64,000 nucleotides of DNA from assembly GCF_000612545.2 (NCBI RefSeq), contig NZ_CP097800.1, forward strand, positions 6,373,501-6,437,500. The letters are read 5' to 3'. Position numbers and translations under genes: made by a program. This stretch comes from Streptomyces sp. PCS3-D2. Its GTDB lineage: Bacteria; Actinomycetota; Actinomycetes; Streptomycetales; Streptomycetaceae. Below, piece by piece: positions 1-64,000 of this stretch; position 1 is the first letter of the stretch; each line of letters opens with the position of its first letter. The notes under the pieces are model-generated. The model was not told where the DNA came from. It worked only from the letters and a program-made list of their open reading frames with translations, and ran no database searches.

Positions 1-1715
1 ATGTCCACGGCCCGGGTCGGCAGGGCGGTGGCGCCCGCCTTCGTCGCACCGTACGGGGCGGCCGCCTTGAACTTGTCGTACATCAGCGAGGTGAGCGTCG
101 AGCCCATCTCGTACTGGCCCTTGGCCGCGTTCCAGCCGTAGTCGCCGGCCATCTCCCAGACCATCGTGCCACCGATGCCGCGGTCCACCACGTAGTCGGC
201 CTTGGCGGCCACCGACTGCTCGTCCTCGGTGGAGAGGAAGACCTTCTTCTGCGCGTTCCACAGCCACGGCGCGACCAGGGTCGAGTCGTACTTGCGGGTG
301 TAGGTGCCGGTCAGGGAGGTGTTCGCCGGGAAGCCGTACTGGGTGACGTAGTCGCCGACGATCCCCTTCTCCAGGTTCTTGGCGTGCCACATCGGGTTCG
401 AGCCGGCCGGGGACTCGTTGCCGTTGTCGTCCTTGTCGTGCCACAGGTTGTCGATGCCGACCGCGCCGTCACCGCACTTGGTCAGCCCCGAGCCGGCCGG
501 GCAGCTGGTCGCCGCGGCCTTGCCCCACAGGCCGTCGGTGCCGCCCTGCACGTTCTTGTGGCCGCGGGTGTAGTAGGGCAGGCCGATGTTGATCCGGCCG
601 GCCGGCATGGAGCCGCGGAAGTAGTGGTAGGCCCAGTCCGTGTTGAGGTAGCCGATCCCGCCGTACTGCTGGGAGCCGTAGACGCCGGCGGCGGCGAGCT
701 CGCCGTCCTTGCCGTCGTCGAAGAGCGAGGCGTTCGGGCCCACGTACTCGTTCCAGGCGCCGTGCAGGTCGTAGGACATGATGTTGACGTAGTCCAGGTA
801 CTGCTGCATCTGGAACGTCTCCATGCCGCGCAGCAGGTAGCCGGAGGAGGGCGCTGCGACGGTCAGCAGGTAGTGCTTGCCGTCGGCGGCGCCGGCCGCG
901 TCCAGCTTCTGGCGCAGGCTCTTCATGAGGGCGTCGTAGCCCTTGACCAGGCCGGCCCGGCGGGCGTTGGCGATCTGCCAGTCCAGCGGATTGCCGGCGT
1001 CCTTCATCGTGGTCGGGTACTCGTAGTCGATGTCGACGCCGTTGAACCCGTACGTGCGGATGAAGTCCACCGAGGACTGGGCGAACGTGTCGATGCCCGC
1101 CTGGTTGACGGAGCCGTCCGCGTGGGTGGCCATGCTGTAGAAGCCGCCGGAGGCCACGCGCTTGCCGTCCGCGCCGAAGTAGCCGCCGGTCTCGGCCCAG
1201 CCGCCGACGGAGATCAGGGTCTTCACGTCGGGGTGCTGCTTCTTGTACTTCGTCAGCAGGTTGAAGTGGCCCTTGTAGGGGAGCGACGGGTCCATCTCGG
1301 CCCCGGCGACGCCCGGCCAGGTCATCCCGGTGGCCTCGTTCGTCGCACCGTCGGCGCCGACCGAGATCTTGTTGTCGCTGCCGACGTGCGCGAACGCGTA
1401 GTTGATGTGGGTGATCTTGTCCCACGGGATGTTGTTGACCAGGTACGACGGCTGGCCGTTCTTGCCGGTGCGCCAGCCGGTGAAGTAGCCGATGACGCGG
1501 CGCTGGTGGTCGGCGCCCATCTTCTCGCGGCCCTCGGTGTCGTAGACCGAGCAGTACGGGACGTCGACACCGGCCGTCTTGTAGAGGCCGTCGGGGCGAC
1601 AGCTCTCGTTGTCTGCCGCGTGCGAGACGCCCGCGGAGAGTCCGCCGACCAGCAGTCCGGCGATTGCGGCACCGGATGCCAGGAGCAGCGCTCTCGCGCG
1701 TGTGGGGGACAGCAT
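1..1715 (-). CDS. Secreted GH18 chitinase (3' end outside window)
   Basis: Endo-type chitinase, expected to be exported and to hydrolyse beta-1,4-N-acetylglucosamine chains of chitin. The ATG at 1715 follows a perfect AGGAGG (1720-1725). The first ~33 residues form a signal peptide: [11 protein letters not shown], a hydrophobic core, then ASHA-type cleavage before ADNESC. The GH18 barrel begins near RVIGYFTGW and shows the SVGGW strand and the catalytic signature NGVDIDYE, whose final Glu is the proton donor. Later barrel elements such as MSYDLHGAW and [11 protein letters not shown] are present. About 571 codons are visible and the frame runs off the left edge, so the C terminus and any downstream binding domain are unseen. 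No carbohydrate-binding module is obvious at the N terminus. The promoter region carries DasR-type boxes, fitting induction by chitin breakdown products. Family call is firm; the exact chitinase subfamily is not assigned. Confidence 0.93.
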
Positions 1716-1853
1716 TGTGCCTCCTGGGGAGGGGAGGATGCAGGACACGAATGGACACAACATGGAGCAACGTGACTGGTGCAGAAGCTTGTTGGCCCGT
1801 GACGTGCGCACATCTGACGGGCTGTTCCCGGGGAGATGAAGGGAACGTTAAAA

Positions 1854-1886
1854 GGACTAGACCAACCCGTCAATAGGTCTGGACCA
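1854..1886 (-). promoter_or_regulatory. DasR-type (dre-like) direct repeat upstream of chitinase
   Basis: Read on the minus strand there are two related boxes, TGGTCCAGACCT (1875-1886) and TGGTCTAGTCC (1854-1864), about 140-170 bp upstream of the chitinase start. Streptomyces chitinase promoters are known to carry a 12-bp direct repeat of this type, and the DasR consensus is an imperfect palindrome centred on TGGTCTAGACCA. I infer binding by the GntR-family regulator DasR, which releases DNA in the presence of amino-sugar phosphates. The spacing, with one box start 21 bp after the other, places both boxes on the same face of the helix. Confidence 0.75.
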
Positions 1887-2014
1887 GTCGCGCCACTACT
1901 TGTCCTGGTTCGCGCCGGGGCGCCCCCGGAGTCACCCTCTGTGAGCCAGGCCACATCGCATCCCCCGCATGGCGGGCGATCGGTCGTGGCAAACTGGCTG
2001 GAGTACCAGTAGCA

Positions 2015-2140
2015 GCGCACTCCGGGGTCGGTGTAATTCCGAACCGGCGGTATAGTCCGCGACCCGTCCGCAGCCAGCGGCCGGTTGACCAGGTGAAATT
2101 CCTGGACCGACGGTTAAAGTCCGGATGGGAGGCAGTGCGC
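2015..2140 (+). promoter_or_regulatory. FMN riboswitch (RFN element)
   Basis: A complete RFN aptamer lies in the leader of the riboflavin operon. The closing stem P1 is GCGCAC (2015-2020) pairing with GTGCGC (2135-2140). Inside are the hallmark conserved pieces TCGGGG/GGGGTCGGTGTAATTCC near 2024, the GGCGGTATAGTCC arm near 2045, CAGGTGAAATTCCTG near 2090-2104, and GGTTAAAGTCCGGATGGGAG near 2112. These match the family consensus closely. Binding of FMN is expected to reduce expression of ribD and the downstream genes. The variable P3-like arm (about 2063-2087) is GC-rich, as usual in actinomycetes. Confidence 0.96.
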
Positions 2141-2180
2141 GGCGGGCCAGTCACCGGTACGCCGCCGTCGGCGGTTCATC

Positions 2181-2202
2181 GGCACATCCCCCCGGATGTG
2201 CC
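2181..2202 (+). terminator. Hairpin in riboswitch expression platform (possible attenuator)
   Basis: A perfect 9-bp stem (GGCACATCC pairing with GGATGTGCC) with a CCCC loop sits 40 nt after the aptamer and about 110 nt before ribD. No T-tract follows, which is common for actinomycete terminators, so it may stop transcription when FMN is bound or act only as a structural spacer. The function is inferred from position; no clear anti-terminator pairing was worked out. Confidence 0.45.
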
Positions 2203-2310
2203 CGGTAGAGCCGTTGTTCCGGCCTCGGCGTCCCCGTGTGGGCTGTTCCGCTCCATCTGTCGTATCCCGACAGGCCCCGGAGTCCGTGCCCGATGAGGCA
2301 GGAGGACCCG

Positions 2311-3429
2311 GTGGCGACACACGCCGCGCACGCAGCGCCCGCACCCGACGCGGGTACCCGTGCCATGCGACGGGCCATCGCACTCGCCGCCCGCGGACTC
2401 GGCTCCACCAGCCCCAACCCGGTCGTCGGCTGCGTCATCACCGATGCCCGCGGCGCCGTCGTCGGCGAGGGCTGGCACCAGCGGGCCGGCGGCCCGCACG
2501 CCGAGGTCCACGCCCTGCGCGCCGCAGGTGCCGCCGCCCGCGGCGGCACGGCCTACGTCACCCTCGAACCCTGCAACCACACGGGCCGCACCGGCCCCTG
2601 CGCGCAGGCCCTCGCCGACGCCGGCGTTGCCCGCGTGGTCTACGCAGTCCCCGACCCGAACCCGCAGGCCAGCGGCGGTGCGGCCACCCTGCGCGCCGCC
2701 GGGATCGACGCCGAGGCCGGACTGCTGCGGGCCGAGGCGGAGGCCGGCAACACCGCCTGGCTGACCTCCGTACGCCTCGGCCGCCCCCACGTGACCTGGA
2801 AGTACGCCGCCACCCTCGACGGCCGCAGCGCCGCCGCCGACGGCAGCAGCCGCTGGATCAGCTCCGCAGAGTCCCGCGCCGACGTCCACCGGCTGCGCGC
2901 CCAGGTCGATGCCGTCCTGGTCGGCGGCGGCACCCTGCGCGCCGACGACCCGCACCTCGCCGTCCGCGGCGTCGACGGTGCCACCCAGCCCCTGCGCGTG
3001 GCCCTCGACACCCGCGCCGCCCTCCGGCCCACCGCCCGCGTCCTCGACGCCGCCGCACCCACCCTGCTGGTCGTCGCCGACGATGCCGACACCCGCCACC
3101 TGCCCGGCGTCGACCTGCTCCGGCTGCCCCCGCGCGACGGCCGCATCCCGCTCGACCGACTCCTGGCCGAGCTGTACGCCCGCGGCGTGCGCTCCCTGCT
3201 CCTGGAAGGCGGACCCACCCTCGCGGGCGCCTTCCTCGAAGCCGGGGCCGTCGACCGCGTCGTCGGCTACCTCGCCCCCGCCCTGCTCGGCGCCGGCCCC
3301 GCCGCCCTCGGCGACGCCGGCATCACGAACATCACCCACGCCCTGCGCCTCGACATCACCGAGGTCGTCCGGGTGGGCCCCGACCTGCGCATCACCGCCC
3401 TTCCCGCCACCGCCCCCAAGGAGCACTGA
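2311..3429 (+). CDS. ribD: Bifunctional diaminohydroxyphosphoribosylaminopyrimidine deaminase / reductase
   Basis: Carries out the second and third steps of riboflavin synthesis: deamination of the pyrimidine made from GTP, then NADPH-dependent reduction of the ribose side chain. The 372-residue protein has an N-terminal cytidine-deaminase-type zinc domain with HAE (about residue 63) and PCNHTGRTGPC (about 87-97), followed by a DHFR-like reductase domain that begins near TWKYAATLDGR and contains SLLLEGGPTLAGAF. I chose GTG at 2311 because AGGAGG (2300-2305) sits 5 nt upstream. An ATG at 2293 and upstream in-frame codons lack such a site. It is first in the operon behind the FMN riboswitch, and its stop abuts the next start directly. 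Confidence 0.96.
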   Translation: MATHAAHAAPAPDAGTRAMRRAIALAARGLGSTSPNPVVGCVITDARGAVVGEGWHQRAGGPHAEVHALRAAGAAARGGTAYVTLEPCNHTGRTGPCAQALADAGVARVVYAVPDPNPQASGGAATLRAAGIDAEAGLLRAEAEAGNTAWLTSVRLGRPHVTWKYAATLDGRSAAADGSSRWISSAESRADVHRLRAQVDAVLVGGGTLRADDPHLAVRGVDGATQPLRVALDTRAALRPTARVLDAAAPTLLVVADDADTRHLPGVDLLRLPPRDGRIPLDRLLAELYARGVRSLLLEGGPTLAGAFLEAGAVDRVVGYLAPALLGAGPAALGDAGITNITHALRLDITEVVRVGPDLRITALPATAPKEH

Positions 3430-4059
3430 GTGTTCACCGGAATCGTCGAAGAACTGGGCGAGGTCACCGCCGTCGAGCCGCTCCGGGAAGCCTCCCGCTT
3501 CCGGCTGCGCGGCCCCCTCGTCACCCAGGACGCCAAACACGGCGACTCCATCGCCGTCAACGGCGTCTGCCTCACCGTCGTGGAGACCGCCGACGGCGAG
3601 TTCACCGCCGACGTCATGCAGGAGACCCTCAACCGCTCCAGCCTCGGCGCCCTGACCGCGGGCTCCCGGGTCAACCTGGAGCGCCCGATGGCCCTCGGCG
3701 GACGGCTCGGCGGCCACCTGGTCCAGGGCCACGTCGACGGCACGGGTGAGATCCTTTCGCGCACCCCCTCCGAGCACTGGGAGATCGTCAAGGTCGCCCT
3801 CCCGGAGCACCTCTCCCGCTACGTCGTCGAGAAGGGCTCCATCACCGTCGACGGCGTCAGCCTCACCGTCGTCGAGGCCGCAGCCGACTGGTTCACCATC
3901 AGCCTCATCCCCACCACCCTCGCGCTGACCACCCTCGGCATCAAGCAGCCCGGCGACCCGGTCAACCTGGAGGTCGACGTCCTCGCCAAGTACGTCGAGC
4001 GCCTGCTGGCCGCCGGCGTCGACCCGCTGCGCGCCGACCCGGCGGGAGACTCCCGGTGA
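3430..4059 (+). CDS. ribE: Riboflavin synthase, alpha subunit
   Basis: Dismutates two molecules of 6,7-dimethyl-8-ribityllumazine to riboflavin and the pyrimidine precursor, the last step of the pathway. The 209-residue protein has the family's internal duplication. The first barrel starts [10 protein letters not shown] and contains [13 protein letters not shown]; the second contains HVDGTGEI and [14 protein letters not shown]. The GTG start at 3430 follows the ribD stop with no gap, so translation is probably coupled. Length is typical. Gene naming differs between species (ribE in Bacillus, ribC in E. coli); ribE is used here in the Bacillus sense. Confidence 0.96.
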
Positions 4060-4709
4060 CCGCCCTGAACTGGCTCAACGCGGAGGCCTTCACGGTCCTC
4101 GGCCAGCAGGTCATCTGGTCCGACATGATCGGAAACCTGATGGGCCTGGCCGCGCTCGCCCTCGGCTGGCGCCGCTCCATATGGACCTGGCCCGCCCAGC
4201 TGCTGTCCGGCCTCATCCTCATCGCCGCCTACGCCTCCGCGCACCTCGCCGGCGGCGTCGGCAAGCAACTCCTGGTCATCGGCGTGGCCGTCTTCGGCTG
4301 GCGCGCCTGGCAGAGCGGCCGACAGCGGGCCCAGGACGGCTCCATCGCCGTGCGCACCGCCACCTGGGCCGAACGCGGACTGCTCCTCGCCGCAGCGGCC
4401 CTCGGCACGCTCGCCGTCGGCGGCCTCTTCACGCTCTACCCGGCACTCTCCTGGAGCCCCTGGGCCGACGCCTACATCTTCGTCGGCACCATCGTCGCGA
4501 TGGTGGCCCAGGCCCGCGGCCTCGTCGAGTTCTGGTTCGCCTGGCTCCTCGTCGACCTCGTCGGCGTCCCCCTCGCCTTCACCGGCGGCCTGGCCTTCTC
4601 CGGACTGGTCTACGTCGTCTACTTCGCCCTCGTGGTGTGGGGTGCCTACGACTGGTACCGGCGCTCCCGCACCAACCCCGCCCCGGCCCTCGAAGGAGCA
4701 GCGGCATGA
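4056..4709 (+). CDS. ribM: PnuC-like riboflavin transporter (RibM type)
   Basis: Polytopic membrane protein of 217 residues with about seven hydrophobic segments, belonging to the PnuC-like small vitamin transporters. Features include [20 protein letters not shown] and a conserved Trp-rich segment ([11 protein letters not shown]) early on, and [14 protein letters not shown] and [11 protein letters not shown] late. Members inside actinobacterial rib operons (RibM/PnuX) are known to transport riboflavin. Its position here, overlapping the ribE stop by 4 nt (GTGA) and the ribBA start by 4 nt (ATGA), supports riboflavin rather than nicotinamide mononucleotide as substrate. It shares control by the FMN riboswitch, so import and synthesis should be repressed together. 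Confidence 0.88.
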
Positions 4710-5995
4710 CCAGCCTCAAGCCCGTGCCCGACATCCCCGAAGAGACCTTCCGCCTCGACCCCGTCGAGCAGGCCGTCCGCGACATCGCCGCAGGCCGGCC
4801 CGTCGTCGTGGTCGACGACGAGGACCGCGAGAACGAGGGCGACCTCGTCATCGCCGCCGAGATGGCCACCCCCGAGATCATCGCCTTCATGATGAGCGAG
4901 TGCCGGGGCCTGATCTGCGCCCCCATGGAGGGCTCCGAGCTGGACCGGCTCGAACTCCCTCAAATGGTGCAGAACAACACCGAGTCGATGAAGACCGCCT
5001 TCACCGTCTCCGTCGACGCGAGCGCCGCCCACGGCGTCACCACCGGCATCTCCGCCGCCGACCGCGCCACCACCCTGCGGCTCCTCGCCGACGGTGTCAG
5101 CGGCCCCGGCGAGTTCGTCCGCCCCGGCCACGTCTTCCCGCTGCGCGCCAAGCCCGGCGGCGTCCTGGTCCGCAACGGCCACACCGAGGCCGCCGTCGAC
5201 CTCGCCCGCCTCGCGGGCCTGCGCCCGGCCGGAGCCATCGTGGAGATCGCCGGCGAGGACGGCGTCATGCTGCGCCTGCCCGAGCTGATCCCCTTCGCCC
5301 GCAAGCACGGCCTGACGATCATCTCCATCGAGGACCTGATCGCCTACCGCCGCTCCGCCGAGCCCAAGGTGCGCCGCGAGGCGGAGGTCAACCTGCCGAC
5401 CGCCTTCGGCGAGTTCACCGCCCACGGCTACCGCTCCACCGTCGACGGCGTCGAGCACGTCGCCCTCGTCCACGGCGAGATCGGCGACGGCTCCGACATC
5501 CTGGTCCGCATGCACTCCGAGTGCCTGACCGGCGACATCTTCGCCTCCCAACGGTGCGACTGCGGCCCCCAGCTGCACGCCTCCATGGAACGGATCAGGA
5601 CCGAGGGCCGCGGCGTCGTCGTCTACCTGCGCGGCCACGAGGGCCGCGGCATCGGACTGCTGTCCAAGCTGCGCGCGTACGAGCTCCAGGAGCGCGGCCG
5701 CGACACCCTCGACGCCAACCTGGAGCTGGGACTGCCGGCCGACGCCCGCGACTACGCGGCCGGCGCGCAGATCCTCGCCGACCTCGGCGTGCACAGCGTC
5801 CGGCTGCTGACGAACAACCCCGACAAGTCCGCGGCCCTGGAGGCACACGGCATCACGGTCGCCAGCCGGGAGTCGATGCCGGTCGAGGCCGGCGAGCACA
5901 ATCTGCGGTACCTGCGCACCAAGCGGGACCGGATGGGCCACGACCTGCCCTGGCTGGACGGGACAGTGACCACGTCCGCCTGCGGCAACCAGTGA
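4706..5995 (+). CDS. ribBA: Bifunctional 3,4-DHBP synthase / GTP cyclohydrolase II
   Basis: A fused enzyme providing both precursors of riboflavin: 3,4-dihydroxy-2-butanone 4-phosphate from ribulose 5-phosphate, and the pyrimidine from GTP. The 429-residue protein has a RibB domain at about 12-210 ([40 protein letters not shown]) and a RibA domain at about 215-420. The RibA zinc site is visible as [14 protein letters not shown], followed by [12 protein letters not shown] and LLTNNPDK. The ATG at 4706 overlaps the ribM stop. AAGGAG lies 7-8 nt upstream. All expected catalytic elements of both halves appear intact. Confidence 0.97.
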
Positions 5996-6047
5996 GCACG
6001 CACCACCACCCCGTACGTACCACCACCCACCACCGAGGAGCAGAGCT

Positions 6048-6533
6048 GTGAGCGGCAAGGGCGCACCCGAACTGAGCGTGAAGAACTGCGGAGACCTGCG
6101 CGTCGCCGTGATCGCGGCCCAGTGGCACGAGAAGGTCATGGACGGACTGGTCGACGGAGCCCTGCGGGCCCTGCACGAGCTGGGCATCGACGAGCCGACG
6201 CTGCTCCGGGTGCCCGGCAGCTTCGAGCTCCCGGTCGTGGCGAAGGTGCTGGCCGGCCGAGGCTACGACGCCATCGTCGCCCTCGGCGTGGTCATCCGCG
6301 GCGGCACCCCGCACTTCGACTATGTCTGCCAGGGCGTCACCCAGGGCCTGGTCCAGGTGTCGATCGACACCGGGGTTCCCGTCGGCTTCGGAGTGCTCAC
6401 CTGCGACAACGACGAGCAGGCGCTGGACCGTGCCGGCCTCGAAGGCTCGAACGAGGACAAGGGGCACGAAGCGGTCACCGCCGCCGTCTCCACCGCGATG
6501 ACCCTGCGTACCGTGAGCGAGCCCTGGCGCTAG
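6048..6533 (+). CDS. ribH: 6,7-dimethyl-8-ribityllumazine synthase
   Basis: Condenses the ribityl-pyrimidine with 3,4-dihydroxybutanone phosphate to give the lumazine substrate of riboflavin synthase; the family forms icosahedral or pentameric assemblies. The 161-residue protein shows [13 protein letters not shown], the phosphate-binding region [15 protein letters not shown] with the catalytic His, and [16 protein letters not shown]. The start is GTG at 6048, preceded by GGAGCAGA. It follows ribBA by 52 nt and probably ends the rib operon; a roughly 100-nt gap with its own promoter-like sequence separates it from hisE. Confidence 0.97.
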
Positions 6534-6640
6534 GGGGCGTCCTGCCGGTCAGGCCGGTCCCGACCGGCACGACATCCCCTGGTCCACAGAGTGAACCCCG
6601 GCACCGGGACACCCGGGTGAGCCCGTACTCTAAGGACATC

Positions 6641-6922
6641 ATGGCGAACAAACCCTCCAAGACCTTCGAAGAGCTCTTCACCGAGCTCCAGCACAAGGCC
6701 GCCGAAGGCGACCCCGGCACCTCCCGCACCGCCGAACTCGTCCACAAGGGCGTCCATGCCATCGGCAAGAAGGTCGTCGAGGAGGCCGCCGAAGTCTGGA
6801 TGGCCGCCGAGTACGAGGGCAAGGAAGCGGCCGCCGAGGAGATCTCCCAGCTGCTGTACCACGTCCAGGTGATGATGGTCGCGCGCGGGATCTCCCTCGA
6901 CGACGTCTACGCACACCTCTGA
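6641..6922 (+). CDS. hisE: Phosphoribosyl-ATP pyrophosphatase
   Basis: Second enzyme of histidine biosynthesis, hydrolysing phosphoribosyl-ATP to phosphoribosyl-AMP and pyrophosphate. The 93-residue protein is a stand-alone HisE of the all-alpha MazG-like fold, with the metal-binding elements [13 protein letters not shown] and [14 protein letters not shown]. The ATG at 6641 has AAGGA close upstream, and a TACTCT box at 6625-6630 may be its -10 element, giving a very short leader. It is followed by hisG 68 nt later, so the pair probably forms a small his operon separate from ribH. Longer in-frame extensions upstream have no support. Confidence 0.95.
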
Positions 6923-6990
6923 GTCCGGGCCACCCGCCGGCCCGTTCCCCAGCACGTCCACCCTGCACACCACGCATCAAAGGAAGCCCC

Positions 6991-7839
6991 ATGCTGCGCA
7001 TCGCCGTCCCCAACAAGGGTTCACTCTCCGGACCGGCGTCGGCGATGCTCCATGAGGCCGGCTACCGGATGCGCAAGGAGTCCAAGGAACTCGTGGTCGT
7101 CGACCCCGAGAACGAGGTGGAGTTCTTCTACCTCCGCCCCAAGGACATCGCGATCTACGTCTCCTCGGGCAAGCTCGACATCGGCATCACCGGCCGTGAC
7201 CTGCTGCTCGACTCCGGCGCCAGCGCCGAGGAGATCCTCCCGCTGAACTTCGGCCGCTCCACCTTCCGCTACGCCACCACCCCCGGCACCGCGAAGGGCC
7301 CCGAGGACTTCACCGGCCTGACGATCGCGACCTCGTACGAGGGAATCGTCGCCAAGCACCTGGCCGACCAGGGCATCGACGCCTCCGTCGTCCACCTCGA
7401 CGGCGCTGTCGAGACCGCCATCCAGCTCGGTGTCGCCCAGATCATCGCGGACGTCGTCGAGACCGGCACCAGCCTGCGCAACGCCGGCCTGGAGGTCATC
7501 GGCGAGCCGATCCTCACCTCCGAGGCCGTCGTCATCCGCGGCAACGGCGCCGACGCCGAGGACCCGCAGGTCCAGCAGTTCCTGCGGCGCCTCCAGGGCG
7601 TCCTCGTGGCCCGCAGCTACGTGATGATGGACTACGACTGCCGCGCCGAGCACCTCGAGCGCGCCGTCGCCCTCACCCCGGGCCTGGAGTCGCCGACCGT
7701 CTCCCCGCTCCACAACGAGGGCTGGGTCGCGGTCCGTGCCATGGTCCCCGCCAAGGAGGCCCAGCGCATCATGGACGACTTGTACGAGCTGGGCGCACGC
7801 GCGATCCTCACCACCTCGATCCACGCCTGCCGCCTGTAG
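6991..7839 (+). CDS. hisG: ATP phosphoribosyltransferase (long form)
   Basis: Commits ATP and PRPP to histidine biosynthesis and is normally feedback-inhibited by histidine. The 282-residue length and a C-terminal segment beyond the catalytic core (LESPTVSPLHNEGWVAVRAM... to TTSIHACRL) indicate the long, HisZ-independent form with its own regulatory domain. Core motifs include RIAVPNKGSLSGPA, DIGITGRDLLLD, and the PRPP-binding region ADVVETGTSLRNAGLEVI. AAGGAAG precedes ATG 6991. It is second in the hisE-hisG pair. Confidence 0.96.
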   Translation: MLRIAVPNKGSLSGPASAMLHEAGYRMRKESKELVVVDPENEVEFFYLRPKDIAIYVSSGKLDIGITGRDLLLDSGASAEEILPLNFGRSTFRYATTPGTAKGPEDFTGLTIATSYEGIVAKHLADQGIDASVVHLDGAVETAIQLGVAQIIADVVETGTSLRNAGLEVIGEPILTSEAVVIRGNGADAEDPQVQQFLRRLQGVLVARSYVMMDYDCRAEHLERAVALTPGLESPTVSPLHNEGWVAVRAMVPAKEAQRIMDDLYELGARAILTTSIHACRL

Positions 7840-7919
7840 GGGCAGTCCGCCGGCCCCGGGCCGACACACCGCCTCCTCCTCCTCCGCACGCCGCACGCCG
7901 CACCAGAAGGCAACGCACC

Positions 7920-8384
7920 ATGGCCGAGTCCGCCGCACCGCCCGCACCGCCCGCCCTGCCGGTCACCTTCCGGCCGACCCGCACCCGGGTGGTCCTGCTG
8001 GGCGTCGGACTCGCCATGTTCGCCACCATCACGGCCATCGCCGTGATGCTGGAACGCCTCCAGCCGGGCGAGCGGATCAGCTTCGTGTTCACGGCCGTCC
8101 TGCTGACCTCCGTCCTCGTCCTGCTCAGCCGCCCCAAGGTGGTCGCAGACGAGGACGGCGTGACCGTCGTCAACCTCACCAACACCCGCCGCCTGGCGTG
8201 GGCCGAGATCCTCCGGGTCAACCTCCGCCCCGGCGACCCGTGGGTGTTCCTGGACCTCAGCGACGGCACCAGCCTGCCCGTGCTCGGCATCCAGCCGGGC
8301 GTGGCCCGGCAGCAGGCCATCCGCGACGCGCGCGCCCTGCGCGCCCTCGCGGAAATCCGGGGAACCGGCACGGACGACAGCTGA
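7920..8384 (+). CDS. PH-domain-like membrane protein
   Basis: A 154-residue protein with a short Pro/Ala-rich N terminus, two membrane segments (VVLLGVGLAMFATITAIAVM and ISFVFTAVLLTSVLVLL), and a cytoplasmic bacterial PH-like domain (KVVADEDGVTVVNLTNTRRLAWAEI, then WVFLDLSDGTSLPVLGI). Proteins of this architecture are widespread and uncharacterised in actinomycetes; the family name is known, the role is not. The ATG at 7920 follows AGAAGG. It lies 80 nt after hisG and is followed by a hairpin-rich leader of the next gene, so it may be the last gene of the his transcript. Confidence 0.75.
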   Translation: MAESAAPPAPPALPVTFRPTRTRVVLLGVGLAMFATITAIAVMLERLQPGERISFVFTAVLLTSVLVLLSRPKVVADEDGVTVVNLTNTRRLAWAEILRVNLRPGDPWVFLDLSDGTSLPVLGIQPGVARQQAIRDARALRALAEIRGTGTDDS

Positions 8385-8412
8385 CCCCGCCGAACCTCGT
8401 CGCCGCCTACCG

Positions 8413-8583
8413 TTGCGGCCACGATCCCAGTGACTACCCTGGTGGCGGGGCGCAGCCGTGCGCCCTCCCACCGGCCCCGGACCCCGAGGCCCGCGGGCAC
8501 CTGCAACTTGAGGAGTGACTCCCTCCAGCAATGGACGGATCGTCCGGTAATACCCGCGCCGCCCTCTCCGCGGAGGCGGCGGC
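8413..8583 (+). promoter_or_regulatory. Structured leader of the CNNM transporter pair
   Basis: A promoter-like pair TTGCGG (8413-8418) and TACCCT (8435-8440), 16 nt apart, is followed at once by a long hairpin. This has arms GGTGGCGGGGCGCA and TGCGCCCTCCCACC at 8441-8472, 14 positions with one mismatch and one G-T. Two smaller hairpins follow (GAGGAGTGACTCC; GGACG-GAT-CGTCC). A last stem has GCCGCC pairing with GGCGGC, and it buries the GGAGG ribosome-binding site directly before ATG 8584. The structure could control translation. It does not match the M-box or other riboswitches I know. Confidence 0.45.
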
Positions 8584-10014
8584 ATGACCATCCCGCTACT
8601 CCTGCTCGCGGCGGCCTTCGCCCTGATCCTCGCCAACGGATTCTTCGTGGCGGCCGAGTTCGGCCTCGTCACCGTGGAACGCCCCGAGGCCGAGCGCGCC
8701 GCAGCCGACGGAGACCGCCGTGCCCGCACGGTCGTCAAGGCCCTGCGTGAGCTGTCCTTCCAGCTCTCCGGCACCCAGCTCGGCATCACCATCACCTCCC
8801 TCGTGGTCGGCATGCTCGCCGAGCCCGCCCTCGCCGCACTGCTGGCCGGGCCGCTCTCCGCGACCGGCCTCCCGAAGGGAGCCGTCTCCGGCGTCGCCGT
8901 CGTCATCGGCATGCTGCTCGCCTCCGCCGTCCAGATGGTCGTCGGCGAGCTCGTCCCGAAGAACTGGGCGGTCTCCCGGCCCCTCCAGGTGGCCCGCTTC
9001 GTCGCCGGCCCGCAACACGTCTTCTCGCGCGTCTTCCGGCCGGTCATCGCCGGTCTCAACGCCGTCGCCAACCGGCTCGTACGGGCCCTCGGCGTGGAGC
9101 CCACCGAGGAGATGGCCTCCGCCCGCACCCCGGGTGAACTGGTTTCCCTGGTACGCCATTCGGCCCAAGCCGGCGCCCTCGAACAGGACACCGCCGACCT
9201 CTTCGTCCGGACCCTGTCGCTGGGCGAGCTCACGGCCCAGCACGTCATGACCCCCCGGGTGAAGGTCAGCGCCCTCCAGCACACGGCCACCGCGGCCGAC
9301 GTGCTCAACCTGACGCGGGCCACGGGCCTGTCCCGCTTCCCCGTCTACCGCGAACGCATCGACGAGATCACCGGCGTGGTCCACCTCAAGGACGCCCTCG
9401 CCGTCGCCGAGAGCGAGCGCGACCGCATCAGCGTGGGCCGGATCTGCGTCCCCCCGCTGCTGGTGCCCGGCTCCCTGCCGGTGCAGCCGCTGCTGGAGCG
9501 GCTGCGCAGCGAACAGCCGATGGCCGTTGTCGTCGACGAGTACGGCGGCACCGCCGGCGTCGTCACCCTGGAGGACATCGTGGAGGAACTCGTCGGGGAG
9601 GTACGCGACGAGCACGACCTGGCCGAGGACGAGACCCCCGAACTCGCCGCCGTGGCCGCCGAGGACGGCCGCCCCTCCTGGGAGGCCGACGGCAGCTGCC
9701 GCGTGCAGACCCTGCGTCGGATAGGCCTGGAGGTGCCCGAGGGCCCCTACGAGACGGTCGCCGGACTCGTCGCCGACCTGCTCGGCCGGATCCCCGCCCC
9801 CGGGGACCGCGCGGATCTCCCCGGATGGAAGCTGTCCGTCCGCAGGGTCGGCCGCAACCGGGCGGAACGCGTCCGGCTGGTCCGGCTGGCGGCCGTACCC
9901 GCCGCCGGGGGGCTCCGGAAGCCCGCGGGCCCCGCCGGCGCCGCCGTGCCCGGCTCCGGCCGCCGCGGCGAGCCCGCCCCGCAGCGGGCCGAACTGGAAG
10001 GCGCCGCCCGGTGA
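8584..10014 (+). CDS. CNNM/HlyC-CorC family transporter (DUF21-CBS-CBS-CorC)
   Basis: A 476-residue membrane protein of the CNNM/CorC (formerly hemolysin-like) family, whose characterised members export magnesium or cobalt. It has an N-terminal DUF21 membrane domain with three to four helices (residues 1-175; ILANGFFVAAEFGLV and QLGITITSLVVGMLAEPAL are typical). This is followed by a CBS pair at about 215-345 (VMTPRVKV, SRFPVYRERIDEITGVVHLKD, VVDEYGGTAGVVTLEDIVEELVGE) and a C-terminal CorC_HlyC domain at about 360-440. The Pro/Ala/Gly-rich tail is variable. The next, related gene overlaps it by 4 nt. Substrate is not readable from sequence. Confidence 0.9.
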   Translation: MTIPLLLLAAAFALILANGFFVAAEFGLVTVERPEAERAAADGDRRARTVVKALRELSFQLSGTQLGITITSLVVGMLAEPALAALLAGPLSATGLPKGAVSGVAVVIGMLLASAVQMVVGELVPKNWAVSRPLQVARFVAGPQHVFSRVFRPVIAGLNAVANRLVRALGVEPTEEMASARTPGELVSLVRHSAQAGALEQDTADLFVRTLSLGELTAQHVMTPRVKVSALQHTATAADVLNLTRATGLSRFPVYRERIDEITGVVHLKDALAVAESERDRISVGRICVPPLLVPGSLPVQPLLERLRSEQPMAVVVDEYGGTAGVVTLEDIVEELVGEVRDEHDLAEDETPELAAVAAEDGRPSWEADGSCRVQTLRRIGLEVPEGPYETVAGLVADLLGRIPAPGDRADLPGWKLSVRRVGRNRAERVRLVRLAAVPAAGGLRKPAGPAGAAVPGSGRRGEPAPQRAELEGAAR

Positions 10015-11045
10015 ACGCCCTCCAGCTCGTCTTCGCACTGCTCCTCGTCCTCGCCAACGGCTTCTTCGTCGGCGCCGAGTTCGCTCTGGTCTCCGTACGG
10101 CGCAGCCAGATCGAGCCGCTCGCGGCGGAGTCCAAGAGGGCCCGCCAGGTGCTCCACGGCCTGGAGAACCTGCCCCTGATGATGGCCGCCGCCCAGTTCG
10201 GCATCACCATCTGCTCGCTCACCCTCGGCGCGGTCGCCGAACCCACCGTGGCCCGGCTGCTGGAGCCCGTCTTCCACGCCGTCCACGTGCCGCAGGGGCT
10301 GATCCACCCGCTCGGGTACGCCCTCGCGCTCGCCGCCGTGATCTTCCTGCACCTGGTCATCGGCGAGATGGTCCCCAAGAACCTCGCCATGGCCGCCCCC
10401 GAGAAGACCGCCCTGTGGTTCAGCCCCGGCCTGGTCGCCTTCGCCCGCCTCTGCGGGCCGGTCACCACCGCGCTCGGGGCCTGCGCCAAGCTGGTCCTGA
10501 AGCTCTTCAAGGTCGAGCCCAAGGACGAGGTCGAGGCCGCCTACACCTCCGCCCAGCTGGGCCGGCTCCTCCAGGACTCCCGGCAGGCCGGACTCCTGGA
10601 GCAGGTCGAACAGGAGCGGCTGGAGGACGCACTGGAACTGGGCAGCCGCCCCGTCACCGACGTCCTCCTCGACCGGGAGCGCCTGGTCACGGTCGGCCCG
10701 GCCGTCACCCCGCGGCAGATCGAACAACTGACCGTGCGGACCGGCTACTCCCGGTTCCCCGTCCGGGCCGACAGCGGAGCCTTCATGGGCTACCTCCACG
10801 TCAAGGACGTACTGGACCTGGAGGATCGGGAACGAGCCGTGCCCCAGCGGGTCTGGCGCCGCATGACCACACTGTGCGCCACCGTCCCGCTGGACGACGC
10901 CCTCGGCGTCATGCGCCGCGACGCCACCCATCTGGCCCAGGTCGCGGACCAGGCGGGCCGGGTCCTCGGCCTGGTCGCCCTGGAGGACGTGCTGGAGATG
11001 CTGGTCGGAGAGGTCCGCGACCCGGCGCACCGGGTTCCGGCCTGA
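10011..11045 (+). CDS. CNNM/HlyC-CorC family protein lacking the C-terminal CorC domain
   Basis: A paralogue of the gene before it, with GTG at 10011 overlapping that gene's TGA. The 344-residue protein has a DUF21 membrane domain (LANGFFVGAEFALVSVRRSQIEPL, AAAQFGITICSLTLGAVAEP, HLVIGEMVPKNLA) and a CBS pair (SRFPVRADSGAFMGYLHVKDVLDL, VLGLVALEDVLEMLVGE). It stops shortly after the second CBS motif, so the CorC_HlyC domain of its partner is absent. The DEYGG motif found in its neighbour is replaced by VADQAGRVLG. Adjacent long and short CNNM genes are common in Streptomyces, and a mixed dimer is plausible but unproven. Confidence 0.9.
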   Translation: MNALQLVFALLLVLANGFFVGAEFALVSVRRSQIEPLAAESKRARQVLHGLENLPLMMAAAQFGITICSLTLGAVAEPTVARLLEPVFHAVHVPQGLIHPLGYALALAAVIFLHLVIGEMVPKNLAMAAPEKTALWFSPGLVAFARLCGPVTTALGACAKLVLKLFKVEPKDEVEAAYTSAQLGRLLQDSRQAGLLEQVEQERLEDALELGSRPVTDVLLDRERLVTVGPAVTPRQIEQLTVRTGYSRFPVRADSGAFMGYLHVKDVLDLEDRERAVPQRVWRRMTTLCATVPLDDALGVMRRDATHLAQVADQAGRVLGLVALEDVLEMLVGEVRDPAHRVPA

Positions 11046-11117
11046 CCGGCAAGGACAGCCCCGGCCGTCCGGGGCCGGAGGGACCGCGGCACACCGTCCT
11101 TCCGGCCCCGCCGGACG

Positions 11118-13046
11118 TCACAGCGGCGGCTCCTGGCGCTCCTGGGGCCCGCGGCCCGACAGGACCTCTCCATACGCCTGCATCAGATCCGGCAGCCGCA
11201 GGGTGGCCAGGTCGTCCCGCGACGGCTCGCCCGCGAAGCCCGCCAGCCGCAGGTCCCGGTAGGCGCAGCTCTTCTCGTACAGGGTGCGCAGGAAGCGGCC
11301 GTTGCCGAGCTCGTCGATCCATCCCTGCTCCACCACGTGCCCGCTGATGCTGCGCAGCTCCTCCAAGGCCTCCTCGTCCCAGTGGTCCCCGTTGGCGTCG
11401 GCCAGCACGCCGCCGATGGCGGTCAGCTCCGGCGGCCGGTAGCTGGGGAAGTCCACCCGCGTGGTGAACCGCGAGGACAGCCCCGGATTCGCCGCCAGCA
11501 GCCGGTCCATCCCGGCCGGATAGCCGGCCAGGATCACCACCAGGTGGTCCCGGTTGTCCTCGGCCCGCTTCAGGAGCACCTGCAGGGCCTCGTCGCCGTA
11601 CGCATCGCCCTTGCTGTAACCGGTGTTCGACAGCGAGTACGCCTCGTCGACGAACAGCACACCGCCGATCGCCGAGTCGATCAGCTCGTTGGCCTTCACC
11701 GCGGTCTGCCCCAGGAACTCGCCCACCAGATCGGCCCGTTGGGCCTCCACCAGGTGGTCCCCGCCGAGCAGCCCGAGCGCGTAGAAGACCCGTCCGAGGA
11801 TCCGCGCCACGGTGGTCTTGCCGGTACCCGAGGGGCCGGAGAACACGAAGTGTCGTTTCGGAGGCTGCACCGGCAGCCCCTGACCCGCCCTCAGCCGTGC
11901 CATGTGCAGCTGCGCGGAGAGCGCCTTCACCTGCCGTTTGACCGGTTCCAGGCCCACCATCCGCTCCAGCTCCGCCAGCGCCTCGGCCAGCGCCGCCGGG
12001 TCCGACGGCCCGGTCGGCAACCCCTCCGCCGAAGCCTGCGGCGGGACGGCCGCCTTGCGCCGCACGCCCTCCATCCGGCCGGGCGGGGGAGGCGGCGGAG
12101 CCAGCGGGTCGAGCCCCGCCGGGCCGTCCGCGGCGATGTCCTGGACGGGCCCGCCGCCGGGCGAACCGCCCAGGGCGACCGCCGCGAAGTCCCCGCCGGC
12201 CGGGGACGGGCCGTGCCCCGCATAGCCGCCGTACCCCGAATACCCGGCCAGACCCGCCAGATCGGCCATGCCGTCGGTGTCGTCACCGTCCTCGATGGCC
12301 GTCAGCCTGGCCGCGGTGTCCATGAAGGAGGGATCCACCCGGTGCACCGCCCGGTACAGAGGCAGTGCCGCCGCACTGCGCCCCGTGCCCTCGTGCGCCC
12401 GCGCCAGCCAGTACCGCAGCTCCTTGCGCTGCGGCTGCTCGCTCCGGCAGCGCATCAGCGCCGCCGACAGCAGCGGCTCCGCCTGCCCGTACATCTCCAG
12501 CCGGACCCGTGCCATACCGCCGAAGAGTCCCGCCTCGATCCCCAGCAGCGGATCGTTCACCAGCGGCTCGGTGTGCCGGACCAACTGCTCCCAGTCCTTG
12601 ACCAGATAGGCCCGGCAGGCGTGCAGGAAGCGTACCTGCGCGTCGGTGTCGACGGGCGGCAACGCGGCGAGGGCCTGGTCCAGCTCCGGCACGTGGCGGC
12701 CGTCCAGCCAGTGCGAGGCGTGGGCGAGGAGCAGGTCCCGCCGGTTCTCCAGTACTGGCTGCACCCACCAGCCCAGCCAGTACCAGGAGTTCAGGGTTCT
12801 GCGGTGCCGGGTGCGCTGCTCGCCGAAGCGGTCCCGGTGCGCGTACATGCGCAATAACGCGTTGCCCGTGTCGACCCGGAGCGCGTGCAGGCCCAGCCAC
12901 GCGTCGGCCATCGAGGGGTCGAGCCGCACCGCCGTCCGGAACTCCTCCTCGGCCTGCGGGTAGGCGCCCATGGTGCAGGCGTCGACCCCCCGCAACCAGG
13001 CGAGTTCGGCCGGGGCGTGCATGCTGCCCGGCGTGCCGAAATCCAT
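11118..13046 (-). CDS. EccA/CbbX-like AAA+ ATPase with TPR-like N-terminal domain
   Basis: A 642-residue protein built like the ESX/type VII secretion ATPase EccA. It has an N-terminal helical TPR-like half (about 1-250, e.g. GAYPQAEEEFRTAVRLDPSMADAW), a Gly/Pro-rich linker (about 260-330), and a C-terminal CbbX-family AAA+ module. The latter has Walker A GPSGTGKTTVA near residue 400, Walker B GGVLFVDEAYSL near 460 and the Arg-finger region SSRFTTRVDF near 525. I prefer ATG 13046 because GGGGGA lies 4 nt upstream; in-frame GTGs at 13049 and 13058 are alternatives. No EsxA/B or EccB-E genes are nearby, so its partner is unknown. The terminator at 13291-13331 isolates it from the kinase gene upstream. 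Confidence 0.82.
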   Translation of the reverse strand: MDFGTPGSMHAPAELAWLRGVDACTMGAYPQAEEEFRTAVRLDPSMADAWLGLHALRVDTGNALLRMYAHRDRFGEQRTRHRRTLNSWYWLGWWVQPVLENRRDLLLAHASHWLDGRHVPELDQALAALPPVDTDAQVRFLHACRAYLVKDWEQLVRHTEPLVNDPLLGIEAGLFGGMARVRLEMYGQAEPLLSAALMRCRSEQPQRKELRYWLARAHEGTGRSAAALPLYRAVHRVDPSFMDTAARLTAIEDGDDTDGMADLAGLAGYSGYGGYAGHGPSPAGGDFAAVALGGSPGGGPVQDIAADGPAGLDPLAPPPPPPGRMEGVRRKAAVPPQASAEGLPTGPSDPAALAEALAELERMVGLEPVKRQVKALSAQLHMARLRAGQGLPVQPPKRHFVFSGPSGTGKTTVARILGRVFYALGLLGGDHLVEAQRADLVGEFLGQTAVKANELIDSAIGGVLFVDEAYSLSNTGYSKGDAYGDEALQVLLKRAEDNRDHLVVILAGYPAGMDRLLAANPGLSSRFTTRVDFPSYRPPELTAIGGVLADANGDHWDEEALEELRSISGHVVEQGWIDELGNGRFLRTLYEKSCAYRDLRLAGFAGEPSRDDLATLRLPDLMQAYGEVLSGRGPQERQEPPL

Positions 13047-13290
13047 CACGTCCCCCACAAGCCTGCCCCGTGGTGCGCCGCAACCCCCGCTTCGAGCGCG
13101 CGAGTTGTACCGGTGCCCCGCCTGGCGTCGCTGGAATCAGGGCTGCATCGTACCTGCGCTTTCACACCTTACGTAGGGTGCGGCGGGACCGGTTCGGTCC
13201 AGAGCCCAGGGCCTGTGCGGTAACACAGAGTGAACGTTCGGGGGGTGGATGCCGTGCGCGGGACCCCCGTCGAGGGGGGCCGCGGGCAGA

Positions 13291-13331
13291 ACGAAGCCCC
13301 CGATCACGGGGGAACAACCGGGGGCTTCGTG
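13291..13331 (-). terminator. Strong hairpin terminator
   Basis: A 12-bp perfect stem (ACGAAGCCCCCG with CGGGGGCTTCGT) encloses a 17-nt loop. It lies 100 nt beyond the stop of the kinase gene read leftwards, and upstream of the AAA+ gene. It fits the usual Streptomyces terminator, a GC-rich hairpin without a T-run. The flanking stretch between the two genes (13047-13434) shows no other coding potential. Confidence 0.75.
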
Positions 13332-13434
13332 TGCGCGGCGGCCGGTAGGGCCCCGCATGGAGAACGTAAGGCCGCTGCGGGCCCCAGGTCAAGCGGGTCG
13401 GCGCAGGCCCGGAGAGGCGGACTTCCGAGGCCGT

Positions 13435-14070
13435 TCAGGCCCGGGGGAGTCCGTCACCTTCAGTGACGGAAGCGGGGTTTCCCGCCGTCGCTCCGGTCTC
13501 GCAAGACCACTCGTATCCCGTACCACTCTGGCGTACCAAGGTCTGGGCGAAGGGGCGCGAAGGATCACTGGAGAAGTGCGCGCGCTCCGCGCGCTCCCAC
13601 CCGTCCCAGAAGTCGGACAGTTCACGCCCGTCCCGGGCGCGGCCCCGCAGCCACGACTGCGCGCGCGGGGTCTCCATCCACAGCAGCCGTGCCAGGTGCG
13701 GGCGCAGCGCCCGCCGCCCGGCCCCGACCCCCTCCATCAGGAGCACCGGCGCCGGCTCCAGCACCCGTTCCGGTCCGAGGCGGCGCTCCGCCCAGTCGTA
13801 CGGGGCCCAGTGGGCCGGCCGGCCGGCGGCGAGGGGCTCCAGCACCCGGGAGCGCAGCCGCTCCTCCCAACCGAAGAGCTCCTCGTGGCTCGCCACGTCG
13901 TCCAGGTGCAGCACGGGGGCCCCGCCCAGGGCTGCGGCGAGCCGCCCCGCGAAGGTGCTCTTCCCGGACCCGGCGTGCCCGTCGATCCCGATCAGGCGCA
14001 CCGGGCCGAGGGAACGCGGCAGGTCGGCGAGCTCCCTCGCGAGTGACTCAAGTGACTGGTGCGGTTCCAC
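13435..14070 (-). CDS. Uridine kinase-like P-loop protein
   Basis: A 211-residue P-loop kinase of the uridine kinase/phosphoribulokinase superfamily. Walker A is GIDGHAGSGKSTFAG near residues 25-36. The region VLHLDDVASHEELFGWEERL supplies the substrate-contact Asp seen in uridine kinases, and VLLMEGVGAGRRAL gives the acidic strand. GTG at 14070 is chosen as start because MEPHQSLESLARELADLP begins where homology to the fold starts; only a weak GGTCGGG precedes it. Conserved in Streptomyces and usually annotated uridine kinase, but the true substrate is not established. It ends upstream of a strong terminator. Confidence 0.75.
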   Translation of the reverse strand: MEPHQSLESLARELADLPRSLGPVRLIGIDGHAGSGKSTFAGRLAAALGGAPVLHLDDVASHEELFGWEERLRSRVLEPLAAGRPAHWAPYDWAERRLGPERVLEPAPVLLMEGVGAGRRALRPHLARLLWMETPRAQSWLRGRARDGRELSDFWDGWERAERAHFSSDPSRPFAQTLVRQSGTGYEWSCETGATAGNPASVTEGDGLPRA

Positions 14071-14179
14071 CCGACCAGCGTAGACAAGCCCGACACGAGC
14101 TGTGGCTTGGGCCTCGGGCCGCCGGGAACCTGGAAGGGTGACACCACCCAAGCGCCGACCCACCCCGGGGGACCACGCG

Positions 14180-15544
14180 ATGACCGCACCCACGCCACGC
14201 AGGGCCGTACTCGTCGCCGCGCTGGCGGTCGCCACCGCGGCCACCGCCGCCGTGCCCGGGGGCGGCGCCCCGGCGGTCGCCGCACCCGCCCCGCGCGCCG
14301 AGGGCCGCACCGTCGACAACCGCTTCTGGTACTCCTACGGCCACTGGCGGGCGGGCACCCACCAGGGCACCGCGGCCTTCACCGGCACCCGCCCCGGTCT
14401 GGAGATCCGGACCGCCGTCGGCCGCACCGAGTACGCCGACCCGCACACCGGACGCCGGAGCACCTGGGAGTACGCCACCTGGACCTCCCCCGTGCACACC
14501 TCCACGGTTCCCGCCACCGAGGCCGTCGCTTCCTGGAACGCCCGCACCCCCGCCGGCACCTGGATCCAGGTCGAGCTGCGCGCCACCTACACCGACGGTG
14601 CCACCGGCCCCTGGTACGTGATGGGCCGCTGGGCCTCCGGCGACGCGGACATCCGGCGCACCTCGGTGGACGGCCAGACCGACGGCCGGTCCACCGTCTG
14701 GACCGACACCCTGGCCGTCGACGCCCCGGCCGCGGCCGGGGGCCTGCGCATCGCCGGCTGGCAGCTGCGCCTGACCCTCCACCGCCGGCCCGGCGCCGCC
14801 GAGGGCCCGACGGTGTGGCTGGCCGGCGCGATGGTCTCCGCCGTCCCCGACCGGTTCACCGTCCCGGCCTCCCGCCCCTCCGGAACCGCCCACGAGCTGA
14901 AGGTGCCGCGCTATTCGCAGCAGACCCACACCGGCCGCTATCCCGAGTACGACAACGGCGGCGAGGCCTGGTGCAGCCCCACCTCCTCCCAGATGGTCAT
15001 CGAGCACTTCGGCCGCAGGGCCGATCCCGCCGCCCTGGCCTGGGTGAACCCCGCCTACTCGGACCCGCAGGTTTGTCACGCCGCCCGTTCCACCTACGAC
15101 GCCGCTTACCGGGGCTGCGGGAACTGGTCCTTCAACGCCGCCTACGCCGCCACCTACAGCGGCCTCGCCGGGGTCGTGACCCGCCTCGGCTCGCTGGCCG
15201 ACCTGGAGACCGTGGTGCGGGCCGGAATCCCCGCCATCGCCTCTACGTCCTTCCGCGCGGACGAGCTCACCGGCGCCGGCTACGGGACGGCCGGCCACCT
15301 GATGACCGTCATCGGATTCACGGCGGTCGGGGACGTGATCGCCAACGATCCCCATGCTCCCGACAACCCGTCCGTCCGCCGGGTCTACCGACGCGCCGAG
15401 TGGGAGAAGGTCTGGCTGCGCACCAAGCGCACGACCGCCGGGGGCAAGACCGCCTCCGGAAGCGGCGGGGTCTGCTACCTCTACGCCCCCGCGCTGCCGT
15501 CCCCGGCGCAGGTCCTGGCCCTGCGGGCGGTCGGCGTGCTGTGA
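14180..15544 (+). CDS. Secreted C39-like cysteine peptidase family protein
   Basis: A 454-residue exported protein: a signal peptide over about residues 1-35 (RRAVLVAALAVATAATAAV), a beta-rich N-terminal domain (about 40-235), and a C-terminal peptidase_C39-like domain (about 240-430). The likely catalytic Cys lies in GGEAWCSPTSSQMV, the His in TAGHLMTVIGF and the Asp/Asn in VIANDPHAPDN. ATG 14180 follows GGGGGACC. C39-family domains cleave peptides, often leader peptides at double-Gly sites, but no transporter domain is present here, so an extracellular protease role is more likely. It is divergently transcribed from the kinase gene. Confidence 0.8.
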   Translation: MTAPTPRRAVLVAALAVATAATAAVPGGGAPAVAAPAPRAEGRTVDNRFWYSYGHWRAGTHQGTAAFTGTRPGLEIRTAVGRTEYADPHTGRRSTWEYATWTSPVHTSTVPATEAVASWNARTPAGTWIQVELRATYTDGATGPWYVMGRWASGDADIRRTSVDGQTDGRSTVWTDTLAVDAPAAAGGLRIAGWQLRLTLHRRPGAAEGPTVWLAGAMVSAVPDRFTVPASRPSGTAHELKVPRYSQQTHTGRYPEYDNGGEAWCSPTSSQMVIEHFGRRADPAALAWVNPAYSDPQVCHAARSTYDAAYRGCGNWSFNAAYAATYSGLAGVVTRLGSLADLETVVRAGIPAIASTSFRADELTGAGYGTAGHLMTVIGFTAVGDVIANDPHAPDNPSVRRVYRRAEWEKVWLRTKRTTAGGKTASGSGGVCYLYAPALPSPAQVLALRAVGVL

Positions 15545-15559
15545 CGGCGGTACGGCGGT

Positions 15560-15606
15560 GGAGGGAGCAGGGGAGCAGGGGAGCAGGGAGCGGGGGAGCG
15601 GGGGAG
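15560..15606 (+). repeat. Short purine-rich tandem repeat
   Basis: Five to six degenerate copies of an 8-bp unit (GGGGAGCA/GGGGGAGC) lie directly after the peptidase stop and before the SPW gene. It is a simple repeat, probably slippage-prone, with no coding potential of its own. Confidence 0.7.
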
Positions 15607-15699
15607 AACGCTGAAATTACCCGTTGACCAGGCAGCCCCTAGAAGCGGAACATAATGGAGTAAATGGCACATAAAGGCTTCTCGTAGGAGGCGGCCGCC

Positions 15700-16131
15700 A
15701 TGACCACCCATCCCAGCATCGAGCACCACCCCGACCTCGCCGAGATGCGCACCCGGTTCGAGCGGGTGACCAGCACCCCCCGCGCGCAGGCCGTCGAGGC
15801 ACTGGCCCTGATCACGGGCCTGTACCTGGCCGCCTCGCCGTGGATCGCGGGATTCGGCATCCTGATCCCGCTGGCGATCAACAACCTGATCGTCGGCCTC
15901 GCGTTCTGCCTGTGCATGGGCGGCCTGGGATCCGCCTACGAGCGCACCCATGCGATGGCGTGGACGGCGGTCGTTCTCGGCGCCTGGACGATCATCGCTC
16001 CGTGGGCCATCGCCGGTGAGATGGACACGACGCGCACGGTGGTCAACAACGTGATCACCGGAGCCGTCGCCCTCTGCCTCGGCCTCGCGATGGCGGCCAT
16101 GGCCGGCCGCAGCCGGGACACCAGGGTCTAA
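15700..16131 (+). CDS. SPW repeat membrane protein
   Basis: A 143-residue membrane protein with four hydrophobic segments and two copies of the SPW-type motif at the ends of helices (AASPWIAGF near 45-53 and IIAPWAIAG near 98-106). SPW proteins are a known family of unknown function in actinomycetes and other soil bacteria. ATG 15700 has TAGGAGG 7-8 nt upstream. A promoter is likely between 15624 (TTGACC) and 15656 (CATAAT), although the spacing of 21 nt is long. It stands alone between the peptidase and a small membrane protein gene. Confidence 0.88.
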   Translation: MTTHPSIEHHPDLAEMRTRFERVTSTPRAQAVEALALITGLYLAASPWIAGFGILIPLAINNLIVGLAFCLCMGGLGSAYERTHAMAWTAVVLGAWTIIAPWAIAGEMDTTRTVVNNVITGAVALCLGLAMAAMAGRSRDTRV

Positions 16132-16133
16132 CC

Positions 16134-16169
16134 GGCCCCGGCCCCGGCCCCGGCCCCGGCCCCGGCCCC
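16134..16169 (+). repeat. GGCCCC hexanucleotide tandem repeat (6 copies)
   Basis: Six uninterrupted copies of GGCCCC directly follow the SPW gene stop, then one variant (GGCGCC). It is a simple-sequence tract and could fold only weakly as a terminator. Confidence 0.85.
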
Positions 16170-16308
16170 GGCGCCGTGCACAACCGCATGCCGGGCCCCG
16201 ACCGCACCGCGTACCAGCCGGAGCGGCCGGGGCCCGGCAGCGTGACGTGCGCCACCAGTGACCCTCGTCTCTACCGCGAAAGCCGCGAATGCTGGCACAT
16301 TGGACGCC

Positions 16309-16461
16309 ATGACCGCAGACGCCGCCGCCCCGACCGCACCCGCCGGGAACCCCGCTCGTACCGGGGGCCCCGAGGAGCACTCCAACTGGCTTGAGCACGC
16401 CCTCGGCTGGACCCTCGTGGTCCTCGTGGCCATGTTCGTCACCCAGGTCGGCTGGCTCTGA
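16309..16461 (+). CDS. Small single-pass membrane protein (SCO-type, 50 aa)
   Basis: A 50-residue ORF: an Ala/Pro-rich N terminus, then HSNWLEHALGWTLVVLVAMF, a single transmembrane helix ending VTQVGWL. The ATG at 16309 begins MTADAAAP; no strong ribosome-binding site is seen, but the hydrophobic pattern and codon usage look real. I recognise no family. Similar short proteins are often found beside transporters and regulators in Streptomyces, so this call rests on composition alone. It lies 106 nt before the TetR regulator. Confidence 0.55.
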   Translation: MTADAAAPTAPAGNPARTGGPEEHSNWLEHALGWTLVVLVAMFVTQVGWL

Positions 16462-16567
16462 CGGCACCGCCCCGGTGCGGCGGGGCCGGTACGCCGGCCG
16501 CATGCTCCCGTCGCGCGGGTCTGCCATACTTCGGCCGTCCTGTGGCAGTGCGAGGCTGGGGCCGAAC

Positions 16568-17257
16568 GTGAACGACAGTCAGCAGCGTGGCAAGACCAGG
16601 CGTTCGCGGGCACGCAGAGCCGAACTCATATCCATCGGGCGCAAGTTGTTCGCCGACACCGCCTACGACGCGCTCTGCATGGACGACATCGCCAGGCAGG
16701 CGGGCGTCGCCAAGGGCCTGATCTACTACTACTTCAAGAGCAAGCGCGGCTACTACCTCGCCATCGTCGAGGACTCCGTGGCCGGTCTCGTGGCCCGCGC
16801 CCGCGGCGACACCGACCTCCCGAACGCGGAACGGCTCCGCCGCACCGTCGACGGGTACCTCCAGTACGCCGAACACCACCCCGCCGCCTACCGCACCATC
16901 GCCACCGGGGGCGTCGGCTGCGACGCCGAGGTGCTCGCCGTCCGCGACGCCGTCCGCGAGGAACTGGTCGCCACCATCGCCGAAGGCGCCTACGGACACC
17001 GCACCCTCCCGCCCATCGCCCGGCTCGCCCTCGTGGGCTGGCTCTCCGCCGTCGAAGGGACCACCCTGGAATGGATCGGCGGGCCGAGCGCCCCGGACCG
17101 GCCCGGGCGCGCCCGGCTCGGAGCCCTGCTGGCACGCCAGCTCCGCGCGACATTGGCGGTGATCGAGGAGTTCGCCCCGGAGTGTCCGGCACCTCCCCCC
17201 GAGGAAGGGACGTTCGAAAACGTCGGTGATCTTGCACCGGTGACGGGAAGCCCCTGA
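16568..17257 (+). CDS. TetR/AcrR family transcriptional regulator
   Basis: A 229-residue repressor-type protein. The N-terminal DNA-binding domain covers about residues 10-60, with the helix-turn-helix seen in MDDIARQAGVAKGLIYYYFKSKRGYYLAIV. The C-terminal ligand domain contains LVGWLSAVEGTTLEWI. GTG 16568 is chosen because the homology begins just after it and the preceding region reads as non-coding. The next gene on the same strand, 146 nt away, is an acyl-CoA dehydrogenase, so a fatty-acyl-CoA or related ligand is a reasonable guess. I could not identify its operator by eye. Confidence 0.9.
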   Translation: MNDSQQRGKTRRSRARRAELISIGRKLFADTAYDALCMDDIARQAGVAKGLIYYYFKSKRGYYLAIVEDSVAGLVARARGDTDLPNAERLRRTVDGYLQYAEHHPAAYRTIATGGVGCDAEVLAVRDAVREELVATIAEGAYGHRTLPPIARLALVGWLSAVEGTTLEWIGGPSAPDRPGRARLGALLARQLRATLAVIEEFAPECPAPPPEEGTFENVGDLAPVTGSP

Positions 17258-17403
17258 TCGGGCATACTCAAGCCGCCGCAGCCGCTGAACAGCCTCTTCC
17301 GTGATCCGGGAGGGCAGCATCGGCTGCACAGAGCCCGAGACCCGGCGGCGCGTCCCACACCTCGCGCGTCGCCGCCGTGCCCGAGATGGAGGAGAGCGCC
17401 GCC

Positions 17404-18576
17404 ATGACCGACCGCGCCCCGCAGCCGGTGGACCGACAGCTGCCCACCGAGGAGTCCCGTGACCTCCTCGCCCTCGTACGCGAGATCGCCCAGCGCGAGA
17501 TCCGCCCCCGGGCCGCCGAGGAGGAGGATTCCGGACGGTTCCCCCGAGAGGTCTTCACGCTGCTCTCCGAGGCCGGCCTGCTCGGCCTCCCGTACCCCGG
17601 CGAGTACGGCGGCGGCGAGCAGCCGTACGAGGTCTACCTCCAGGTCCTGGAAGAGCTCGCAGCGGCCCGCCTGACCGTCGGCCTCGGTGTCAGCGTCCAC
17701 TCCCTGGCCTGCCACGGCCTCGGCGGCTACGGCACCAAGGAACAGCAGGCCGCGCACCTGCCCGCGATGCTCGGTGGCGGCCTCCTGGGCGCCTACTGCC
17801 TCTCCGAGCCGGCCGCCGGCTCGGACGCCGCCTCCCTCACGACCAAGGCGGTCCGCGACGGCGACGACTGGATCATCACCGGCACCAAGGCCTGGATCAC
17901 CCACGGCGGGGTCGCCGACTTCTACACCGTCCTCGCCCGCACCGGCGTCGAGGGGCCCAAGGGCATCACCGCCTTCCTCGTTCCCGGGGACGCGGCCGGA
18001 CTGACCGCAGCCGTGCCCGAGAAGAAGATGGGCATGAAGGGCTCTCCCACTGCCCAGCTGCACTTCGACGGCGTGCGCGTACCGGACTCCCGCCGCATCG
18101 GCGAGGAGGGGCAGGGCTTCTCCATCGCCCTGGCCGCGCTCGACGCGGGCCGCCTGGGCATCGCGGCCTGCGCCATCGGCGTCGCCCAGGCGGCACTGGA
18201 CGAGGCGCTCACGTACGCGCTGGACCGCAAGCAGTTCGGCCACCCCATCGCGGACTTCCAGGGGCTGCGGTTCATGCTGGCCGACATGGCCACCAAGATC
18301 GAGGCCGGCCGGGCGCTCTACCTCGCCGCGGCGCGCCTGCGGGACGCCGGCAAGCCGTTCTCCCGGCAGGCAGCCATGGCCAAGCTCTTCTGCACCGACG
18401 CTGCGATGGCCGTCACCACCGACGCGGTGCAGGTCCTCGGCGGCTACGGCTACACCGCGGACTTCCCCGTCGAGCGCCTGATGCGCGAGGCGAAGGTGCT
18501 CCAGATCGTGGAGGGCACCAACCAGATCCAGCGCATGGTCATCGCACGTCACCTGGCGGGGCCCGAAACGCGCTGA
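17404..18576 (+). CDS. Acyl-CoA dehydrogenase
   Basis: A 390-residue FAD flavoenzyme oxidising acyl-CoA to trans-2-enoyl-CoA. All three ACAD domains are present. The N-terminal helical part is about 20-130. The middle domain has the FAD-binding AYCLSEPAAGSDAAS and GTKAWITHGG. The C-terminal domain has ALDRKQFGHPIADFQGL, QVLGGYGYTADFPVER and the catalytic-base segment QIVEGTNQIQRMVIARHL, where Glu is in the short-chain/medium-chain position. ATG 17404 follows GGAGGAGAG. The TetR regulator upstream may control it. Chain-length preference cannot be read. Confidence 0.94.
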   Translation: MTDRAPQPVDRQLPTEESRDLLALVREIAQREIRPRAAEEEDSGRFPREVFTLLSEAGLLGLPYPGEYGGGEQPYEVYLQVLEELAAARLTVGLGVSVHSLACHGLGGYGTKEQQAAHLPAMLGGGLLGAYCLSEPAAGSDAASLTTKAVRDGDDWIITGTKAWITHGGVADFYTVLARTGVEGPKGITAFLVPGDAAGLTAAVPEKKMGMKGSPTAQLHFDGVRVPDSRRIGEEGQGFSIALAALDAGRLGIAACAIGVAQAALDEALTYALDRKQFGHPIADFQGLRFMLADMATKIEAGRALYLAAARLRDAGKPFSRQAAMAKLFCTDAAMAVTTDAVQVLGGYGYTADFPVERLMREAKVLQIVEGTNQIQRMVIARHLAGPETR

Positions 18577-18597
18577 CGAGGTTCGTGGCCGGACGGG

Positions 18598-18846
18598 TCA
18601 GTACAGCCCGCTGCCGGCCGAGGGCCAGACCGGGGACGACGTGAGCCGGGACCACTCCGGGTCCCGCCGGCCGGGCAGGGTGCGGCCGGCGTCGGCCCAC
18701 CGGGCCAGCAGGTCCCGGTAGATCGGCGGATCGGGCACCTGCTGCTCACGTTGAGGCTCCCGGGGCAGCGGGCGCTGAACCGGTTCTTCGAAACCCGACG
18801 AGATCGAACGGCGCCTTCGGCCCGTTGCAGACTGAAGCGTGCTCAT
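18598..18846 (-). CDS. Hypothetical protein, 82 aa
   Basis: A short ORF read leftwards, convergent with the acyl-CoA dehydrogenase. The protein is Arg/Ser-rich at the N terminus, then has a Pro-rich linker and a more ordered C-terminal half (PPIYRDLLARWADAGRTLPG, DPEWSRLTSSP) that resembles a folded motif rather than a random frame. The ATG at 18846 has no clear ribosome-binding site, so the start is uncertain. I recognise no family, and it could be spurious. Confidence 0.42.
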   Translation of the reverse strand: MSTLQSATGRRRRSISSGFEEPVQRPLPREPQREQQVPDPPIYRDLLARWADAGRTLPGRRDPEWSRLTSSPVWPSAGSGLY

Positions 18847-19127
18847 GCACGGCCAACGCGGGACGGAAGCCACGGGTAATCGCCCCTGGCGTGCGCGGAT
18901 CCGTTCGAGGAGTCCCCGGGAGCACGCTGGAGGCGGGGCCCGGCGGGCCGGAAAGCCGGCGGCGGCTCGACGGCGCGTCGGGGCAGTGGGTGGGTGCGGT
19001 GGTTCGTCGGGGCGGTGGATCCCGCCCCGGAACCACCCGCCCGGTGGGTTTCCGCCCCCGTGGGCCCCCGCTCCTCGCTCCTCCCGGTGGGCCGAAGCCC
19101 TGCCACTTCGTGCCCGGCTGTCAGGGC

Positions 19128-19145
19128 GTGCCAGAAGTCTGGCAC
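19128..19145. promoter_or_regulatory. Perfect 8-bp inverted repeat (GTGCCAGA-N2-TCTGGCAC)
   Basis: An 18-nt near-continuous palindrome, 78 nt before the calycin-like gene start and 13 nt from the TGACG palindrome. The symmetric form suits a dimeric regulator, but no cognate family is recognised. Confidence 0.4.
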
Positions 19146-19157
19146 CGCAGCATGTTT

Positions 19158-19172
19158 CTGACGTACCGTCAT
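19158..19172. promoter_or_regulatory. TGACG-N3-CGTCA palindrome, probable regulator site
   Basis: CTGACG-TAC-CGTCAT lies about 52 nt before ATG 19224, where a promoter is expected. The same half-sites and 3-nt spacer recur at 53837-53851 before the DUF35/thiolase genes. Symmetry and location suggest a TetR-type operator controlling lipid-related genes; the regulator is not identified. Confidence 0.5.
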
Positions 19173-19223
19173 ATCTGCCTGTGCTGCCCTCGCCCTCGCC
19201 CTCGCCTGCCCCGGAGGTCCGTC

Positions 19224-20357
19224 ATGCCCGCAGACCGGCCCGTCGCACTCGACGAGTACCCCATCCACCAGGCCCCCCTGTCGATGAAGCACCTCGTCAG
19301 CGGCGACCGGAACGCCTACGACCGGTGCATCTTCCACGTCTTCGACCACGCCGGCCGTGCCGTCCTGATCCTCGGCCTCGGCGTCTATCCCAACGCCGGG
19401 GTCATCGACGCCTACGCCACCCTCCGCCTCGGTGACGAGTTGCTGGCGGTCCGGGCCTCCGACGCCCTCACCGACGACCGCATGAACCTCTCGGTGGGCC
19501 CCTTGTCCATCACCGTCGACGTGCCGCTCAAGCGGCTCACCCTGCGCTGCGCCCCTGATTCCGGCGACCCGCACGGGCTCTCGTACGACATCACCTGGAC
19601 CGCTGAGTTCCCCGCGGTCTGGGAACCGCACCACATCCAGCGGCGTGGCGACCGGCTCATGCTGGAAGGCCGCCGCTTCGTCCAGGCGGGCCACGTCACC
19701 GGGACGATCCGTGCCAAGGGCGAGGAGTTCACGCTCACGGCGGGGGAGTGGACCGGTACCCGGGACCGCAGCTGGGGCGTGCGGCCGATCCCCGGAGAGG
19801 AGGGCGGCCGGGCGGCCGAGGAGCACCGGCCCGAGGGCTTCCACTGGCTCTGGATCCCGGTCCGCTTCGCGGACCGCTTCGTCATGGTGATCGCCCAGGA
19901 GGACGCCGACGGCCACCGCACCCTGAACGAGGCCGTGCAGGTCTTTCCCGAAGGCAGGGGCCGCCCGGACCTCCAGCTCGGCTGGCCGCACACCGAGATC
20001 CGCTACCGTCCTGGCAGCCGGCAGCCCGAGAGCGCCGTCATCCATCTCACCGACCCGTCCCGCAAGCCCCTGGAGCTGGGGGTGGAGATACTGAACTCCT
20101 CCCCGCTCGCCGTCGGCGCCGGCTATCCGCCCGCCGGTGACTGGCAGCACGGCACCTGGCAGGGGCGCGACTGGAGCGACCGCCGGGTCTACGACCTCTC
20201 CCACCCGGCCGCCCACCCCATGGCCGCCTTCGGGGTCACCGACCACTCGGCCCGATTCACGCTCGACGGCCGGACCGGGCACGGCATCTTCGAGCACGGC
20301 AGCTTCGGGCGCCACGACCCGAGCGGATTCACCGACCACGCCTCCGTCGCCCCGTAG
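19224..20357 (+). CDS. Calycin-like (AttH/CrtC/DUF2804-type) protein of unknown function
   Basis: A 377-residue soluble protein starting at ATG 19224 behind GGAGG with 6-nt spacing. The beta-rich sequence carries EWTGTRDRSWGVRP and EGFHWLWIPVRF. The G-x-R-D-x-S-W-G pattern is typical of AttH/CrtC-like lipocalin (calycin) domains, which in known members act on hydrophobic substrates such as carotenoids. Proteins of this kind often sit beside a phosphotransferase-like gene, as here (20429), and near acyl-CoA metabolic genes, so a role in lipid, steroid or terpenoid conversion is likely. No signal peptide is seen. The exact reaction is unknown. Confidence 0.65.
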   Translation: MPADRPVALDEYPIHQAPLSMKHLVSGDRNAYDRCIFHVFDHAGRAVLILGLGVYPNAGVIDAYATLRLGDELLAVRASDALTDDRMNLSVGPLSITVDVPLKRLTLRCAPDSGDPHGLSYDITWTAEFPAVWEPHHIQRRGDRLMLEGRRFVQAGHVTGTIRAKGEEFTLTAGEWTGTRDRSWGVRPIPGEEGGRAAEEHRPEGFHWLWIPVRFADRFVMVIAQEDADGHRTLNEAVQVFPEGRGRPDLQLGWPHTEIRYRPGSRQPESAVIHLTDPSRKPLELGVEILNSSPLAVGAGYPPAGDWQHGTWQGRDWSDRRVYDLSHPAAHPMAAFGVTDHSARFTLDGRTGHGIFEHGSFGRHDPSGFTDHASVAP

Positions 20358-20428
20358 CTGCCGGCCCCGTCCCCGCAGCCCCCTCACGTCCCCCGCAGAT
20401 CCAGGTCCGAGCAGGAGAAGGGGTCTCC

Positions 20429-21520
20429 ATGGCAACCGCACCACGTCCGCGCACCTCCACCCGGGAGCCCGAGGAACTCGGTCGCCGCCTCGGCGCGTGG
20501 CTCGACGGCCGGCTCCCCGGGGCGGAGGTCACCAACGTCTCCGTCCCCGGGTCGAACGGGATGTCCAGCGAGACCCTCCTCTTCGACATAGAGCACCCCG
20601 ACACCCCGCTGCGTGCGTGCGCGCTGCGGCTCGCCGCCGACCCGGCGGCCTACACCGTCTTCCCGACGTACGACATGGCGCGCCAGCATCGCGTGATGAG
20701 TCTGGTCGCCGAGCACACGGACCTGCCCGTCCCCCGCGTGCAGTGGTTGGAGGAGGATCCCGGGCCGCTGGGCGCGCCGTTCTTCGTGATGGCCCGCGCC
20801 GAGGGCCGGGTCCCGCCCGACGTCATGCCCTACACCTACGAGGGCAACTGGCTGCACGCGGCGACGGACGCCGAACGGGGCGTGCTCCAGGAGGCGAGCA
20901 TCTCGCTGCTGGCCCGGCTGCACGACCAGTTCCCGGCCGAGGAGGCCGAGTTCCTGCTGCCCACAGGTGAGGGCTGTCCCCTGCATCGGCACGTGGAGGC
21001 GCAACGGGCCTACTACGCCTGGGTGGTGGGCGGACTGTCGCCCTCCCCGCTGATCGAGCGGGCCTTTGCACGCCTGGAGGAGCTGTGGCCGGCCGACCCC
21101 GGCCCCGCCGTCCTGAACTGGGGCGATGCCCGTATCGGCAACGTCGTCTACGACGGCTTCACACCAGTGGCCGTCCTGGACTGGGAGATGGCGGCGTACG
21201 CCCCGCGCGAGGTGGACCTCGGCTGGACGGTGTACCTCCACCGGTTCTTCCAGGACCTCACCGTGAGCTTCGGCCAGTCCGGTCTGCCGGACTTCCTGCG
21301 CCGGGAGGACCTGGAGCGCCGCTACGCCGAACTGACCGGCCACACACCGCGGGACATGGAGTTCCACACCCTCTACGCGGCCCTGCGGCACGCCATCGTG
21401 ATGCTGCGCATCGCCTACCGGCAGGCGCACTTCGGGGAGGTCGAGGTCCCGGCGGACCCGGACGGCCTGATCCTGCACCATGCGAGCCTGGCCGCCATGG
21501 TGCAGGGGACGTACTGGTAG
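20429..21520 (+). CDS. APH-fold phosphotransferase family protein (ACAD10/11-like)
   Basis: A 363-residue protein of the aminoglycoside-phosphotransferase/choline-kinase fold. The N lobe runs to about 110. The catalytic loop reads LNWGDARIGNVVYDG, with Trp where the usual His of the HGD motif stands, and the metal-binding element is VAVLDWEMAAYAPREVDLGW. The Trp variant is frequent in this lipid-associated subfamily. ATG 20429 follows AGGAGAAGG. It is 71 nt behind the calycin-like gene and probably co-transcribed. By analogy with ACAD10/11 it may phosphorylate a hydroxylated acyl-CoA or related lipid; it is unlikely to be an antibiotic-resistance enzyme. Confidence 0.82.
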   Translation: MATAPRPRTSTREPEELGRRLGAWLDGRLPGAEVTNVSVPGSNGMSSETLLFDIEHPDTPLRACALRLAADPAAYTVFPTYDMARQHRVMSLVAEHTDLPVPRVQWLEEDPGPLGAPFFVMARAEGRVPPDVMPYTYEGNWLHAATDAERGVLQEASISLLARLHDQFPAEEAEFLLPTGEGCPLHRHVEAQRAYYAWVVGGLSPSPLIERAFARLEELWPADPGPAVLNWGDARIGNVVYDGFTPVAVLDWEMAAYAPREVDLGWTVYLHRFFQDLTVSFGQSGLPDFLRREDLERRYAELTGHTPRDMEFHTLYAALRHAIVMLRIAYRQAHFGEVEVPADPDGLILHHASLAAMVQGTYW

Positions 21521-21551
21521 GGGAGGGGCGGGAGTGACGGACGGGCGGGGC

Positions 21552-22022
21552 TCAGGCCGCCTGCGCGTGCTGCTGACGCGTCTGCGCCTGGGGCTGTGGC
21601 AGCAGCGGGCGCACGACGCGGATCGGGCGCGAGCCCGGGCCCCCGACGTGCGAGAAGGGCTGCGTCCGCCAGTCCAGGCCCTGGGGCAGGGCCGACGGGG
21701 CGAAGGAGTCGGGTTCCGGTGCCTGCGCCGACTGGGTCACGCCGACCGTCGGCAGGGCTTCGGCGGCGGGCCGGCCGGTGCCTGCGCACACGGTGAGCCC
21801 GAAGGGGTTCCACGGGGTCAGGCAGAGCGCGTGCTGCGGCAGGAACTCCTCGTCGGCGACGAGGGCGATCGACTGGCCGCAGTCCGGGCAGGTCGCGTGG
21901 CGGATCTCGAACCCCTCGACCTCGTCGAGGTATTCGCCGTCCTCCGGGTACCCGTCGTCCTCGGCATCGAGCGGTTCGACAGGCTCCGGTTCGCTGCGAC
22001 CGGCGCGCTTGGTGTTCGGCAT
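21552..22022 (-). CDS. Conserved hypothetical protein with CxxC motif
   Basis: A 156-residue protein with an acidic N-terminal third (PVEPLDAEDDGYPEDGEYLD), a short structured core containing CPDCGQSIALVADEEFLPQH and a Cys in LCLTPWN, and a Pro/Gln-rich C-terminal tail ending RQQHAQAA. The CPDC motif resembles half of a zinc ribbon, and a second Cys pair (LCLTP, TVCAG) could complete it. ATG 22022 is preceded by GGGGGAG at about 8 nt. Family not recognised. It is convergent with the phosphotransferase and divergent from the Lrp regulator. Confidence 0.7.
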   Translation of the reverse strand: MPNTKRAGRSEPEPVEPLDAEDDGYPEDGEYLDEVEGFEIRHATCPDCGQSIALVADEEFLPQHALCLTPWNPFGLTVCAGTGRPAAEALPTVGVTQSAQAPEPDSFAPSALPQGLDWRTQPFSHVGGPGSRPIRVVRPLLPQPQAQTRQQHAQAA

Positions 22023-22229
22023 GGATGTACTCCCCCTTGGGTGGGCCGGGCGGGCAGGTACTTCGGCCTCGGCCACAGCAACCACTTCCCGTCGAGCGTC
22101 ACGAGTAACCACAACAGACCGGCCTCCACCTGCATACCCCTGTGGCCTTGGTCACATGCCTGGCGCAGATGCCTCCAGTGGGCGGACAGCACTGGGCCTG
22201 GAGTGCCTTTGGCCGTAAGTTGAGCGGCT

Positions 22230-22679
22230 ATGAGTGCAATGGAGGAGCTGGACCGCCAGATCGTCGATCTGCTCGTGCGGGACGGGCGGATGAGCTACAC
22301 GGATCTGGGCAAGGCCACGGGACTGTCCACGTCGGCGGTCCATCAGCGGGTACGCCGACTGGAGCAGCGCGGGGTGATCCGGGGCTACGCGGCTGTGGTC
22401 GACCCGGAGGCCGTCGGCCTGCCGCTGACCGCATTCATCTCGGTCAAGCCCTTCGACCCGAGCGCCCCGGACGACATCGCCGACCGGCTGGCCGGCGTTC
22501 CCGAGATCGAGGCCTGCCACAGCGTCGCGGGCGACGAGAACTACATCCTGAAGGTGCGCGTCGCCACCCCGTTGGAGCTGGAGGACCTGCTGAGCCGGCT
22601 GCGGGCCCTGGCGCACGTCTCGACGCGTACGACGGTGGTCCTCTCCACCCCCTACGAGGCGCGCCCGCCCCGCGTGTGA
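22230..22679 (+). CDS. Lrp/AsnC family transcriptional regulator
   Basis: A 149-residue protein with the family's two domains. The N-terminal winged helix (residues 5-60: LDRQIVDLLVRDGRMSYTDL and STSAVHQRVRRLEQRGVI) is followed by the C-terminal RAM effector domain (about 65-145; ACHSVAGDENYILKVRV). Typical members sense amino acids and form octameric rings. It lies 69 nt before an amidohydrolase gene on the same strand and probably affects it or itself. Ligand unknown. Confidence 0.92.
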   Translation: MSAMEELDRQIVDLLVRDGRMSYTDLGKATGLSTSAVHQRVRRLEQRGVIRGYAAVVDPEAVGLPLTAFISVKPFDPSAPDDIADRLAGVPEIEACHSVAGDENYILKVRVATPLELEDLLSRLRALAHVSTRTTVVLSTPYEARPPRV

Positions 22680-22748
22680 CGCCCGCGGGGTCCTCGTGGG
22701 GGACCCCGGCGGTCGGGGGCGGCCGGCCGACGCGGGACACTGGTCGGC

Positions 22749-24377
22749 ATGACTGACCGCACCGCCCCCTCCGCCGACGCCGCCGGAGCGCCGACCAGGA
22801 CCGTCCTCCTCCGCGGGGGCGAAGTACACAGCCCCGCCGACCCCTTCGCCACGGCGATGGTCGTCGAGCGCGGCCACATCGCCTGGGTGGGTTCCGAAGG
22901 CGCGGCCGACGCCTTCGCGCAGGGTGTCGACGAGGTCGTCGATCTCGGTGGGGCGCTCGTGACCCCCGCCTTCACCGACGCCCATGTCCACACGACCTCC
23001 GCGGGCCTGGCCCTGACCGGGCTGGACCTCACCGGAGCCCGCTCGCTGGCCGCCGCGCTGGACCTGGTAAGCGCGTACGCGGCGAGCCGGCCGGCCGACC
23101 GGGTGCTGCTCGGACACGGCTGGGACGCCGCCCGCTGGCCCGAGCGGCGCGCGCCGCGGCGCGCCGAGCTCGACCGGGCCACCGGTGGCCGTCCGCTCTA
23201 TCTCAGCCGCATCGACGTGCACTCGGCCGTGGTCAGCACGGCCCTGCTCGACCTGGTTCCGGGAGTGCGCCCCGACGGGGACCTGCCGCTGACCGCCGAC
23301 GACCACCACGCCGTGCGGCGGGCCGCGCTGGCCGCGGTCACGCCCGCCCAGCGCGCCGAGGCGCAGCGGGCCGCGCTGGACCGGGCCGCCTCCCTCGGGA
23401 TCGGCTCCGTGCACGAGTGCGGTGGCCCCGACATCTCGTCGGCCGAGGACTTCACCGCTCTGCTGGCCCTTGCGGCGGAGCGGCCCGGGCCGCGCGTGTT
23501 CGGGTACTGGGCCGACCGGGACCTGGACCTGGCCAGGGAGCTGGGGGCCGTGGGGGCCGCCGGTGACCTCTTCGTGGACGGCGCCCTCGGTTCGCACACC
23601 GCCTGCCTGCACGCCCCGTATGCCGATGCCTCGCACTCGGGGACGGACTACCTGGACGCGGCGGCGGTCGCCGAGCACGTGGCGGCCTGCACCGAGGAGG
23701 GGCTCCAGGCGGGCTTCCACGCCATCGGTGATGCGGCGATCACGGCGGTGGTCGAGGGGGTCCGCGCGGCCGCCGAGAAGGTCGGCCTGGGGCGGGTCCG
23801 GGCGGCCCGGCACCGGGTCGAGCACGCCGAGATGATGACCCCGGCCACCATCGCCGCCTTCGCGGAGCTGGGACTCACCGCCTCGGTGCAGCCCGCCTTC
23901 GACGCGGCGTGGGGTGGCGAGGAGGGGATGTACGCCGACCGGCTCGGAGCCGACCGCGCCCGGACCCTCAACCCGTACGCGGCGATGCTCAGGGCCGGGG
24001 TGCCGCTGGCCTTCGGCTCGGACGCGCCGGTGACCCCGCTGGACCCGTGGGGCACCGTCCGGGCGGCCGCCTTCCACCGGACGCCTGAGCACCGGGTCTC
24101 GGTGCGGGCCGGCTTCACCGCGCACACCCGGGGCGGCTGGCGGGCCCTGGGCCGCGACGACGCGGGGATCCTCGTGCCCGGCGCTCCGGCCGACTACGCG
24201 GTCTGGCGGACGGGCGAGCTGATCGTGCAGGCCCCGGACGACCGGGTCGCCCGCTGGTCCACCGATCCGCGCTCCGGCACCCCCGGACTGCCCGACCTGA
24301 CGCCCGGTTCCGAACTGCCGGTGTGCCTCGCCACCGTCGTCGGCGGGCGGGAGGTATTCGTACGCCCACAGGGGTGA
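22749..24377 (+). CDS. Amidohydrolase superfamily protein (YtcJ-like)
   Basis: A 542-residue metal-dependent hydrolase of the YtcJ/amidohydrolase_3 type. Metal-site and active-site motifs are all visible: TDAHVHTT (about residue 78), HAIGDAAI (about 326), RHRVEHAEMM (about 357), and the late GSDAPVTPLDPW (about 425). The protein has a small beta-sandwich formed by its ends. No signal peptide. Substrate cannot be deduced; family members act on N-acyl or formyl compounds. It follows the Lrp regulator by 69 nt. Confidence 0.88.
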   Translation: MTDRTAPSADAAGAPTRTVLLRGGEVHSPADPFATAMVVERGHIAWVGSEGAADAFAQGVDEVVDLGGALVTPAFTDAHVHTTSAGLALTGLDLTGARSLAAALDLVSAYAASRPADRVLLGHGWDAARWPERRAPRRAELDRATGGRPLYLSRIDVHSAVVSTALLDLVPGVRPDGDLPLTADDHHAVRRAALAAVTPAQRAEAQRAALDRAASLGIGSVHECGGPDISSAEDFTALLALAAERPGPRVFGYWADRDLDLARELGAVGAAGDLFVDGALGSHTACLHAPYADASHSGTDYLDAAAVAEHVAACTEEGLQAGFHAIGDAAITAVVEGVRAAAEKVGLGRVRAARHRVEHAEMMTPATIAAFAELGLTASVQPAFDAAWGGEEGMYADRLGADRARTLNPYAAMLRAGVPLAFGSDAPVTPLDPWGTVRAAAFHRTPEHRVSVRAGFTAHTRGGWRALGRDDAGILVPGAPADYAVWRTGELIVQAPDDRVARWSTDPRSGTPGLPDLTPGSELPVCLATVVGGREVFVRPQG

Positions 24378-24729
24378 TCCGGTCGGCCTCGGTTCGGTAC
24401 CGGCGGCCGGACCCGGATAGGTTCGGCCGGGTCCACCACAGGACGTCGTGCCGGACGGATCCGTCTGCTCAGCGCGCCCGCGCCTCGGGGGCGAGGGAAG
24501 GTTTCGCCGGGCGGCGGGTGGCCCCAGGTCGGGGTCCGGAGGTCCAGTAGACAACGGTCACGGCGGCCCGCAGCCAGCGGGAGTCTGATCGGCCCGAAGG
24601 ACCGCGGGCCCCGATCACCCGCCCGGTGCCGCTGGTGCCCGCACCGTCGGGGCGGGCCGCGGCCGATGTTCTAGAGTCATCCTCTGCGACCAGACGTACA
24701 GGACGTGCGCGAGCACAAAAGGGGACTCA
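24378..24729 (+). other. Intergenic region upstream of the mannosyltransferase gene
   Basis: About 350 nt with no convincing ORF. A GGGGAC element (24721-24726) serves the GTG start at 24730. A TTCTAGAGTCAT segment near 24669 may contain a -10 region. No hairpin or repeat stands out. Confidence 0.5.
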
Positions 24730-25515
24730 GTGAGCGACGGCGGACAGCGGGCCTACGGGCCGCTCGGTACAGCCTTGGTGATTATTCCGACCTACAACGA
24801 GGCGGAGAACATCGGGCTGATCGTCGGCCGCGTCCGGGCGGCGGTTCCCGAGGCCCACATCCTGGTCGCCGACGACAACAGCCCCGACGGCACCGGCAAG
24901 CTCGCCGACGAGCTCGCCGCCGGTGACGACCACGTGCACGTCCTGCACCGCAAGGGCAAGGAAGGGCTCGGCGCCGCCTACCTCGCGGGTTTCGTCTGGG
25001 GTCTGGACGAGGGCTACGGCGTGATCGTCGAGATGGACGCCGACGGTTCCCACCAGCCCGAGGAACTGCCCCGCCTGCTGACGGCATTGGCCGGCGCCGA
25101 CCTGGTCCTGGGCTCGCGCTGGGTGCCGGGCGGCCGTGTCGTGAACTGGCCCAAGACCCGTGAGTTCCTCTCGCGCGGCGGTTCGACCTACTCCCGGCTG
25201 ATGCTGGATCTCCCGCTGCGGGACGTCACCGGTGGATACCGGGCCTTCCGCCGGGAGACCCTGGAGGGGCTGGGCCTGGAGGACGTGGCCTCCGCGGGCT
25301 ACTGCTTCCAGGTGGACCTGGCCCGCAGGGCCGTGCAGAAGGGTTTCCGCGTGGTGGAGGTTCCCATCACGTTCGTCGAGCGCGAGTTCGGCGACAGCAA
25401 GATGAACAGGAGCATCGTCGTGGAGGCACTCTGGCGGGTCAGCCAGTGGGGCCTCAAGGCGCAGGCGGCCAAGCTCCTGGGCAAGGGCGGCGGCACGTCG
25501 GGCGACAGGTCCTGA
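24730..25515 (+). CDS. ppm1: Polyprenol monophosphomannose synthase (GT2)
   Basis: A 261-residue GT2 glycosyltransferase that makes polyprenyl-phosphate mannose from GDP-mannose; the product donates mannose for protein O-mannosylation and lipoglycans. It shows VIIPTYNEAENI, VADDNSPDGTGKLAD, EMDADGSHQPEELPRLL (the DxD region) and LVLGSRWVPGG, then DVTGGYRAFRRETLE. No membrane anchor or acyltransferase domain is fused, as in typical Streptomyces Ppm1. The GTG start is behind GGGG. The C-terminal tail and its stop codon lie in a duplicated 36-bp segment (see the repeat entry). Confidence 0.93.
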   Translation: MSDGGQRAYGPLGTALVIIPTYNEAENIGLIVGRVRAAVPEAHILVADDNSPDGTGKLADELAAGDDHVHVLHRKGKEGLGAAYLAGFVWGLDEGYGVIVEMDADGSHQPEELPRLLTALAGADLVLGSRWVPGGRVVNWPKTREFLSRGGSTYSRLMLDLPLRDVTGGYRAFRRETLEGLGLEDVASAGYCFQVDLARRAVQKGFRVVEVPITFVEREFGDSKMNRSIVVEALWRVSQWGLKAQAAKLLGKGGGTSGDRS

Positions 25516-25551
25516 GGCGAGGGCGGAGGCACATCGGCCGACGGGTCCTGA
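25481..25551 (+). repeat. Imperfect 36-bp tandem duplication spanning the ppm1 stop
   Basis: Two 35-nt blocks, 25481-25515 and 25517-25551, agree at 30 of 35 positions. The first encodes the Gly-rich end of Ppm1 including TGA; the second repeats the same bases after the stop, ending in TGA too. The period of 36 is a multiple of three. It looks like a past local duplication. Confidence 0.8.
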
Positions 25552-25694
25552 TTCCGGGGAGCCTGTCGACCACGCCGGGTCGCGGGCGCCGTCCCGCGCC
25601 GCTCTCCGGTCCGGCCCCGGGGCACGCCCCCTAGGGGGGCCTCCGTACCTCCGGCTGAGGACACTTTTATCCGGCCCCAGGCACACTGGATGCT

Positions 25695-26288
25695 ATGACG
25701 ACCGGCACTGGATCCCTGCGAACGGGCACCCCGACGGCTTCCCGTCGGCGCTCGCCCGCCCGAACCTTCCTCCCCCTGGCCATCGCCGCCTGGCTGATCC
25801 TGGAGATCTGGCTGCTCGGCATGGTCGCCGACGCGGCCGGCGGGCTGGCCGTGGCCGCACTGATCGCCGGCGGACTGGTCCTGGGCGCGGTGGTCATCAA
25901 GCGTGCCGGGCGACGGGCCTTCAAGAACCTGACGGACACCTTCCAGCAGGCCCAGCAGGGGCGGCAGCCCGCCCCGCAGCAGCCCGGCCGGGGCAATGGC
26001 CTGACGATGCTGGCGGGCCTGCTCCTCATGCTCCCGGGCCTGCTGTCGGACGTCGCGGGCCTGCTCCTGCTGCTCCCGCCCGTCCGGGCGTGGGCCGGTC
26101 GCAGGGCCACGCGTTCTCTGGAGCGGAAGATGGCCGCGGCACCTTCGGGCAGCTTCGGCGATGCCTTCCAGCAGGCCCGCATCCACTACCCCGACGGCAA
26201 GATCGTCCAGGGAGAGGTCGTCCGCGAGGACCGGCCGGGGGCGCCGGACGGCCCGGACACCACCTACCGCCCGCCGCTCACGCCGTAG
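25695..26288 (+). CDS. fxsA: FxsA family membrane protein
   Basis: A 197-residue cytoplasmic membrane protein of the FxsA family, known in E. coli for suppressing F-exclusion of phage T7. Helices are at about residues 27-70 (FLPLAIAAWLILEIWLLGM, then ALIAGGLVLGAVVI) and 100-130 (LTMLAGLLLMLPGLLSDVAGLLLLLPPV), with the conserved LPGLLSD loop. The C-terminal tail is hydrophilic and includes IHYPDGKIVQGEVVRED. ATG 25695 has no strong ribosome-binding site. It converges on rbpA across a perfect terminator. Confidence 0.85.
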   Translation: MTTGTGSLRTGTPTASRRRSPARTFLPLAIAAWLILEIWLLGMVADAAGGLAVAALIAGGLVLGAVVIKRAGRRAFKNLTDTFQQAQQGRQPAPQQPGRGNGLTMLAGLLLMLPGLLSDVAGLLLLLPPVRAWAGRRATRSLERKMAAAPSGSFGDAFQQARIHYPDGKIVQGEVVREDRPGAPDGPDTTYRPPLTP

Positions 26289-26300
26289 GCTCGCGATCAC

Positions 26301-26343
26301 GCCGAGGGGCCCCGCCACACACTGTGTGGCGGGGCCCCTCGGC
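26301..26343. terminator. Bidirectional hairpin terminator (fxsA / rbpA)
   Basis: A perfect 20-bp stem closes on a 3-nt loop, starting GCCGAGGGGCCCCGCC. It lies exactly between the convergent fxsA and rbpA genes, so it can act on both. The core GAGGGGCCCCGCC motif reappears in the terminator at 60963-60995. Confidence 0.92.
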
Positions 26344-26362
26344 TTGTGCGTTCGTCCGGCTG

Positions 26363-26737
26363 TCAGGCGGACTTGCGGCTGTCCCGCGGATGCACGGCAA
26401 TGTTCATGGCGCCGGAGCGCAGGACCGCCAGCCGTTCGGCCAGCACTTCCTCCAGCTCCTCGCGAGTGCGTCGCTCCATGAGCATGTCCCAGTGCGTTCG
26501 CGCAGGCTTGCCCTTCTTCTCTTCGGGCCCGTCCCCGTCCACGAGGAGTGCCATGGCGCCGCACGCCTTGCACTCCCACTCCGGCGGAATCTCTGCCTCA
26601 ACCGAGAACGGCATCTCAAATCGATGTCCGTTCTGGCATGCGTACTCCACCGCCTGGCGCGGGGCCAGATCGATGCCGCGGTCCGTCTCGTAGCTGGTAA
26701 CCACGAGGCGCGTACCGCGGAGAGCTCGCTCACTCAT
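26363..26737 (-). CDS. rbpA: RNA polymerase-binding protein RbpA
   Basis: A 124-residue actinobacterial transcription factor that binds RNA polymerase and the principal sigma factor, stabilises the holoenzyme and promotes open-complex formation. It shows SERALRGTRLV at the N terminus, the zinc ligands in YACQNGHRFEMPF and WECKACGAMAL, and the C-terminal sigma-interacting region KPARTHWDMLMERRTREELEEVLAERL. GGGAGG lies about 9 nt before ATG 26737. The upstream region contains a sigma-R-type promoter, matching the known oxidative-stress induction of rbpA in Streptomyces. Confidence 0.97.
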   Translation of the reverse strand: MSERALRGTRLVVTSYETDRGIDLAPRQAVEYACQNGHRFEMPFSVEAEIPPEWECKACGAMALLVDGDGPEEKKGKPARTHWDMLMERRTREELEEVLAERLAVLRSGAMNIAVHPRDSRKSA

Positions 26738-26798
26738 GAATCGTGCCTCCCGGGCTTGTCGCCCACAGGACAGGTGTCGCTGTCGTCGTCATCCGGTC

Positions 26799-26824
26799 AA
26801 CGTCCGGTCGGCGGTATAGATTCC
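26799..26824 (-). promoter_or_regulatory. Sigma-R-type promoter of rbpA
   Basis: On the minus strand GGAAT (26820-26824) and GTT (26799-26801) are separated by exactly 18 nt, matching the sigma-R consensus GGAAT-N18-GTT. The -10 element is about 60 nt upstream of the rbpA ATG. In S. coelicolor rbpA is a known sigma-R target, so this site is very likely functional in thiol/oxidative stress. Confidence 0.85.
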
Positions 26825-27050
26825 CGCTCCGGGTCGTGCGTCGCCCGTCGTACCGCCCCTTGTTGTACCCACCAGTGCCCGTTTTGTCACATCTGGCAGC
26901 AGATGTCACCCAACGTCTAGACTTCTTTGGCGTGCAGTAACGGTCCGCCTGGCAGGCCAAAGGCGTACACTACCGCCCCTTCGCCGCAACGTCTAAATCC
27001 GTTCGGAATTCGTTCGTGAATCCGGATCGGGCGCGGGCGGGAACCCGGTC

Positions 27051-28454
27051 TCAGATCCGCTCCGGAACAGGATTGCCCGCCGCCTCCACCGCGCGGCGCA
27101 CCGGCACTCGCGCCAGCAGCAGGAACCCCAGTGCGAAGAAGGCCACCAGCGAGATGATCGCGTCCCGGTAGCTGCCCGTCAGCTGGTACGTCAGACCGAA
27201 GACGAGCGGCCCCACCCAGCTCAGGCCGCGGTCGCTCATCTCGTACGCCGAGAAGTACTCGGCCTCCTTGCCCGCGGGCACCAAGTGCGAGAACAGCGAG
27301 CGCGACAGCGCCTGGCTGCCGCCCAGCACCAGGCCGATCATGGCGGCGAGGGCGAAGAACCACACCGGCGTCCGGGCGGGCAGGAAGTAGCCGACCCCCA
27401 GCGTCACCGTCCACGCCACCAGCGAACCCAGGATCGTCCGCTTGGCGCCGTAGATCCGGGCCAGTCGGCCCATGGCCAGCGCGCCGCCGACCGCCAGGAC
27501 CTGCACCAGCAGGACCGCCCCGATGAGGGTGCCCTGTTCCAGTTGCAGCTCCTCGGAGCCGTAGACGGAGGCCTGGGAGATCACCGTCTGCACGCCGTCG
27601 TTGTAGATCAGGTACGCCAGCAGGAACGACAGCGTCAGCGGATAGCGCCGCATGTCCTTGAACGTGGCCACCAGCTGCTTCCAGCCGCTGACGGCCGGTG
27701 CCGCTCCCGGCTCCCGGACCACGGCGCGGTCGCGCAGCCGACGCAGCGGGATCAGCGCGAAGGCGCCCCACCACAGTCCCGCGGAGGCCAGGCAGATCCG
27801 GATGGCCATGCCCTCCGAGACGCCGAAGGTGTCGTGGCCCAGATAGAGGGCCAGGTTCATGACGAGCATCACGGAGCCGGCGGTGTAGCCGAAGGCCCAG
27901 CCGCGCGAGGACACGGTGTCCCGCTCGTCCGGGGTGGAGATCTGCGGCAGGTAGGCGTTGTAGAGCACCATCGACACGGACAGCGACGCATTCGCCACGA
28001 TCAGCAGGAAGCCGCCGAGCAGGTACCGCTCGCCGCCCAGGAGGAACATCGCCGTCGTCGCCGCCGCCCCGGTGTACGCAGCCGCCGCCAGCAGCGGCTT
28101 CTTGCGGCCCGTCCGGTCTGCGACCGCGCCCGCGAGCGGCATCAGCAGGACGGCCAGGATCACCGACGCCGAGACCGAATAGGCGAAGAAGGATCCGGCC
28201 CGCACCGGTATGCCCAGCGGGTGCACGAAGCCCTCGGCGTCCGCGGCGGCCTTGGCCACCGAGGTGAGGTAGGGGCCGAGGAACACCGTCAGCACGCTCG
28301 CCGAGTACACCGAAACGGCGAAGTCGTAGAAGTACCAGCCGTGCTGCTCGCGCTTGCGTGCCGCCGCTGCGGCGGCCGTCCCGGCCGTGGCGGCTCTGCC
28401 GTCCTCCGCCCCGGATTCCGCTTCCTCGGTCCTGCTGCCGTTGTCCGCGCTCAC
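27051..28454 (-). CDS. MFS transporter, UMF1 (Atg22-like) family
   Basis: A 467-residue polytopic membrane protein with 12 predicted helices. The N-terminal REQHGWYFYDFAVSVYSA is the UMF1/Atg22 signature; AVADRTGRKKPLL is the usual MFS loop. Other conserved pieces are VLYNAYLPQI and LVAFFALGFLLL near the end. Acidic and Ala-rich residues precede the first helix. GTG 28454 has GAGGGGG about 8-9 nt upstream. The substrate is unknown; Atg22 relatives export amino acids from vacuoles. It probably shares a transcript with the phosphodiesterase gene upstream (68-nt gap). Confidence 0.88.
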   Translation of the reverse strand: MSADNGSRTEEAESGAEDGRAATAGTAAAAAARKREQHGWYFYDFAVSVYSASVLTVFLGPYLTSVAKAAADAEGFVHPLGIPVRAGSFFAYSVSASVILAVLLMPLAGAVADRTGRKKPLLAAAAYTGAAATTAMFLLGGERYLLGGFLLIVANASLSVSMVLYNAYLPQISTPDERDTVSSRGWAFGYTAGSVMLVMNLALYLGHDTFGVSEGMAIRICLASAGLWWGAFALIPLRRLRDRAVVREPGAAPAVSGWKQLVATFKDMRRYPLTLSFLLAYLIYNDGVQTVISQASVYGSEELQLEQGTLIGAVLLVQVLAVGGALAMGRLARIYGAKRTILGSLVAWTVTLGVGYFLPARTPVWFFALAAMIGLVLGGSQALSRSLFSHLVPAGKEAEYFSAYEMSDRGLSWVGPLVFGLTYQLTGSYRDAIISLVAFFALGFLLLARVPVRRAVEAAGNPVPERI

Positions 28455-28521
28455 TCGGTGTCCCCCTCGGTGGTCCCGTACCGCGACGGCCGCCGGATCC
28501 GCCGCGGCGGCCGAGGGCGGG

Positions 28522-29292
28522 TCAGGCCCAGGCGCCGCGCCGGTCCAGCACCGTGCGCAACATGTCGATGTGGTCGGTCATGATGCCATCGACACCCAGG
28601 TCGAGGAGAGCCTCCATACGTTCCGGTTCGTTCACGGTCCACACGTGGACCTGCAGGCCCCGCTCGTGCGCGGTCCGGACGAAGCGCCGGTCCACCACCC
28701 GGATGCCCGCCTGGGTCTCCGGAACCTGGGCGGCCACCGCCCCGACGCGCAGCGCCGCCGGGATCGCGTACGAGCGCAGCCGCAGCCCGACCACCCCGCG
28801 CACGCCGTACGAGGTCGCCAGCCGTGGACCGGCGATCCTCTGGGCGCGGGCCACCCGGCTCTCCGAGAAGGAGCCCACGCAGACCCGGTCCCAGACCCCG
28901 GCGCGCGCGATCAGGTTGACCAGCGGGTGCAGTGCCGACTCGGCCTTGACGTCGATGTTCCAGCGCGCGTCCGGGAACTCCTCCAGCAGCTCCTCGAAGA
29001 GCGGCAGCGGCTCGGTGCCCCCCACCCGGGCCGTGCGCACCCGCTTCCAGGGCAGCTCGGCGATCCGGCCGCGGCCGTCGGTGACCCGGTCCAGCGTGGA
29101 GTCGTGGAAGGCGACGAGCTTGCCGTCGGCCGTGGCGTGCACATCGGTCTCGAAGTACCGGTAGCCCGCCCCGGCGGCCCGGCGGAACGCCGCGGCGGTG
29201 TTCTCCAGCCCGTCCGCGGCACCTCCCCGGTGTGCGAAGGGGATCGGAGCCGGGTGGTCCAGATACGGATGGCGAAGGCGTACGTGCGTCAC
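28522..29292 (-). CDS. glpQ: Glycerophosphodiester phosphodiesterase
   Basis: A 256-residue cytoplasmic GDPD of the TIM-barrel type that hydrolyses glycerophosphodiesters to glycerol 3-phosphate and an alcohol. Catalytic motif pieces are AHRGGAADGLENT (His-Arg then the metal-binding Glu), ETDVHATADGKLVAFHD, and late VHVWTVNEPERMEALLDLGVDGIMTDH. GTG 29292 follows GGGGGA at about 9 nt; longer upstream frames lack support. No signal peptide, so the enzyme is internal. The symbol is by family analogy only. Confidence 0.88.
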   Translation of the reverse strand: MTHVRLRHPYLDHPAPIPFAHRGGAADGLENTAAAFRRAAGAGYRYFETDVHATADGKLVAFHDSTLDRVTDGRGRIAELPWKRVRTARVGGTEPLPLFEELLEEFPDARWNIDVKAESALHPLVNLIARAGVWDRVCVGSFSESRVARAQRIAGPRLATSYGVRGVVGLRLRSYAIPAALRVGAVAAQVPETQAGIRVVDRRFVRTAHERGLQVHVWTVNEPERMEALLDLGVDGIMTDHIDMLRTVLDRRGAWA

Positions 29293-29451
29293 GGCGGCAG
29301 TATCCCCCGCGGCGGCCGGGAGCGGTGGTACGCGTGGTGAACGGGACAGGGCCCTGGTGCAGGTGGACTGACTCGTGGCACGCTGTGCCCCGGAGAGCAA
29401 TCCAATCCAGGCCTCTACCGAGGCCAATCGGACGAAAGTGGACCGCACGCC

Positions 29452-30954
29452 ATGGCCGAATGGACCTCAGCGGTCGGTGCCGCCCAGCTGGCCCGCCTCA
29501 TCACCTCGCAGCAGGAGCGGAACTCCGTGCCGGGCGCCCGCAAGCCGCCCGCCTACCGCACGCTCGCCGACGGGGTCCGGCTGCTCGTTCTGGAGGGCCG
29601 GGTCCCGGTCGCCGCCCGGCTCCCCGCCGAGCGCGAGCTCGCCGCCGCCCTCTCCCTCAGCCGTACCACCGTCGCCGCCGCGTACGAGGCGCTGCGCGGG
29701 GAGGGCTTCCTCGAATCCCGCCGCGGCGCGGGCAGCTGGACGTCCGTCCCCGCGGGCAATCCACTGCCCGCCCGGGGGCTCGAACCGCTGCCGCCCGAGT
29801 CCCTCGGCTCGATGATCGACCTCGGCTGTGCCGCCCTCCCCGCCCCCGAACCGTGGCTGACCCGGGCCGTCCAGGGCGCCCTGGAGGAGTTGCCCCCGTA
29901 CGCGCACACGCACGGCGACTATCCGGCGGGCCTCCCGGCGCTGCGCCGGATGCTCGCCGACCGCTACACCGAGCAGGGCATCCCCACCATGCCCGAGCAG
30001 ATCATGGTGACCACCGGGGCGATGGGAGCCATCGACGCCATCTGCAGCCTCTTCGCGGGCCGCGGCGAGCGGATCGCCGTCGAGTCGCCCTCCTACGCCA
30101 ACATCCTCCAGCTGATGCGCGCCGCCGGGGCCCGGCTCGTACCGGTCGCCATGGGCGACGGGCTGACGGGCTGGGACATGGACGTCTGGCGCCAGGTCCT
30201 GCGCGACTCGGCGCCGCGCCTCGCCTACGTCGTGGCCGACTTCCACAACCCCACCGGAGCCCTGGCCTCCGAGGAGCAGCGCCGCGCGATGGTCGCGGCG
30301 GCCCGCTCCGCGGGAACCGTCCTCGTCGCCGACGAGACCATGCTCGAACTCCAGCTGGAGCCGGATCTGGAGATGCCCCGCCCGGTCTGCGCCTTCGACC
30401 CGGCCGGCAGCACCGTGATCACCGTGGGCTCCGCCAGCAAGGCCTTCTGGGCGGGCATGCGGATCGGCTGGGTCCGTGCGGCTCCCGACGTGGTCCGCAG
30501 CCTGGTCGCGGCCCGCGCCTACGCCGACCTGGGCACGCCGGTGCTGGAGCAGCTCGCGGTGAACTGGCTGATGCGGACCGGCGGCTGGCAGCAGGCGGTG
30601 GAGATCCGCCGGCAGCAGGCCAGGGAGAACCGCGACGCACTGGTCGCGGCGGTCCGGCGGGAGCTCCCGGGCTGGGAGTTCGAGGTCCCGGCCGGCGGCC
30701 TGACCCTGTGGGCCCGCGCCGGCGGCCTGTCCGGCTCCCGCCTGGCCGAGGTGGGTGAGCGGGTCGGGGTGCGGGTCCCCTCGGGCCCGCGGTTCGGTGT
30801 GGACGGCGCCTTCGAGGGCTACGTCCGCCTGCCCTTCACCGTCGGCGGGCCGGTGGCCGAGGAGGCCGCCGGCCGCCTGGCGGCGGCAGCGAGCCTGGTC
30901 GGCAACGGCGCGGGCGACAGCGGAGCCGAACCTCCGCGCACCTTCGTGGCGTAG
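29452..30954 (+). CDS. MocR/PdxR-type PLP-dependent transcriptional regulator
   Basis: A 500-residue fusion of a GntR winged helix (about residues 20-95: RLPAERELAAALSLSRTTVAAAYEALRGEGFLESRRGAG) to a fold-type I aminotransferase-like domain. PLP-site elements are visible: YVVADFHNPTGAL, VLVADETMLEL, and the lysine in GSASKAFWAGMRIGWVR, so the cofactor Lys is retained. MocR regulators commonly control vitamin B6 or amino-acid genes. It is transcribed away from the phosphodiesterase gene; targets are not obvious here. Confidence 0.9.
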   Translation: MAEWTSAVGAAQLARLITSQQERNSVPGARKPPAYRTLADGVRLLVLEGRVPVAARLPAERELAAALSLSRTTVAAAYEALRGEGFLESRRGAGSWTSVPAGNPLPARGLEPLPPESLGSMIDLGCAALPAPEPWLTRAVQGALEELPPYAHTHGDYPAGLPALRRMLADRYTEQGIPTMPEQIMVTTGAMGAIDAICSLFAGRGERIAVESPSYANILQLMRAAGARLVPVAMGDGLTGWDMDVWRQVLRDSAPRLAYVVADFHNPTGALASEEQRRAMVAAARSAGTVLVADETMLELQLEPDLEMPRPVCAFDPAGSTVITVGSASKAFWAGMRIGWVRAAPDVVRSLVAARAYADLGTPVLEQLAVNWLMRTGGWQQAVEIRRQQARENRDALVAAVRRELPGWEFEVPAGGLTLWARAGGLSGSRLAEVGERVGVRVPSGPRFGVDGAFEGYVRLPFTVGGPVAEEAAGRLAAAASLVGNGAGDSGAEPPRTFVA

Positions 30955-31086
30955 CCCGGCGAGGGGCCGCGCGGTGACCCCGTCACGGCATGGGCAGGAG
31001 CGCGTCCGGCGCCCGGTCCAGCCCCGCAGGCCGGGCGCCGGCGGTCCGGGGCCGCGCCGCCGTCCCGCCCCGGACGGTGCCCCCGG

Positions 31087-32661
31087 TCACGGCCGTTCCG
31101 GCACGTCGAGGGCCGCCGCGCCCACGGCCTTGGCCAGGGCCGGCCCCGGCCCCGGCTGCCGCTCCGGCAGGAGTTCCAGCACGGCCTGCCGGTGCGCCGG
31201 ATGCGCGGCCTCGTCGTAGGGGTCCGGGGTCGCCGGGACCTGGAGGCGGTGCACCGGACCCGTACCGAGCCGCGCGTACCCGCGCCCGGGCGGGACCAGG
31301 GTCGTGGGCGTGGTGTGCGGCGGCAGCCCCAGGACGTCGGAGATCTGCTGGATCGCGGCGGGCCCGAGCACGATCCGGGCACGCGTGTGCTGCCACACGG
31401 AGTCGTGGAGCAGCTCCAGGTGGTCGAACTGCTCGGCCACGACCACCGTGACGTGGGCGGGCCGCCCGTGCCGCAGCGGCACCTGGAGGTGCGTCATGGG
31501 GTCCGGCCCGCCCTCGGCCACCGCGAGGTGCGCGAGCACGCTCGGCTGGTCCAGCAGGATCCACAGCGGGCGCCGGGTGTCCTCCGGTGCCGGCCGTCCG
31601 GCCTCGCGGGCCCGGTGGATGGCGATGAGGCGGCGTTCGGTCTCCTGTGCGGCCCACTCCAGGGTGGCCACCGCGCCCACCGGTCCGCACTCCACGGCGA
31701 GGACGCCGCCGCGGCCGGACAGGCACGCGTACTCGCCGCTGCCGCCGCCGTCGACGACCAGGAGGTCGCCGCCGTGCCGCAGGGCCTGCAGGGCGAGCGA
31801 CCGGAGCAGGGTGGAGGTGCCGCTGCCGGGCTGGCCGACGGCGAGCAGGTGGGGTTCGGTGGAGCGAGGGCCGGTACGCCAGATGACCGGCGGCACGTCG
31901 CGGGGCTCGTCGCCGTCCACGACGGGCAGCGTCCGCTGCACGTTGCCGGCATCGGTGAAGCCGAGCACGCTCTCGCCGGGGGAGCTGACGAACGGCTGGG
32001 CGGCGATGCCCGTGGGCAGCGCGGCCAGCACGCTCACGTCGAGCTGGTTGCCCTCCTCGTCCCAGTCGAAGAGGTACTCCCGTCCGCGCCCGGACTTGGC
32101 GTGCAGCAGCGCCTCGATCCTGGCCCGCGAGGCGGCCTCGCCGTCGGTGAAGTAGGCCGGGTAGCGGATGTGGAGCCGGGTCAGCCGACCTGCCTGGTCG
32201 AACTCGTAGCCGCTGAAGGCCTTGTCCCACTCCCCGCCGTGGGAGAAGAGCGGACTGGGGTCCTCCGGGATGGAGAAGTAGGGCACGAGGGCCTCGTAGA
32301 GGGAGCCGAGCCGTTCGGCCTCGGCATCGCTCGGCCCGGTCTTCACCGGGGTGCGGTCGCGCCCGTGCCAGGCCGCCGTCGCCATGAGGGTGATCAGGGC
32401 GAGGAGCGGGCCGTAGGGGACGAGTGCGACCACCAGGACGCAGGCCGCGCCGAGGAACAGCGCGGGACCGCGCTTGTCCTTGGGGGTCTCGGACCATCGG
32501 CGCCGTCCGGCCGCGGCCAGGACGCGCAGGCCGCGTCCGATGACGAGGAGGGGATGGAGGACGTCCGTGGCGCTGTCGGCGGCCGTGCGAGCGATGTCGC
32601 GGCCCCGGACCAGCGAAGCGGTGCCGCTGCTGAGAATGCGGGGGAGTGGGCGCCGGGCCAC
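31087..32661 (-). CDS. sffA: SpoIIIE/FtsK-like sporulation protein SffA
   Basis: A 524-residue protein, N-terminally membrane-anchored (ALFLGAACVLVVALV and GPLLALITLMATAAW, about residues 48-85), with a C-terminal P-loop NTPase domain like FtsK/SpoIIIE. The pairing with a 64-residue small membrane protein (smeA) just upstream matches the Streptomyces smeA-sffA operon, which acts at sporulation septa in chromosome segregation. Oddly, the Walker A region reads GQPGSGTSTLL, with Thr in place of the invariant Lys, and the Walker B region reads PLWILLDQP, with Gln instead of Glu. ATP hydrolysis may thus be lost. GTG 32661 follows AGGAGA. Confidence 0.88.
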   Translation of the reverse strand: MARRPLPRILSSGTASLVRGRDIARTAADSATDVLHPLLVIGRGLRVLAAAGRRRWSETPKDKRGPALFLGAACVLVVALVPYGPLLALITLMATAAWHGRDRTPVKTGPSDAEAERLGSLYEALVPYFSIPEDPSPLFSHGGEWDKAFSGYEFDQAGRLTRLHIRYPAYFTDGEAASRARIEALLHAKSGRGREYLFDWDEEGNQLDVSVLAALPTGIAAQPFVSSPGESVLGFTDAGNVQRTLPVVDGDEPRDVPPVIWRTGPRSTEPHLLAVGQPGSGTSTLLRSLALQALRHGGDLLVVDGGGSGEYACLSGRGGVLAVECGPVGAVATLEWAAQETERRLIAIHRAREAGRPAPEDTRRPLWILLDQPSVLAHLAVAEGGPDPMTHLQVPLRHGRPAHVTVVVAEQFDHLELLHDSVWQHTRARIVLGPAAIQQISDVLGLPPHTTPTTLVPPGRGYARLGTGPVHRLQVPATPDPYDEAAHPAHRQAVLELLPERQPGPGPALAKAVGAAALDVPERP

Positions 32662-32730
32662 GGGCGTCTCCTGGAGTTCCGGTCGTGAGCGGTGTTACGG
32701 GTGGGGCTGGGGTGCCTGCTCGGGGGGCGG

Positions 32731-32925
32731 CTAGAGCTTGATCCCGCCGAGCAGGCTCGCAAGGCTCGCGGTGCTCGCCGTGATGCTCGGGGCGATGGCG
32801 GAGCCGGCGAGGAAGAAGCCGAAGAGCGAGCAGACGAAAGCGTGCGTCAGCTTCATCCCGTCCTTCTTGAAGAACAGGAAGCAGATGATGCCGAGCAGGA
32901 CCACGCCTGAAATGGACAGGACCAT
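32731..32925 (-). CDS. smeA: Small sporulation membrane protein SmeA
   Basis: A 64-residue protein with two membrane helices: VLSISGVVLLGIICFLFF and AFVCSLFGFFLAGSAIAPSI, joined by KKDGMKLTH. In S. coelicolor SmeA is known as a small membrane protein that localises SffA to sporulation septa. Length, topology and its position 69 nt before the sffA start all agree. CAGGAGA precedes ATG 32925. I did not resolve the developmental promoter, though the 300 nt upstream is non-coding. Confidence 0.85.
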   Translation of the reverse strand: MVLSISGVVLLGIICFLFFKKDGMKLTHAFVCSLFGFFLAGSAIAPSITASTASLASLLGGIKL

Positions 32926-33227
32926 GAGGAGTTCTCCTGGTTGGTGGGGACAGTCACCATCAGTTGTTCCAGGCTCACAGGAAGTATCAATGCGAAAAAA
33001 GGTGCATACGGGTGAATGAGGAGGTTTTTCACTTGACCGGCTCAGCCCGGCTGGCGCGTCCGCCGGACCGGGGTTCGGGGTGATCCACGCTGCGGACCGG
33101 CCCGGACCCGCGCAGGTCGGGGCGCTACTCTGGCCGTTCACCCGTACGGACGTAGCGCCGTGCGCCCCCCTGCCCGCGAGGCCCGGGGAAGCTTCATGCC
33201 AGCAGCGAGTGAAAGGCGGTACGCGCG

Positions 33228-33644
33228 ATGAGCGAGCACACCGAAGGCGCCTCCCCGGAGGGCCCCGACGAGGACGTCATCGAGCTGGCGACCAAGATCT
33301 TCGATCTCGCCCGCCAGGGGGAGAGCGCGCGGCTCGCCGCGTACCTCGACGCCGGGGTCCCGGCGAACCTCACCAACGACCGCGGCGACACCCTCGTCAT
33401 GCTCGCGGCCTACCACGGCCACGCCGACACCGTCACGGCCCTGCTGGCCCGCGGCGCCGAGGCGGACCGGGCCAACGACCGCGGCCAGACCCCGCTCGCC
33501 GGCGCGGTCTTCAAGGGCGAGGAGTCGGTGATCCGCGCACTGCTCGCCGGCGGGGCCGATCCGAACGCGGGAACCCCCTCCGCGGTGGACACCGCGCGCA
33601 TGTTCGCCAAGGCCGACCTGCTGGAACTCTTCGGAGCCGAGTAG
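33228..33644 (+). CDS. Ankyrin-repeat protein
   Basis: A 138-residue soluble protein made mainly of three to four ankyrin repeats. Repeat signatures include GVPANLTNDRGDTLVMLAAY, ADRANDRGQTPLAGAVFKG and DPNAGTPSAVDTARMFA; an acidic N terminus (EGASPEGPDEDVIELATKIF) precedes them. ATG 33228 has a weak AAAGGCGG upstream. Such small ankyrin proteins are common in Streptomyces and likely act as protein-binding modules. Partner not known; it is divergently placed relative to smeA. Confidence 0.9.
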   Translation: MSEHTEGASPEGPDEDVIELATKIFDLARQGESARLAAYLDAGVPANLTNDRGDTLVMLAAYHGHADTVTALLARGAEADRANDRGQTPLAGAVFKGEESVIRALLAGGADPNAGTPSAVDTARMFAKADLLELFGAE

Positions 33645-33856
33645 TCCGCTTTTTGCCTTGCCACGACCGGTGTGCAGCTCACAGGTTGGTCACAGCAGCC
33701 GTAAATGTGGTCGCGGTGCACAAACCGGCTGGGTCATCATGGCGTCGGATTCGATTCGCGGGCACGGGGGACGGGCAGACGGCCAGGACACGAAAGGTGC
33801 CCCGGCCCGGTCCGGCCACCCCTTGGTCACGAACCACCGACGAGAGTGAGAAGGCA

Positions 33857-33919
33857 ATGGTCTACATCGAGCGGAACAAGACGGCGGACGTCCTCACATG
33901 CTGTTACGCGGCCCTGTGA
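33857..33919 (+). CDS. 20-residue ORF upstream of the HEAT-repeat gene
   Basis: ATG 33857 follows AGAAGG at about 4 nt and opens a 20-codon frame reading MVYIERNKTADV then LTCCYAAL, with adjacent cysteines near the end. Its stop is 46 nt before the HEAT-repeat start. It may be a leader peptide affecting the downstream gene, a small secreted or processed peptide, or chance. Good ribosome-binding site, short spacing to the next gene and a non-repetitive peptide argue for translation; nothing identifies a function. Confidence 0.4.
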   Translation: MVYIERNKTADVLTCCYAAL

Positions 33920-33965
33920 CTCCCGATTCCCGGTTGCGTCCCCAGCTTGATTTGAGGCCATTCCC

Positions 33966-35363
33966 ATGTTCGAACCAGTCATAGCGCCGAGCGGTACCCT
34001 GCTCGGCCTCCTCCAGCGGGGCCGTGGCGACGGCACGCTGCACGCACTCGCGGCGCCCAGGGCGGAAGCCCTCCAGGCCCTCAACCAGTGCGTGCTCGGC
34101 GATCCGCGCCAGGACTGGCAGGTCGAGAACCGCTCGCTGTACTACGCCAGGCTCTACCTGGATCTCGACGGCCCCCTCGGCGAGATCGAGGGCCACCTCT
34201 TCAGCGCCGACGACCTCGTCGACGACACGGACCACCGCACGGGCCTCGCCCTGTCCGTCCTGGGCCACCTGGCCTCGTACGGCCGCGACGACGCACTGAT
34301 GCTGCTGCGCCGCTACGCCGCGTCCGGGGCCAACTGGGCGTGGGCCCTCGACGAGCTCGCCCTGCGCGACGACGACGAAGGGCTGCGGTCCCTGGCCGCA
34401 CCCGTCCTCGCCCGCTTCCCCGTCACGGCCGAGGGCGAGGCGCGGCTGGCCGCCGCCGTCCGTGACGCCTACGAGCCCCGGCCGTGGTGTCTGTGGGAGG
34501 AGTCCCCGCAGTACGGGGAGCGCTTGGGCGCGGCCCGCCGGCAGGGCTCCTTCGACCGCTGGCAGCGCCAGCTCACCCCGAACGGCCCCCAGCCGGGCTG
34601 GGGCGTTCAGGCCGTCTTCGACTGGGCCGCCGACGGCCTGCGCCGCGGCAACCCGCTGCACGTGCCCGCCGCCCGCTGCCTGGCCGCCGTGGCCCAGCCC
34701 GAGGACCGCTCCGCGATCCTCGCGGCCGCCGCCGGCGCCGACGGCGAGGCCGCCCGGGCCACCGCCCTGCACCACCTGGTCCTCGCCGAACCCGACAATC
34801 CGGCCGTACTGGACCTCATCGAAGCGGCGGCCGACGAGCCCGCCGTGGCCGCGTACGAGCGCATGTGCGGCCCCGCGGCCGTCGAACGGGCCCGGCGCTG
34901 GGTCCACCGGCCCGACGCCCTCGGCGAGGCCGCCGCGGCCCTCCTGGCCGCCCGGGGCGGCGCCGAGGACGCCCCCCTGGTCCTGAGCGCACTGCGCTCC
35001 ACCGTCCGCGGCTCGGGCCCCGACACCCGGCGGCTGTTCGCCCTGGTGGACGGCGCGGGCCGGCTCGCCGTCAACTGCGCCGCCCCCGTACTGCGCCACA
35101 TCTACCGCGAGACGTCCTCGTCCCACCTGCGGGGCCGCGCCGCGCGGGCCCTGGCCAGCACCGACCCCTCCTTCGCGGCGGGCTTCGCCGTCGAGTGCCT
35201 CTGGGACTGCGAGGAGACCACCCGCGAGGTCGCCGCCCGCCACGCCGAGACCGCCGACGCCCGGGTGGCCCCCCGCCTGCGCCGCCTGGCGGCGGACCCG
35301 GCGGAGGAGGAGGACGTGCAGTCCGCCGTGCGCAGCCGCATCACCCCGGAGTCGGCCGTGTAG
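33966..35363 (+). CDS. HEAT-repeat domain protein
   Basis: A 465-residue helical protein with many Ala/Arg-rich helix pairs that look like HEAT/ARM repeats, especially in the C-terminal half (e.g. HLRGRAARALASTDPSFAAGF, CEETTREVAARHAET). The N-terminal region contains RSLYYARLYLDLDG and LFSADDLVDDTDHRTGLAL. No enzyme motif. Such proteins act as scaffolds. Conserved in Streptomyces near smeA/sffA, so a developmental link is possible but unproven. ATG 33966 lacks a strong ribosome-binding site; translation may depend on the small ORF upstream. Confidence 0.75.
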   Translation: MFEPVIAPSGTLLGLLQRGRGDGTLHALAAPRAEALQALNQCVLGDPRQDWQVENRSLYYARLYLDLDGPLGEIEGHLFSADDLVDDTDHRTGLALSVLGHLASYGRDDALMLLRRYAASGANWAWALDELALRDDDEGLRSLAAPVLARFPVTAEGEARLAAAVRDAYEPRPWCLWEESPQYGERLGAARRQGSFDRWQRQLTPNGPQPGWGVQAVFDWAADGLRRGNPLHVPAARCLAAVAQPEDRSAILAAAAGADGEAARATALHHLVLAEPDNPAVLDLIEAAADEPAVAAYERMCGPAAVERARRWVHRPDALGEAAAALLAARGGAEDAPLVLSALRSTVRGSGPDTRRLFALVDGAGRLAVNCAAPVLRHIYRETSSSHLRGRAARALASTDPSFAAGFAVECLWDCEETTREVAARHAETADARVAPRLRRLAADPAEEEDVQSAVRSRITPESAV

Positions 35364-35447
35364 CGCCGCCGAGGATCACGACATCCCGCGCCCGGGCCCC
35401 GCGACGACGGAGCCCGGGCGCGTCGCGTTCCCGCCCGGGGACACGGT

Positions 35448-35489
35448 TTCGCCCCGGCCCCCGTGGTAGGCGGTGGGGGCCGGGGCGAA
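35448..35489. terminator. Bidirectional hairpin terminator
   Basis: A 15-bp perfect stem (TTCGCCCCGGCCCCC pairing with GGGGGCCGGGGCGAA) with a 12-nt loop, set between the convergent HEAT-repeat and anti-sigma-like genes. It can serve both strands. Confidence 0.9.
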
Positions 35490-35510
35490 AGCATGTGAGG
35501 CGCGTGGCGG

Positions 35511-36140
35511 TCAGTTCGCCGGCGGGGGAGCGTCCAGCGCGTAGTCGACGGCGCAGGACGGGACCTTGGCGGTCTCGATCACTCCGACGCCGACGGTGCG
35601 GCTCCGCCCCACCGGGTAGGAGTCCGCCCACTGGAAGGTGAGCGAGAATCCGGGCGGCACCGTCTTGTCGTCGACCTTGAACTCGAGGCCGTCGGCGGAA
35701 CGCAGCAGCAACTCCGAGGCGGGGTCCGCCTGCCGCGCGCGGAAGCCCCCGCCGGGCTCGGAGCACTGCGACGGCGGCCGTATCGGGACCAGCACCGCCG
35801 GCACGCCCAGCTCCTTCAGCGCGTCCACCAGCGCCGGAACCTGACCGGGCTCCGGCATCCCGAACCGCAGTGCGCCGTCCGGGTCCTTCCTGATCCCGGG
35901 CGCATCCGTGGCGGACGGGTCGGGCCCTCCGGCGGCGGCGCCGACGGGCCGGGACCCGTCGCGGGTGCTTCCCGGCACCGCCATCACCGCGACGACCGCC
36001 ACCGTCGCCGCGGCCACCGCGAGGGGGACGCCGTAGCGGCGGGCGAAGGAGCGGGCCGGGGTCGGGAGCGGGGTCTGCGGGAAGCGGGCCACAAGGGCCG
36101 CCTTCAGGCGGTCCTCGAAGCCGCTGGGGCGGGTGGTCAT
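35511..36140 (-). CDS. Membrane-anchored partner of ECF sigma factor (putative anti-sigma factor)
   Basis: A 209-residue protein with a short cytoplasmic N terminus (FEDRLKAALVARFPQTPLPTP), one membrane helix (GVPLAVAAATVAVVAVMAV, about 37-55) and an outside domain with two cysteines (SQCSEPG and PSCAVDYAL). Its ATG overlaps the ECF sigma stop by 4 nt, so expression is coupled. This is the normal layout of an anti-sigma factor, but no HxxxCxxC zinc motif is present, so it would be a non-ZAS type, or a target rather than an inhibitor. Fold not recognised. Confidence 0.6.
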   Translation of the reverse strand: MTTRPSGFEDRLKAALVARFPQTPLPTPARSFARRYGVPLAVAAATVAVVAVMAVPGSTRDGSRPVGAAAGGPDPSATDAPGIRKDPDGALRFGMPEPGQVPALVDALKELGVPAVLVPIRPPSQCSEPGGGFRARQADPASELLLRSADGLEFKVDDKTVPPGFSLTFQWADSYPVGRSRTVGVGVIETAKVPSCAVDYALDAPPPAN

Positions 36141-36712
36141 CGGGCTGCCTCCAGTCGGTGTCGGGTGACGGAGCCCACGGCTCCGCGCAGGGCGCGCCGG
36201 GCGCGGTGCAGGCGGACGCGGACTGTCGCCCGGGTGATGCCGAGGGCCTGTGCGGCCTCGGTCGGGGTGAGCTCGTCCACCACCACGAGGTCGAGGACGG
36301 CACGCAGCGGCTCGGACAGGGAGGCGTGGCGCTCGGCCAGCTCCCGGCAGGCCCGCTCCGCGTCTATGCGCTCCTCCAGCGCGGCCACGTCCTCGTCGTC
36401 CAGCAGCCGGCGGCCGCTCAGGCGCGCCAGCGCGCCGCTCTCCCGGGCCTTCCCGCGGGCGTGCCCGGCCAGGACGTTGCGTGCGATGCCGAACAGCCAG
36501 GCGACCGGGGCTCCCTTGTGCCCCCGGTAGGTGCCGGCCGATCCCATCGCCGCGAGGAAGACGTCCGCCGTCAGATCGGCCGCCAGGTGCGGATCGGCGA
36601 CCCGGCGGGTGACGAAGCCGAGAACGGCGTCGACGTGTTCCTCGTAGAACGCCCCGAATCCCTCGGCCGTCCTGAGATCCGGCGGGCCGGTCTCGTGTCG
36701 TGGGTTGCGCAC
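36137..36712 (-). CDS. ECF-type RNA polymerase sigma factor
   Basis: A 191-residue sigma-70 family factor with regions 2 and 4 only. Region 2 (about 20-90) includes HVDAVLGFVTRRVADPHLA and AWLFGIARNVLAGHARGK; region 4 (about 125-185) contains SEPLRAVLDLVVVDELTPTE and the helix-turn-helix AAQALGITRATVRVRLHRAR. GTG 36712 is chosen because AGGGGAGG lies 6 nt upstream. A GTGAAACG element about 70 nt upstream on the minus strand may be its own -35. It is cotranscribed with the membrane protein gene downstream. Confidence 0.9.
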   Translation of the reverse strand: MRNPRHETGPPDLRTAEGFGAFYEEHVDAVLGFVTRRVADPHLAADLTADVFLAAMGSAGTYRGHKGAPVAWLFGIARNVLAGHARGKARESGALARLSGRRLLDDEDVAALEERIDAERACRELAERHASLSEPLRAVLDLVVVDELTPTEAAQALGITRATVRVRLHRARRALRGAVGSVTRHRLEAAR

Positions 36713-36785
36713 CCGGTTCCTCCCCTGCACGAGGGACCCGGTCGGTCCCCTCACCTGGTACTTGGCCGCAGCCCCCGAAAGCGTT

Positions 36786-37652
36786 TCACCGGGCCCGCAC
36801 GAACCTGACCGGGGTACCGGGCCGGGCCTGTGCGGCCGCGTCCAGGGCGGGACCCGGCGGGACCACGCCCACCACCGGGTAGCCCCCGGTCACCGGATGG
36901 TCGGCCAGGAACACCACCGGCAGGCCGTCCGGGGGCACCTGGACCGCGCCCAGCACCATGCCCTCGCTCGGCAGCTCCCCGGGCCGGGCGCGGACCAGCG
37001 CGGGGCCGCCCTCCGTGCGCAGCCCGATCCGGTTCGAACGCGGCGACACCCGCAGCGCCGAGCGCCACAGCCCGGCGAGGGACCCACCGGTGAACCAGTC
37101 CGCACGCGGCCCGAGCCGGAGCGGCAGCAGCAACTGCGACGGCGCCGCCGGCAGCCCGTACGCGTCCGCCGCGGGGACCGCTCCCGGCCCGGCCGGTCCC
37201 ACCGGCAGCGCCATCCCGGCCGACAGGACCGGCGGCCCCAGGCCCGACAGGAGGTCCGTGGAGCGACTGCCGAGGACCGGCGGGACGGCGAAGCCTCCCC
37301 GCACCGCGACGTAGCCGCGCAGTCCCGACTCGGCCCGGCCCACCTCCAGCTCCGCCCCGGCCGGCAGCCCGACCGGTGCGCCCCAGGCCACCGGGCGCCC
37401 GGAGACCCGTACCGGACAGGGCGCACCCGTGACCGCCACGACCGTCGGGGTCAGGGCCCGCAGCGACACCCCGTCCAGGGTCGTCTCCAGCGCCGCCGCG
37501 CCCGGCGGGTTGCCGAGCAGCCGGTTCGCCAGCGCGTACGCCGCCGTGTCCAGTGCTCCCGACCGGGGGACCCCCAGGTGCGCGTATCCCGGGCGGCCCC
37601 GGTCCTGGACCGTCGTCAGCGCCCCCGGCCGCACCACCAGCAGTTCAGCCAC
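36786..37652 (-). CDS. pxpC: 5-oxoprolinase subunit C (biotin-dependent carboxyltransferase-like)
   Basis: A 288-residue member of the KipA/PxpC family, which with PxpA and PxpB converts 5-oxoproline (pyroglutamate) to glutamate with ATP. It shows LLVVRPGALTTVQDRGRPG at the N terminus, GVPRSGALDTAAYALANRLLGNP, and the later SEGMVLGAVQVPPDGLPVVFLADHP and GYPVVGVV. GTG 37652 overlaps the pxpB stop by 8 nt. Third gene of pxpABC, ending 74 nt before the sigma-factor start. Confidence 0.93.
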   Translation of the reverse strand: MAELLVVRPGALTTVQDRGRPGYAHLGVPRSGALDTAAYALANRLLGNPPGAAALETTLDGVSLRALTPTVVAVTGAPCPVRVSGRPVAWGAPVGLPAGAELEVGRAESGLRGYVAVRGGFAVPPVLGSRSTDLLSGLGPPVLSAGMALPVGPAGPGAVPAADAYGLPAAPSQLLLPLRLGPRADWFTGGSLAGLWRSALRVSPRSNRIGLRTEGGPALVRARPGELPSEGMVLGAVQVPPDGLPVVFLADHPVTGGYPVVGVVPPGPALDAAAQARPGTPVRFVRAR

Positions 37653-38265
37653 GGCCGCCTGCCGTGAACCGCACCCGGACGCCCGGCGCGAACAGGGCCG
37701 CCGGTTCCCGCTCGGGGTCCCAGAGCACCGCGTCGGTGGAGCCGATCAGCTGCCAGCCGCCGGGGGAGGAGCGCGGGTACACCCCGGCGTACTCCCCGGC
37801 CAGCGCCAGCGAACCCGCCGGGACGGCCGTGCGCGGAGTGTCCCGGCGCGGCACGTGGAGGCGCTCCGGCAGCCCCGTCAGATAGCCGAAGCCCGGCGCG
37901 AACCCGCAGAAGGCCACCCGGAACGCGAGGGCGCCGACGATGCCCGGCACCTTCCCGGGGTCCACCCCCCACAGCCGGGCCACCTCGGGCAGGTCCGGCC
38001 CGTCGTAGCGCACCGGGACGGTGACCAGCGGGCCCTCTTCGCGGGTGAGCGGCGGCACGTCCCAGCGGGCGATGCGGGCCCCGAGCGCGGCGGGATCCCG
38101 CACGCCGTCGAGCAGTACCGTCCGGGCCGCGGGCACCAGGTCGCCCACGGTCCCCAGCTCGCCGGCGTCCCGGCGGCGCAGCAGCTCGGCGTGGAGCGCG
38201 GCGACCTCCTCGGCCGAACCCAGCTCGATCAGCAGCGCCTGCGCGCCCACCACCAGCGTCCTCAC
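37645..38265 (-). CDS. pxpB: 5-oxoprolinase subunit B (allophanate hydrolase subunit 1-like)
   Basis: A 206-residue KipI/PxpB-family protein. Signature segments are VTVPVRYDGPDLPEVAR, VAFCGFAPGFGYLTGLPERL, VPRRDTPRTAVPAGSLALAGEYAGVYP and SSPGGWQLIGSTDAVLWDP. GTG 38265 overlaps the pxpA stop as GTGA. It is the middle subunit of the operon; the cyclophilin-like fold of this family binds PxpC and ATP. Length is typical. Confidence 0.94.
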   Translation of the reverse strand: MRTLVVGAQALLIELGSAEEVAALHAELLRRRDAGELGTVGDLVPAARTVLLDGVRDPAALGARIARWDVPPLTREEGPLVTVPVRYDGPDLPEVARLWGVDPGKVPGIVGALAFRVAFCGFAPGFGYLTGLPERLHVPRRDTPRTAVPAGSLALAGEYAGVYPRSSPGGWQLIGSTDAVLWDPEREPAALFAPGVRVRFTAGGRG

Positions 38266-39056
38266 ACGAACGCCTCCACCCTCACCCCTGCTGCGCCCAG
38301 CGCCTCCCGGATGCGCAGGGCGAGCCCCGCCGCTCCGGGGGTGTCGCCGTGCAGGCACAGGGAGCGCGCGGCCACGGGCATCACGGAGCCGTCGGCGGCC
38401 ACGACCGTGCCCCGGGCCGCCATCCGCACGGCCCGGGCCACCACCACGTCCGGGTCGTGCAGCACGGATCCGGGTTCGCCGCGCGGCACCAGTGCCCCGG
38501 CCGGAGTGTAGGCGCGGTCGGCGAACGCCTCCGGTACGGGAGCCAGCCCGGCCTCTTCGGCGGCGGCGAGGAGCATCGAGCCGGGCAGCCCGAGGACGGG
38601 CAGCCCGCCGGTCGCTCCGGAGCCGGCCGCCAGCCGGACGCCCGCGACGACGGCGGCCGCCTGCCCGGCGTCGTGCACGGTCCGGTTGTGGAGAGCGCCG
38701 TGCGGTTTGACGTAGGACACCCGGGCTCCGGCCGCCCGCGCGAACACCTCCAGCGCGCCGATCTGGTAGGCGACCTCGTCGGCCAGTTCGCCGGGCGGCA
38801 CGTCCATGGCGCGCCGGCCGAAGCCCGCCAGGTCGCGGTAGGAGACCTGCGCGCCGATCCGCACGCCCCGCTCGGCGGCCCGTTCGCAGACCCGGCGCAT
38901 GATGGACGGGTCGCCGGCGTGGAAGCCGCAGGCGACGTTGGCGCTCGTGACGACGGACAGCAGGGCGTCGTCGTCGGTGAGCGTCCAGCGGCCGAATCCC
39001 TCGCCGAGATCGGCGTTGAGGTCGATCACCGGAGTGGATGCGATCATGGAATCCAT
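38262..39056 (-). CDS. pxpA: 5-oxoprolinase subunit A (LamB/YcsF family)
   Basis: A 264-residue LamB/YcsF protein, first gene of pxpABC. It carries IDLNADLGEGFGRW, SANVACGFHAGDPSIM, RIGAQVSYRDLAGFGRR, YVKPHGALHN and late CLHGDTPGA. ATG 39056 is used; ATG 39047 is an alternative and neither has a clear ribosome-binding site. The operon recovers glutamate from 5-oxoproline arising from damaged Gln/Glu. It is divergently transcribed from the condensin-like operon across a 126-nt gap. Confidence 0.93.
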   Translation of the reverse strand: MDSMIASTPVIDLNADLGEGFGRWTLTDDDALLSVVTSANVACGFHAGDPSIMRRVCERAAERGVRIGAQVSYRDLAGFGRRAMDVPPGELADEVAYQIGALEVFARAAGARVSYVKPHGALHNRTVHDAGQAAAVVAGVRLAAGSGATGGLPVLGLPGSMLLAAAEEAGLAPVPEAFADRAYTPAGALVPRGEPGSVLHDPDVVVARAVRMAARGTVVAADGSVMPVAARSLCLHGDTPGAAGLALRIREALGAAGVRVEAFV

Positions 39057-39145
39057 GTGCTGAGCGTAGAGCAGGCGCACGGCGCTCCGGCGGGGGACGG
39101 ACACCCGCCCCGGGTCGGGGTACTGATCGGGCCGAACCATGCCGT

Positions 39146-39182
39146 TTGGGATGTTGTCAGCAACAGGACCTAGTCTTTGTCC
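39146..39182 (+). promoter_or_regulatory. Promoter for a leaderless transcript of the condensin-like operon
   Basis: A TAGTCT -10 box (39171-39176) stands only 6 nt before GTG 39183. TTGGGA (39146-39151) is a possible -35 at 19 nt. Transcription would begin at or near the GTG, giving a leaderless mRNA, and no ribosome-binding site is present. A short inverted repeat GTTG-TCAG-CAAC (39153-39164) falls between the boxes and could be an operator. Confidence 0.5.
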
Positions 39183-40685
39183 GTGACTCTCCCCGCCCCG
39201 GCGAAGACCCTTCCCTCCCCGGCGCCGGGCCCGGCCGCCGACGAGGGCCTGGCCCGGCGGCTGCGCGCGCTCGCCTGCACCGCCCCGCTCCACGACCTCG
39301 ACGTACGCAAGGCCAATCTGGCGGGCGAGTACGGCATCTACGCCATGGCGGAGGTCGCGCTCGCCGCGATCGACCTGGTCACCCTCAACATGGACTTCGA
39401 CACCGGCGCCGACCACGAGCAGATAGTGGCCAGGCTGCTGCCGCGCGTCGCGGCCCAGGCGCCGGCCCGCCCGACGGCCGAGCACGAGCGGGTGGCCCGC
39501 TGGGTGCTGGAGAACCTGATCAACGTCGGCAGTGTGGACCGGGGCTTCCGTGCGATCTACGGCACCTTCGGCCCCGACGGCGTCTACGTGCGCCGCGACT
39601 ACGACTTCAAGCTGATCGAAGAGGTCCCCTACGGCGGCGCGGTCTACCTGCGCACCACCGACGAGGCCGTCAACGTCCTGGTCGGGGCCCTCGACACCGA
39701 TGTCACCAGCGCCCAGATCGCCGCCGAGGTCAAGCTGGAGGTGCTGATCAGCCGCGGGCGGCTGGCGGATGCCCAACTGGCCGCCGAGCAGGCCCGCTAC
39801 CGGACCGTGCAGTACGCCGAGACCCTGCGCCGGACCCTGGACGCGACCCGGCGCAACGTCCGGGCGGTGGACTGGCTCCAGGCCGTCCCGGACATGATCG
39901 CCGAGGCGCTGGAGCACGTCGCCGACCGCTACCGCCACGAGAACGCGATCCTCACGAACATCCGCAGGGCGCGCGACGAGGCCGAGGAGCCGGAGAACAA
40001 GCGCCGCGCGGCCGAGCTCGTCGACATCGTCAAGGACTGCATCCGCCGCCACACCCAGCTGCAGTCCCGGCTGCTGGACGCCGGCCCGCTGTTCCGCGCC
40101 GAGCAGGACCGCCAGGCCTTCGCCGCCCCGGCGGCGCGCACCGGCATCGACCTGTACGGGCAGCTCGTCGCCCCGCTCCTGCCGCTGCCCGTGGAGCAGG
40201 CGCGCCGGGTCACCGACGCCTTCTTCGCCGCCGGGGCGGGGCTGCGCACGCCCGTCTCGGTGCGGGTCGCCGACCTCGTCGAGATCCTGCTCACCCCGCC
40301 GGTGGAACGCGAACACCTCGGCGCGGAGATGCCGGAGCCGGACCTGATCGCCACCCCGGACGACAGCCGCTTCAGCGAGGAGCAGCTCGCCGCCGCGATG
40401 CGGCTCCTGGACCTGCCGCACGACGCCCCGCGCCGGCTGTCCGGACTCCTCGCGGAGGCCCGCCGCAGCGATAGCGAACTGCCCTACCTGGTGGCCCTGC
40501 TGGCCGTGCACGCCGCGAGCCCGGCCGTGGGCACCGCGTACCGCCAGGGCGAGGAGCGGCTGCTCTTCGCCGTGGACGACGGCACCCAGCTCGACGACCC
40601 CGAGTTCGGCGGCGCCGACCTCATCGTCGGCACCGCTCTCCTCGACGCCGCCGGCATGGCCGCCGACCGTGCGGAGGCGTCGTGA
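39183..40685 (+). CDS. Putative kleisin-like (MukF/MksF/JetA-like) subunit of condensin-like operon
   Basis: A 500-residue soluble protein with no enzymatic motif. The N-terminal third (about 20-200) contains winged-helix-like segments (DVRKANLAGEYGIYAMAEVA; RRDYDFKLIEEVPYGGAVYLRTTDEAVNVL), the centre is helical and probably coiled coil (VKLEVLISRGRLADAQLAAEQARYRTVQ... KRRAAELVDIVK), and the C-terminal part again folds (DLVEILLTPPVEREHLGAE). That order, and its place first in an operon with a small protein and a giant SMC ATPase, matches MukF/MksF/JetA. Direct homology to DUF3375 cannot be judged by eye. GTG 39183 is chosen from the leaderless promoter; TTG 39177 is an alternative. Confidence 0.6.
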   Translation: MTLPAPAKTLPSPAPGPAADEGLARRLRALACTAPLHDLDVRKANLAGEYGIYAMAEVALAAIDLVTLNMDFDTGADHEQIVARLLPRVAAQAPARPTAEHERVARWVLENLINVGSVDRGFRAIYGTFGPDGVYVRRDYDFKLIEEVPYGGAVYLRTTDEAVNVLVGALDTDVTSAQIAAEVKLEVLISRGRLADAQLAAEQARYRTVQYAETLRRTLDATRRNVRAVDWLQAVPDMIAEALEHVADRYRHENAILTNIRRARDEAEEPENKRRAAELVDIVKDCIRRHTQLQSRLLDAGPLFRAEQDRQAFAAPAARTGIDLYGQLVAPLLPLPVEQARRVTDAFFAAGAGLRTPVSVRVADLVEILLTPPVEREHLGAEMPEPDLIATPDDSRFSEEQLAAAMRLLDLPHDAPRRLSGLLAEARRSDSELPYLVALLAVHAASPAVGTAYRQGEERLLFAVDDGTQLDDPEFGGADLIVGTALLDAAGMAADRAEAS

Positions 40686-41005
40686 GCCGCCCTGTCCCGG
40701 CGCCGGCCGGACGGGTGGCGGCAGTCGCCGCGCCCGCACCGGAGCCGGTCCCGCCGGGGCCCACACCCGTCCCGCCGGACCTGGCGGCGCGGGCGCCGAG
40801 GCGCAGCGGCCCCGGGAAACCCGGCCCCGCCCGGCACCGATTCCTGCCCGGCCCCGGCCCCGGCCCCGGCTGCCGCCGGGCGGTGTCCGCGGCCCACGCT
40901 CCGGCGGGGCCGAACGCGCCGGAGCCGCCCGCCGCGCACAGCGGACCCGCCGACCGCCCCCGTACGCCCCGTACCACCCGCACCGCCGAGGAGACGCACC
41001 CGTGA
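40682..41005 (+). CDS. Pro/Arg-rich low-complexity ORF between condensin-like genes
   Basis: A 107-residue frame that starts GTGA over the previous stop and ends overlapping the next start in the same manner, so translation would pass through all three genes. Composition is Pro/Ala/Arg/Gly-rich with a PGPGPGPG run and no fold-like pattern. It may be a real disordered linker protein, or a coding-looking spacer that preserves coupling. The underlying DNA contains GGCCCC repeats near 40853-40870. Confidence 0.35.
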   Translation: MSRPVPAPAGRVAAVAAPAPEPVPPGPTPVPPDLAARAPRRSGPGKPGPARHRFLPGPGPGPGCRRAVSAAHAPAGPNAPEPPAAHSGPADRPRTPRTTRTAEETHP

Positions 41006-41904
41006 GCGACCACCACGCCGAGCACCCCGCGTGGAGCGAGCCCGACACGTCGTCGGCTCCCGTCGCGCCCGCCGCCGGAGGGTCGGTGACCCCGGCGGAC
41101 GCCGCCGACGCGGCCCGGCTCGTCGCCTTCGGGCTCCAGCCCAAGCTGGCCCCCGCCCGTGACGCCGAGTACGCCGAACTGCTCCGCCGCTACCGTGAGG
41201 AACCCGCCTTCGGCCGCCTCGCCGACGCCGTCGCGACCGGCCTCGGCCTCGTCGTGCTGGAGGTGTCCCCGCGCGCCGGAATGGCCGTGGCCGCCGACGA
41301 GGAATCCGTCTTCGCCGTCCGCATGGGCGACTACGCCCGCCGCACCGCGGCAGACTCCGCCGACCGGTTCCTGCACGGCCTCGCCCACCTCGCCGTCGCC
41401 GCCCTCGCCTTCCCGCGCCCCGAGGACCTCGCCGACGACGGATACATCGGCCGCGTCACCGTCAACGGCGTCGACGCCTTCGTCCGGCAGACCTGCCGCC
41501 GTCTGGAGGAGCGCGCCGAGGAGCTCGGTGAGAACACCGACCCGGCCTCCGACGCCCCGGGGCTGGAGGCCGCCTGGCGCGTCTACGCCCGCCGCAGCGC
41601 GACCGGTGCCACCAAGGACGCCCGCCGCCTCGCCGGGTCCACCACGGGCATCGTCGGCAAGGCCGCCGCCTTCCTCACCGACTCCGGCTTCCTCCAGCGC
41701 ACCGGGGACGAGGCCGGCGGCACCTACCGCACCACCCCCCGCTACCAGCTCCAGGTCCGCGACATGGCGGGCAGCTCGGCCATGGCCGAGCTCCTGGAAC
41801 TCGGCGTGGTCCCCGTCAGCGACGGCTCCGCCACCCTCCTGCCGGCGCCCGAGGGCGACGACCTGGAGCTGGCCGCCGACGCCGGGCTGCCCTTCCACGC
41901 CTGA
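41002..41904 (+). CDS. Putative MukE/MksE/JetB-like subunit of condensin-like operon
   Basis: A 300-residue soluble protein. After an acidic, disordered N terminus (about 1-40) come segments typical of winged-helix proteins: LLRRYREEPAFGRLADAVATGLGLVVLEV, FLHGLAHLAVAALAFPRPEDL, VDAFVRQTCRRLEERAEELG and IVGKAAAFLTDSGFLQRTGDEAGGTYRTTPRYQLQ. The last is a good match to a DNA-binding wing. Size and place between kleisin-like and SMC genes suggest a MukE/JetB role. No catalytic motif. GTG 41002 overlaps the preceding stop; 53 nt separate it from the SMC gene. Confidence 0.58.
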   Translation: MSDHHAEHPAWSEPDTSSAPVAPAAGGSVTPADAADAARLVAFGLQPKLAPARDAEYAELLRRYREEPAFGRLADAVATGLGLVVLEVSPRAGMAVAADEESVFAVRMGDYARRTAADSADRFLHGLAHLAVAALAFPRPEDLADDGYIGRVTVNGVDAFVRQTCRRLEERAEELGENTDPASDAPGLEAAWRVYARRSATGATKDARRLAGSTTGIVGKAAAFLTDSGFLQRTGDEAGGTYRTTPRYQLQVRDMAGSSAMAELLELGVVPVSDGSATLLPAPEGDDLELAADAGLPFHA

Positions 41905-41957
41905 GTCCCGACTCCCCCAGACCCTCCCTCACCCAGACACCACGAGAGTCCGCCGCC

Positions 41958-44900
41958 ATGTACGAGCTGTCCCGGATCCGCCTCTACTCCATCGGGCCCG
42001 CCGGCGCACGCTACGCCGACACCGTGCTCGACCTGCGCGGAGTCGGCGAGCCGGTGCCCCACCCGGCGCCGACCCAGGCGGAGTTCTTCGAGGAGGAGCC
42101 CACCGGGCCGCCGCGCCGCCCCGCGCCCGCCGGAGTGCTCTTCCTGGAGAACGGCGGCGGCAAGTCCGTCCTCCTCAAGCTGATCTTCTCGGTGATGCTC
42201 CCGGGCCACCGCAACACCCTGGGCGGCGCCAGTTCCGGCGTGCTGCGCAAGTTCCTGCTCGCCGACGACTGCGGCCACGTGGCCCTGGAGTGGCAGCACA
42301 CCCAGACCGGTGAATGCGTGGTCGTCGGCAAGGTCAGTGAATGGCGCGGCCGCCAGGTCTCGGGCGACCCCCGCAAGTTCGCCGAGGCCTGGTACTCCTT
42401 CCGCCCCGGCCCCGGCCTGAGCCTGGACAGCCTGCCCGTCGCCGAGTCCACCGCCGTGCGCCCGCCCGCCGAGGGGGCCTCCGGCGCGCAGGGGCGCCGC
42501 CGCACCATGAAGGGCTTCCGAGACGCCCTCACCGAGGCGGGCAAGGCCTACCCGCACCTGGAGGTCTGCTTCGAGGAGATCCACGACCGTTGGAACGAGC
42601 ACCTCACCGAACTCGGCCTCGACCCCGAACTCTTCCGCTACCAGCGCGAGATGAACGCCGACGAAGGTGAGGCGGCCGGCCTCTTCGCGGTCAAGAAGGA
42701 CTCCGACTTCACCGACCTGCTGCTGCGCGCCGTCACCGACACGCGCGACACGGACGGCCTCGCCGATCTCGTCCACGGCTTCGGCAACAAGCTCGGCCGG
42801 CGGGCCGAGCTCATGGCCGAACGCGACTTCACCGCCGGCTCGGTGGACCTGCTCACCAAGATCGTCGAAGCCGGCGCCACCCGCTCCCGACTGCGCGATG
42901 TCCACGCCGGCGCCGAGCGCCGCACGCGCACCCTCGCCCGCCGGCTGTCCGCCCGCGCCGCCGAGGAGCGCGGCCGGGCCGCCGACCTCGCCCAGCGCGT
43001 CACCGCCGCAGCCCACGACGTCACCGCAGCCGAGTCGGCCCGCGCCCGCAGCGCGGCCGTCTCCGCCGAACTCGCCTACCGGCACGCCTCCCTGGCCCTG
43101 ACCGTCGCCGACAAGGCCGCCGCCGCGCAGCGCCGCGAACTCCTCGAAGCCCGCACCCTGTACTCCGCCTGGCAGGCCGCCGAGACCGTGCTGCGCCACC
43201 GCGCCGCCGCCGACCGCTCCGCCCGTGTCGCCGCCGCGATCCGGGAGGCGGAGCGGGACGCGGCCCCGGCCCTGGCCGCACGTGCCACGGCCGCGGGTGA
43301 GCTCGTACGGGCCCTGCACAGCGCCGCGGAGGAGGGCGAGCGGCTCGCCAACGAAGAGGAGGAGCGTTCCGCCGCCCTCCAGGCCACCGGTGAGGCCTCC
43401 CACCGCGACGCCACCGCCGCCGCCACGGCCGCCCAGCGGGCCCGGAGCGAGGCCGAGCACCTCCGGGCCAGGCTCAGCGAGGTGCAGCAGGAGACCGCCG
43501 AAGCCGTCCGGGCCGGCTGGCTCGACGACTCCGCCCCCGACGCCGACCCGGCCCGCGCCGCCCTGGCCGCCGCCGACGCCGAGAAGGCCGCCGTGGCCGC
43601 CTGGGACGAGTCGCGCGAGGCCGCCCGGGCCGCTGCCGAAGCCGCCCGTGAGGCCGCGGCCGCGGAATCTCGGGCCGAGCTGACCGCCGCCCGGGCCGCG
43701 GACGCCGCCGAGGCAGCCGAGGCCGCCCACGACGCAGAGCACCGCGCCGCCGCCTCCCTCGCCGCATCGCCCCGCCTCGCGGAGCTCCTCGGACTGCCCT
43801 CGGACGTGGGCGCCCCGGACGTTCCGTTCCCCTCTCCCCGCACCGGCGACGACCCCTCGGGCCGGTCCGCCGCGGGCCCCGGCGAAGCCCGGCGCACCGG
43901 CCGCGCGGCGCCGGTCACCGCCGCGGACCTGCTCACCGCCGAGGACCTCGACCGGGGCGCCGACGCCCTGCGCGAACTCCTGGCCGACAGCGTCGCCTCC
44001 GCCGAGCGCCAGCTGTTCGAGCTGCGCACCGCGGCCGCCGACGACGCCCGCATCCTCGGGGCGCTCGGCGACGGGGGGCTGCTGCCGCCCGGCCCGGACG
44101 TCCTCGCCACCGTCGAGTACCTCGGCGAGCACGGCATCCCCGCACTTCCCGGCTGGCGCTACCTCGCCCAGGCCGTGGACCCCGCCGACCACGCGGCCGT
44201 CCTCGCGGCCCGTCCGGAGCTCGTCGACGGTGTCGTCATCACCGACCCCGACACCCATGGCCGGGCCCGCGAGGTCCTCTCCGGCGCCGCCCTGCTGCCC
44301 CGTTCCACCGTGGCCGTCGGCACGGCCGCGGCCCTGCTCGCCCCCGTGCCCCAGGCCGGCCCGGACGACGCCGTCTCCGGCATCTTCATCGTCACGCCGA
44401 ACCCGGCCATGCACGACGAGAACGCCGCCGACGAGGAGCGCCAAGCCCTGCGCACCCGAGCCGGTGCCCGCGACACCGAGATCCGCGACCTCGCCGCCCG
44501 CCTCGCCGGTGACCGCGAGCTGTCCGCCCGGCTCGCCTCCTGGCGCGCCGGCTGCCCGGCCGGCCGCCTCACCGAGCTCGCCGAACAGGCCGCCGCCGCC
44601 CGTATGTTCGCCGAGGAGACCGACAGCGAGCTCGCGGAGGCCCGTACGGTGCGCGCCGAGGCCGACGAGGCCGCCGCCGACGCGGCCCGTGTCCGGGAGG
44701 AGCGCCAGGACACCGCCCAGCGCGCCCGCCGCGCCGCAGACGCCCTCGCGGGCCTCGCCTTCCGCCTGCGCGAGCGCGCGGGCTGGCAGGCCCGCGTGCG
44801 CGAACTCGCCGACGAGGCCGCCGAGTCCGAGGCCCGTGCCGAGGCCTGCCTGGACCGGGCCCGCGCCGCCGACGAGGACCGCCGCGCGGCGCAGCGCGCC

Positions 44901-46661
44901 GCCGACGACGCCCGCCGCACGGCCCGGGCCCTGCGCGCCGAGCGCGCCGAGATCGCCGGCGCCCCCGACCGGCTGCCGGAGGCCGACGACGGCCCGCGCG
45001 CCCCGCTGCCCGACCTGCGCGAGGCCTACCGCGCCGCGTCCCGGCTCTACGAGAAGGTCGGCGTCGGCGCCGACCTGCGCGCCGAACAGGCCCGCGCCGA
45101 GAGCGACGAGAGCGCCGCCCTCGCCGAACTCGACCGCCTCACCAACAAGGTCCGCACCCGTGCCGCCCAGCTCCTGGAGGGCACCGACGGCGCCGACGGC
45201 CCGTCCCGCCAGGCCGCGGCCGCCCGCGCCGAGTCGCTCGTACAGATGCTGGAGACCCGGGCGTCGGCCGCCAGCGAGCAGCTCGGCCGGCTGCGCGGCG
45301 AGGCCGAACGGCACGCTCCCGCCGAAGGCGAGGCGCACACCGACCTGCCCGAGGAACTGGTCCCCGGGGACGTCGACCAGGCGCAGGCCCTGCTGCGCAC
45401 GGCCACCGCCCAGCTCGCCGCCCACTCCGCGGCCGTCGAGGGAGCCCGCGCCGCCCACGCCGACCTGCTGCGCGCCCACCGCACCGCCGAGGACGGCGCC
45501 GGTGGCTTCGACGAGACCGCGGCCCTGCTGCGGGACCTGCTGCGCGACCACACCCACCAGGACGACGAGCAGGAACCGGTGGCCCACCCCGGCACACTGG
45601 AGGAGGCCCGCCAGTCGGCCACCGAGGCCCGCCGCTCCCTACGGGGCTGCGCTGCCGACCTGTCGGCGGCCGAGTCCGCGGTGCGCGAGGCGAGCGACAT
45701 CCTGGTCCGGCACGCCAACGCCACCCGCTACGAGCAGGTACGCACCCCCGCGCGCCAGCAGATCCGCGAACTGCCCGCCTCCGCCCTGCCCGAGCACGCG
45801 GCGGCCTGGGCGGCGGCCTTCGCCCCCCGGCTGCGCGTCCTCACCGACGAGCTGGCGCAGCTGGAGCGCAACCGTGAAAGCATCGTCGACCGGCTGCGCG
45901 GCCTGGTCGAATCCGCCTTGGCCACCCTCCGGTCCGCGCAGCGGCTCTCCCAGCTCCCCGAAGGCCTCGGGGAATGGTCCGGACAGGAGTTCCTGCGGAT
46001 CCGCTTCGAGGAGCCCGACCAGGCCACCCTCACGGAGCGGCTCGGCGAGGTCATCGACGAGGCGACCCGCACGGCCGTGAAGAAGAACAGCAGTGCCTCC
46101 TTCGGCGAGGGCCGCCGCGACGGCATGTCCCTGCTGCTGAGGGGTGTGCAGGCGGCCCTCGAACCCAAGGGCATCTGTGTGGAGATCCTCAAGCCGGACG
46201 CGGTGCTGCGCGCCGAGCGGGTGCCGGTGGGGCAGATGGGCGACGTGTTCTCCGGCGGGCAGTTGCTGACCGCCGCGATCGCCCTGTACTGCACGATGGC
46301 GGCGCTGCGCAGCAACGACCGGGGCCGCGACAAGCACCGGCACGCGGGCACGCTGTTCCTCGACAACCCGATCGGGCGTGCCAACGCCACCTACCTGCTG
46401 GAGCTCCAGCGGGCCGTGTCCGACGCGCTCGGCGTGCAGCTGCTCTACACCACCGGACTGTTCGACACGACAGCCCTGGCCGAGTTCCCGCTGGTGATCC
46501 GCCTGCGCAATGACGCGGACCTGCGGGCGGGCCTGAAGTACATCAGTGTCGAGGAGCACCTGCGCCCGGGCCTGCCGCAGCAGTCCCCGGAGGGGGAGAC
46601 CATCCACGGCGAGATCACGGCCACCCGCATGTTCCGCCGCGGCGCCGCGCAGACCGCCTGA
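41958..46661 (+). CDS. Giant SMC/MukB-like coiled-coil ATPase (1567 aa)
   Basis: A head-to-tail SMC-type ATPase. Walker A is FLENGGGKSVLLKL near residues 63-75. Two long coiled-coil arms (about 330-640 and 830-1370) rich in Ala, Arg and Glu follow. A globular hinge-like part (about 690-825) contains LGDGGLLPPGPDVLATVEYL, GIPALPGWRYLAQAV and VSGIFIVTPNP. The C-terminal lobe holds the ABC signature FSGGQ (about 1431-1435) and Walker B GTLFLDNP (about 1464-1471), where Asn occupies the usual catalytic Glu position. It resembles MukB/MksB/JetC in length and layout. ATG 41958 has a poor ribosome-binding site. No nuclease gene (JetD/MksG) follows. Confidence 0.85.
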   Translation: MYELSRIRLYSIGPAGARYADTVLDLRGVGEPVPHPAPTQAEFFEEEPTGPPRRPAPAGVLFLENGGGKSVLLKLIFSVMLPGHRNTLGGASSGVLRKFLLADDCGHVALEWQHTQTGECVVVGKVSEWRGRQVSGDPRKFAEAWYSFRPGPGLSLDSLPVAESTAVRPPAEGASGAQGRRRTMKGFRDALTEAGKAYPHLEVCFEEIHDRWNEHLTELGLDPELFRYQREMNADEGEAAGLFAVKKDSDFTDLLLRAVTDTRDTDGLADLVHGFGNKLGRRAELMAERDFTAGSVDLLTKIVEAGATRSRLRDVHAGAERRTRTLARRLSARAAEERGRAADLAQRVTAAAHDVTAAESARARSAAVSAELAYRHASLALTVADKAAAAQRRELLEARTLYSAWQAAETVLRHRAAADRSARVAAAIREAERDAAPALAARATAAGELVRALHSAAEEGERLANEEEERSAALQATGEASHRDATAAATAAQRARSEAEHLRARLSEVQQETAEAVRAGWLDDSAPDADPARAALAAADAEKAAVAAWDESREAARAAAEAAREAAAAESRAELTAARAADAAEAAEAAHDAEHRAAASLAASPRLAELLGLPSDVGAPDVPFPSPRTGDDPSGRSAAGPGEARRTGRAAPVTAADLLTAEDLDRGADALRELLADSVASAERQLFELRTAAADDARILGALGDGGLLPPGPDVLATVEYLGEHGIPALPGWRYLAQAVDPADHAAVLAARPELVDGVVITDPDTHGRAREVLSGAALLPRSTVAVGTAAALLAPVPQAGPDDAVSGIFIVTPNPAMHDENAADEERQALRTRAGARDTEIRDLAARLAGDRELSARLASWRAGCPAGRLTELAEQAAAARMFAEETDSELAEARTVRAEADEAAADAARVREERQDTAQRARRAADALAGLAFRLRERAGWQARVRELADEAAESEARAEACLDRARAADEDRRAAQRAADDARRTARALRAERAEIAGAPDRLPEADDGPRAPLPDLREAYRAASRLYEKVGVGADLRAEQARAESDESAALAELDRLTNKVRTRAAQLLEGTDGADGPSRQAAAARAESLVQMLETRASAASEQLGRLRGEAERHAPAEGEAHTDLPEELVPGDVDQAQALLRTATAQLAAHSAAVEGARAAHADLLRAHRTAEDGAGGFDETAALLRDLLRDHTHQDDEQEPVAHPGTLEEARQSATEARRSLRGCAADLSAAESAVREASDILVRHANATRYEQVRTPARQQIRELPASALPEHAAAWAAAFAPRLRVLTDELAQLERNRESIVDRLRGLVESALATLRSAQRLSQLPEGLGEWSGQEFLRIRFEEPDQATLTERLGEVIDEATRTAVKKNSSASFGEGRRDGMSLLLRGVQAALEPKGICVEILKPDAVLRAERVPVGQMGDVFSGGQLLTAAIALYCTMAALRSNDRGRDKHRHAGTLFLDNPIGRANATYLLELQRAVSDALGVQLLYTTGLFDTTALAEFPLVIRLRNDADLRAGLKYISVEEHLRPGLPQQSPEGETIHGEITATRMFRRGAAQTA

Positions 46662-46792
46662 CGCGGTACCCGGTCGATACGGCCCCGGTCGATGCGGTGC
46701 CCGCCGCGTCGGCCGGGGGCCGTGCGCGCCCGTGGGGCCCTTCCGGGGCGGCGCCGGAGCCCGGGGGGCCGGGGTCGGGCCTCCCCGTCCGC

Positions 46793-47227
46793 TCAGTTCC
46801 GGCCGAAGCCCGCCAGAGGCCCGTCCTCACGGGCCGTACGGGCCGGGCCGGCCAGCTTGCGCGCCGCCCGAGCGGCCCTGGCCGCCCGGCGGGCCTCGCG
46901 ACGGCGCAGCCGCGCCGTGCTGCTCGGCTGGGACACCACCCCGTACCGCTGGTTCCACGTCTGCCGGGTGATCCACACGTCGAGCACGGCCCAGGTGGCC
47001 AGGACGGTCGCGGCGACCGCCCCGAGGACCATCGGGAAGGCCAGCCAGGAGCCGGACAGGCTCAGGAAGAACGTGATCGTCGCCTGGGTCAGGGTCACCG
47101 CCACGACCAGCACCGCCCGCACCGCCGAGTCCCGTACCGGGTCCGGCATCCGCCACCGGCGTGCCGGTTCCTCCACCCACAGGCCGCGCCGCGCCGTTCC
47201 GGTGCCGCCGCCCTCGTTGCTGCTCAT
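46793..47227 (-). CDS. Small two-helix membrane protein of unknown function
   Basis: A 144-residue protein: Gly/Arg-rich N terminus (about 1-40), two adjacent membrane helices (AVLVVAVTLTQATITFFLSL and MVLGAVAATVLATWAVLDVW), then WITRQTWNQRYGVVSQPSS and a strongly basic, Ala/Arg-rich C-terminal tail that should sit in the cytoplasm. ATG 47227 is chosen; GTG 47236 is an alternative. Family not recognised. It is convergent with the SMC gene and divergent from the conservon. Confidence 0.65.
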   Translation of the reverse strand: MSSNEGGGTGTARRGLWVEEPARRWRMPDPVRDSAVRAVLVVAVTLTQATITFFLSLSGSWLAFPMVLGAVAATVLATWAVLDVWITRQTWNQRYGVVSQPSSTARLRRREARRAARAARAARKLAGPARTAREDGPLAGFGRN

Positions 47228-47620
47228 GGTCCGCACACTCCCCACCGCGGTCCGCCCCGCCTACCCCACACGTCTACCCCGACGCGCCCCACCTACAGAC
47301 AGACGTACGACGGCACCGGGAGATTCCCGAATGCCTCCCGAACGCCGGATGCTCCTCAGGTGGCAAAGGTCGCGGAACAAATAATTCCAGCCATCCATCA
47401 GGGTGCGGGAACTGACACCCCACCAAGTGCCATCTGCCACATATCGGGCTGCACTTGACCGGAAGTATCGGACAACTGGTGATCTACGCATGGGGGTCAG
47501 GCCGAAAACGTCCGGACACGCCTTCGAACCTCCTCCCCAGCAGTAGTAGGCTCACGCCGTTTAAATGACGGAACACCGACCCCCGGCAACGGGGTTGACC
47601 TGGGGGAGGCTGGGGAGGCC
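47228..47620 (+). other. Upstream region of the conservon
   Basis: About 390 nt without a credible gene. The 80 nt before cvnA include GTAGTAGGCT (47545-47554), a possible -10 region, and GGGGGAGGC (47602-47610) as ribosome-binding site. CTTGACCGGAAG near 47453 could be a -35 of a further upstream promoter. No strong inverted repeat. Confidence 0.45.
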
Positions 47621-50425
47621 ATGCGCTTTCGCGGGAAATCCATCCGCCGGAAGATCGTGGCGTTGCTCCTTGTGCCGCTCGTCTCCCTCACCGCCCTCTG
47701 GGGCTTCGCCACGGTCATCACGGGCCGTCAGGCGATCCAGCTCTTCGACGTGGCCTACGTCATCGACAAGGTCGGCTACCCGATCGAGGACATCGCCCGC
47801 ATCATCCAGAAGGAGCGGCGTCAGACCCTTGTCGTCCTCGGGGACCCCCGGGCCGCCACCGCCACCGCCGAACTCGCCAAGCGCCGCACCGAGACCGACG
47901 CGGCCGTCGAGAAGATCGGCGTCAGCGCCCGCGACCCCAAGGTCGTCGACGAGCTCAGTCCGCAGAGCGCCCAGCGCCTGCGCTCGATCGTCACCGCCTT
48001 CCACGGCATCGGCTCCATCCGCCGCTCCGTCGACCAGAACGCCCTCGATCCCGGCCAGGCCCTGGACCTCTACAACCGGCTGGTCGACCCCTGCTACGAC
48101 TTCCTCATGAACCTCCACGGCCTGGACAACGTCGAGGTCGACAAGGAGGGCCGCGCCCTCGTCGGCATCAGCCGCGCCCGCGAGCTGCTCTCCCGAGAGG
48201 ACGCGGTCGTCGCCTCCGCCCTCGCCGCGCGCAACATCACCGTGGGCGACGTCCGCCGCGTCTCCGACTTCGCCGCCAACCGCAGGCTGCTCTACGAGTT
48301 CAACCTCGTGACCCTCCCGGCCGGCGACCGGGAGATCTTCGAGCAGTACTGGAAGGACCCCCAGACCCAGCCGCTGCGCGAAGCCGAGGAGCGCTTCATC
48401 ACCGGCGGCGCCGTGAACAAGCCGCGCAACCTTTCCGCCGCCCAGTGGGACGAGGCCTCCTCCAAGGTCCTCGACGACCTCGCGGCCATGAACACCGAAG
48501 CGGGCAACCGCTACCAGCAGCGCATCGAGCCCGTGGCCACCGACGTCATGATCCAGGCGGCCGCCGCCGGCCTCCTCGGCTTCCTCGCCCTGACCGTGTC
48601 CCTCGTCCTCTCCGTGCGCATCGGTCGCGACCTGGTCCGCGACCTGTCCCGGCTGCGCAAGGAGGCCCACGAGGCCTCCGGCGTCCGCCTGCCCAGCGTC
48701 ATGCGCCGCCTCGCGGCCGGCGAACACGTGGACGTCGAGACCGAGGCACCCCACCTCGAATACGAGAAGGACGAGGTCGGCCAGGTGGGCCAGGCCCTCA
48801 ACACCCTCCAGCGGGCCGCCGTCGAGGCCGCCGTCAAGCAGGCCGACCTGCGGCGCGGCGTCTCCGAGGTGTTCGTCAACCTCGCCCGGCGCAACCAGGT
48901 GCTGCTGCACCGCCAGCTGACCCTCCTCGACACGATGGAGCGCCGCACCGAGGACACCGAGGAGCTCGCCGACCTGTTCCGCCTCGACCACATGACCACC
49001 CGCATGCGCCGCCACGCCGAGGGCCTGGTGATCCTCTCCGGAGCCGCCCCCTCCCGGCAGTGGCGCAAGCCCGTCCAGCTCATGGACGTCGTACGGGCGG
49101 CCGTCGCCGAGGTCGAGGACTACGAGCGAATAGAGGTGCGTCGCCTCACCCGTCTCGGCATCGTCGGCCCGGCCGTCGCCGACGTCACCCACCTCGTCGC
49201 CGAACTCCTGGAGAACGCCACGGTGTTCTCCCCGCCGCACACCGCCGTCCAGGTGCACGGCGAGCGCGTGGCCAACGGCTTCACCCTGGAGATCCACGAC
49301 CGGGGCCTCGGTATGACCCCGGAGGCACTGCTCGACGCGAACCTCCGGCTCGCCGAGACCCCCGAGTTCGAACTCTCCGACACCGACCGGCTCGGCCTGT
49401 TCGTGGTCAGCCGCCTCGCGCAGCGCCACAGCGTCAAGGTGGTCCTCCAGCCCAGCCCGTACGGGGGCACCACCGCGGTGGTCTTCCTTCCGTCGGCCCT
49501 GCTGACCGACGCCCCCGAGACCAGTGGCAGCGGTGTGCGCCTCGACGGCCCGCGGCCCGGCAAGGCCGGCAGCAGGGCCGCGAAGGCCGGCCAGATCGGC
49601 AGGACGCACTCCGACCGGCCGCTGACCTCCTCCGGCATGGAGCGCGGGCCCGCCGGTCGCCCGCTGTCCACCGGCGAACTGCGCGGCCCGGTCGAGCTGG
49701 AAGCCCCCCTCGTCGGCCCCGGCCTGGACGCCCTCGACGACCCGGCCGCGCTGGACGACGACCCGGCAGCCGTCAACGGCCGCCCCGGCAGCAGCCGCCC
49801 GGCCATGACCACCCTCGACGACGAGACCCCGCCGAACGGCACCCCGCGCAGCGCCCTGCTCGGCCTGCGCCCGGCGGACCGCCCGCACGCCGACCGGCAC
49901 ACCGAGCGCAACGGCGCCCGGAGCGGCGACCGCAAGCGCGAGCCGCTCGCCCCCACCGGACCGGTCCGGCTGGACACCCAGCGTCTGGAGGTGTCCCGCC
50001 CCGACGGAGCCCGCGTGCAGGGAGCCGTACCGCTGCCGCGCCGCCGTCCCGCTCCGACCCTGGTCGCCGAGCACGGCCGCCGGGTGGAGCCCCGCCCGGT
50101 CTCGGTGGTCCCGCAGCAGGCCTCCACGGCAGCGTCGGGGGACACGGAACCCGGCGCCGGACCGGACACCGGCGGACTGCCCCGCCGGATCCGCCAGGCC
50201 AGCCTGGCACCACAGCTCAGGAACGCCGCGTCGTCCGCGCCCGCAGAAGCCGCCCCCGACCAGGTGGCAGACCGCGACGCGGAGGACGTACGCACGCGCA
50301 TGTCCGCACTCCAGCGTGGCTGGACGGCGGGCCGCAACCGGCACGCACAGCAGCAGTCCGAGACCGGGGCGGGCACATCCCCCGCCGACGGTCCCGCGAA
50401 CGAGAACGAAGGGGACGGTCGATGA
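47621..50425 (+). CDS. cvnA: Conservon sensor-kinase-like protein CvnA
   Basis: A 934-residue membrane sensor of the conservon type. Two membrane segments (about 14-36, VALLLVPLVSLTALWGFATV, and 307-330) flank a nitrate-sensor-like extracellular domain. A HAMP-like linker and a helical dimerisation part (VFVNLARRNQVLLHRQLTLLDTMERR) follow. The HATPase_c domain is at about 500-630 (HLVAELLENATVFSPP as N box, DRGLGMTP as G box). The last 300 residues are a disordered Pro/Arg-rich tail. A conventional phosphorylated His is not evident. CvnA proteins are thought to act with CvnB-D in signalling that affects development. Confidence 0.93.
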   Translation: MRFRGKSIRRKIVALLLVPLVSLTALWGFATVITGRQAIQLFDVAYVIDKVGYPIEDIARIIQKERRQTLVVLGDPRAATATAELAKRRTETDAAVEKIGVSARDPKVVDELSPQSAQRLRSIVTAFHGIGSIRRSVDQNALDPGQALDLYNRLVDPCYDFLMNLHGLDNVEVDKEGRALVGISRARELLSREDAVVASALAARNITVGDVRRVSDFAANRRLLYEFNLVTLPAGDREIFEQYWKDPQTQPLREAEERFITGGAVNKPRNLSAAQWDEASSKVLDDLAAMNTEAGNRYQQRIEPVATDVMIQAAAAGLLGFLALTVSLVLSVRIGRDLVRDLSRLRKEAHEASGVRLPSVMRRLAAGEHVDVETEAPHLEYEKDEVGQVGQALNTLQRAAVEAAVKQADLRRGVSEVFVNLARRNQVLLHRQLTLLDTMERRTEDTEELADLFRLDHMTTRMRRHAEGLVILSGAAPSRQWRKPVQLMDVVRAAVAEVEDYERIEVRRLTRLGIVGPAVADVTHLVAELLENATVFSPPHTAVQVHGERVANGFTLEIHDRGLGMTPEALLDANLRLAETPEFELSDTDRLGLFVVSRLAQRHSVKVVLQPSPYGGTTAVVFLPSALLTDAPETSGSGVRLDGPRPGKAGSRAAKAGQIGRTHSDRPLTSSGMERGPAGRPLSTGELRGPVELEAPLVGPGLDALDDPAALDDDPAAVNGRPGSSRPAMTTLDDETPPNGTPRSALLGLRPADRPHADRHTERNGARSGDRKREPLAPTGPVRLDTQRLEVSRPDGARVQGAVPLPRRRPAPTLVAEHGRRVEPRPVSVVPQQASTAASGDTEPGAGPDTGGLPRRIRQASLAPQLRNAASSAPAEAAPDQVADRDAEDVRTRMSALQRGWTAGRNRHAQQQSETGAGTSPADGPANENEGDGR

Positions 50426-50859
50426 CCGCACCGCAGACCGGCAACGACAGCAGGGGCCGCGGCTCCGGCCCGCTCAACTGGCTCCTCGACGAGCTCGTCG
50501 ACCGGGTCGGATCCATCCGCAAGGCCGTGGTCCTCTCCGGCGACGGCCTGCCCACGGGCAGTTCCAAGGACCTGACCCGTGAGGACAGCGAGCACCTGGC
50601 GGCGGTCGCGTCCGGGTTCCACAGCCTGGCCAAGGGCGTCGGCCGGCACTTCGACTCCGGCCAGGTCCGCCAGACCGTGGTCGAGCTCGACGAGGCCTTC
50701 CTCTTCGTCATGGCCGCGGGTGACGGCAGCTGCCTGGCCGTGCTGGCCGACGCCGACTCCGACGTCGGGCAGGTCGCGTACGAGATGACGCTGATGGTCA
50801 AGCGGGTGGGCGACCACCTGGCGACCGCCCCACGTACCGGGCTGCCAGCCGGAGGGTGA
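50422..50859 (+). CDS. cvnB: Conservon roadblock/LC7 protein CvnB
   Basis: A 145-residue roadblock/LC7-domain protein, second in the conservon. Typical segments are LNWLLDELVDRVGSIRKAVVLSGDGLP, AAVASGFHSLAKGVGRHF and SCLAVLADADSDVGQVAYEM. Roadblock domains act as GTPase partners; here the cognate GTPase is CvnD. ATG 50422 overlaps the cvnA stop as ATGA, so translation is coupled. Ends 10 nt before cvnC. Confidence 0.95.
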   Translation: MTAPQTGNDSRGRGSGPLNWLLDELVDRVGSIRKAVVLSGDGLPTGSSKDLTREDSEHLAAVASGFHSLAKGVGRHFDSGQVRQTVVELDEAFLFVMAAGDGSCLAVLADADSDVGQVAYEMTLMVKRVGDHLATAPRTGLPAGG

Positions 50860-50869
50860 GTCGGACGGC

Positions 50870-51316
50870 ATGAGTGACCCAGGCCAGGACCATCTCGCCG
50901 ACGCACCCGCCGGCATGCCCTTCGACCCGTCCGCCCCGGACCACGGGCACTGGTTCGACGACGACGCGGGTCCCGTCGTACGCCCCTACGCCATGACCCG
51001 CGGGCGGACCAGCCACGCTGGCCAGCACCGCCTCGACCTGATCGCCCTGGTCGTCGCCGAACCGGCGGCCGACGATCCGGTCTGGGACATGACCCTCTCC
51101 CCGGAACACGCCCACATCCTCGGGCTGTGCCGGGAACGACCCCAGTCGGTCGCCGAACTCGCGGCCGACCTCGACCTCGCGGTCGGGGTCGTCCGCGTCC
51201 TGATCGGCGACCTCGTCGATCAGGAACTGGTCCACGTGACCAGGCCGGTACCCCCGGCAGAACTGCCCGATGAATCCATTCTGCGTGAGGTGATCGATGG
51301 CCTTCGGGCGCTTTAG
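50870..51316 (+). CDS. cvnC: Conservon DUF742 protein CvnC
   Basis: A 148-residue DUF742 protein with a winged-helix-like core: FDDDAGPVVRPYAMTRGRT, RLDLIALVVAE, ILGLCRERPQSVAELAADLDLAVGVVRVLIGDLVDQELV. The pattern of a short N-terminal RPY motif followed by a helix-turn-helix is diagnostic. Its end overlaps the start of cvnD by 20 nt. Role unknown beyond membership of the conservon complex. Confidence 0.94.
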   Translation: MSDPGQDHLADAPAGMPFDPSAPDHGHWFDDDAGPVVRPYAMTRGRTSHAGQHRLDLIALVVAEPAADDPVWDMTLSPEHAHILGLCRERPQSVAELAADLDLAVGVVRVLIGDLVDQELVHVTRPVPPAELPDESILREVIDGLRAL

Positions 51317-51923
51317 CCGCACCGGTGCCATGCACGCGGTGTCGCCGGTCGAGCCGCTGACCTTGAAGATCCTGGTCGCCGGAGGCTTCGGGGTGGGCAA
51401 GACCACCCTGGTCAGCTCGGTCAGCGAGATCAGACCGCTCAGGACCGAGGAACGGCTCTCGGAGCCCGGCACCGGTGTCGACGACACCGGGGGAGTGGAG
51501 GGCAAGAGCACCACGACCGTGGCCATGGACTTCGGGCGCATCACGCTCCGGGAGGACCTGGTCCTGTACCTGTTCGGCACACCCGGACAGGACCGCTTCT
51601 GGTTCCTGTGGGACGAGTTGGCCCAGGGTTCCCTCGGGGCCGTCGTCCTCGCGGACACCCGCCGGCTCGCCGACTGCTTCGCGGCCATCGACTACTTCGA
51701 GCGGCGCGCGATCCCGTTCGTGGTCGCGGTCAACTGCTTCGACGGAGCCGACCGCCACCCCGTGGTGACCGTCCGCACGGCACTCGACCTCGACCCCGGG
51801 GTACCGGTGCTGCTGTGCGACGCACGGGACCGCGAGTCCGTCAAGGACGTGCTGGTGGGGGTCGTGGAACACGCGATGTCCCTGGCCCGTGAGCGGCGCC
51901 GGAGCCTGTCCGCGGGGGCCTGA
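51297..51923 (+). CDS. cvnD: Conservon Rab-like small GTPase CvnD
   Basis: A 208-residue Ras-like GTPase. G1 is GGFGVGKTTLV (about 29-39); G3 is GTPGQDRFWFLW; the G4 position reads VNCFDGAD rather than NKxD, a variant usual in this family. ATG 51297 sits inside the end of cvnC, giving a 20-nt overlap. It completes cvnABCD; the operon has a strong hairpin terminator shortly after. Works presumably as a switch with CvnB. No P450 gene follows, unlike some conservons. Confidence 0.94.
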   Translation: MAFGRFSRTGAMHAVSPVEPLTLKILVAGGFGVGKTTLVSSVSEIRPLRTEERLSEPGTGVDDTGGVEGKSTTTVAMDFGRITLREDLVLYLFGTPGQDRFWFLWDELAQGSLGAVVLADTRRLADCFAAIDYFERRAIPFVVAVNCFDGADRHPVVTVRTALDLDPGVPVLLCDARDRESVKDVLVGVVEHAMSLARERRRSLSAGA

Positions 51924-51979
51924 CCGCAGCCTCCGTCCCGGCGGCCCGCCCGGTGCGTCCGGGGTGCGTCGGCATGGGC

Positions 51980-52015
51980 GCGGCCCGTACCCCCGCCGAC
52001 TGGGGTACGGGCCGC
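51980..52015. terminator. Hairpin terminator after the conservon
   Basis: A 14-bp perfect stem (GCGGCCCGTACCCC pairing with GGGGTACGGGCCGC) with an 8-nt loop, 57 nt after the cvnD stop. It lies between convergent cvnD and thiolase genes and may serve both. Confidence 0.9.
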
Positions 52016-52110
52016 AGCTCTCACGGGGGGTTCGCGGTCCCGGTTGCGACGCGAGACCGTGGAGCGAGTGTGAACCTGCCGTCGGGGCCCGTCAAGCGTT
52101 CGGACGACAC

Positions 52111-52162
52111 CGACTGCCGACACCGGCTGCCGGCGCCGACTGCCGACACCCACTGCCGGCGC
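52111..52162. repeat. 26-bp imperfect tandem repeat (2 copies)
   Basis: Two adjacent 26-bp blocks, 52111-52136 and 52137-52162, agree at 24 of 26 positions and begin CGACTGCCGACACC. They sit just beyond the thiolase stop, in non-coding DNA. Confidence 0.8.
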
Positions 52163-52169
52163 CGACCGC

Positions 52170-53360
52170 TCAGCGCACGGCGACGACGGCCGACCCGTGC
52201 CCGAACAGCCCCTGGTTGGCGGTGAGTCCCGCCCGCGCCCCCGGGACCTGCCGCTGCCCGGCCGTACCGCGCAACTGCCAGGTCAGCTCGCAGACCTGTG
52301 CGATGGCCTGGGCCGGCACGGCCTCCCCGAAGGAGGCCAGTCCGCCGCTGGTGTTGACGGGGATCCGCCCGCCCAGCGCCGTCGCCCCGTCCCGCACCAG
52401 CTTCGCCCCCTCGCCCTCGGCGCACAGCCCGATGTCCTCGTACCACTCCAACTCCAGTGCGGTGGACAGGTCGTACACCTCGGCGAGCGAGAGGTCCTGC
52501 GGCCCGAGCCCCGCCTCCTCGTAGGCGGCGCGCGCGATCGTGGACCGGAAGGATCCGGCCACCGGCTCCGCGGCCGTCGTCGAGTCGGTGGCGATGTCCG
52601 GAAGGTCCAGTACCGTCCGCGGATAGGTGGGCGTCACCGTCGACACGGCCCGGATCCGCACCGGATCGGCCATCCCGCGCGAGCGCGCGAAGTCCATGCT
52701 GGTGAGCACCAGTGCCGCGCCCCCATCGGAGGTGGCGCAAATGTCCAGCAACCGCAGCGGATCGGCGACCACCGCCGAGGCGGCGACCTCCTCGGTACTG
52801 ACGGCCTTGCGGTAGCGGGCGTACGGATTGAGCCGCCCGGCCGCCGCGTTCTTCACCTTGACCTGCGCGAAGTCCTCCAGGGTGTCCCCGTGGACCGCCA
52901 TCCGGCGGCGGGCGTACAGTGCGAAGTACGCCGGGTTGGTCGCGCCCAGCACACGGAAGCGCAGCCAGTCCGGGTCGTCGGGCCGGTCCCCGCCGGCCGG
53001 TGCGAAGAACCCCTTGGGTGCCGCGTCGGCGCCGATCACCAGTACCACGTCGGCCAGGCCCGCCAGGATCTGCGCGCGGGCCGCCCCGATCGCCTGGGCA
53101 CCGGAGGCGCAGGCCGCGTACACGCTGGTCACCCGGGCGCCCTGCCAGCCGAGGGCCTGGGCGAAGGTGGCTCCGGCCACGTAGCCGGGATAGCCGGAGC
53201 GAACGGTGTCGGCGCCGACGATCGACCCCACGTCCGTCCAGTCCAGCCCGGCGTCCGCGAGCGCCGCCCGCGCGGCGACCCTCCCGTACTCGACGAAGCC
53301 GCGACCCCACTTGCCCCACGGGTGCATGCCGGCCCCCAGGACAGCGACATCGGCGCTCAC
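52170..53360 (-). CDS. Thiolase-like lipid-transfer protein (SCP-x type)
   Basis: A 396-residue member of the thiolase superfamily annotated as lipid-transfer protein/SCP2-thiolase. Catalytic-type segments: YAACASGAQAIGAARAQI with the nucleophile Cys, NPYARYR, VYDLSTALELEWYEDIGL, and the late NTSGGLASFGEAVPAQAIAQV and GLFGHGSAVVAV. GTG 53360 overlaps the DUF35 gene stop by 4 nt. Such thiolases with a DUF35 partner occur in side-chain removal from sterols and other branched acyl-CoAs. The true substrate is unknown. Confidence 0.88.
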   Translation of the reverse strand: MSADVAVLGAGMHPWGKWGRGFVEYGRVAARAALADAGLDWTDVGSIVGADTVRSGYPGYVAGATFAQALGWQGARVTSVYAACASGAQAIGAARAQILAGLADVVLVIGADAAPKGFFAPAGGDRPDDPDWLRFRVLGATNPAYFALYARRRMAVHGDTLEDFAQVKVKNAAAGRLNPYARYRKAVSTEEVAASAVVADPLRLLDICATSDGGAALVLTSMDFARSRGMADPVRIRAVSTVTPTYPRTVLDLPDIATDSTTAAEPVAGSFRSTIARAAYEEAGLGPQDLSLAEVYDLSTALELEWYEDIGLCAEGEGAKLVRDGATALGGRIPVNTSGGLASFGEAVPAQAIAQVCELTWQLRGTAGQRQVPGARAGLTANQGLFGHGSAVVAVR

Positions 53361-53815
53361 GCGGCCCCTCCCACCGGCTTGAACTGCCAGGTCACCCACG
53401 CGGTGTCGGCGTCCTCGCCCAGTACGCCGCCCACCACCTCGACCTCCGCGCCCACCGCCAGGTCGGCGATCCCGGTCCCGGGCGCGGCCTGTCCCAGCAC
53501 AACCATCCCCTCGGCCTCCAGCTCCACCGCGATCAGGGTGTACGGCTCCCAGGGCTCGGCCGGGTCGGACACGTACGGCGCGGGCGGCCGGTAGCGCCCG
53601 TCGGTGTAGGACCAGACGCGGCCCCGGGGCGAGAGCGGCACCTCGGCGAGTTTCCCACCGCCGGGGCACCGCGGGTTGCGGCAGTGGACGTCCTCGCGGG
53701 GGAAGAACACCGCCGTACAGGCCGAGCACCGGGTGCCGAGCAGCCGGAAGCCGCCCCCGTCCGGTGCGTTCTCGGTGAACCACCCGCTCACGACGGGTTT
53801 CCGTGTGCGTGCCAA
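53357..53815 (-). CDS. DUF35 OB-fold zinc-ribbon protein (thiolase partner)
   Basis: A 152-residue DUF35 protein: a zinc ribbon (CSACTAVFFPRED... CRNPRCPGG, four Cys at about residues 30-53) followed by an OB-fold (GRVWSYTDGRYRPPAPYV, TLIAVELEAEGMVVLGQAA). DUF35 proteins bind thiolases or HMG-CoA-type enzymes. I prefer TTG 53815, reading M-ARTRKPVVSGWFTEN, because GGGAGGGG lies 3 nt upstream and an operator-like palindrome occupies the DNA further upstream. ATG 53833 (MGLGG) is a possible alternative start. Ends overlapping the thiolase start. Confidence 0.78.
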   Translation of the reverse strand: MARTRKPVVSGWFTENAPDGGGFRLLGTRCSACTAVFFPREDVHCRNPRCPGGGKLAEVPLSPRGRVWSYTDGRYRPPAPYVSDPAEPWEPYTLIAVELEAEGMVVLGQAAPGTGIADLAVGAEVEVVGGVLGEDADTAWVTWQFKPVGGAA

Positions 53816-53836
53816 GACCCCTCCCAAACCCATTCG

Positions 53837-53851
53837 CTGACGCATCGTCAG
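53837..53851. promoter_or_regulatory. TGACG-N3-CGTCA palindrome before DUF35/thiolase
   Basis: CTGACG-CAT-CGTCAG, a perfect 6-bp inverted repeat with a 3-nt spacer, 22 nt upstream of the preferred start of the DUF35 gene. The same half-sites occur at 19158-19172 before the calycin-like gene. I infer an operator for a shared lipid-metabolism regulator. Confidence 0.55.
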
Positions 53852-53932
53852 GAATGAGGAGTCTGCCACGGCCGACGGCCCGGGTCACCGGTTCTCGGTG
53901 AGGCGCTTCCCGGCGATCGCACCGGGCCCGCG

Positions 53933-54673
53933 TCACGGTCGGCCGGAATCGTCCGGTGGGCGTGCCGGTGTGCCGGCGGGGCGGACCCCGCCCACCGCGA
54001 CGGGGAAGTCGAAGTACGTGTCGGGATACGTCTCCGGTTTGTACGTGAAATGCCACCACTCCTCGGGGAGGTTCACGAACCCCTGCTCGCCCAGCACCCG
54101 CTTCAGCAGCTGTCGGTTCGCGCGGACGGCGCCCGTCACCCGTGGATCGTCCGTGTGCGACAGCGGATCGAAGAAGTCGAAGGCGGTCCCCATGTCGACC
54201 TCCCGGTGCGGCAGTTCCACCAGGGTCACGTCGACCGTGCTGCCACGGCTGTGTCCGGACCTCTGCGCGATGTACCCGTCGGGGATCAGCCGGTCGCGTT
54301 CCACCCGCGGGTGGAACTCCGCCCTGCGCGCCGGATCCTCCGGGCCGTCCTCCCCGCGCGCCCACCGCACGAACCGGTCGACCGCCCGTTGCGGCCGGTA
54401 ACAGTCGTACACGCGCAGCGAGTAGCCCCGCCGCAACAGCGTCCGCTGCGCCCGCCGCAGCGCTTCCGCGGCCGGCCGGGCCAGCAGGCACTCGGGCTCC
54501 TCGTACCCGTCGACCACCGCGCCGGTGAAGTTCCGCCCACCCGCGTACCGCATGTCCTGCTCGATGCTCGGATCCACCTCCCGCAGCGCGGCGAACCCGG
54601 GCGGCGCCGAAGGCCCGCCCGCCAGCACTCCGACCAGTCCCACAACAGCCGCCGTCCGCATACCCCTCGGCAT
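53933..54673 (-). CDS. Secreted VanX-type D-Ala-D-Ala dipeptidase
   Basis: A 246-residue zinc dipeptidase of the VanX/DdpX type. A signal peptide covers about residues 1-28 (RTAAVVGLVGVLAGG). The zinc ligands are expected in SGHSRGSTVDVTL (SxHxxGxAxD-like, Ser in place of Ala) and the catalytic Glu plus third ligand in EEWWHFTYKPE. Other conserved pieces: YSLRVYDCYRPQRAV and TAFDFFDPLSHT. ATG 54673 or, 12 nt later, ATG 54661 may start it. No vanH/vanA neighbours, so it is probably for wall turnover or peptide scavenging, not glycopeptide resistance. Confidence 0.88.
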   Translation of the reverse strand: MPRGMRTAAVVGLVGVLAGGPSAPPGFAALREVDPSIEQDMRYAGGRNFTGAVVDGYEEPECLLARPAAEALRRAQRTLLRRGYSLRVYDCYRPQRAVDRFVRWARGEDGPEDPARRAEFHPRVERDRLIPDGYIAQRSGHSRGSTVDVTLVELPHREVDMGTAFDFFDPLSHTDDPRVTGAVRANRQLLKRVLGEQGFVNLPEEWWHFTYKPETYPDTYFDFPVAVGGVRPAGTPARPPDDSGRP

Positions 54674-54684
54674 ACCATCACGGC

Positions 54685-55194
54685 ATGTCGGAACACCTGA
54701 GGGACTCGCACTGCTCCACCTGCGGAACGCCGTACGGCACGACCGGCTGGCCCCGCACCTGCCCGTCGTGCGGTGCCAGGTCCTACCGCAACCCCCTCCC
54801 CGTGGCCGTCACCCTGCTCCCCGTTGAGGACGCGGACGGCACCGGCCTCGTGGTCATCACCAGGACGATCGAACCTGCCCTCGGCGGCATCGCCCTGCCC
54901 GGCGGCTTCATCGACTTCGGCGAGGACTGGCGTGACGCCGTCGTCCGCGAGCTGCGCGAGGAGACCGGGATCACCGCCCCCGCCTCGGACGTCACCCTGG
55001 CCGACGCCCTGAGCTCCCCGGCCGGCCACCTCCTCCTCTTCGGGCTCCTCCCGCCCCGCCCCGCCGACACGCTGCCCCCCTCGAAGCCGACGGACGAGAC
55101 CACGGGCTGGCACGTCCTGCGCGCCCCGGCGGCGCTGGCCTTCCCCCTGCACACCCGGGCGGCGGCCTCCTGGTTCGCGGGCCGCTACGCCTGA
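54685..55194 (+). CDS. Nudix hydrolase with N-terminal zinc ribbon
   Basis: A 169-residue protein. A zinc ribbon at the N terminus (CSTCG...CPSCG, about residues 9-32) precedes a Nudix domain with a complete box: GGFIDFGEDWRDAVVRELRE then ETGI (GX5EX7REUXEEXGU). This layout resembles NudC/NADH-pyrophosphatase-like or ADP-ribose-type hydrolases; substrate not clear. ATG 54685 lies only 11 nt from the divergent dipeptidase start, so the two promoters must overlap. Confidence 0.9.
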   Translation: MSEHLRDSHCSTCGTPYGTTGWPRTCPSCGARSYRNPLPVAVTLLPVEDADGTGLVVITRTIEPALGGIALPGGFIDFGEDWRDAVVRELREETGITAPASDVTLADALSSPAGHLLLFGLLPPRPADTLPPSKPTDETTGWHVLRAPAALAFPLHTRAAASWFAGRYA

Positions 55195-55197
55195 GCC

Positions 55198-55260
55198 GTC
55201 GGCCCCGTCGGCCCCGTCGGCCCCGTCGGCCCCGTCGGCCCCGTCGGCCCCGTCGGCCGC
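55198..55260. repeat. 9-bp GTCGGCCCC tandem repeat (6 perfect copies + 1 variant)
   Basis: Seven head-to-tail 9-bp units begin one base past the Nudix stop codon and lie between the convergent Nudix and GH31 genes. Simple-sequence, probably variable in copy number. Confidence 0.92.
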
Positions 55261-55345
55261 CGGTGCGGAGTCCGTTCCCCGAGCCGCAGCCGCCCGCACC
55301 GTCCGGCCGCGGCCCTTCGAGCCGCCCGGCCGCCCGGCCGCCCGG

Positions 55346-57730
55346 CTACAGTCCCCGCACCACGACGTCGTCCACCTCCGTCCCGGCCTGGTCCTCCACC
55401 ACCACCGCGTCCCCGGCCCACCGCACGGTGTACCGCTCGACCTCGCCGAGCCCGAAGCCCGGCCCCGGGTCCCGGACCACCACCCCGCCGCCCGTACGGC
55501 CCCGAGCCGGGGCCCAGACCTCCAGTTCCACCCCGTCGTGCGATGGCGACCCCGACCGCACCGGCAGCAGCGCACCCGCCCGTGCCAGCACCGGGATCCT
55601 GCCCTGCGGGGCGTCCAGCAGGATCTGCCCCGGCCCCTCGTAGGCGACCCCGGTCGCCGTGTCGTACCACCGGCCCCGCGGCAGCCGTACCGCCCGCCGG
55701 TCCGCCCCGCACTCCAGCACCGGCGCAATCAGCAGCGCGTCACCCAGCAGGAACGAGTCCTCGCAGTCCCGCAGCCGCCGGTCCTCCGGCGCCCCCCACC
55801 ACACCGGCCGCACATACGGTGCGCCCGTCCGCCGCGCCATGTGCGCCAGACTCACGAAGTACGGCCGCAGCCGCTCCCGTTCCGCCATCACCGCCCGCGC
55901 CTGCTCCTCCACCTCCGCACCGAACTCCCACGGCTCCCGCCGCCCCGCCCAGATCGCCGAATGTGTGCGGAACAACGGCAGGTACGCGCCCAGTTGCAGC
56001 CACCGCACGTACAGCTCCGGCGACGGCGAACCGCCGAACCCGCCCACGTCCGGCCCCGAATACGGCACCCCGCACAGGCCCATGCCCAGCACCAGCGCCA
56101 GTGAGGCGCGCAATCCGTCCCAACTGGTCTCCACGTCGCCCGACCAGGTGCCCCCGTACCGCTGCATGCCCGCCCAGCCCGACCGGGAGAATAGGAACGG
56201 CCGCTCCGCGGGCCGCAGCCGCACGAGGCCCTCCCAGCCGGCCCGCGCCATGCCCAGCGCGTACACGTTGTGGCCCGCGCGGTGGTCGCCGCCCGCCCCG
56301 TCCATCGCGTGGCGCGCCGATCGCGGCAGCGTGGCGTCCCCGAACGCAGTGAAGGACACCGGCTCGTTCATGTCGTGCCAGAAGCCGGAGAAGCCCTGGG
56401 CGAGGCGTTCCTCGTACAGTCCGCCCCACCACTCCCGCACCTCCGGATCCGTGAAGTCCGGATAGGCGCACTCGCCCGGCCAGACCTCACCGCGCACTTC
56501 CCGGCCGCGCCCGTCCCGTACGAAGGCGCCTCCCGACCCCACCGTCAGCCCGGCCGCGTGCAGCGCGTCACCCGCCTTGACGGCCGGGTCCACGATCGAG
56601 ACCAGCCGCACCCCCTGCTCCCGCAGCTCCCGGGCCAGTCCCGGCAGATCCGGGAAGCGGTCCGCGTCCACTGTGAACACTCGGTGCCCGTCGTAGTGGT
56701 CGATGTCCAGGTGTACGGCCGAGAGCGCGAGCCCGCGCGAGGCGTAGCCGGCGACCACCCGCCGCACCTCCGCAGCGCTCCCGAAGCCCCACCGCGCGTG
56801 CTGGTACCCCAGCGCCCATGCCGGCGGCACCGCGGCCCCGCCCGTCAGGCCCGACCAGCCCTGGAGGACCCGCGCCGGTGTCCCCACCAGCACCCAGCAC
56901 CGCAGCGGCCCGCCCTCCATGCGCAGCTCGCTCGACCCGGGGCGGTCCTGCCCCGACCCGATGCCCTCCTCGCCCTCGCGCAGCACCACCCGGCCGTCCC
57001 AGCAGTTGTCGTGGAAGACCAGGTGGGTGCCCGCGTCGGCCACGACCATCTGCACCGGCATCGTGAGGTACAGCGGATCGACGCCCGGCCCGAAGCCCCC
57101 CTTGGGGTCGGTGTTCCACAGCCGGTACGTCCCGTCCCGGAGCCGCGGACCCGCCGCCCGTCCACCCAGCCCGAAGAACCGCGCGTCCGCCGCCACCTCG
57201 CTGCGCACCGCCCACCGCCCCCCGCCCCCTCCCGAGCACGCCCCCTCCGCGGCCTCCCCGCCCGGAGGAACCGGCTCCCACCACCGCGGCGGCGACTCCC
57301 GCCGCAGCACCGTCCCGCCCGGCGTGCGCACCTCCAGCGCCCCGTGCCGGGACACCGCCACCGTCACCCGCTCCGACACCACCCGCCAGCCGCCCCCGGT
57401 GTCCGCTTCCAGCACGGCCCGCAGGTCCGGTTCGGGTCCGCTCCCGACCACCGCGTACGAGGGCGTCGCCCCGGCCCGGTCCCAGGCCCAGAACACCACC
57501 CCGCCCGCCATCACCCGCACCACCAGCTCCGAGCGCGCGAACCGCAGCACGCCCCCGCCCGGCCGGGGCTCCGTGCCGACCAGCAGCCCCGGCACCCTCG
57601 CCCGCTCCGCGCCCCGGCGCGGGAGCCCCTCGGCGTCCGCGCGCCGCCGCCGCCAGGCCGAGCGCCAGGCGCGCCGACCGCGCTCCGTACCGATGTCCTT
57701 CACCGCACGCACCAGATCACGACCGTCCAT
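55346..57730 (-). CDS. GH31 family alpha-glucosidase
   Basis: A 794-residue glycoside hydrolase family 31 enzyme. The catalytic nucleophile is the Asp of GFWHDMNEP, and the acid/base Asp lies in YGGTWSGDVETSWDGL; FSRSGWAG and YSGPDVGGFGGSPSPELYVRW follow in the usual order. N-terminal beta-sandwich and C-terminal beta domains flank the barrel. No signal peptide, so it is likely internal, cleaving alpha-glucosidic (or related) linkages. ATG 57730 is preferred; GTG 57739 is possible. It stands alone, divergent from the acetoacetyl-CoA synthetase. Confidence 0.92.
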   Translation of the reverse strand: MDGRDLVRAVKDIGTERGRRAWRSAWRRRRADAEGLPRRGAERARVPGLLVGTEPRPGGGVLRFARSELVVRVMAGGVVFWAWDRAGATPSYAVVGSGPEPDLRAVLEADTGGGWRVVSERVTVAVSRHGALEVRTPGGTVLRRESPPRWWEPVPPGGEAAEGACSGGGGGRWAVRSEVAADARFFGLGGRAAGPRLRDGTYRLWNTDPKGGFGPGVDPLYLTMPVQMVVADAGTHLVFHDNCWDGRVVLREGEEGIGSGQDRPGSSELRMEGGPLRCWVLVGTPARVLQGWSGLTGGAAVPPAWALGYQHARWGFGSAAEVRRVVAGYASRGLALSAVHLDIDHYDGHRVFTVDADRFPDLPGLARELREQGVRLVSIVDPAVKAGDALHAAGLTVGSGGAFVRDGRGREVRGEVWPGECAYPDFTDPEVREWWGGLYEERLAQGFSGFWHDMNEPVSFTAFGDATLPRSARHAMDGAGGDHRAGHNVYALGMARAGWEGLVRLRPAERPFLFSRSGWAGMQRYGGTWSGDVETSWDGLRASLALVLGMGLCGVPYSGPDVGGFGGSPSPELYVRWLQLGAYLPLFRTHSAIWAGRREPWEFGAEVEEQARAVMAERERLRPYFVSLAHMARRTGAPYVRPVWWGAPEDRRLRDCEDSFLLGDALLIAPVLECGADRRAVRLPRGRWYDTATGVAYEGPGQILLDAPQGRIPVLARAGALLPVRSGSPSHDGVELEVWAPARGRTGGGVVVRDPGPGFGLGEVERYTVRWAGDAVVVEDQAGTEVDDVVVRGL

Positions 57731-57948
57731 GCCGCTCACCCTGCCACCGGCCCCCGGCGGAAGGGACGGCGTTCAACTGCCGTTCACCCACCGGCGGCAC
57801 CTCCCACCGCTCACCCGACCGGCCAGGTCCGCCCTGGTGCAGCCGTCGATCACATGGCATCGTCCCTGTGAGCCGCCGCGCGCACCCCCGCGCGACGGAA
57901 CCGTACGCACACGAAGCGCGAGCCGCAGACTTGACCGGGAGCCGATCC

Positions 57949-59931
57949 ATGACCTCAGCCACCCAGCCGGAACCCCTCTGGGCGCCGGGCCCCGACCGGA
58001 TCGCCGCGGCCCGGATCACCGCCTTCCAGGCCTGGGCCGCGACACGCTTCGGAGCCCCGGCGGACGGCGGCTACCCGGCCCTGCACCGCTGGTCCGTCGA
58101 CGAGCTCGACACCTTCTGGCAGGCCGTCGCCGAGTGGTTCGACGTCCGCTTCACCACTCCGTACGAGGCCGTCCTCGCCGATCGGTCCATGCCCGGGGCC
58201 CAGTGGTTCACCGGAGCCACCCTCAACTACGCCGAGCACGCGCTGCGCGCCGCGGAGGATCCGGCCCGCGCCGACGTGCCCGCCCTGCTGTACGTGGACG
58301 AGACCCACGAGCCCGTGCCCGTCACCTGGGCCGAACTCCGCAGGCAGGTCGGCGCCCTCGCCGCCGAACTGCGCGCCCTCGGCGTACGCCCCGGCGACCG
58401 GGTCAGCGGCTACCTCCCCAACATCCCCGAGGCGGCCGTGGCCCTCCTCGCCACCGCCGCGGTCGGCGGAGTGTGGACCTCCTGCGCCCCCGACTTCGGC
58501 GCCCGCAGCGTGCTCGACCGCTTCCAGCAGGTCGAACCCGTCGTGCTGTTCACCGTGGACGGGTACCGCTACGGCGGCAAGGAGCACGACCGCCGCGAGG
58601 CCGTCGCCGAGCTCCGGGCCGAGCTCCCCACGCTGCGCGCCGTCGTACACATCCCGCTCCTCGGCACCCCCGCCCCGGAAGGCGCCCTGGACTGGTCCGC
58701 CCTCACCGCCGCGGACACCGAGCCCGTCTTCGAGCCGGTCCCCTTCGACCACCCCCTCTGGGTGCTGTACTCCTCCGGCACGACCGGCCTGCCCAAGGCG
58801 ATCGTGCAGTCCCAGGGCGGCATCCTCCTCGAACACCTCAAGCAGCTCGGCCTGCACTGCGACCTCGGCCCGGAGGACCGGTTCTTCTGGTACACCTCCA
58901 CCGGCTGGATGATGTGGAACTTCCTCGTCTCCGGACTCCTCACCGGTACGACGGTCGTCCTCTACGACGGCAGCCCCGGCTATCCGGACACCGGCGCCCA
59001 GTGGCGCATCGCCGAACGCACCCGGGCCACCCTCTACGGCACGTCCGCCGCCTATGTGATGGCCTGCCGCAAGGCCGGGGTCCACCCCTCCCGCGACTTC
59101 GACCTCTCCGCGGTGAAGTGCGTGGCGACCACGGGCTCCCCGCTCCCGCCGGACGGCTTCCGCTGGCTCCACGACGAGGTGGCCGACGATCTCTGGATCG
59201 CCTCGGTCAGCGGCGGCACCGACGTCTGCAGCTGCTTCGCGGGGGCCGTCCCCACCCTCCCCGTGCACATCGGGGAGCTCCAGGCGCCCTGCCTCGGAAC
59301 GGACCTCCAGTCCTGGGACCCGTCGGGCAAGCCCGTCATCGGCGAAGTGGGCGAACTCGTCGTCACCAACCCCATGCCGTCGATGCCGATCCACTTCTGG
59401 AACGACCCCGACGGCAGCCGCTACCGCGACAGCTACTTCGAGATGTTCCCGGGCGTCTGGCGTCACGGGGACTGGATCACGATCACCGACCACGGTTCGG
59501 TGGTCATCCACGGCCGCTCCGACTCCACGCTCAACCGCCAGGGCGTCCGGATGGGCTCCGCCGACATCTACGAGGCCGTCGAACGGCTCCCCGAGATCAA
59601 GGAGTCCCTGGTCATCGGCCTGGAAGAGCCCAATGGCGGGTACTGGATGCCGCTCTTCGTCCACCTCACCCCCGGCGCAGCCCTGGACGACGGCCTGCGC
59701 GCCAGGATCAAGGCGACGATCCGCGAGGAACTCTCCCCCCGCCACGTCCCCGACGAGATCATCGAGGTGCCGGGCATCCCGCACACCCTCACCGGCAAGC
59801 GCATCGAGGTCCCGGTCAAGCGGCTCCTCCAGGGCACACCGCTCGCCAAGGCGGTCAACCCCGGCTCCGTCGACAACATCGGCCTCCTCGGGTTCTACGA
59901 GGAACTGGCCCGCACCCGCACCCGCGGCTGA
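57949..59931 (+). CDS. aacS: Acetoacetyl-CoA synthetase
   Basis: A 660-residue ANL-superfamily ligase that activates acetoacetate to acetoacetyl-CoA via an acyl-adenylate. The P-loop-like motif is YSSGTTGLPKAIVQSQGG; others are YTSTGWMMWNFLVSG, ASVSGGTDVCSCFAG, GDWITITDHGSVVIHGRSDSTLNRQG and the late GKRIEVPVKRLLQG containing the adenylation Lys. ATG 57949 follows CGGGAG. The upstream in-frame GTG 57868 would add 27 unconserved residues. Length and motifs fit acetoacetate-CoA ligases rather than acetyl-CoA synthetases. Confidence 0.93.
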   Translation: MTSATQPEPLWAPGPDRIAAARITAFQAWAATRFGAPADGGYPALHRWSVDELDTFWQAVAEWFDVRFTTPYEAVLADRSMPGAQWFTGATLNYAEHALRAAEDPARADVPALLYVDETHEPVPVTWAELRRQVGALAAELRALGVRPGDRVSGYLPNIPEAAVALLATAAVGGVWTSCAPDFGARSVLDRFQQVEPVVLFTVDGYRYGGKEHDRREAVAELRAELPTLRAVVHIPLLGTPAPEGALDWSALTAADTEPVFEPVPFDHPLWVLYSSGTTGLPKAIVQSQGGILLEHLKQLGLHCDLGPEDRFFWYTSTGWMMWNFLVSGLLTGTTVVLYDGSPGYPDTGAQWRIAERTRATLYGTSAAYVMACRKAGVHPSRDFDLSAVKCVATTGSPLPPDGFRWLHDEVADDLWIASVSGGTDVCSCFAGAVPTLPVHIGELQAPCLGTDLQSWDPSGKPVIGEVGELVVTNPMPSMPIHFWNDPDGSRYRDSYFEMFPGVWRHGDWITITDHGSVVIHGRSDSTLNRQGVRMGSADIYEAVERLPEIKESLVIGLEEPNGGYWMPLFVHLTPGAALDDGLRARIKATIREELSPRHVPDEIIEVPGIPHTLTGKRIEVPVKRLLQGTPLAKAVNPGSVDNIGLLGFYEELARTRTRG

Positions 59932-59995
59932 GGTCACTGTCAGTGGCGTTGATTACGCTGAGTGAGCAAGGGATCGCACTCAGGGGGAGACAGCC

Positions 59996-60958
59996 ATGCC
60001 ACACAGGAACGACACCGGCACCGGTACCGCTGCGGACACCGGTGCCGGTACCAGAGGCCACCGCAGCCGCAGCCGCAGCACCGCGCGGCGCCGCGCACTG
60101 CGCCGCGAGGTCCCCAGCACCGTCGGCCTCCTGACCGACTCCCAGGACTTCGCGGCCATGTGCGGCTACCGCAGCTTCGGCTTCGACCACCCGGCCGACT
60201 ACACCGACTACCTCCACCACGTCGACGGCCTGCTCCGGTCCCTCTCGGCCCGGGGCATCCACACCACCGTGGTGCTGTTCGACCCCGGCGAGTACGCCGA
60301 GTACTGCGGGGAGAACGGCCTGGACCCGGACACCTCCGAGACCCGCACCCGCTTCACCGCGGAATTGACCGGCAGCGGGACCGCCCTGCCCTACACGGGC
60401 CAGCCCCTCGACGAGCTCGTGCCCCTCCTCGTCGACGCAGCCGTCCGCCGCGCCACCTGGGAGTACGCCACCGCGGTCCTCGCGCGGGCGGGCCGCTGCG
60501 CGGACTGCGGGGACGACATCGGCCACGCGTCCTTCGACCGCGCCGCCGACACGCTGGAACGCCTCGTGGCCGGTGCCGGACCGGGCCACCACCACTTCGT
60601 GTGCAGCATCCCGACCGAGGAGGAGCAGCTCGTCGCCGTGCTGCACGCCGACTGCGGCGGCGAGCCCGACACCCCGCCGTACATCGACGACCGCGAGAGC
60701 CTCGCCTTCGTGACCGTCCTGGCCGCGGGGCTCGCCCTCGGCGGACCCGGGGGACTGGTGATGCGCAGTACCACCGAGGGCCGTGGGGACCGGGTCCACG
60801 GCTGGCGCCTCGACCGCGGCCGCCTCACGGCACTCTCGGCGGCCTCGGTCTTCGACGCCTACTGCACCGACGCCGGCACCGGAGACCTCGTTTCCCCGGA
60901 ACCAGGCGTCGAGTACTGCCCCGGGTACGAGGTCGACGCCCCCGGCCCGCACCACTGA
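59996..60958 (+). CDS. Conserved hypothetical protein, 320 aa
   Basis: A 320-residue protein with a basic, RS-rich N terminus (residues 18-40: RGHRSRSRSTARRRALRR), then a globular part: TVGLLTDSQDFAAMCGYRSFGFDHPADYTDYL, a Cys pair CADCGDD, and HFVCSIPTEEEQLVAVLHADCGGEP. ATG 59996 has a strong AGGGGGAGA. Several Cys and His suggest a metal site but no known family. It is the last plus-strand gene before the PTS operon, ended by a hairpin terminator. Confidence 0.75.
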   Translation: MPHRNDTGTGTAADTGAGTRGHRSRSRSTARRRALRREVPSTVGLLTDSQDFAAMCGYRSFGFDHPADYTDYLHHVDGLLRSLSARGIHTTVVLFDPGEYAEYCGENGLDPDTSETRTRFTAELTGSGTALPYTGQPLDELVPLLVDAAVRRATWEYATAVLARAGRCADCGDDIGHASFDRAADTLERLVAGAGPGHHHFVCSIPTEEEQLVAVLHADCGGEPDTPPYIDDRESLAFVTVLAAGLALGGPGGLVMRSTTEGRGDRVHGWRLDRGRLTALSAASVFDAYCTDAGTGDLVSPEPGVEYCPGYEVDAPGPHH

Positions 60959-60962
60959 AACG

Positions 60963-60995
60963 CCGAGGGGCCCCGCCACCGGCGGGGCCCCTCGG
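60963..60995. terminator. Bidirectional hairpin terminator (hypothetical / ptsI)
   Basis: A 15-bp perfect stem CCGAGGGGCCCCGCC pairing with its complement around a 3-nt loop, between convergent genes. It shares its core with the terminator at 26301-26343. Confidence 0.92.
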
Positions 60996-61016
60996 TCCAC
61001 ACGACGCGGCTCCGGC

Positions 61017-62687
61017 CTACTCGCCGGAGAGCACCGCCTGGGCGGCCGCGCGGGCCTCCTCGGCACTGTCCGCCGCACGGGCCGCGGCCGCTGCGCGCTC
61101 ACACTGGGCCAGCGTGTGCTTGGCCAGCGTCGCCCTGACGTAGGGGATCGAGGCGGCACCCATCGACAGGGAGGTGACACCCAGACCGGTCAGCACACAG
61201 GCCAGCAACGGGTCGGAGGCGGCCTCGCCACAGACACCGCAGCTCTTGCCCTCCGCCTTGGCGGCCTCGGCCGACATGGCGATCAGGTCGAGCAGCGCCG
61301 GCTGCCAGGGGTCCTGGAGCCGGGAGACGGCGCCGACCTGCCGGTCGGCGGCGAAGGCGTACTGCGCCAGGTCGTTCGTCCCGAGCGACAGGAACTCGAC
61401 CTCCTGGAGGATCGAGCGCGCGCGCAGCGCGGCAGAGGGGATCTCCACCATCGCGCCGAACTTCGCCTGGAGACCGGCCTCACGGCAGGCGTCGGCGAAA
61501 GCCTTCGCATCCGCGCGGTCGGCCACCATGGGGGCCATGACCTCAAGGTGCACCGGCAGGCCCTCTGCCGCCTTCGCCAGCGCGGTGAGCTGCGTGCGCA
61601 GCACCTCCGGGTGGTCCAGCAGCGAGCGCAGCCCGCGCACACCCAGAGCCGGATTCGGTTCGTCGGCCGGCGTCAGGAAGTCCAGCGGCTTGTCGGCGCC
61701 CGCATCGAGTACGCGGACGACGACCCGGCCATCGGGGAAGGCTTCGAGCACCTTGCGGTAGGACTCGATCTGCTTCTCCTCGGACGGAGCCTTCTTGCTG
61801 TCGTCCAGGAACAGGAACTCCGTCCGGAACAGGCCCACCCCCTCGGCTCCGGCCTCTACGGCAGCCGGCACGTCCGCAGGCCCGCCGACGTTGGCCAGCA
61901 GCGGCACCCGGTGACCGTCGGAGGTGGCGCCGGGACCGGAGGAGGCGGCCAGCGCCGCCCTGCGCTCGGCTGCCGAGGCCTCCAGCTCGGCCCGCTTCTC
62001 CGCGGACGGCGCGACGAACAGGTCGCCCGTGCTGCCGTCCACCGCGATCACGGTGCCTTCGGCGATCTCGCCGGCCCCCGGCAGCGCCACGATCGCCGGC
62101 ACGCCCAGTGCCCGGGCCAGGATCGCGCTGTGGCTGGTCGGCCCGCCCTCCTCGGTCACGAAGCCGAGGACGAGGGTCGGGTCGAGCAGGGCCGTGTCCG
62201 CCGGGGCCAGGTCACGCGCGATCAGCACGTAGGGCTCGTCGCTGTCGGGCACACCGGGCATCGGCACGCCGAGCAGCCGCGCCACGATCCGGTTGCGCAC
62301 GTCGTCCAGGTCGGCCACCCGGCCGGCCATGTACTCCCCGGCTCCCGCGAGCAGGTCGCGGTAGGCGGCGAAGGCGTCGTACACACCGCGCTCGGCGGTG
62401 CTGCCGACGGCGATCCGCCGGTTGACGTCCGCCATCAGCTCGGGGTCCTCGGCGATCATCGCCTGGGCCTCCAGCACGTGCTGGGCCTCGCCACCGGCCA
62501 GCTGGCCACGCGCGATCAGGTCGGCCGCGACGGCACTCACGGCCTGGCGGGCGCGCCCCTGTTCGCGCGCCGCCTCGTCAGCGGTGATCTGCCTGGCCGG
62601 CGGCTCGAGAACCGCCGTGCCCATGTGCCGCACCTCGCCGATCGCCACCCCGTGGCTCACGCCGACGCCTCGCAGCGTTGTCTCCAT
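61017..62687 (-). CDS. ptsI: PTS enzyme I (phosphoenolpyruvate-protein phosphotransferase)
   Basis: A 556-residue EI of the general phosphotransferase system, which takes phosphate from PEP to a His residue and passes it to HPr. The phosphorylated His lies in EEGGPTSHSAILARALGVPA; the C-terminal PEP domain shows GVGLFRTEFLF, RTLD-type VRVLDAGADKPL, GVRGLRSLLD, LSLGTNDLAQYAFAADR and the active Cys in SCGVCGEAASDP. ATG 62687 lies 76 nt after crr, so they form an operon. In Streptomyces PtsI is shared by the N-acetylglucosamine uptake system. Confidence 0.97.
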   Translation of the reverse strand: METTLRGVGVSHGVAIGEVRHMGTAVLEPPARQITADEAAREQGRARQAVSAVAADLIARGQLAGGEAQHVLEAQAMIAEDPELMADVNRRIAVGSTAERGVYDAFAAYRDLLAGAGEYMAGRVADLDDVRNRIVARLLGVPMPGVPDSDEPYVLIARDLAPADTALLDPTLVLGFVTEEGGPTSHSAILARALGVPAIVALPGAGEIAEGTVIAVDGSTGDLFVAPSAEKRAELEASAAERRAALAASSGPGATSDGHRVPLLANVGGPADVPAAVEAGAEGVGLFRTEFLFLDDSKKAPSEEKQIESYRKVLEAFPDGRVVVRVLDAGADKPLDFLTPADEPNPALGVRGLRSLLDHPEVLRTQLTALAKAAEGLPVHLEVMAPMVADRADAKAFADACREAGLQAKFGAMVEIPSAALRARSILQEVEFLSLGTNDLAQYAFAADRQVGAVSRLQDPWQPALLDLIAMSAEAAKAEGKSCGVCGEAASDPLLACVLTGLGVTSLSMGAASIPYVRATLAKHTLAQCERAAAAARAADSAEEARAAAQAVLSGE

Positions 62688-62762
62688 TTCACCCGTCTCC
62701 GATTGGGCGGCGGCCCTGGCCGCCGCGGTGGATGTCCGTCGCGCCCCTTGCGGGCGGAAGGG

Positions 62763-63212
62763 TCACTGCCAGCTGAAGAGCGCGTCGTCAGCCTTGACGT
62801 CGCCGGACTCGACGAGATCGGACAGGGACTCGGCCGTCGCCTCCAACGCCACGACGGGACAGATCGGGGACTTGCCGAGCGCCTCGACGGCAGCGGGGTT
62901 CCAACGGATGACCGCCTGGCCGCGGGTCACGGTGTCGCCCTTGCTGACGAGCAGCTCGAAGCCCTCGCCGTTGAGCTGGACCGTGTCGATGCCGAGGTGC
63001 GTGAGTACACCGTGGCCCTCGCCGTCCACCACCACATACGCGTGCGGGTGCAGGGAAACGACCACGCCGTCGACGGGAGCCACCGCCTCCGAGGGCTCGC
63101 GCACGGGGTCGATGGCGGTGCCCGGTCCCACCATCGCGCCGGAGAACACCGGATCCGGCACTGCCGCGAGTCCGATGGCGCGACCGGCAAGAGGGGACGT
63201 CACGCTGGTCAT
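62763..63212 (-). CDS. crr: PTS glucose-type EIIA component (Crr)
   Basis: A 149-residue EIIA-Glc-type protein that receives phosphate from HPr and passes it to EIIB domains. Known features: PVFSGAMVGPGTAIDP, HPHAYVVV with the supporting His, and THLGIDTVQLNGEGF with the phosphorylated His; late DDALFSWQ. It is the first gene of crr-ptsI. ATG 63212 has GGGAGG about 8 nt upstream. In Streptomyces Crr serves N-acetylglucosamine transport and is controlled by DasR, in keeping with the sites 145 bp upstream. Confidence 0.96.
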   Translation of the reverse strand: MTSVTSPLAGRAIGLAAVPDPVFSGAMVGPGTAIDPVREPSEAVAPVDGVVVSLHPHAYVVVDGEGHGVLTHLGIDTVQLNGEGFELLVSKGDTVTRGQAVIRWNPAAVEALGKSPICPVVALEATAESLSDLVESGDVKADDALFSWQ

Positions 63213-63355
63213 GAGGGGCCTCCCAGGGGTGGGGCTTTCGGTGTCGCCGTCACTGACTGTCGCGAACGGCGTACTCTTCTGAAGGATAAGTCACCAGTTG
63301 TACGGGTTCGTCCGGTGTAGGTCCCGATCCGGACTGACGCTTCCGCACGGAGACT

Positions 63356-63384
63356 AGTGGACTAGACCGGTGGACTAGACCATA
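63356..63384 (-). promoter_or_regulatory. Tandem DasR-type (dre) sites upstream of crr-ptsI
   Basis: Two 16-bp sites overlap by 3 nt: AGTGGACTAGACCGGT (63356-63371) agrees at 14 of 16 positions with the dre consensus, and GGTGGACTAGACCATA (63369-63384) at 12 of 16. The core TGGACTAGACC is repeated exactly with a 13-bp period. In S. coelicolor crr-ptsI is a known DasR target. The right-hand site ends 14 nt before the first rRNA promoter. Confidence 0.82.
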
Positions 63385-63397
63385 CGCCTGAATCGAT

Positions 63398-63954
63398 TTG
63401 CTTGGGCACCCCCCGGCCTGTACTGTCGTGACTCCCGCCAGGACGCCCCGCGTGAACTTCTCGCGAACGGCAGCTGACGGGCATCCCTCTCTTCAGCTTC
63501 GGTCCACCTCTCTCATCCTCCTTCGCCTGCCCTTTCGGTCATGCGGAGAATGGTTAGAGAGAAGGGAATTCGCTGATATAGTCGGAACCGCCGGAAAGGG
63601 AAACGCGAAAGCGGAAACCTGGAAAGCGCCGAGGAAATCGGACACGAAAGAGTCTGATAGAGTCGGAAACGCAAGACAGCAGAACGAAAGCCCGGAGGAA
63701 AGCCACAGCGAGTGTCGCTGGGGTGAGTACAAAGGAAGCGTCCGTTCCTTGAGAACTCAACAGCGTGCCAAAAATCAACGCCAGAAGTTGATACCCCGTC
63801 CACTTCGGTGGATGAGGTTCCTTTGAAAAGTCCTGTTCGGCCTTCGGGTGCGGGCAGGTAATTAAACACAGCGAGGACGTTGTGGTCAGTCGGTCTTATT
63901 CCGACCGTGACTGGCCCGCTCTTTCGTGTGTGTGCACCCGATTACGGGTAAACA
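63398..63954 (+). promoter_or_regulatory. rRNA operon promoter and leader region
   Basis: A multi-promoter leader typical of Streptomyces rrn operons. Candidate promoters: P1 with TTGCTT (63398-63403) and TACTGT (63421-63426) at 17 nt; P2 with TTAGAG (63554) and TATAGT (63577-63582) at 17 nt; P3 with a TAGAGT -10 (63658-63663) followed by CGGAAACGC, echoing the CGGAACCGCC after P2. Then comes the leader CTTGAGAACTCAACAGCGTGCC (boxA-like antitermination element, near 63748) and processing-stem sequence before 16S. Open frames crossing it are not genes. Confidence 0.82.
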
Positions 63955-64000
63955 TTCATGGAGAGTTTGATCCTGGCTCAGGACGAACGCTGGCGGCGTG
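63955..64000 (+). rRNA. rrs: 16S ribosomal RNA (5' end only)
   Basis: The last 46 nt contain GAGAGTTTGATCCTGGCTCA and then GGACGAACGCTGGCGGCGTG, the universally conserved 5' start of bacterial 16S rRNA in its actinomycete form. The mature 5' end is placed near 63955 by alignment with the E. coli numbering; it could be 1-3 nt off. The rest of the gene lies beyond the right edge. Confidence 0.98.

Follow-up and report, generated by a model that had tools for sequence, protein, structure and literature searches.

The operon described here encodes a type III Wadjet-like JetABC complex that lacks the nuclease JetD and is part of the core gene set of the Streptomycetaceae. It lies in the window, the 64,000-nt stretch of DNA from Streptomyces sp. 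PCS3-D2 that was analysed. On the sequence evidence, we hold it reasonably probable that the product is a domesticated, nuclease-free SMC loop extruder acting on the host chromosome. The missing nuclease and the retention of the operon in nearly every sampled Streptomyces genome suggest that what was once a defence machine has become a permanent machine of the chromosome.

The features of the operon are listed in Table 1. Four-nucleotide GTGA overlaps join the first three ORFs, at 40682–40685 between jetA and the bridge ORF and at 41002–41005 between the bridge ORF and jetB, and jetC starts 53 nt past the jetB stop, without overlap. The order and sizes of the ORFs (500, 107, 300 and 1567 aa) are those given by the first-pass annotation. 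As the jetA start, the GTG at 39183 is preferred to the TTG at 39177 because a TAGTCT/TAATCT box recurs a few bases 5' of GTGACT in many jetA upstream stretches, as judged by eye and without a statistic among 34 requested loci, several of them incomplete or out of register. The neighbouring genes had been taken for pxpABC and a conservon, and the domain matches agree (CT_A_B, CT_C_D and LamB_YcsF for the former; NIT plus HATPase, DUF742 and an ATP-binding protein for the latter).

Table 1. Features of the jetABC operon, in window positions.
Feature	Position	Strand	Details
jetA (type III), kleisin subunit	39183..40685	+	500 aa, GTG start; PADLOC JetA3 PDLC00567, E 4.3e-184
Pro-rich bridge ORF	40682..41005	+	107 codons; between jetA and jetB
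jetB (type III), KITE/MukE-like double winged-helix subunit	41002..41904	+	300 aa
JetB C-terminal tail AGLPFH codons	41881..41898	+	motif count across JetB proteins
jetC (type III), SMC ATPase	41958..46661	+	1567 aa; PADLOC JetC3 PDLC00588, E 0, 1383 bits
JetC Walker A NGGGKS	42150..42167	+	read from sequence/translation
JetC ABC signature FSGGQ	46248..46262	+	common to most JetD-bearing JetC3 rows
JetC Walker B TLFLDNPIG	46350..46376	+	LDNPIG common to most JetD-bearing JetC3 rows

The sequence family of the operon is Wadjet type III. JetC matches the JetC3 model strongly in two stretches, the larger of which spans residues 655–1564. JetB matches no library model, including the JetB3 models, and the JetB of a JetD-bearing operon (L031) scores weakly against the JetB3 models too. 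The relatives of JetB, which are 31–53% identical, hold the same place in JetD-bearing operons, with 51% identity to the JetB of the JetD-bearing operons L031 and L032. A Foldseek search with the fold model of JetB returned the JetB of Pseudomonas aeruginosa PA14 as the top match (8dk1_E; E 2.4e-3, probability 1.00), and MukF chains lead the matches of the JetA AlphaFold model in two programs, without a significant E-value. Pfam and NCBIfam searches with the four operon proteins gave nothing significant, and PDB sequence searches gave nothing convincing. The DUF3375 profile (PF11855), which does match the control Corynebacterium glutamicum, has no match in this genome. Of the MukFEB, MksFEB or JetABC layout proposed at first, the JetABC part therefore holds and an assignment to the MukFEB or Mks/type I families does not, as there is no DUF3375 and no significant Pfam or NCBIfam match. 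The predicted subunit roles (JetA as kleisin, JetB as KITE and JetC as SMC), which the first-pass annotation had also put forward, follow from the JetA3/JetC3 family and are backed by fold models without significant E-values. A grouping of the ATPase with RecN/SbcC is not seen, since JetC3 is matched strongly and no Pfam or NCBIfam model significantly.

The ATPase motifs of JetC are intact. The signature FSGGQ is also present in nine of the ten JetD-bearing JetC3 rows, with FSGGE in L165, and LDNPIG occurs in eight of them, with LDNPFG in L035 and no match to the motif pattern in L165. ATPases of this kind usually have Glu at the Walker B site where LDNPIG has Asn. The idea of the Asn as an inactivating change was dropped because the same eight JetD-bearing rows carry it.

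JetA matches were found in 240 of 246 Streptomyces genomes which, together with the matches to the JetA3 and JetC3 models, confirms that the operon is genuine and beyond chance. The best E-value is at most 3.2e-172 in 239 of these; the exception, G145 (E 6.2e-69), may lack the orthologue. Among the six genomes without a match, four (G074, G097, G176 and G222) are drafts in 790–1770 contigs, G192 (120 contigs) shows 6% contamination, and the completeness of G103 is 78%. Across a sample of the Streptomycetaceae, JetA of at least 75% identity is present in 119 of 121 genomes and in 16 of 17 genera, the exceptions being G333, without a match, and G278, with a 27% match alone. Fifteen genomes from other families of the same order gave two distant matches (33% and 44%). 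A class-wide sample gave matches in 43 of 296 genomes, namely 28 Streptomyces and 15 members of family f20, which we take to be probably Frankiaceae; within f20, 19 of 35 genomes match. The patchy, horizontally acquired spread of Wadjet type III is not seen in the Streptomyces and Streptomycetaceae samples. None of 50,697 phage records carries the operon, and five of 72,556 plasmid records match, all below 60% identity. An 89% match lies at the extreme end (bases 52–1485 of 30,935) of one IMG/VR contig and is probably host flank.

Purifying selection acts more strongly on the jet genes than on the adjacent pxp genes. Median pairwise dN/dS values among named Streptomyces loci (Nei-Gojobori, pairs with dS 0.2–1.5, relatedness uncorrected) are 0.11 for jetA (80 loci), 0.17 for jetB (76 loci), and 0.105 (75 loci) and 0.059 (69 loci) for the two jetC heads, as compared with 0.22 for pxpA, 0.25 for pxpC and 0.48 for the conservon kinase. 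The GC3 of jetC (0.94) is host-like. Because JetA is near-universal, jetC has host-like GC3 and purifying selection is strong, the operon is family-core and not a mobile defence system. That the operon has no current function and has been decaying since the loss of JetD is highly improbable: one subunit is lost, and in one single-contig genome (G280, L163) jetA and jetB are broken across frames, but dN/dS is 0.06–0.17, the motifs are intact, the spacer frame is kept, and no stop codon interrupts the aligned reading frames of jetA, of jetB or of the jetC heads in 69–80 loci.

Three JetD queries matched none of the 80 named Streptomyces loci, with the jetC C-terminus inside 69 of them and some ending at contig ends, in agreement with the earlier claim that no JetD/MksG gene lies on either side. 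JetD is also absent from five f20 loci with jetABC (L144–L148; a sixth, L149, is incomplete) and from eight loci of other Streptomycetaceae genera (L156–L163). Searches of this genome with PDLC00594 and PF09983 gave no match, and the one match to PF09664 is a JetD2 that belongs to a complete type II Wadjet operon (L167) at 1.73 Mb, about 4.7 Mb from the jetABC operon and separate from it. The survey for linked nuclease genes that the first-pass annotation had asked for thus found none linked, the one JetD found in the genome being that of the type II operon. As PF09983 failed, at the limit applied, to match the L031 JetD3, its negative result is backed by PDLC00594 and PF09664, and the three models were applied genus-wide. 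Among the 246 Streptomyces genomes, PDLC00594 matches in 34 (19 with E <1e-40), PF09664 in 104 and PF09983 in 29, and at least one of the three in 117; 127 of the 240 jetA-bearing genomes have no match to any of these JetD families. True JetD3 genes in Streptomyces track separate second jetA copies. A second JetA match, which may be a fragment, was found in 17 of the 19 genomes with a strong JetD3 versus 4 of the 227 others, at most six candidate places being scored per genome. Two of these second copies, L031 and L032, have the order jetA-B-C-D3 and then a TPR gene, which in L031 has weak NTPase matches.

The operon could still serve defence, with JetABC sensing small circular DNA and calling an unlinked nuclease, either the type II JetD or one of an unknown family. 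This is unlikely, although JetA and JetC are type III Wadjet by family and the genome does hold a complete type II system with JetD2. A residue scan of JetD-less versus JetD-bearing proteins likewise returned one separating position in JetA and one in JetB, so that residues at group-specific positions are almost unchanged and a clear lost JetD interface is not apparent. Against a defence role, JetD2 sits in its own jetABC2 operon, JetD3 goes with second JetA matches, and more than half of the jetA-bearing genomes match none of the three JetD families. A shared neighbour that might act as a hidden effector was looked for without success in the 25 largest neighbour-gene clusters, of which only jetA, jetB and jetC occur in all three locus groups (62 Streptomyces, 7 other-genus and 5 f20 loci). 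Of the two options left by the first-pass annotation, a chromosomal SMC complex is better supported than a defence core that relies on an unlinked effector, because the operon is family-core and JetD-family matches are missing from so many of its hosts.

Hyphae of Streptomyces exchange double-stranded plasmids, and a nuclease-free control of plasmids or conjugation, in which plasmid DNA entering the cell would be looped, compacted or sequestered uncut by the complex, is conceivable but quite unlikely; near-universal presence and strong purifying selection are unlike the patchy distribution of typical defence genes. Such a control would fit the accessible part of PMC10586767, where circular DNA is thought to be recognised by Wadjet via loop extrusion.

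In the JetA tree (39 rows; of the 80 named Streptomyces loci, 13 were used together with the window), 22 Streptomycetaceae and five f20 rows, all from JetD-less operons, form one clade with a support of 96/95. The JetD-bearing rows, including the most distant, fall outside it. Family f20 holds a sister operon, likewise without JetD. The JetC heads, for which 32 of 38 rows were used and six were too incomplete, reproduced this split weakly (support 74/66; 76% of bootstraps). The trees omit L034, a JetA match alone, and the incomplete L149; L150 and L033, incomplete before any JetD and labelled unknown, fall among the JetD-bearing rows. Since the JetD-less operons form one clade in the JetA tree and JetC weakly agrees, the simplest reading, and the one suggested by the trees, is a single loss of JetD followed by vertical inheritance.

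A chromosomal loop extruder could have arisen as follows. A type III JetABCD would have lost JetD once, in the ancestor of the Streptomycetaceae and second-family (probably Frankiaceae) operons, and the remaining JetABC would have been kept as a resident SMC complex. JetABC is the ATP-driven SMC motor of Wadjet and JetD its cutter, according to the accessible part of PMC10586767. By analogy with the family, JetC dimers, the kleisin JetA and the KITE subunit JetB would together make up an ATP-driven loop extruder resembling MukBEF, one that does not cut. The most plausible substrate would be the host chromosome, on which the complex would be a second motor beside SMC-ScpAB; SMC is the condensin treated for the Streptomyces chromosome in the available portion of PMC13121528. 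A partner might bind the JetB tail, and the bridge ORF might keep ribosomes running from jetA to jetB. The chances are about even for the fuller proposal, namely a second, family-core condensin of Streptomyces and relatives that derives from type III Wadjet independently of MksBEF. In this proposal, JetB of the Streptomycetaceae alone gained a docking peptide, made of an acidic stretch and the AGLPFH end, to bind a new partner, and kleisin and KITE synthesis in Streptomyces became coupled by a bridge gene that is translated and hypervariable.

Comparison with known systems places the operon closest to Wadjet type III (JetABCD3), with which it shares the JetA3/JetC3 family, the jetA-jetB-jetC order, and the LDNPIG and FSGGQ motifs of most JetD-bearing relatives. 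It differs in having no JetD3, in its core status with host-like GC3, in the AGLPFH tail and in the bridge ORF. In the accessible part of PMC10482375, Wadjet is present in 42% of Actinobacteria and located towards the ends of Streptomyces chromosomes. MksBEF of P. aeruginosa is likewise a nuclease-free JetABC-type SMC complex, and its host genome encodes SMC as well (PMC7485682, in the part available). By contrast, the parent of the present operon is type III by sequence and its genome has no DUF3375, so the nuclease loss was probably independent, and the Streptomycetaceae operon looks like a repeat, from type III, of the step seen with MksBEF. MukBEF, whose MukF leads the JetA fold matches without a significant E-value, also has a KITE subunit and a dedicated SMC, but it is a different gene family, JetA, JetB and JetC having no significant Pfam match. 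SMC-ScpAB of Streptomyces belongs to the same class of SMC-kleisin-KITE machines, and chromosome organisation is the role proposed here for jetABC; it is, however, a separate family. A description of the operon was not found in the literature searched, which excluded most subscription papers and all preprints, and an earlier description is possible. If true, a second SMC motor in almost every Streptomyces species would alter the reading of linear-chromosome folding, and a DNA-destroying immune machine would have turned housekeeping for a second time, now from another Wadjet type. Because some genomes hold both states, the core JetABC beside an accessory JetABCD, the proposed path from defence to chromosome organisation is directly testable.

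Two details of the operon are new, namely the AGLPFH tail of JetB and the hypervariable, frame-conserved bridge ORF. AGLPFH ends JetB in 82 of 84 Streptomycetaceae, in none of five f20 and in none of ten JetD-bearing JetB proteins; of the two exceptions, L088 keeps AGLPF and the end of L090 looks frameshifted. The codon pattern of the tail occurs once in the whole genome. An acidic, low-confidence stretch precedes it, with a model pLDDT below 50 at JetB residues 275–300. As a conserved tail on a variable linker, AGLPFH looks like a putative docking peptide.

The bridge ORF, for which the first-pass annotation had offered no role, showed sequence conservation in none of 80 loci by tblastn. Its dismissal as spurious was rejected, as frame and overlaps are kept though the sequence varies. 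An ORF running from an NTGA over the jetA stop to an NTGA over a possible jetB start is present in 66 of 76 Streptomyces loci. Between jetA and the first jetB codon in the alignment lie 38 to 1929 nt. Of 74 coupled spacers, that of the window among them, 67 nevertheless have a length of 2 mod 3, and so do 47 when each of the 54 distinct lengths is counted once (binomial p 4e-16), a count that meets relatedness only in part. The bridging frame is stop-free in 66 of the 74 spacers, versus 52 and 53 for the other frames. Among the 41 spacers of at least 150 nt the contrast is weak (33 stop-free versus 28 and 30; shuffled mean 17.3, maximum 25), which makes much of the openness, though not the frame rule, attributable to base composition and order. 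In the relatives, jetB itself is in frame with an NTGA start (7 of 10 JetD-bearing, 5 of 5 f20 and 4 of 7 other-genus loci), and the bridge ORF therefore looks derived within Streptomyces, where it may keep translation running into jetB. A recognisable Pro-rich tail is encoded in nine loci, in which a protein function for the product is possible; the median dN/dS over ten Pro-rich rows, one of them (L052) a poor match, is 0.56.

The gene for a 465-aa protein, for which no Pfam match was found at E 1e-5, lies near the JetD-less operon in 46 of the 62 Streptomyces loci and in four of the seven loci from other genera (neighbour-gene clusters), and the operon locus is therefore partly syntenic across genera. 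The products of the bridge ORF between jetA and jetB have a common Pro-rich tail in the Streptomyces loci L071, L083, L084, L103, L111 and L114, which contains VPTVRAVRLT-like and AVTPVPLPLPRP-like motifs. In L163, from another genus of Streptomycetaceae, the jetA and jetB frames are apparently split and the jetC frame is shortened; these defects, found in one genome, appear to reflect either decay or assembly error.

Coordinates of the features
Feature	Locus	Position	Remarks
465-aa protein gene	window	33966-35363	near JetD-less operon
jetA-jetB-jetC, frames apparently disrupted	L163 (G280)	5369-12617	single-contig genome
Complete type II Wadjet operon	L167 (G000:C1, about 1.73 Mb)	9735-18497	JetA2, JetB2, JetC2, JetD2
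TPR gene 3' of jetD	L031	13796-15769	accessory type III Wadjet, Streptomyces
TPR gene 3' of jetD	L032	1900-3765	accessory type III Wadjet, Streptomyces

The source genome of the window also carries a type II Wadjet operon with all four Jet genes, whose JetD2 contains DUF2399. The TPR gene of the second-copy jetA-B-C-D3 operons encodes a product of 621-657 aa, with weak NB-ARC/STAND matches in that of L031, and is possibly a fifth component of these accessory systems.
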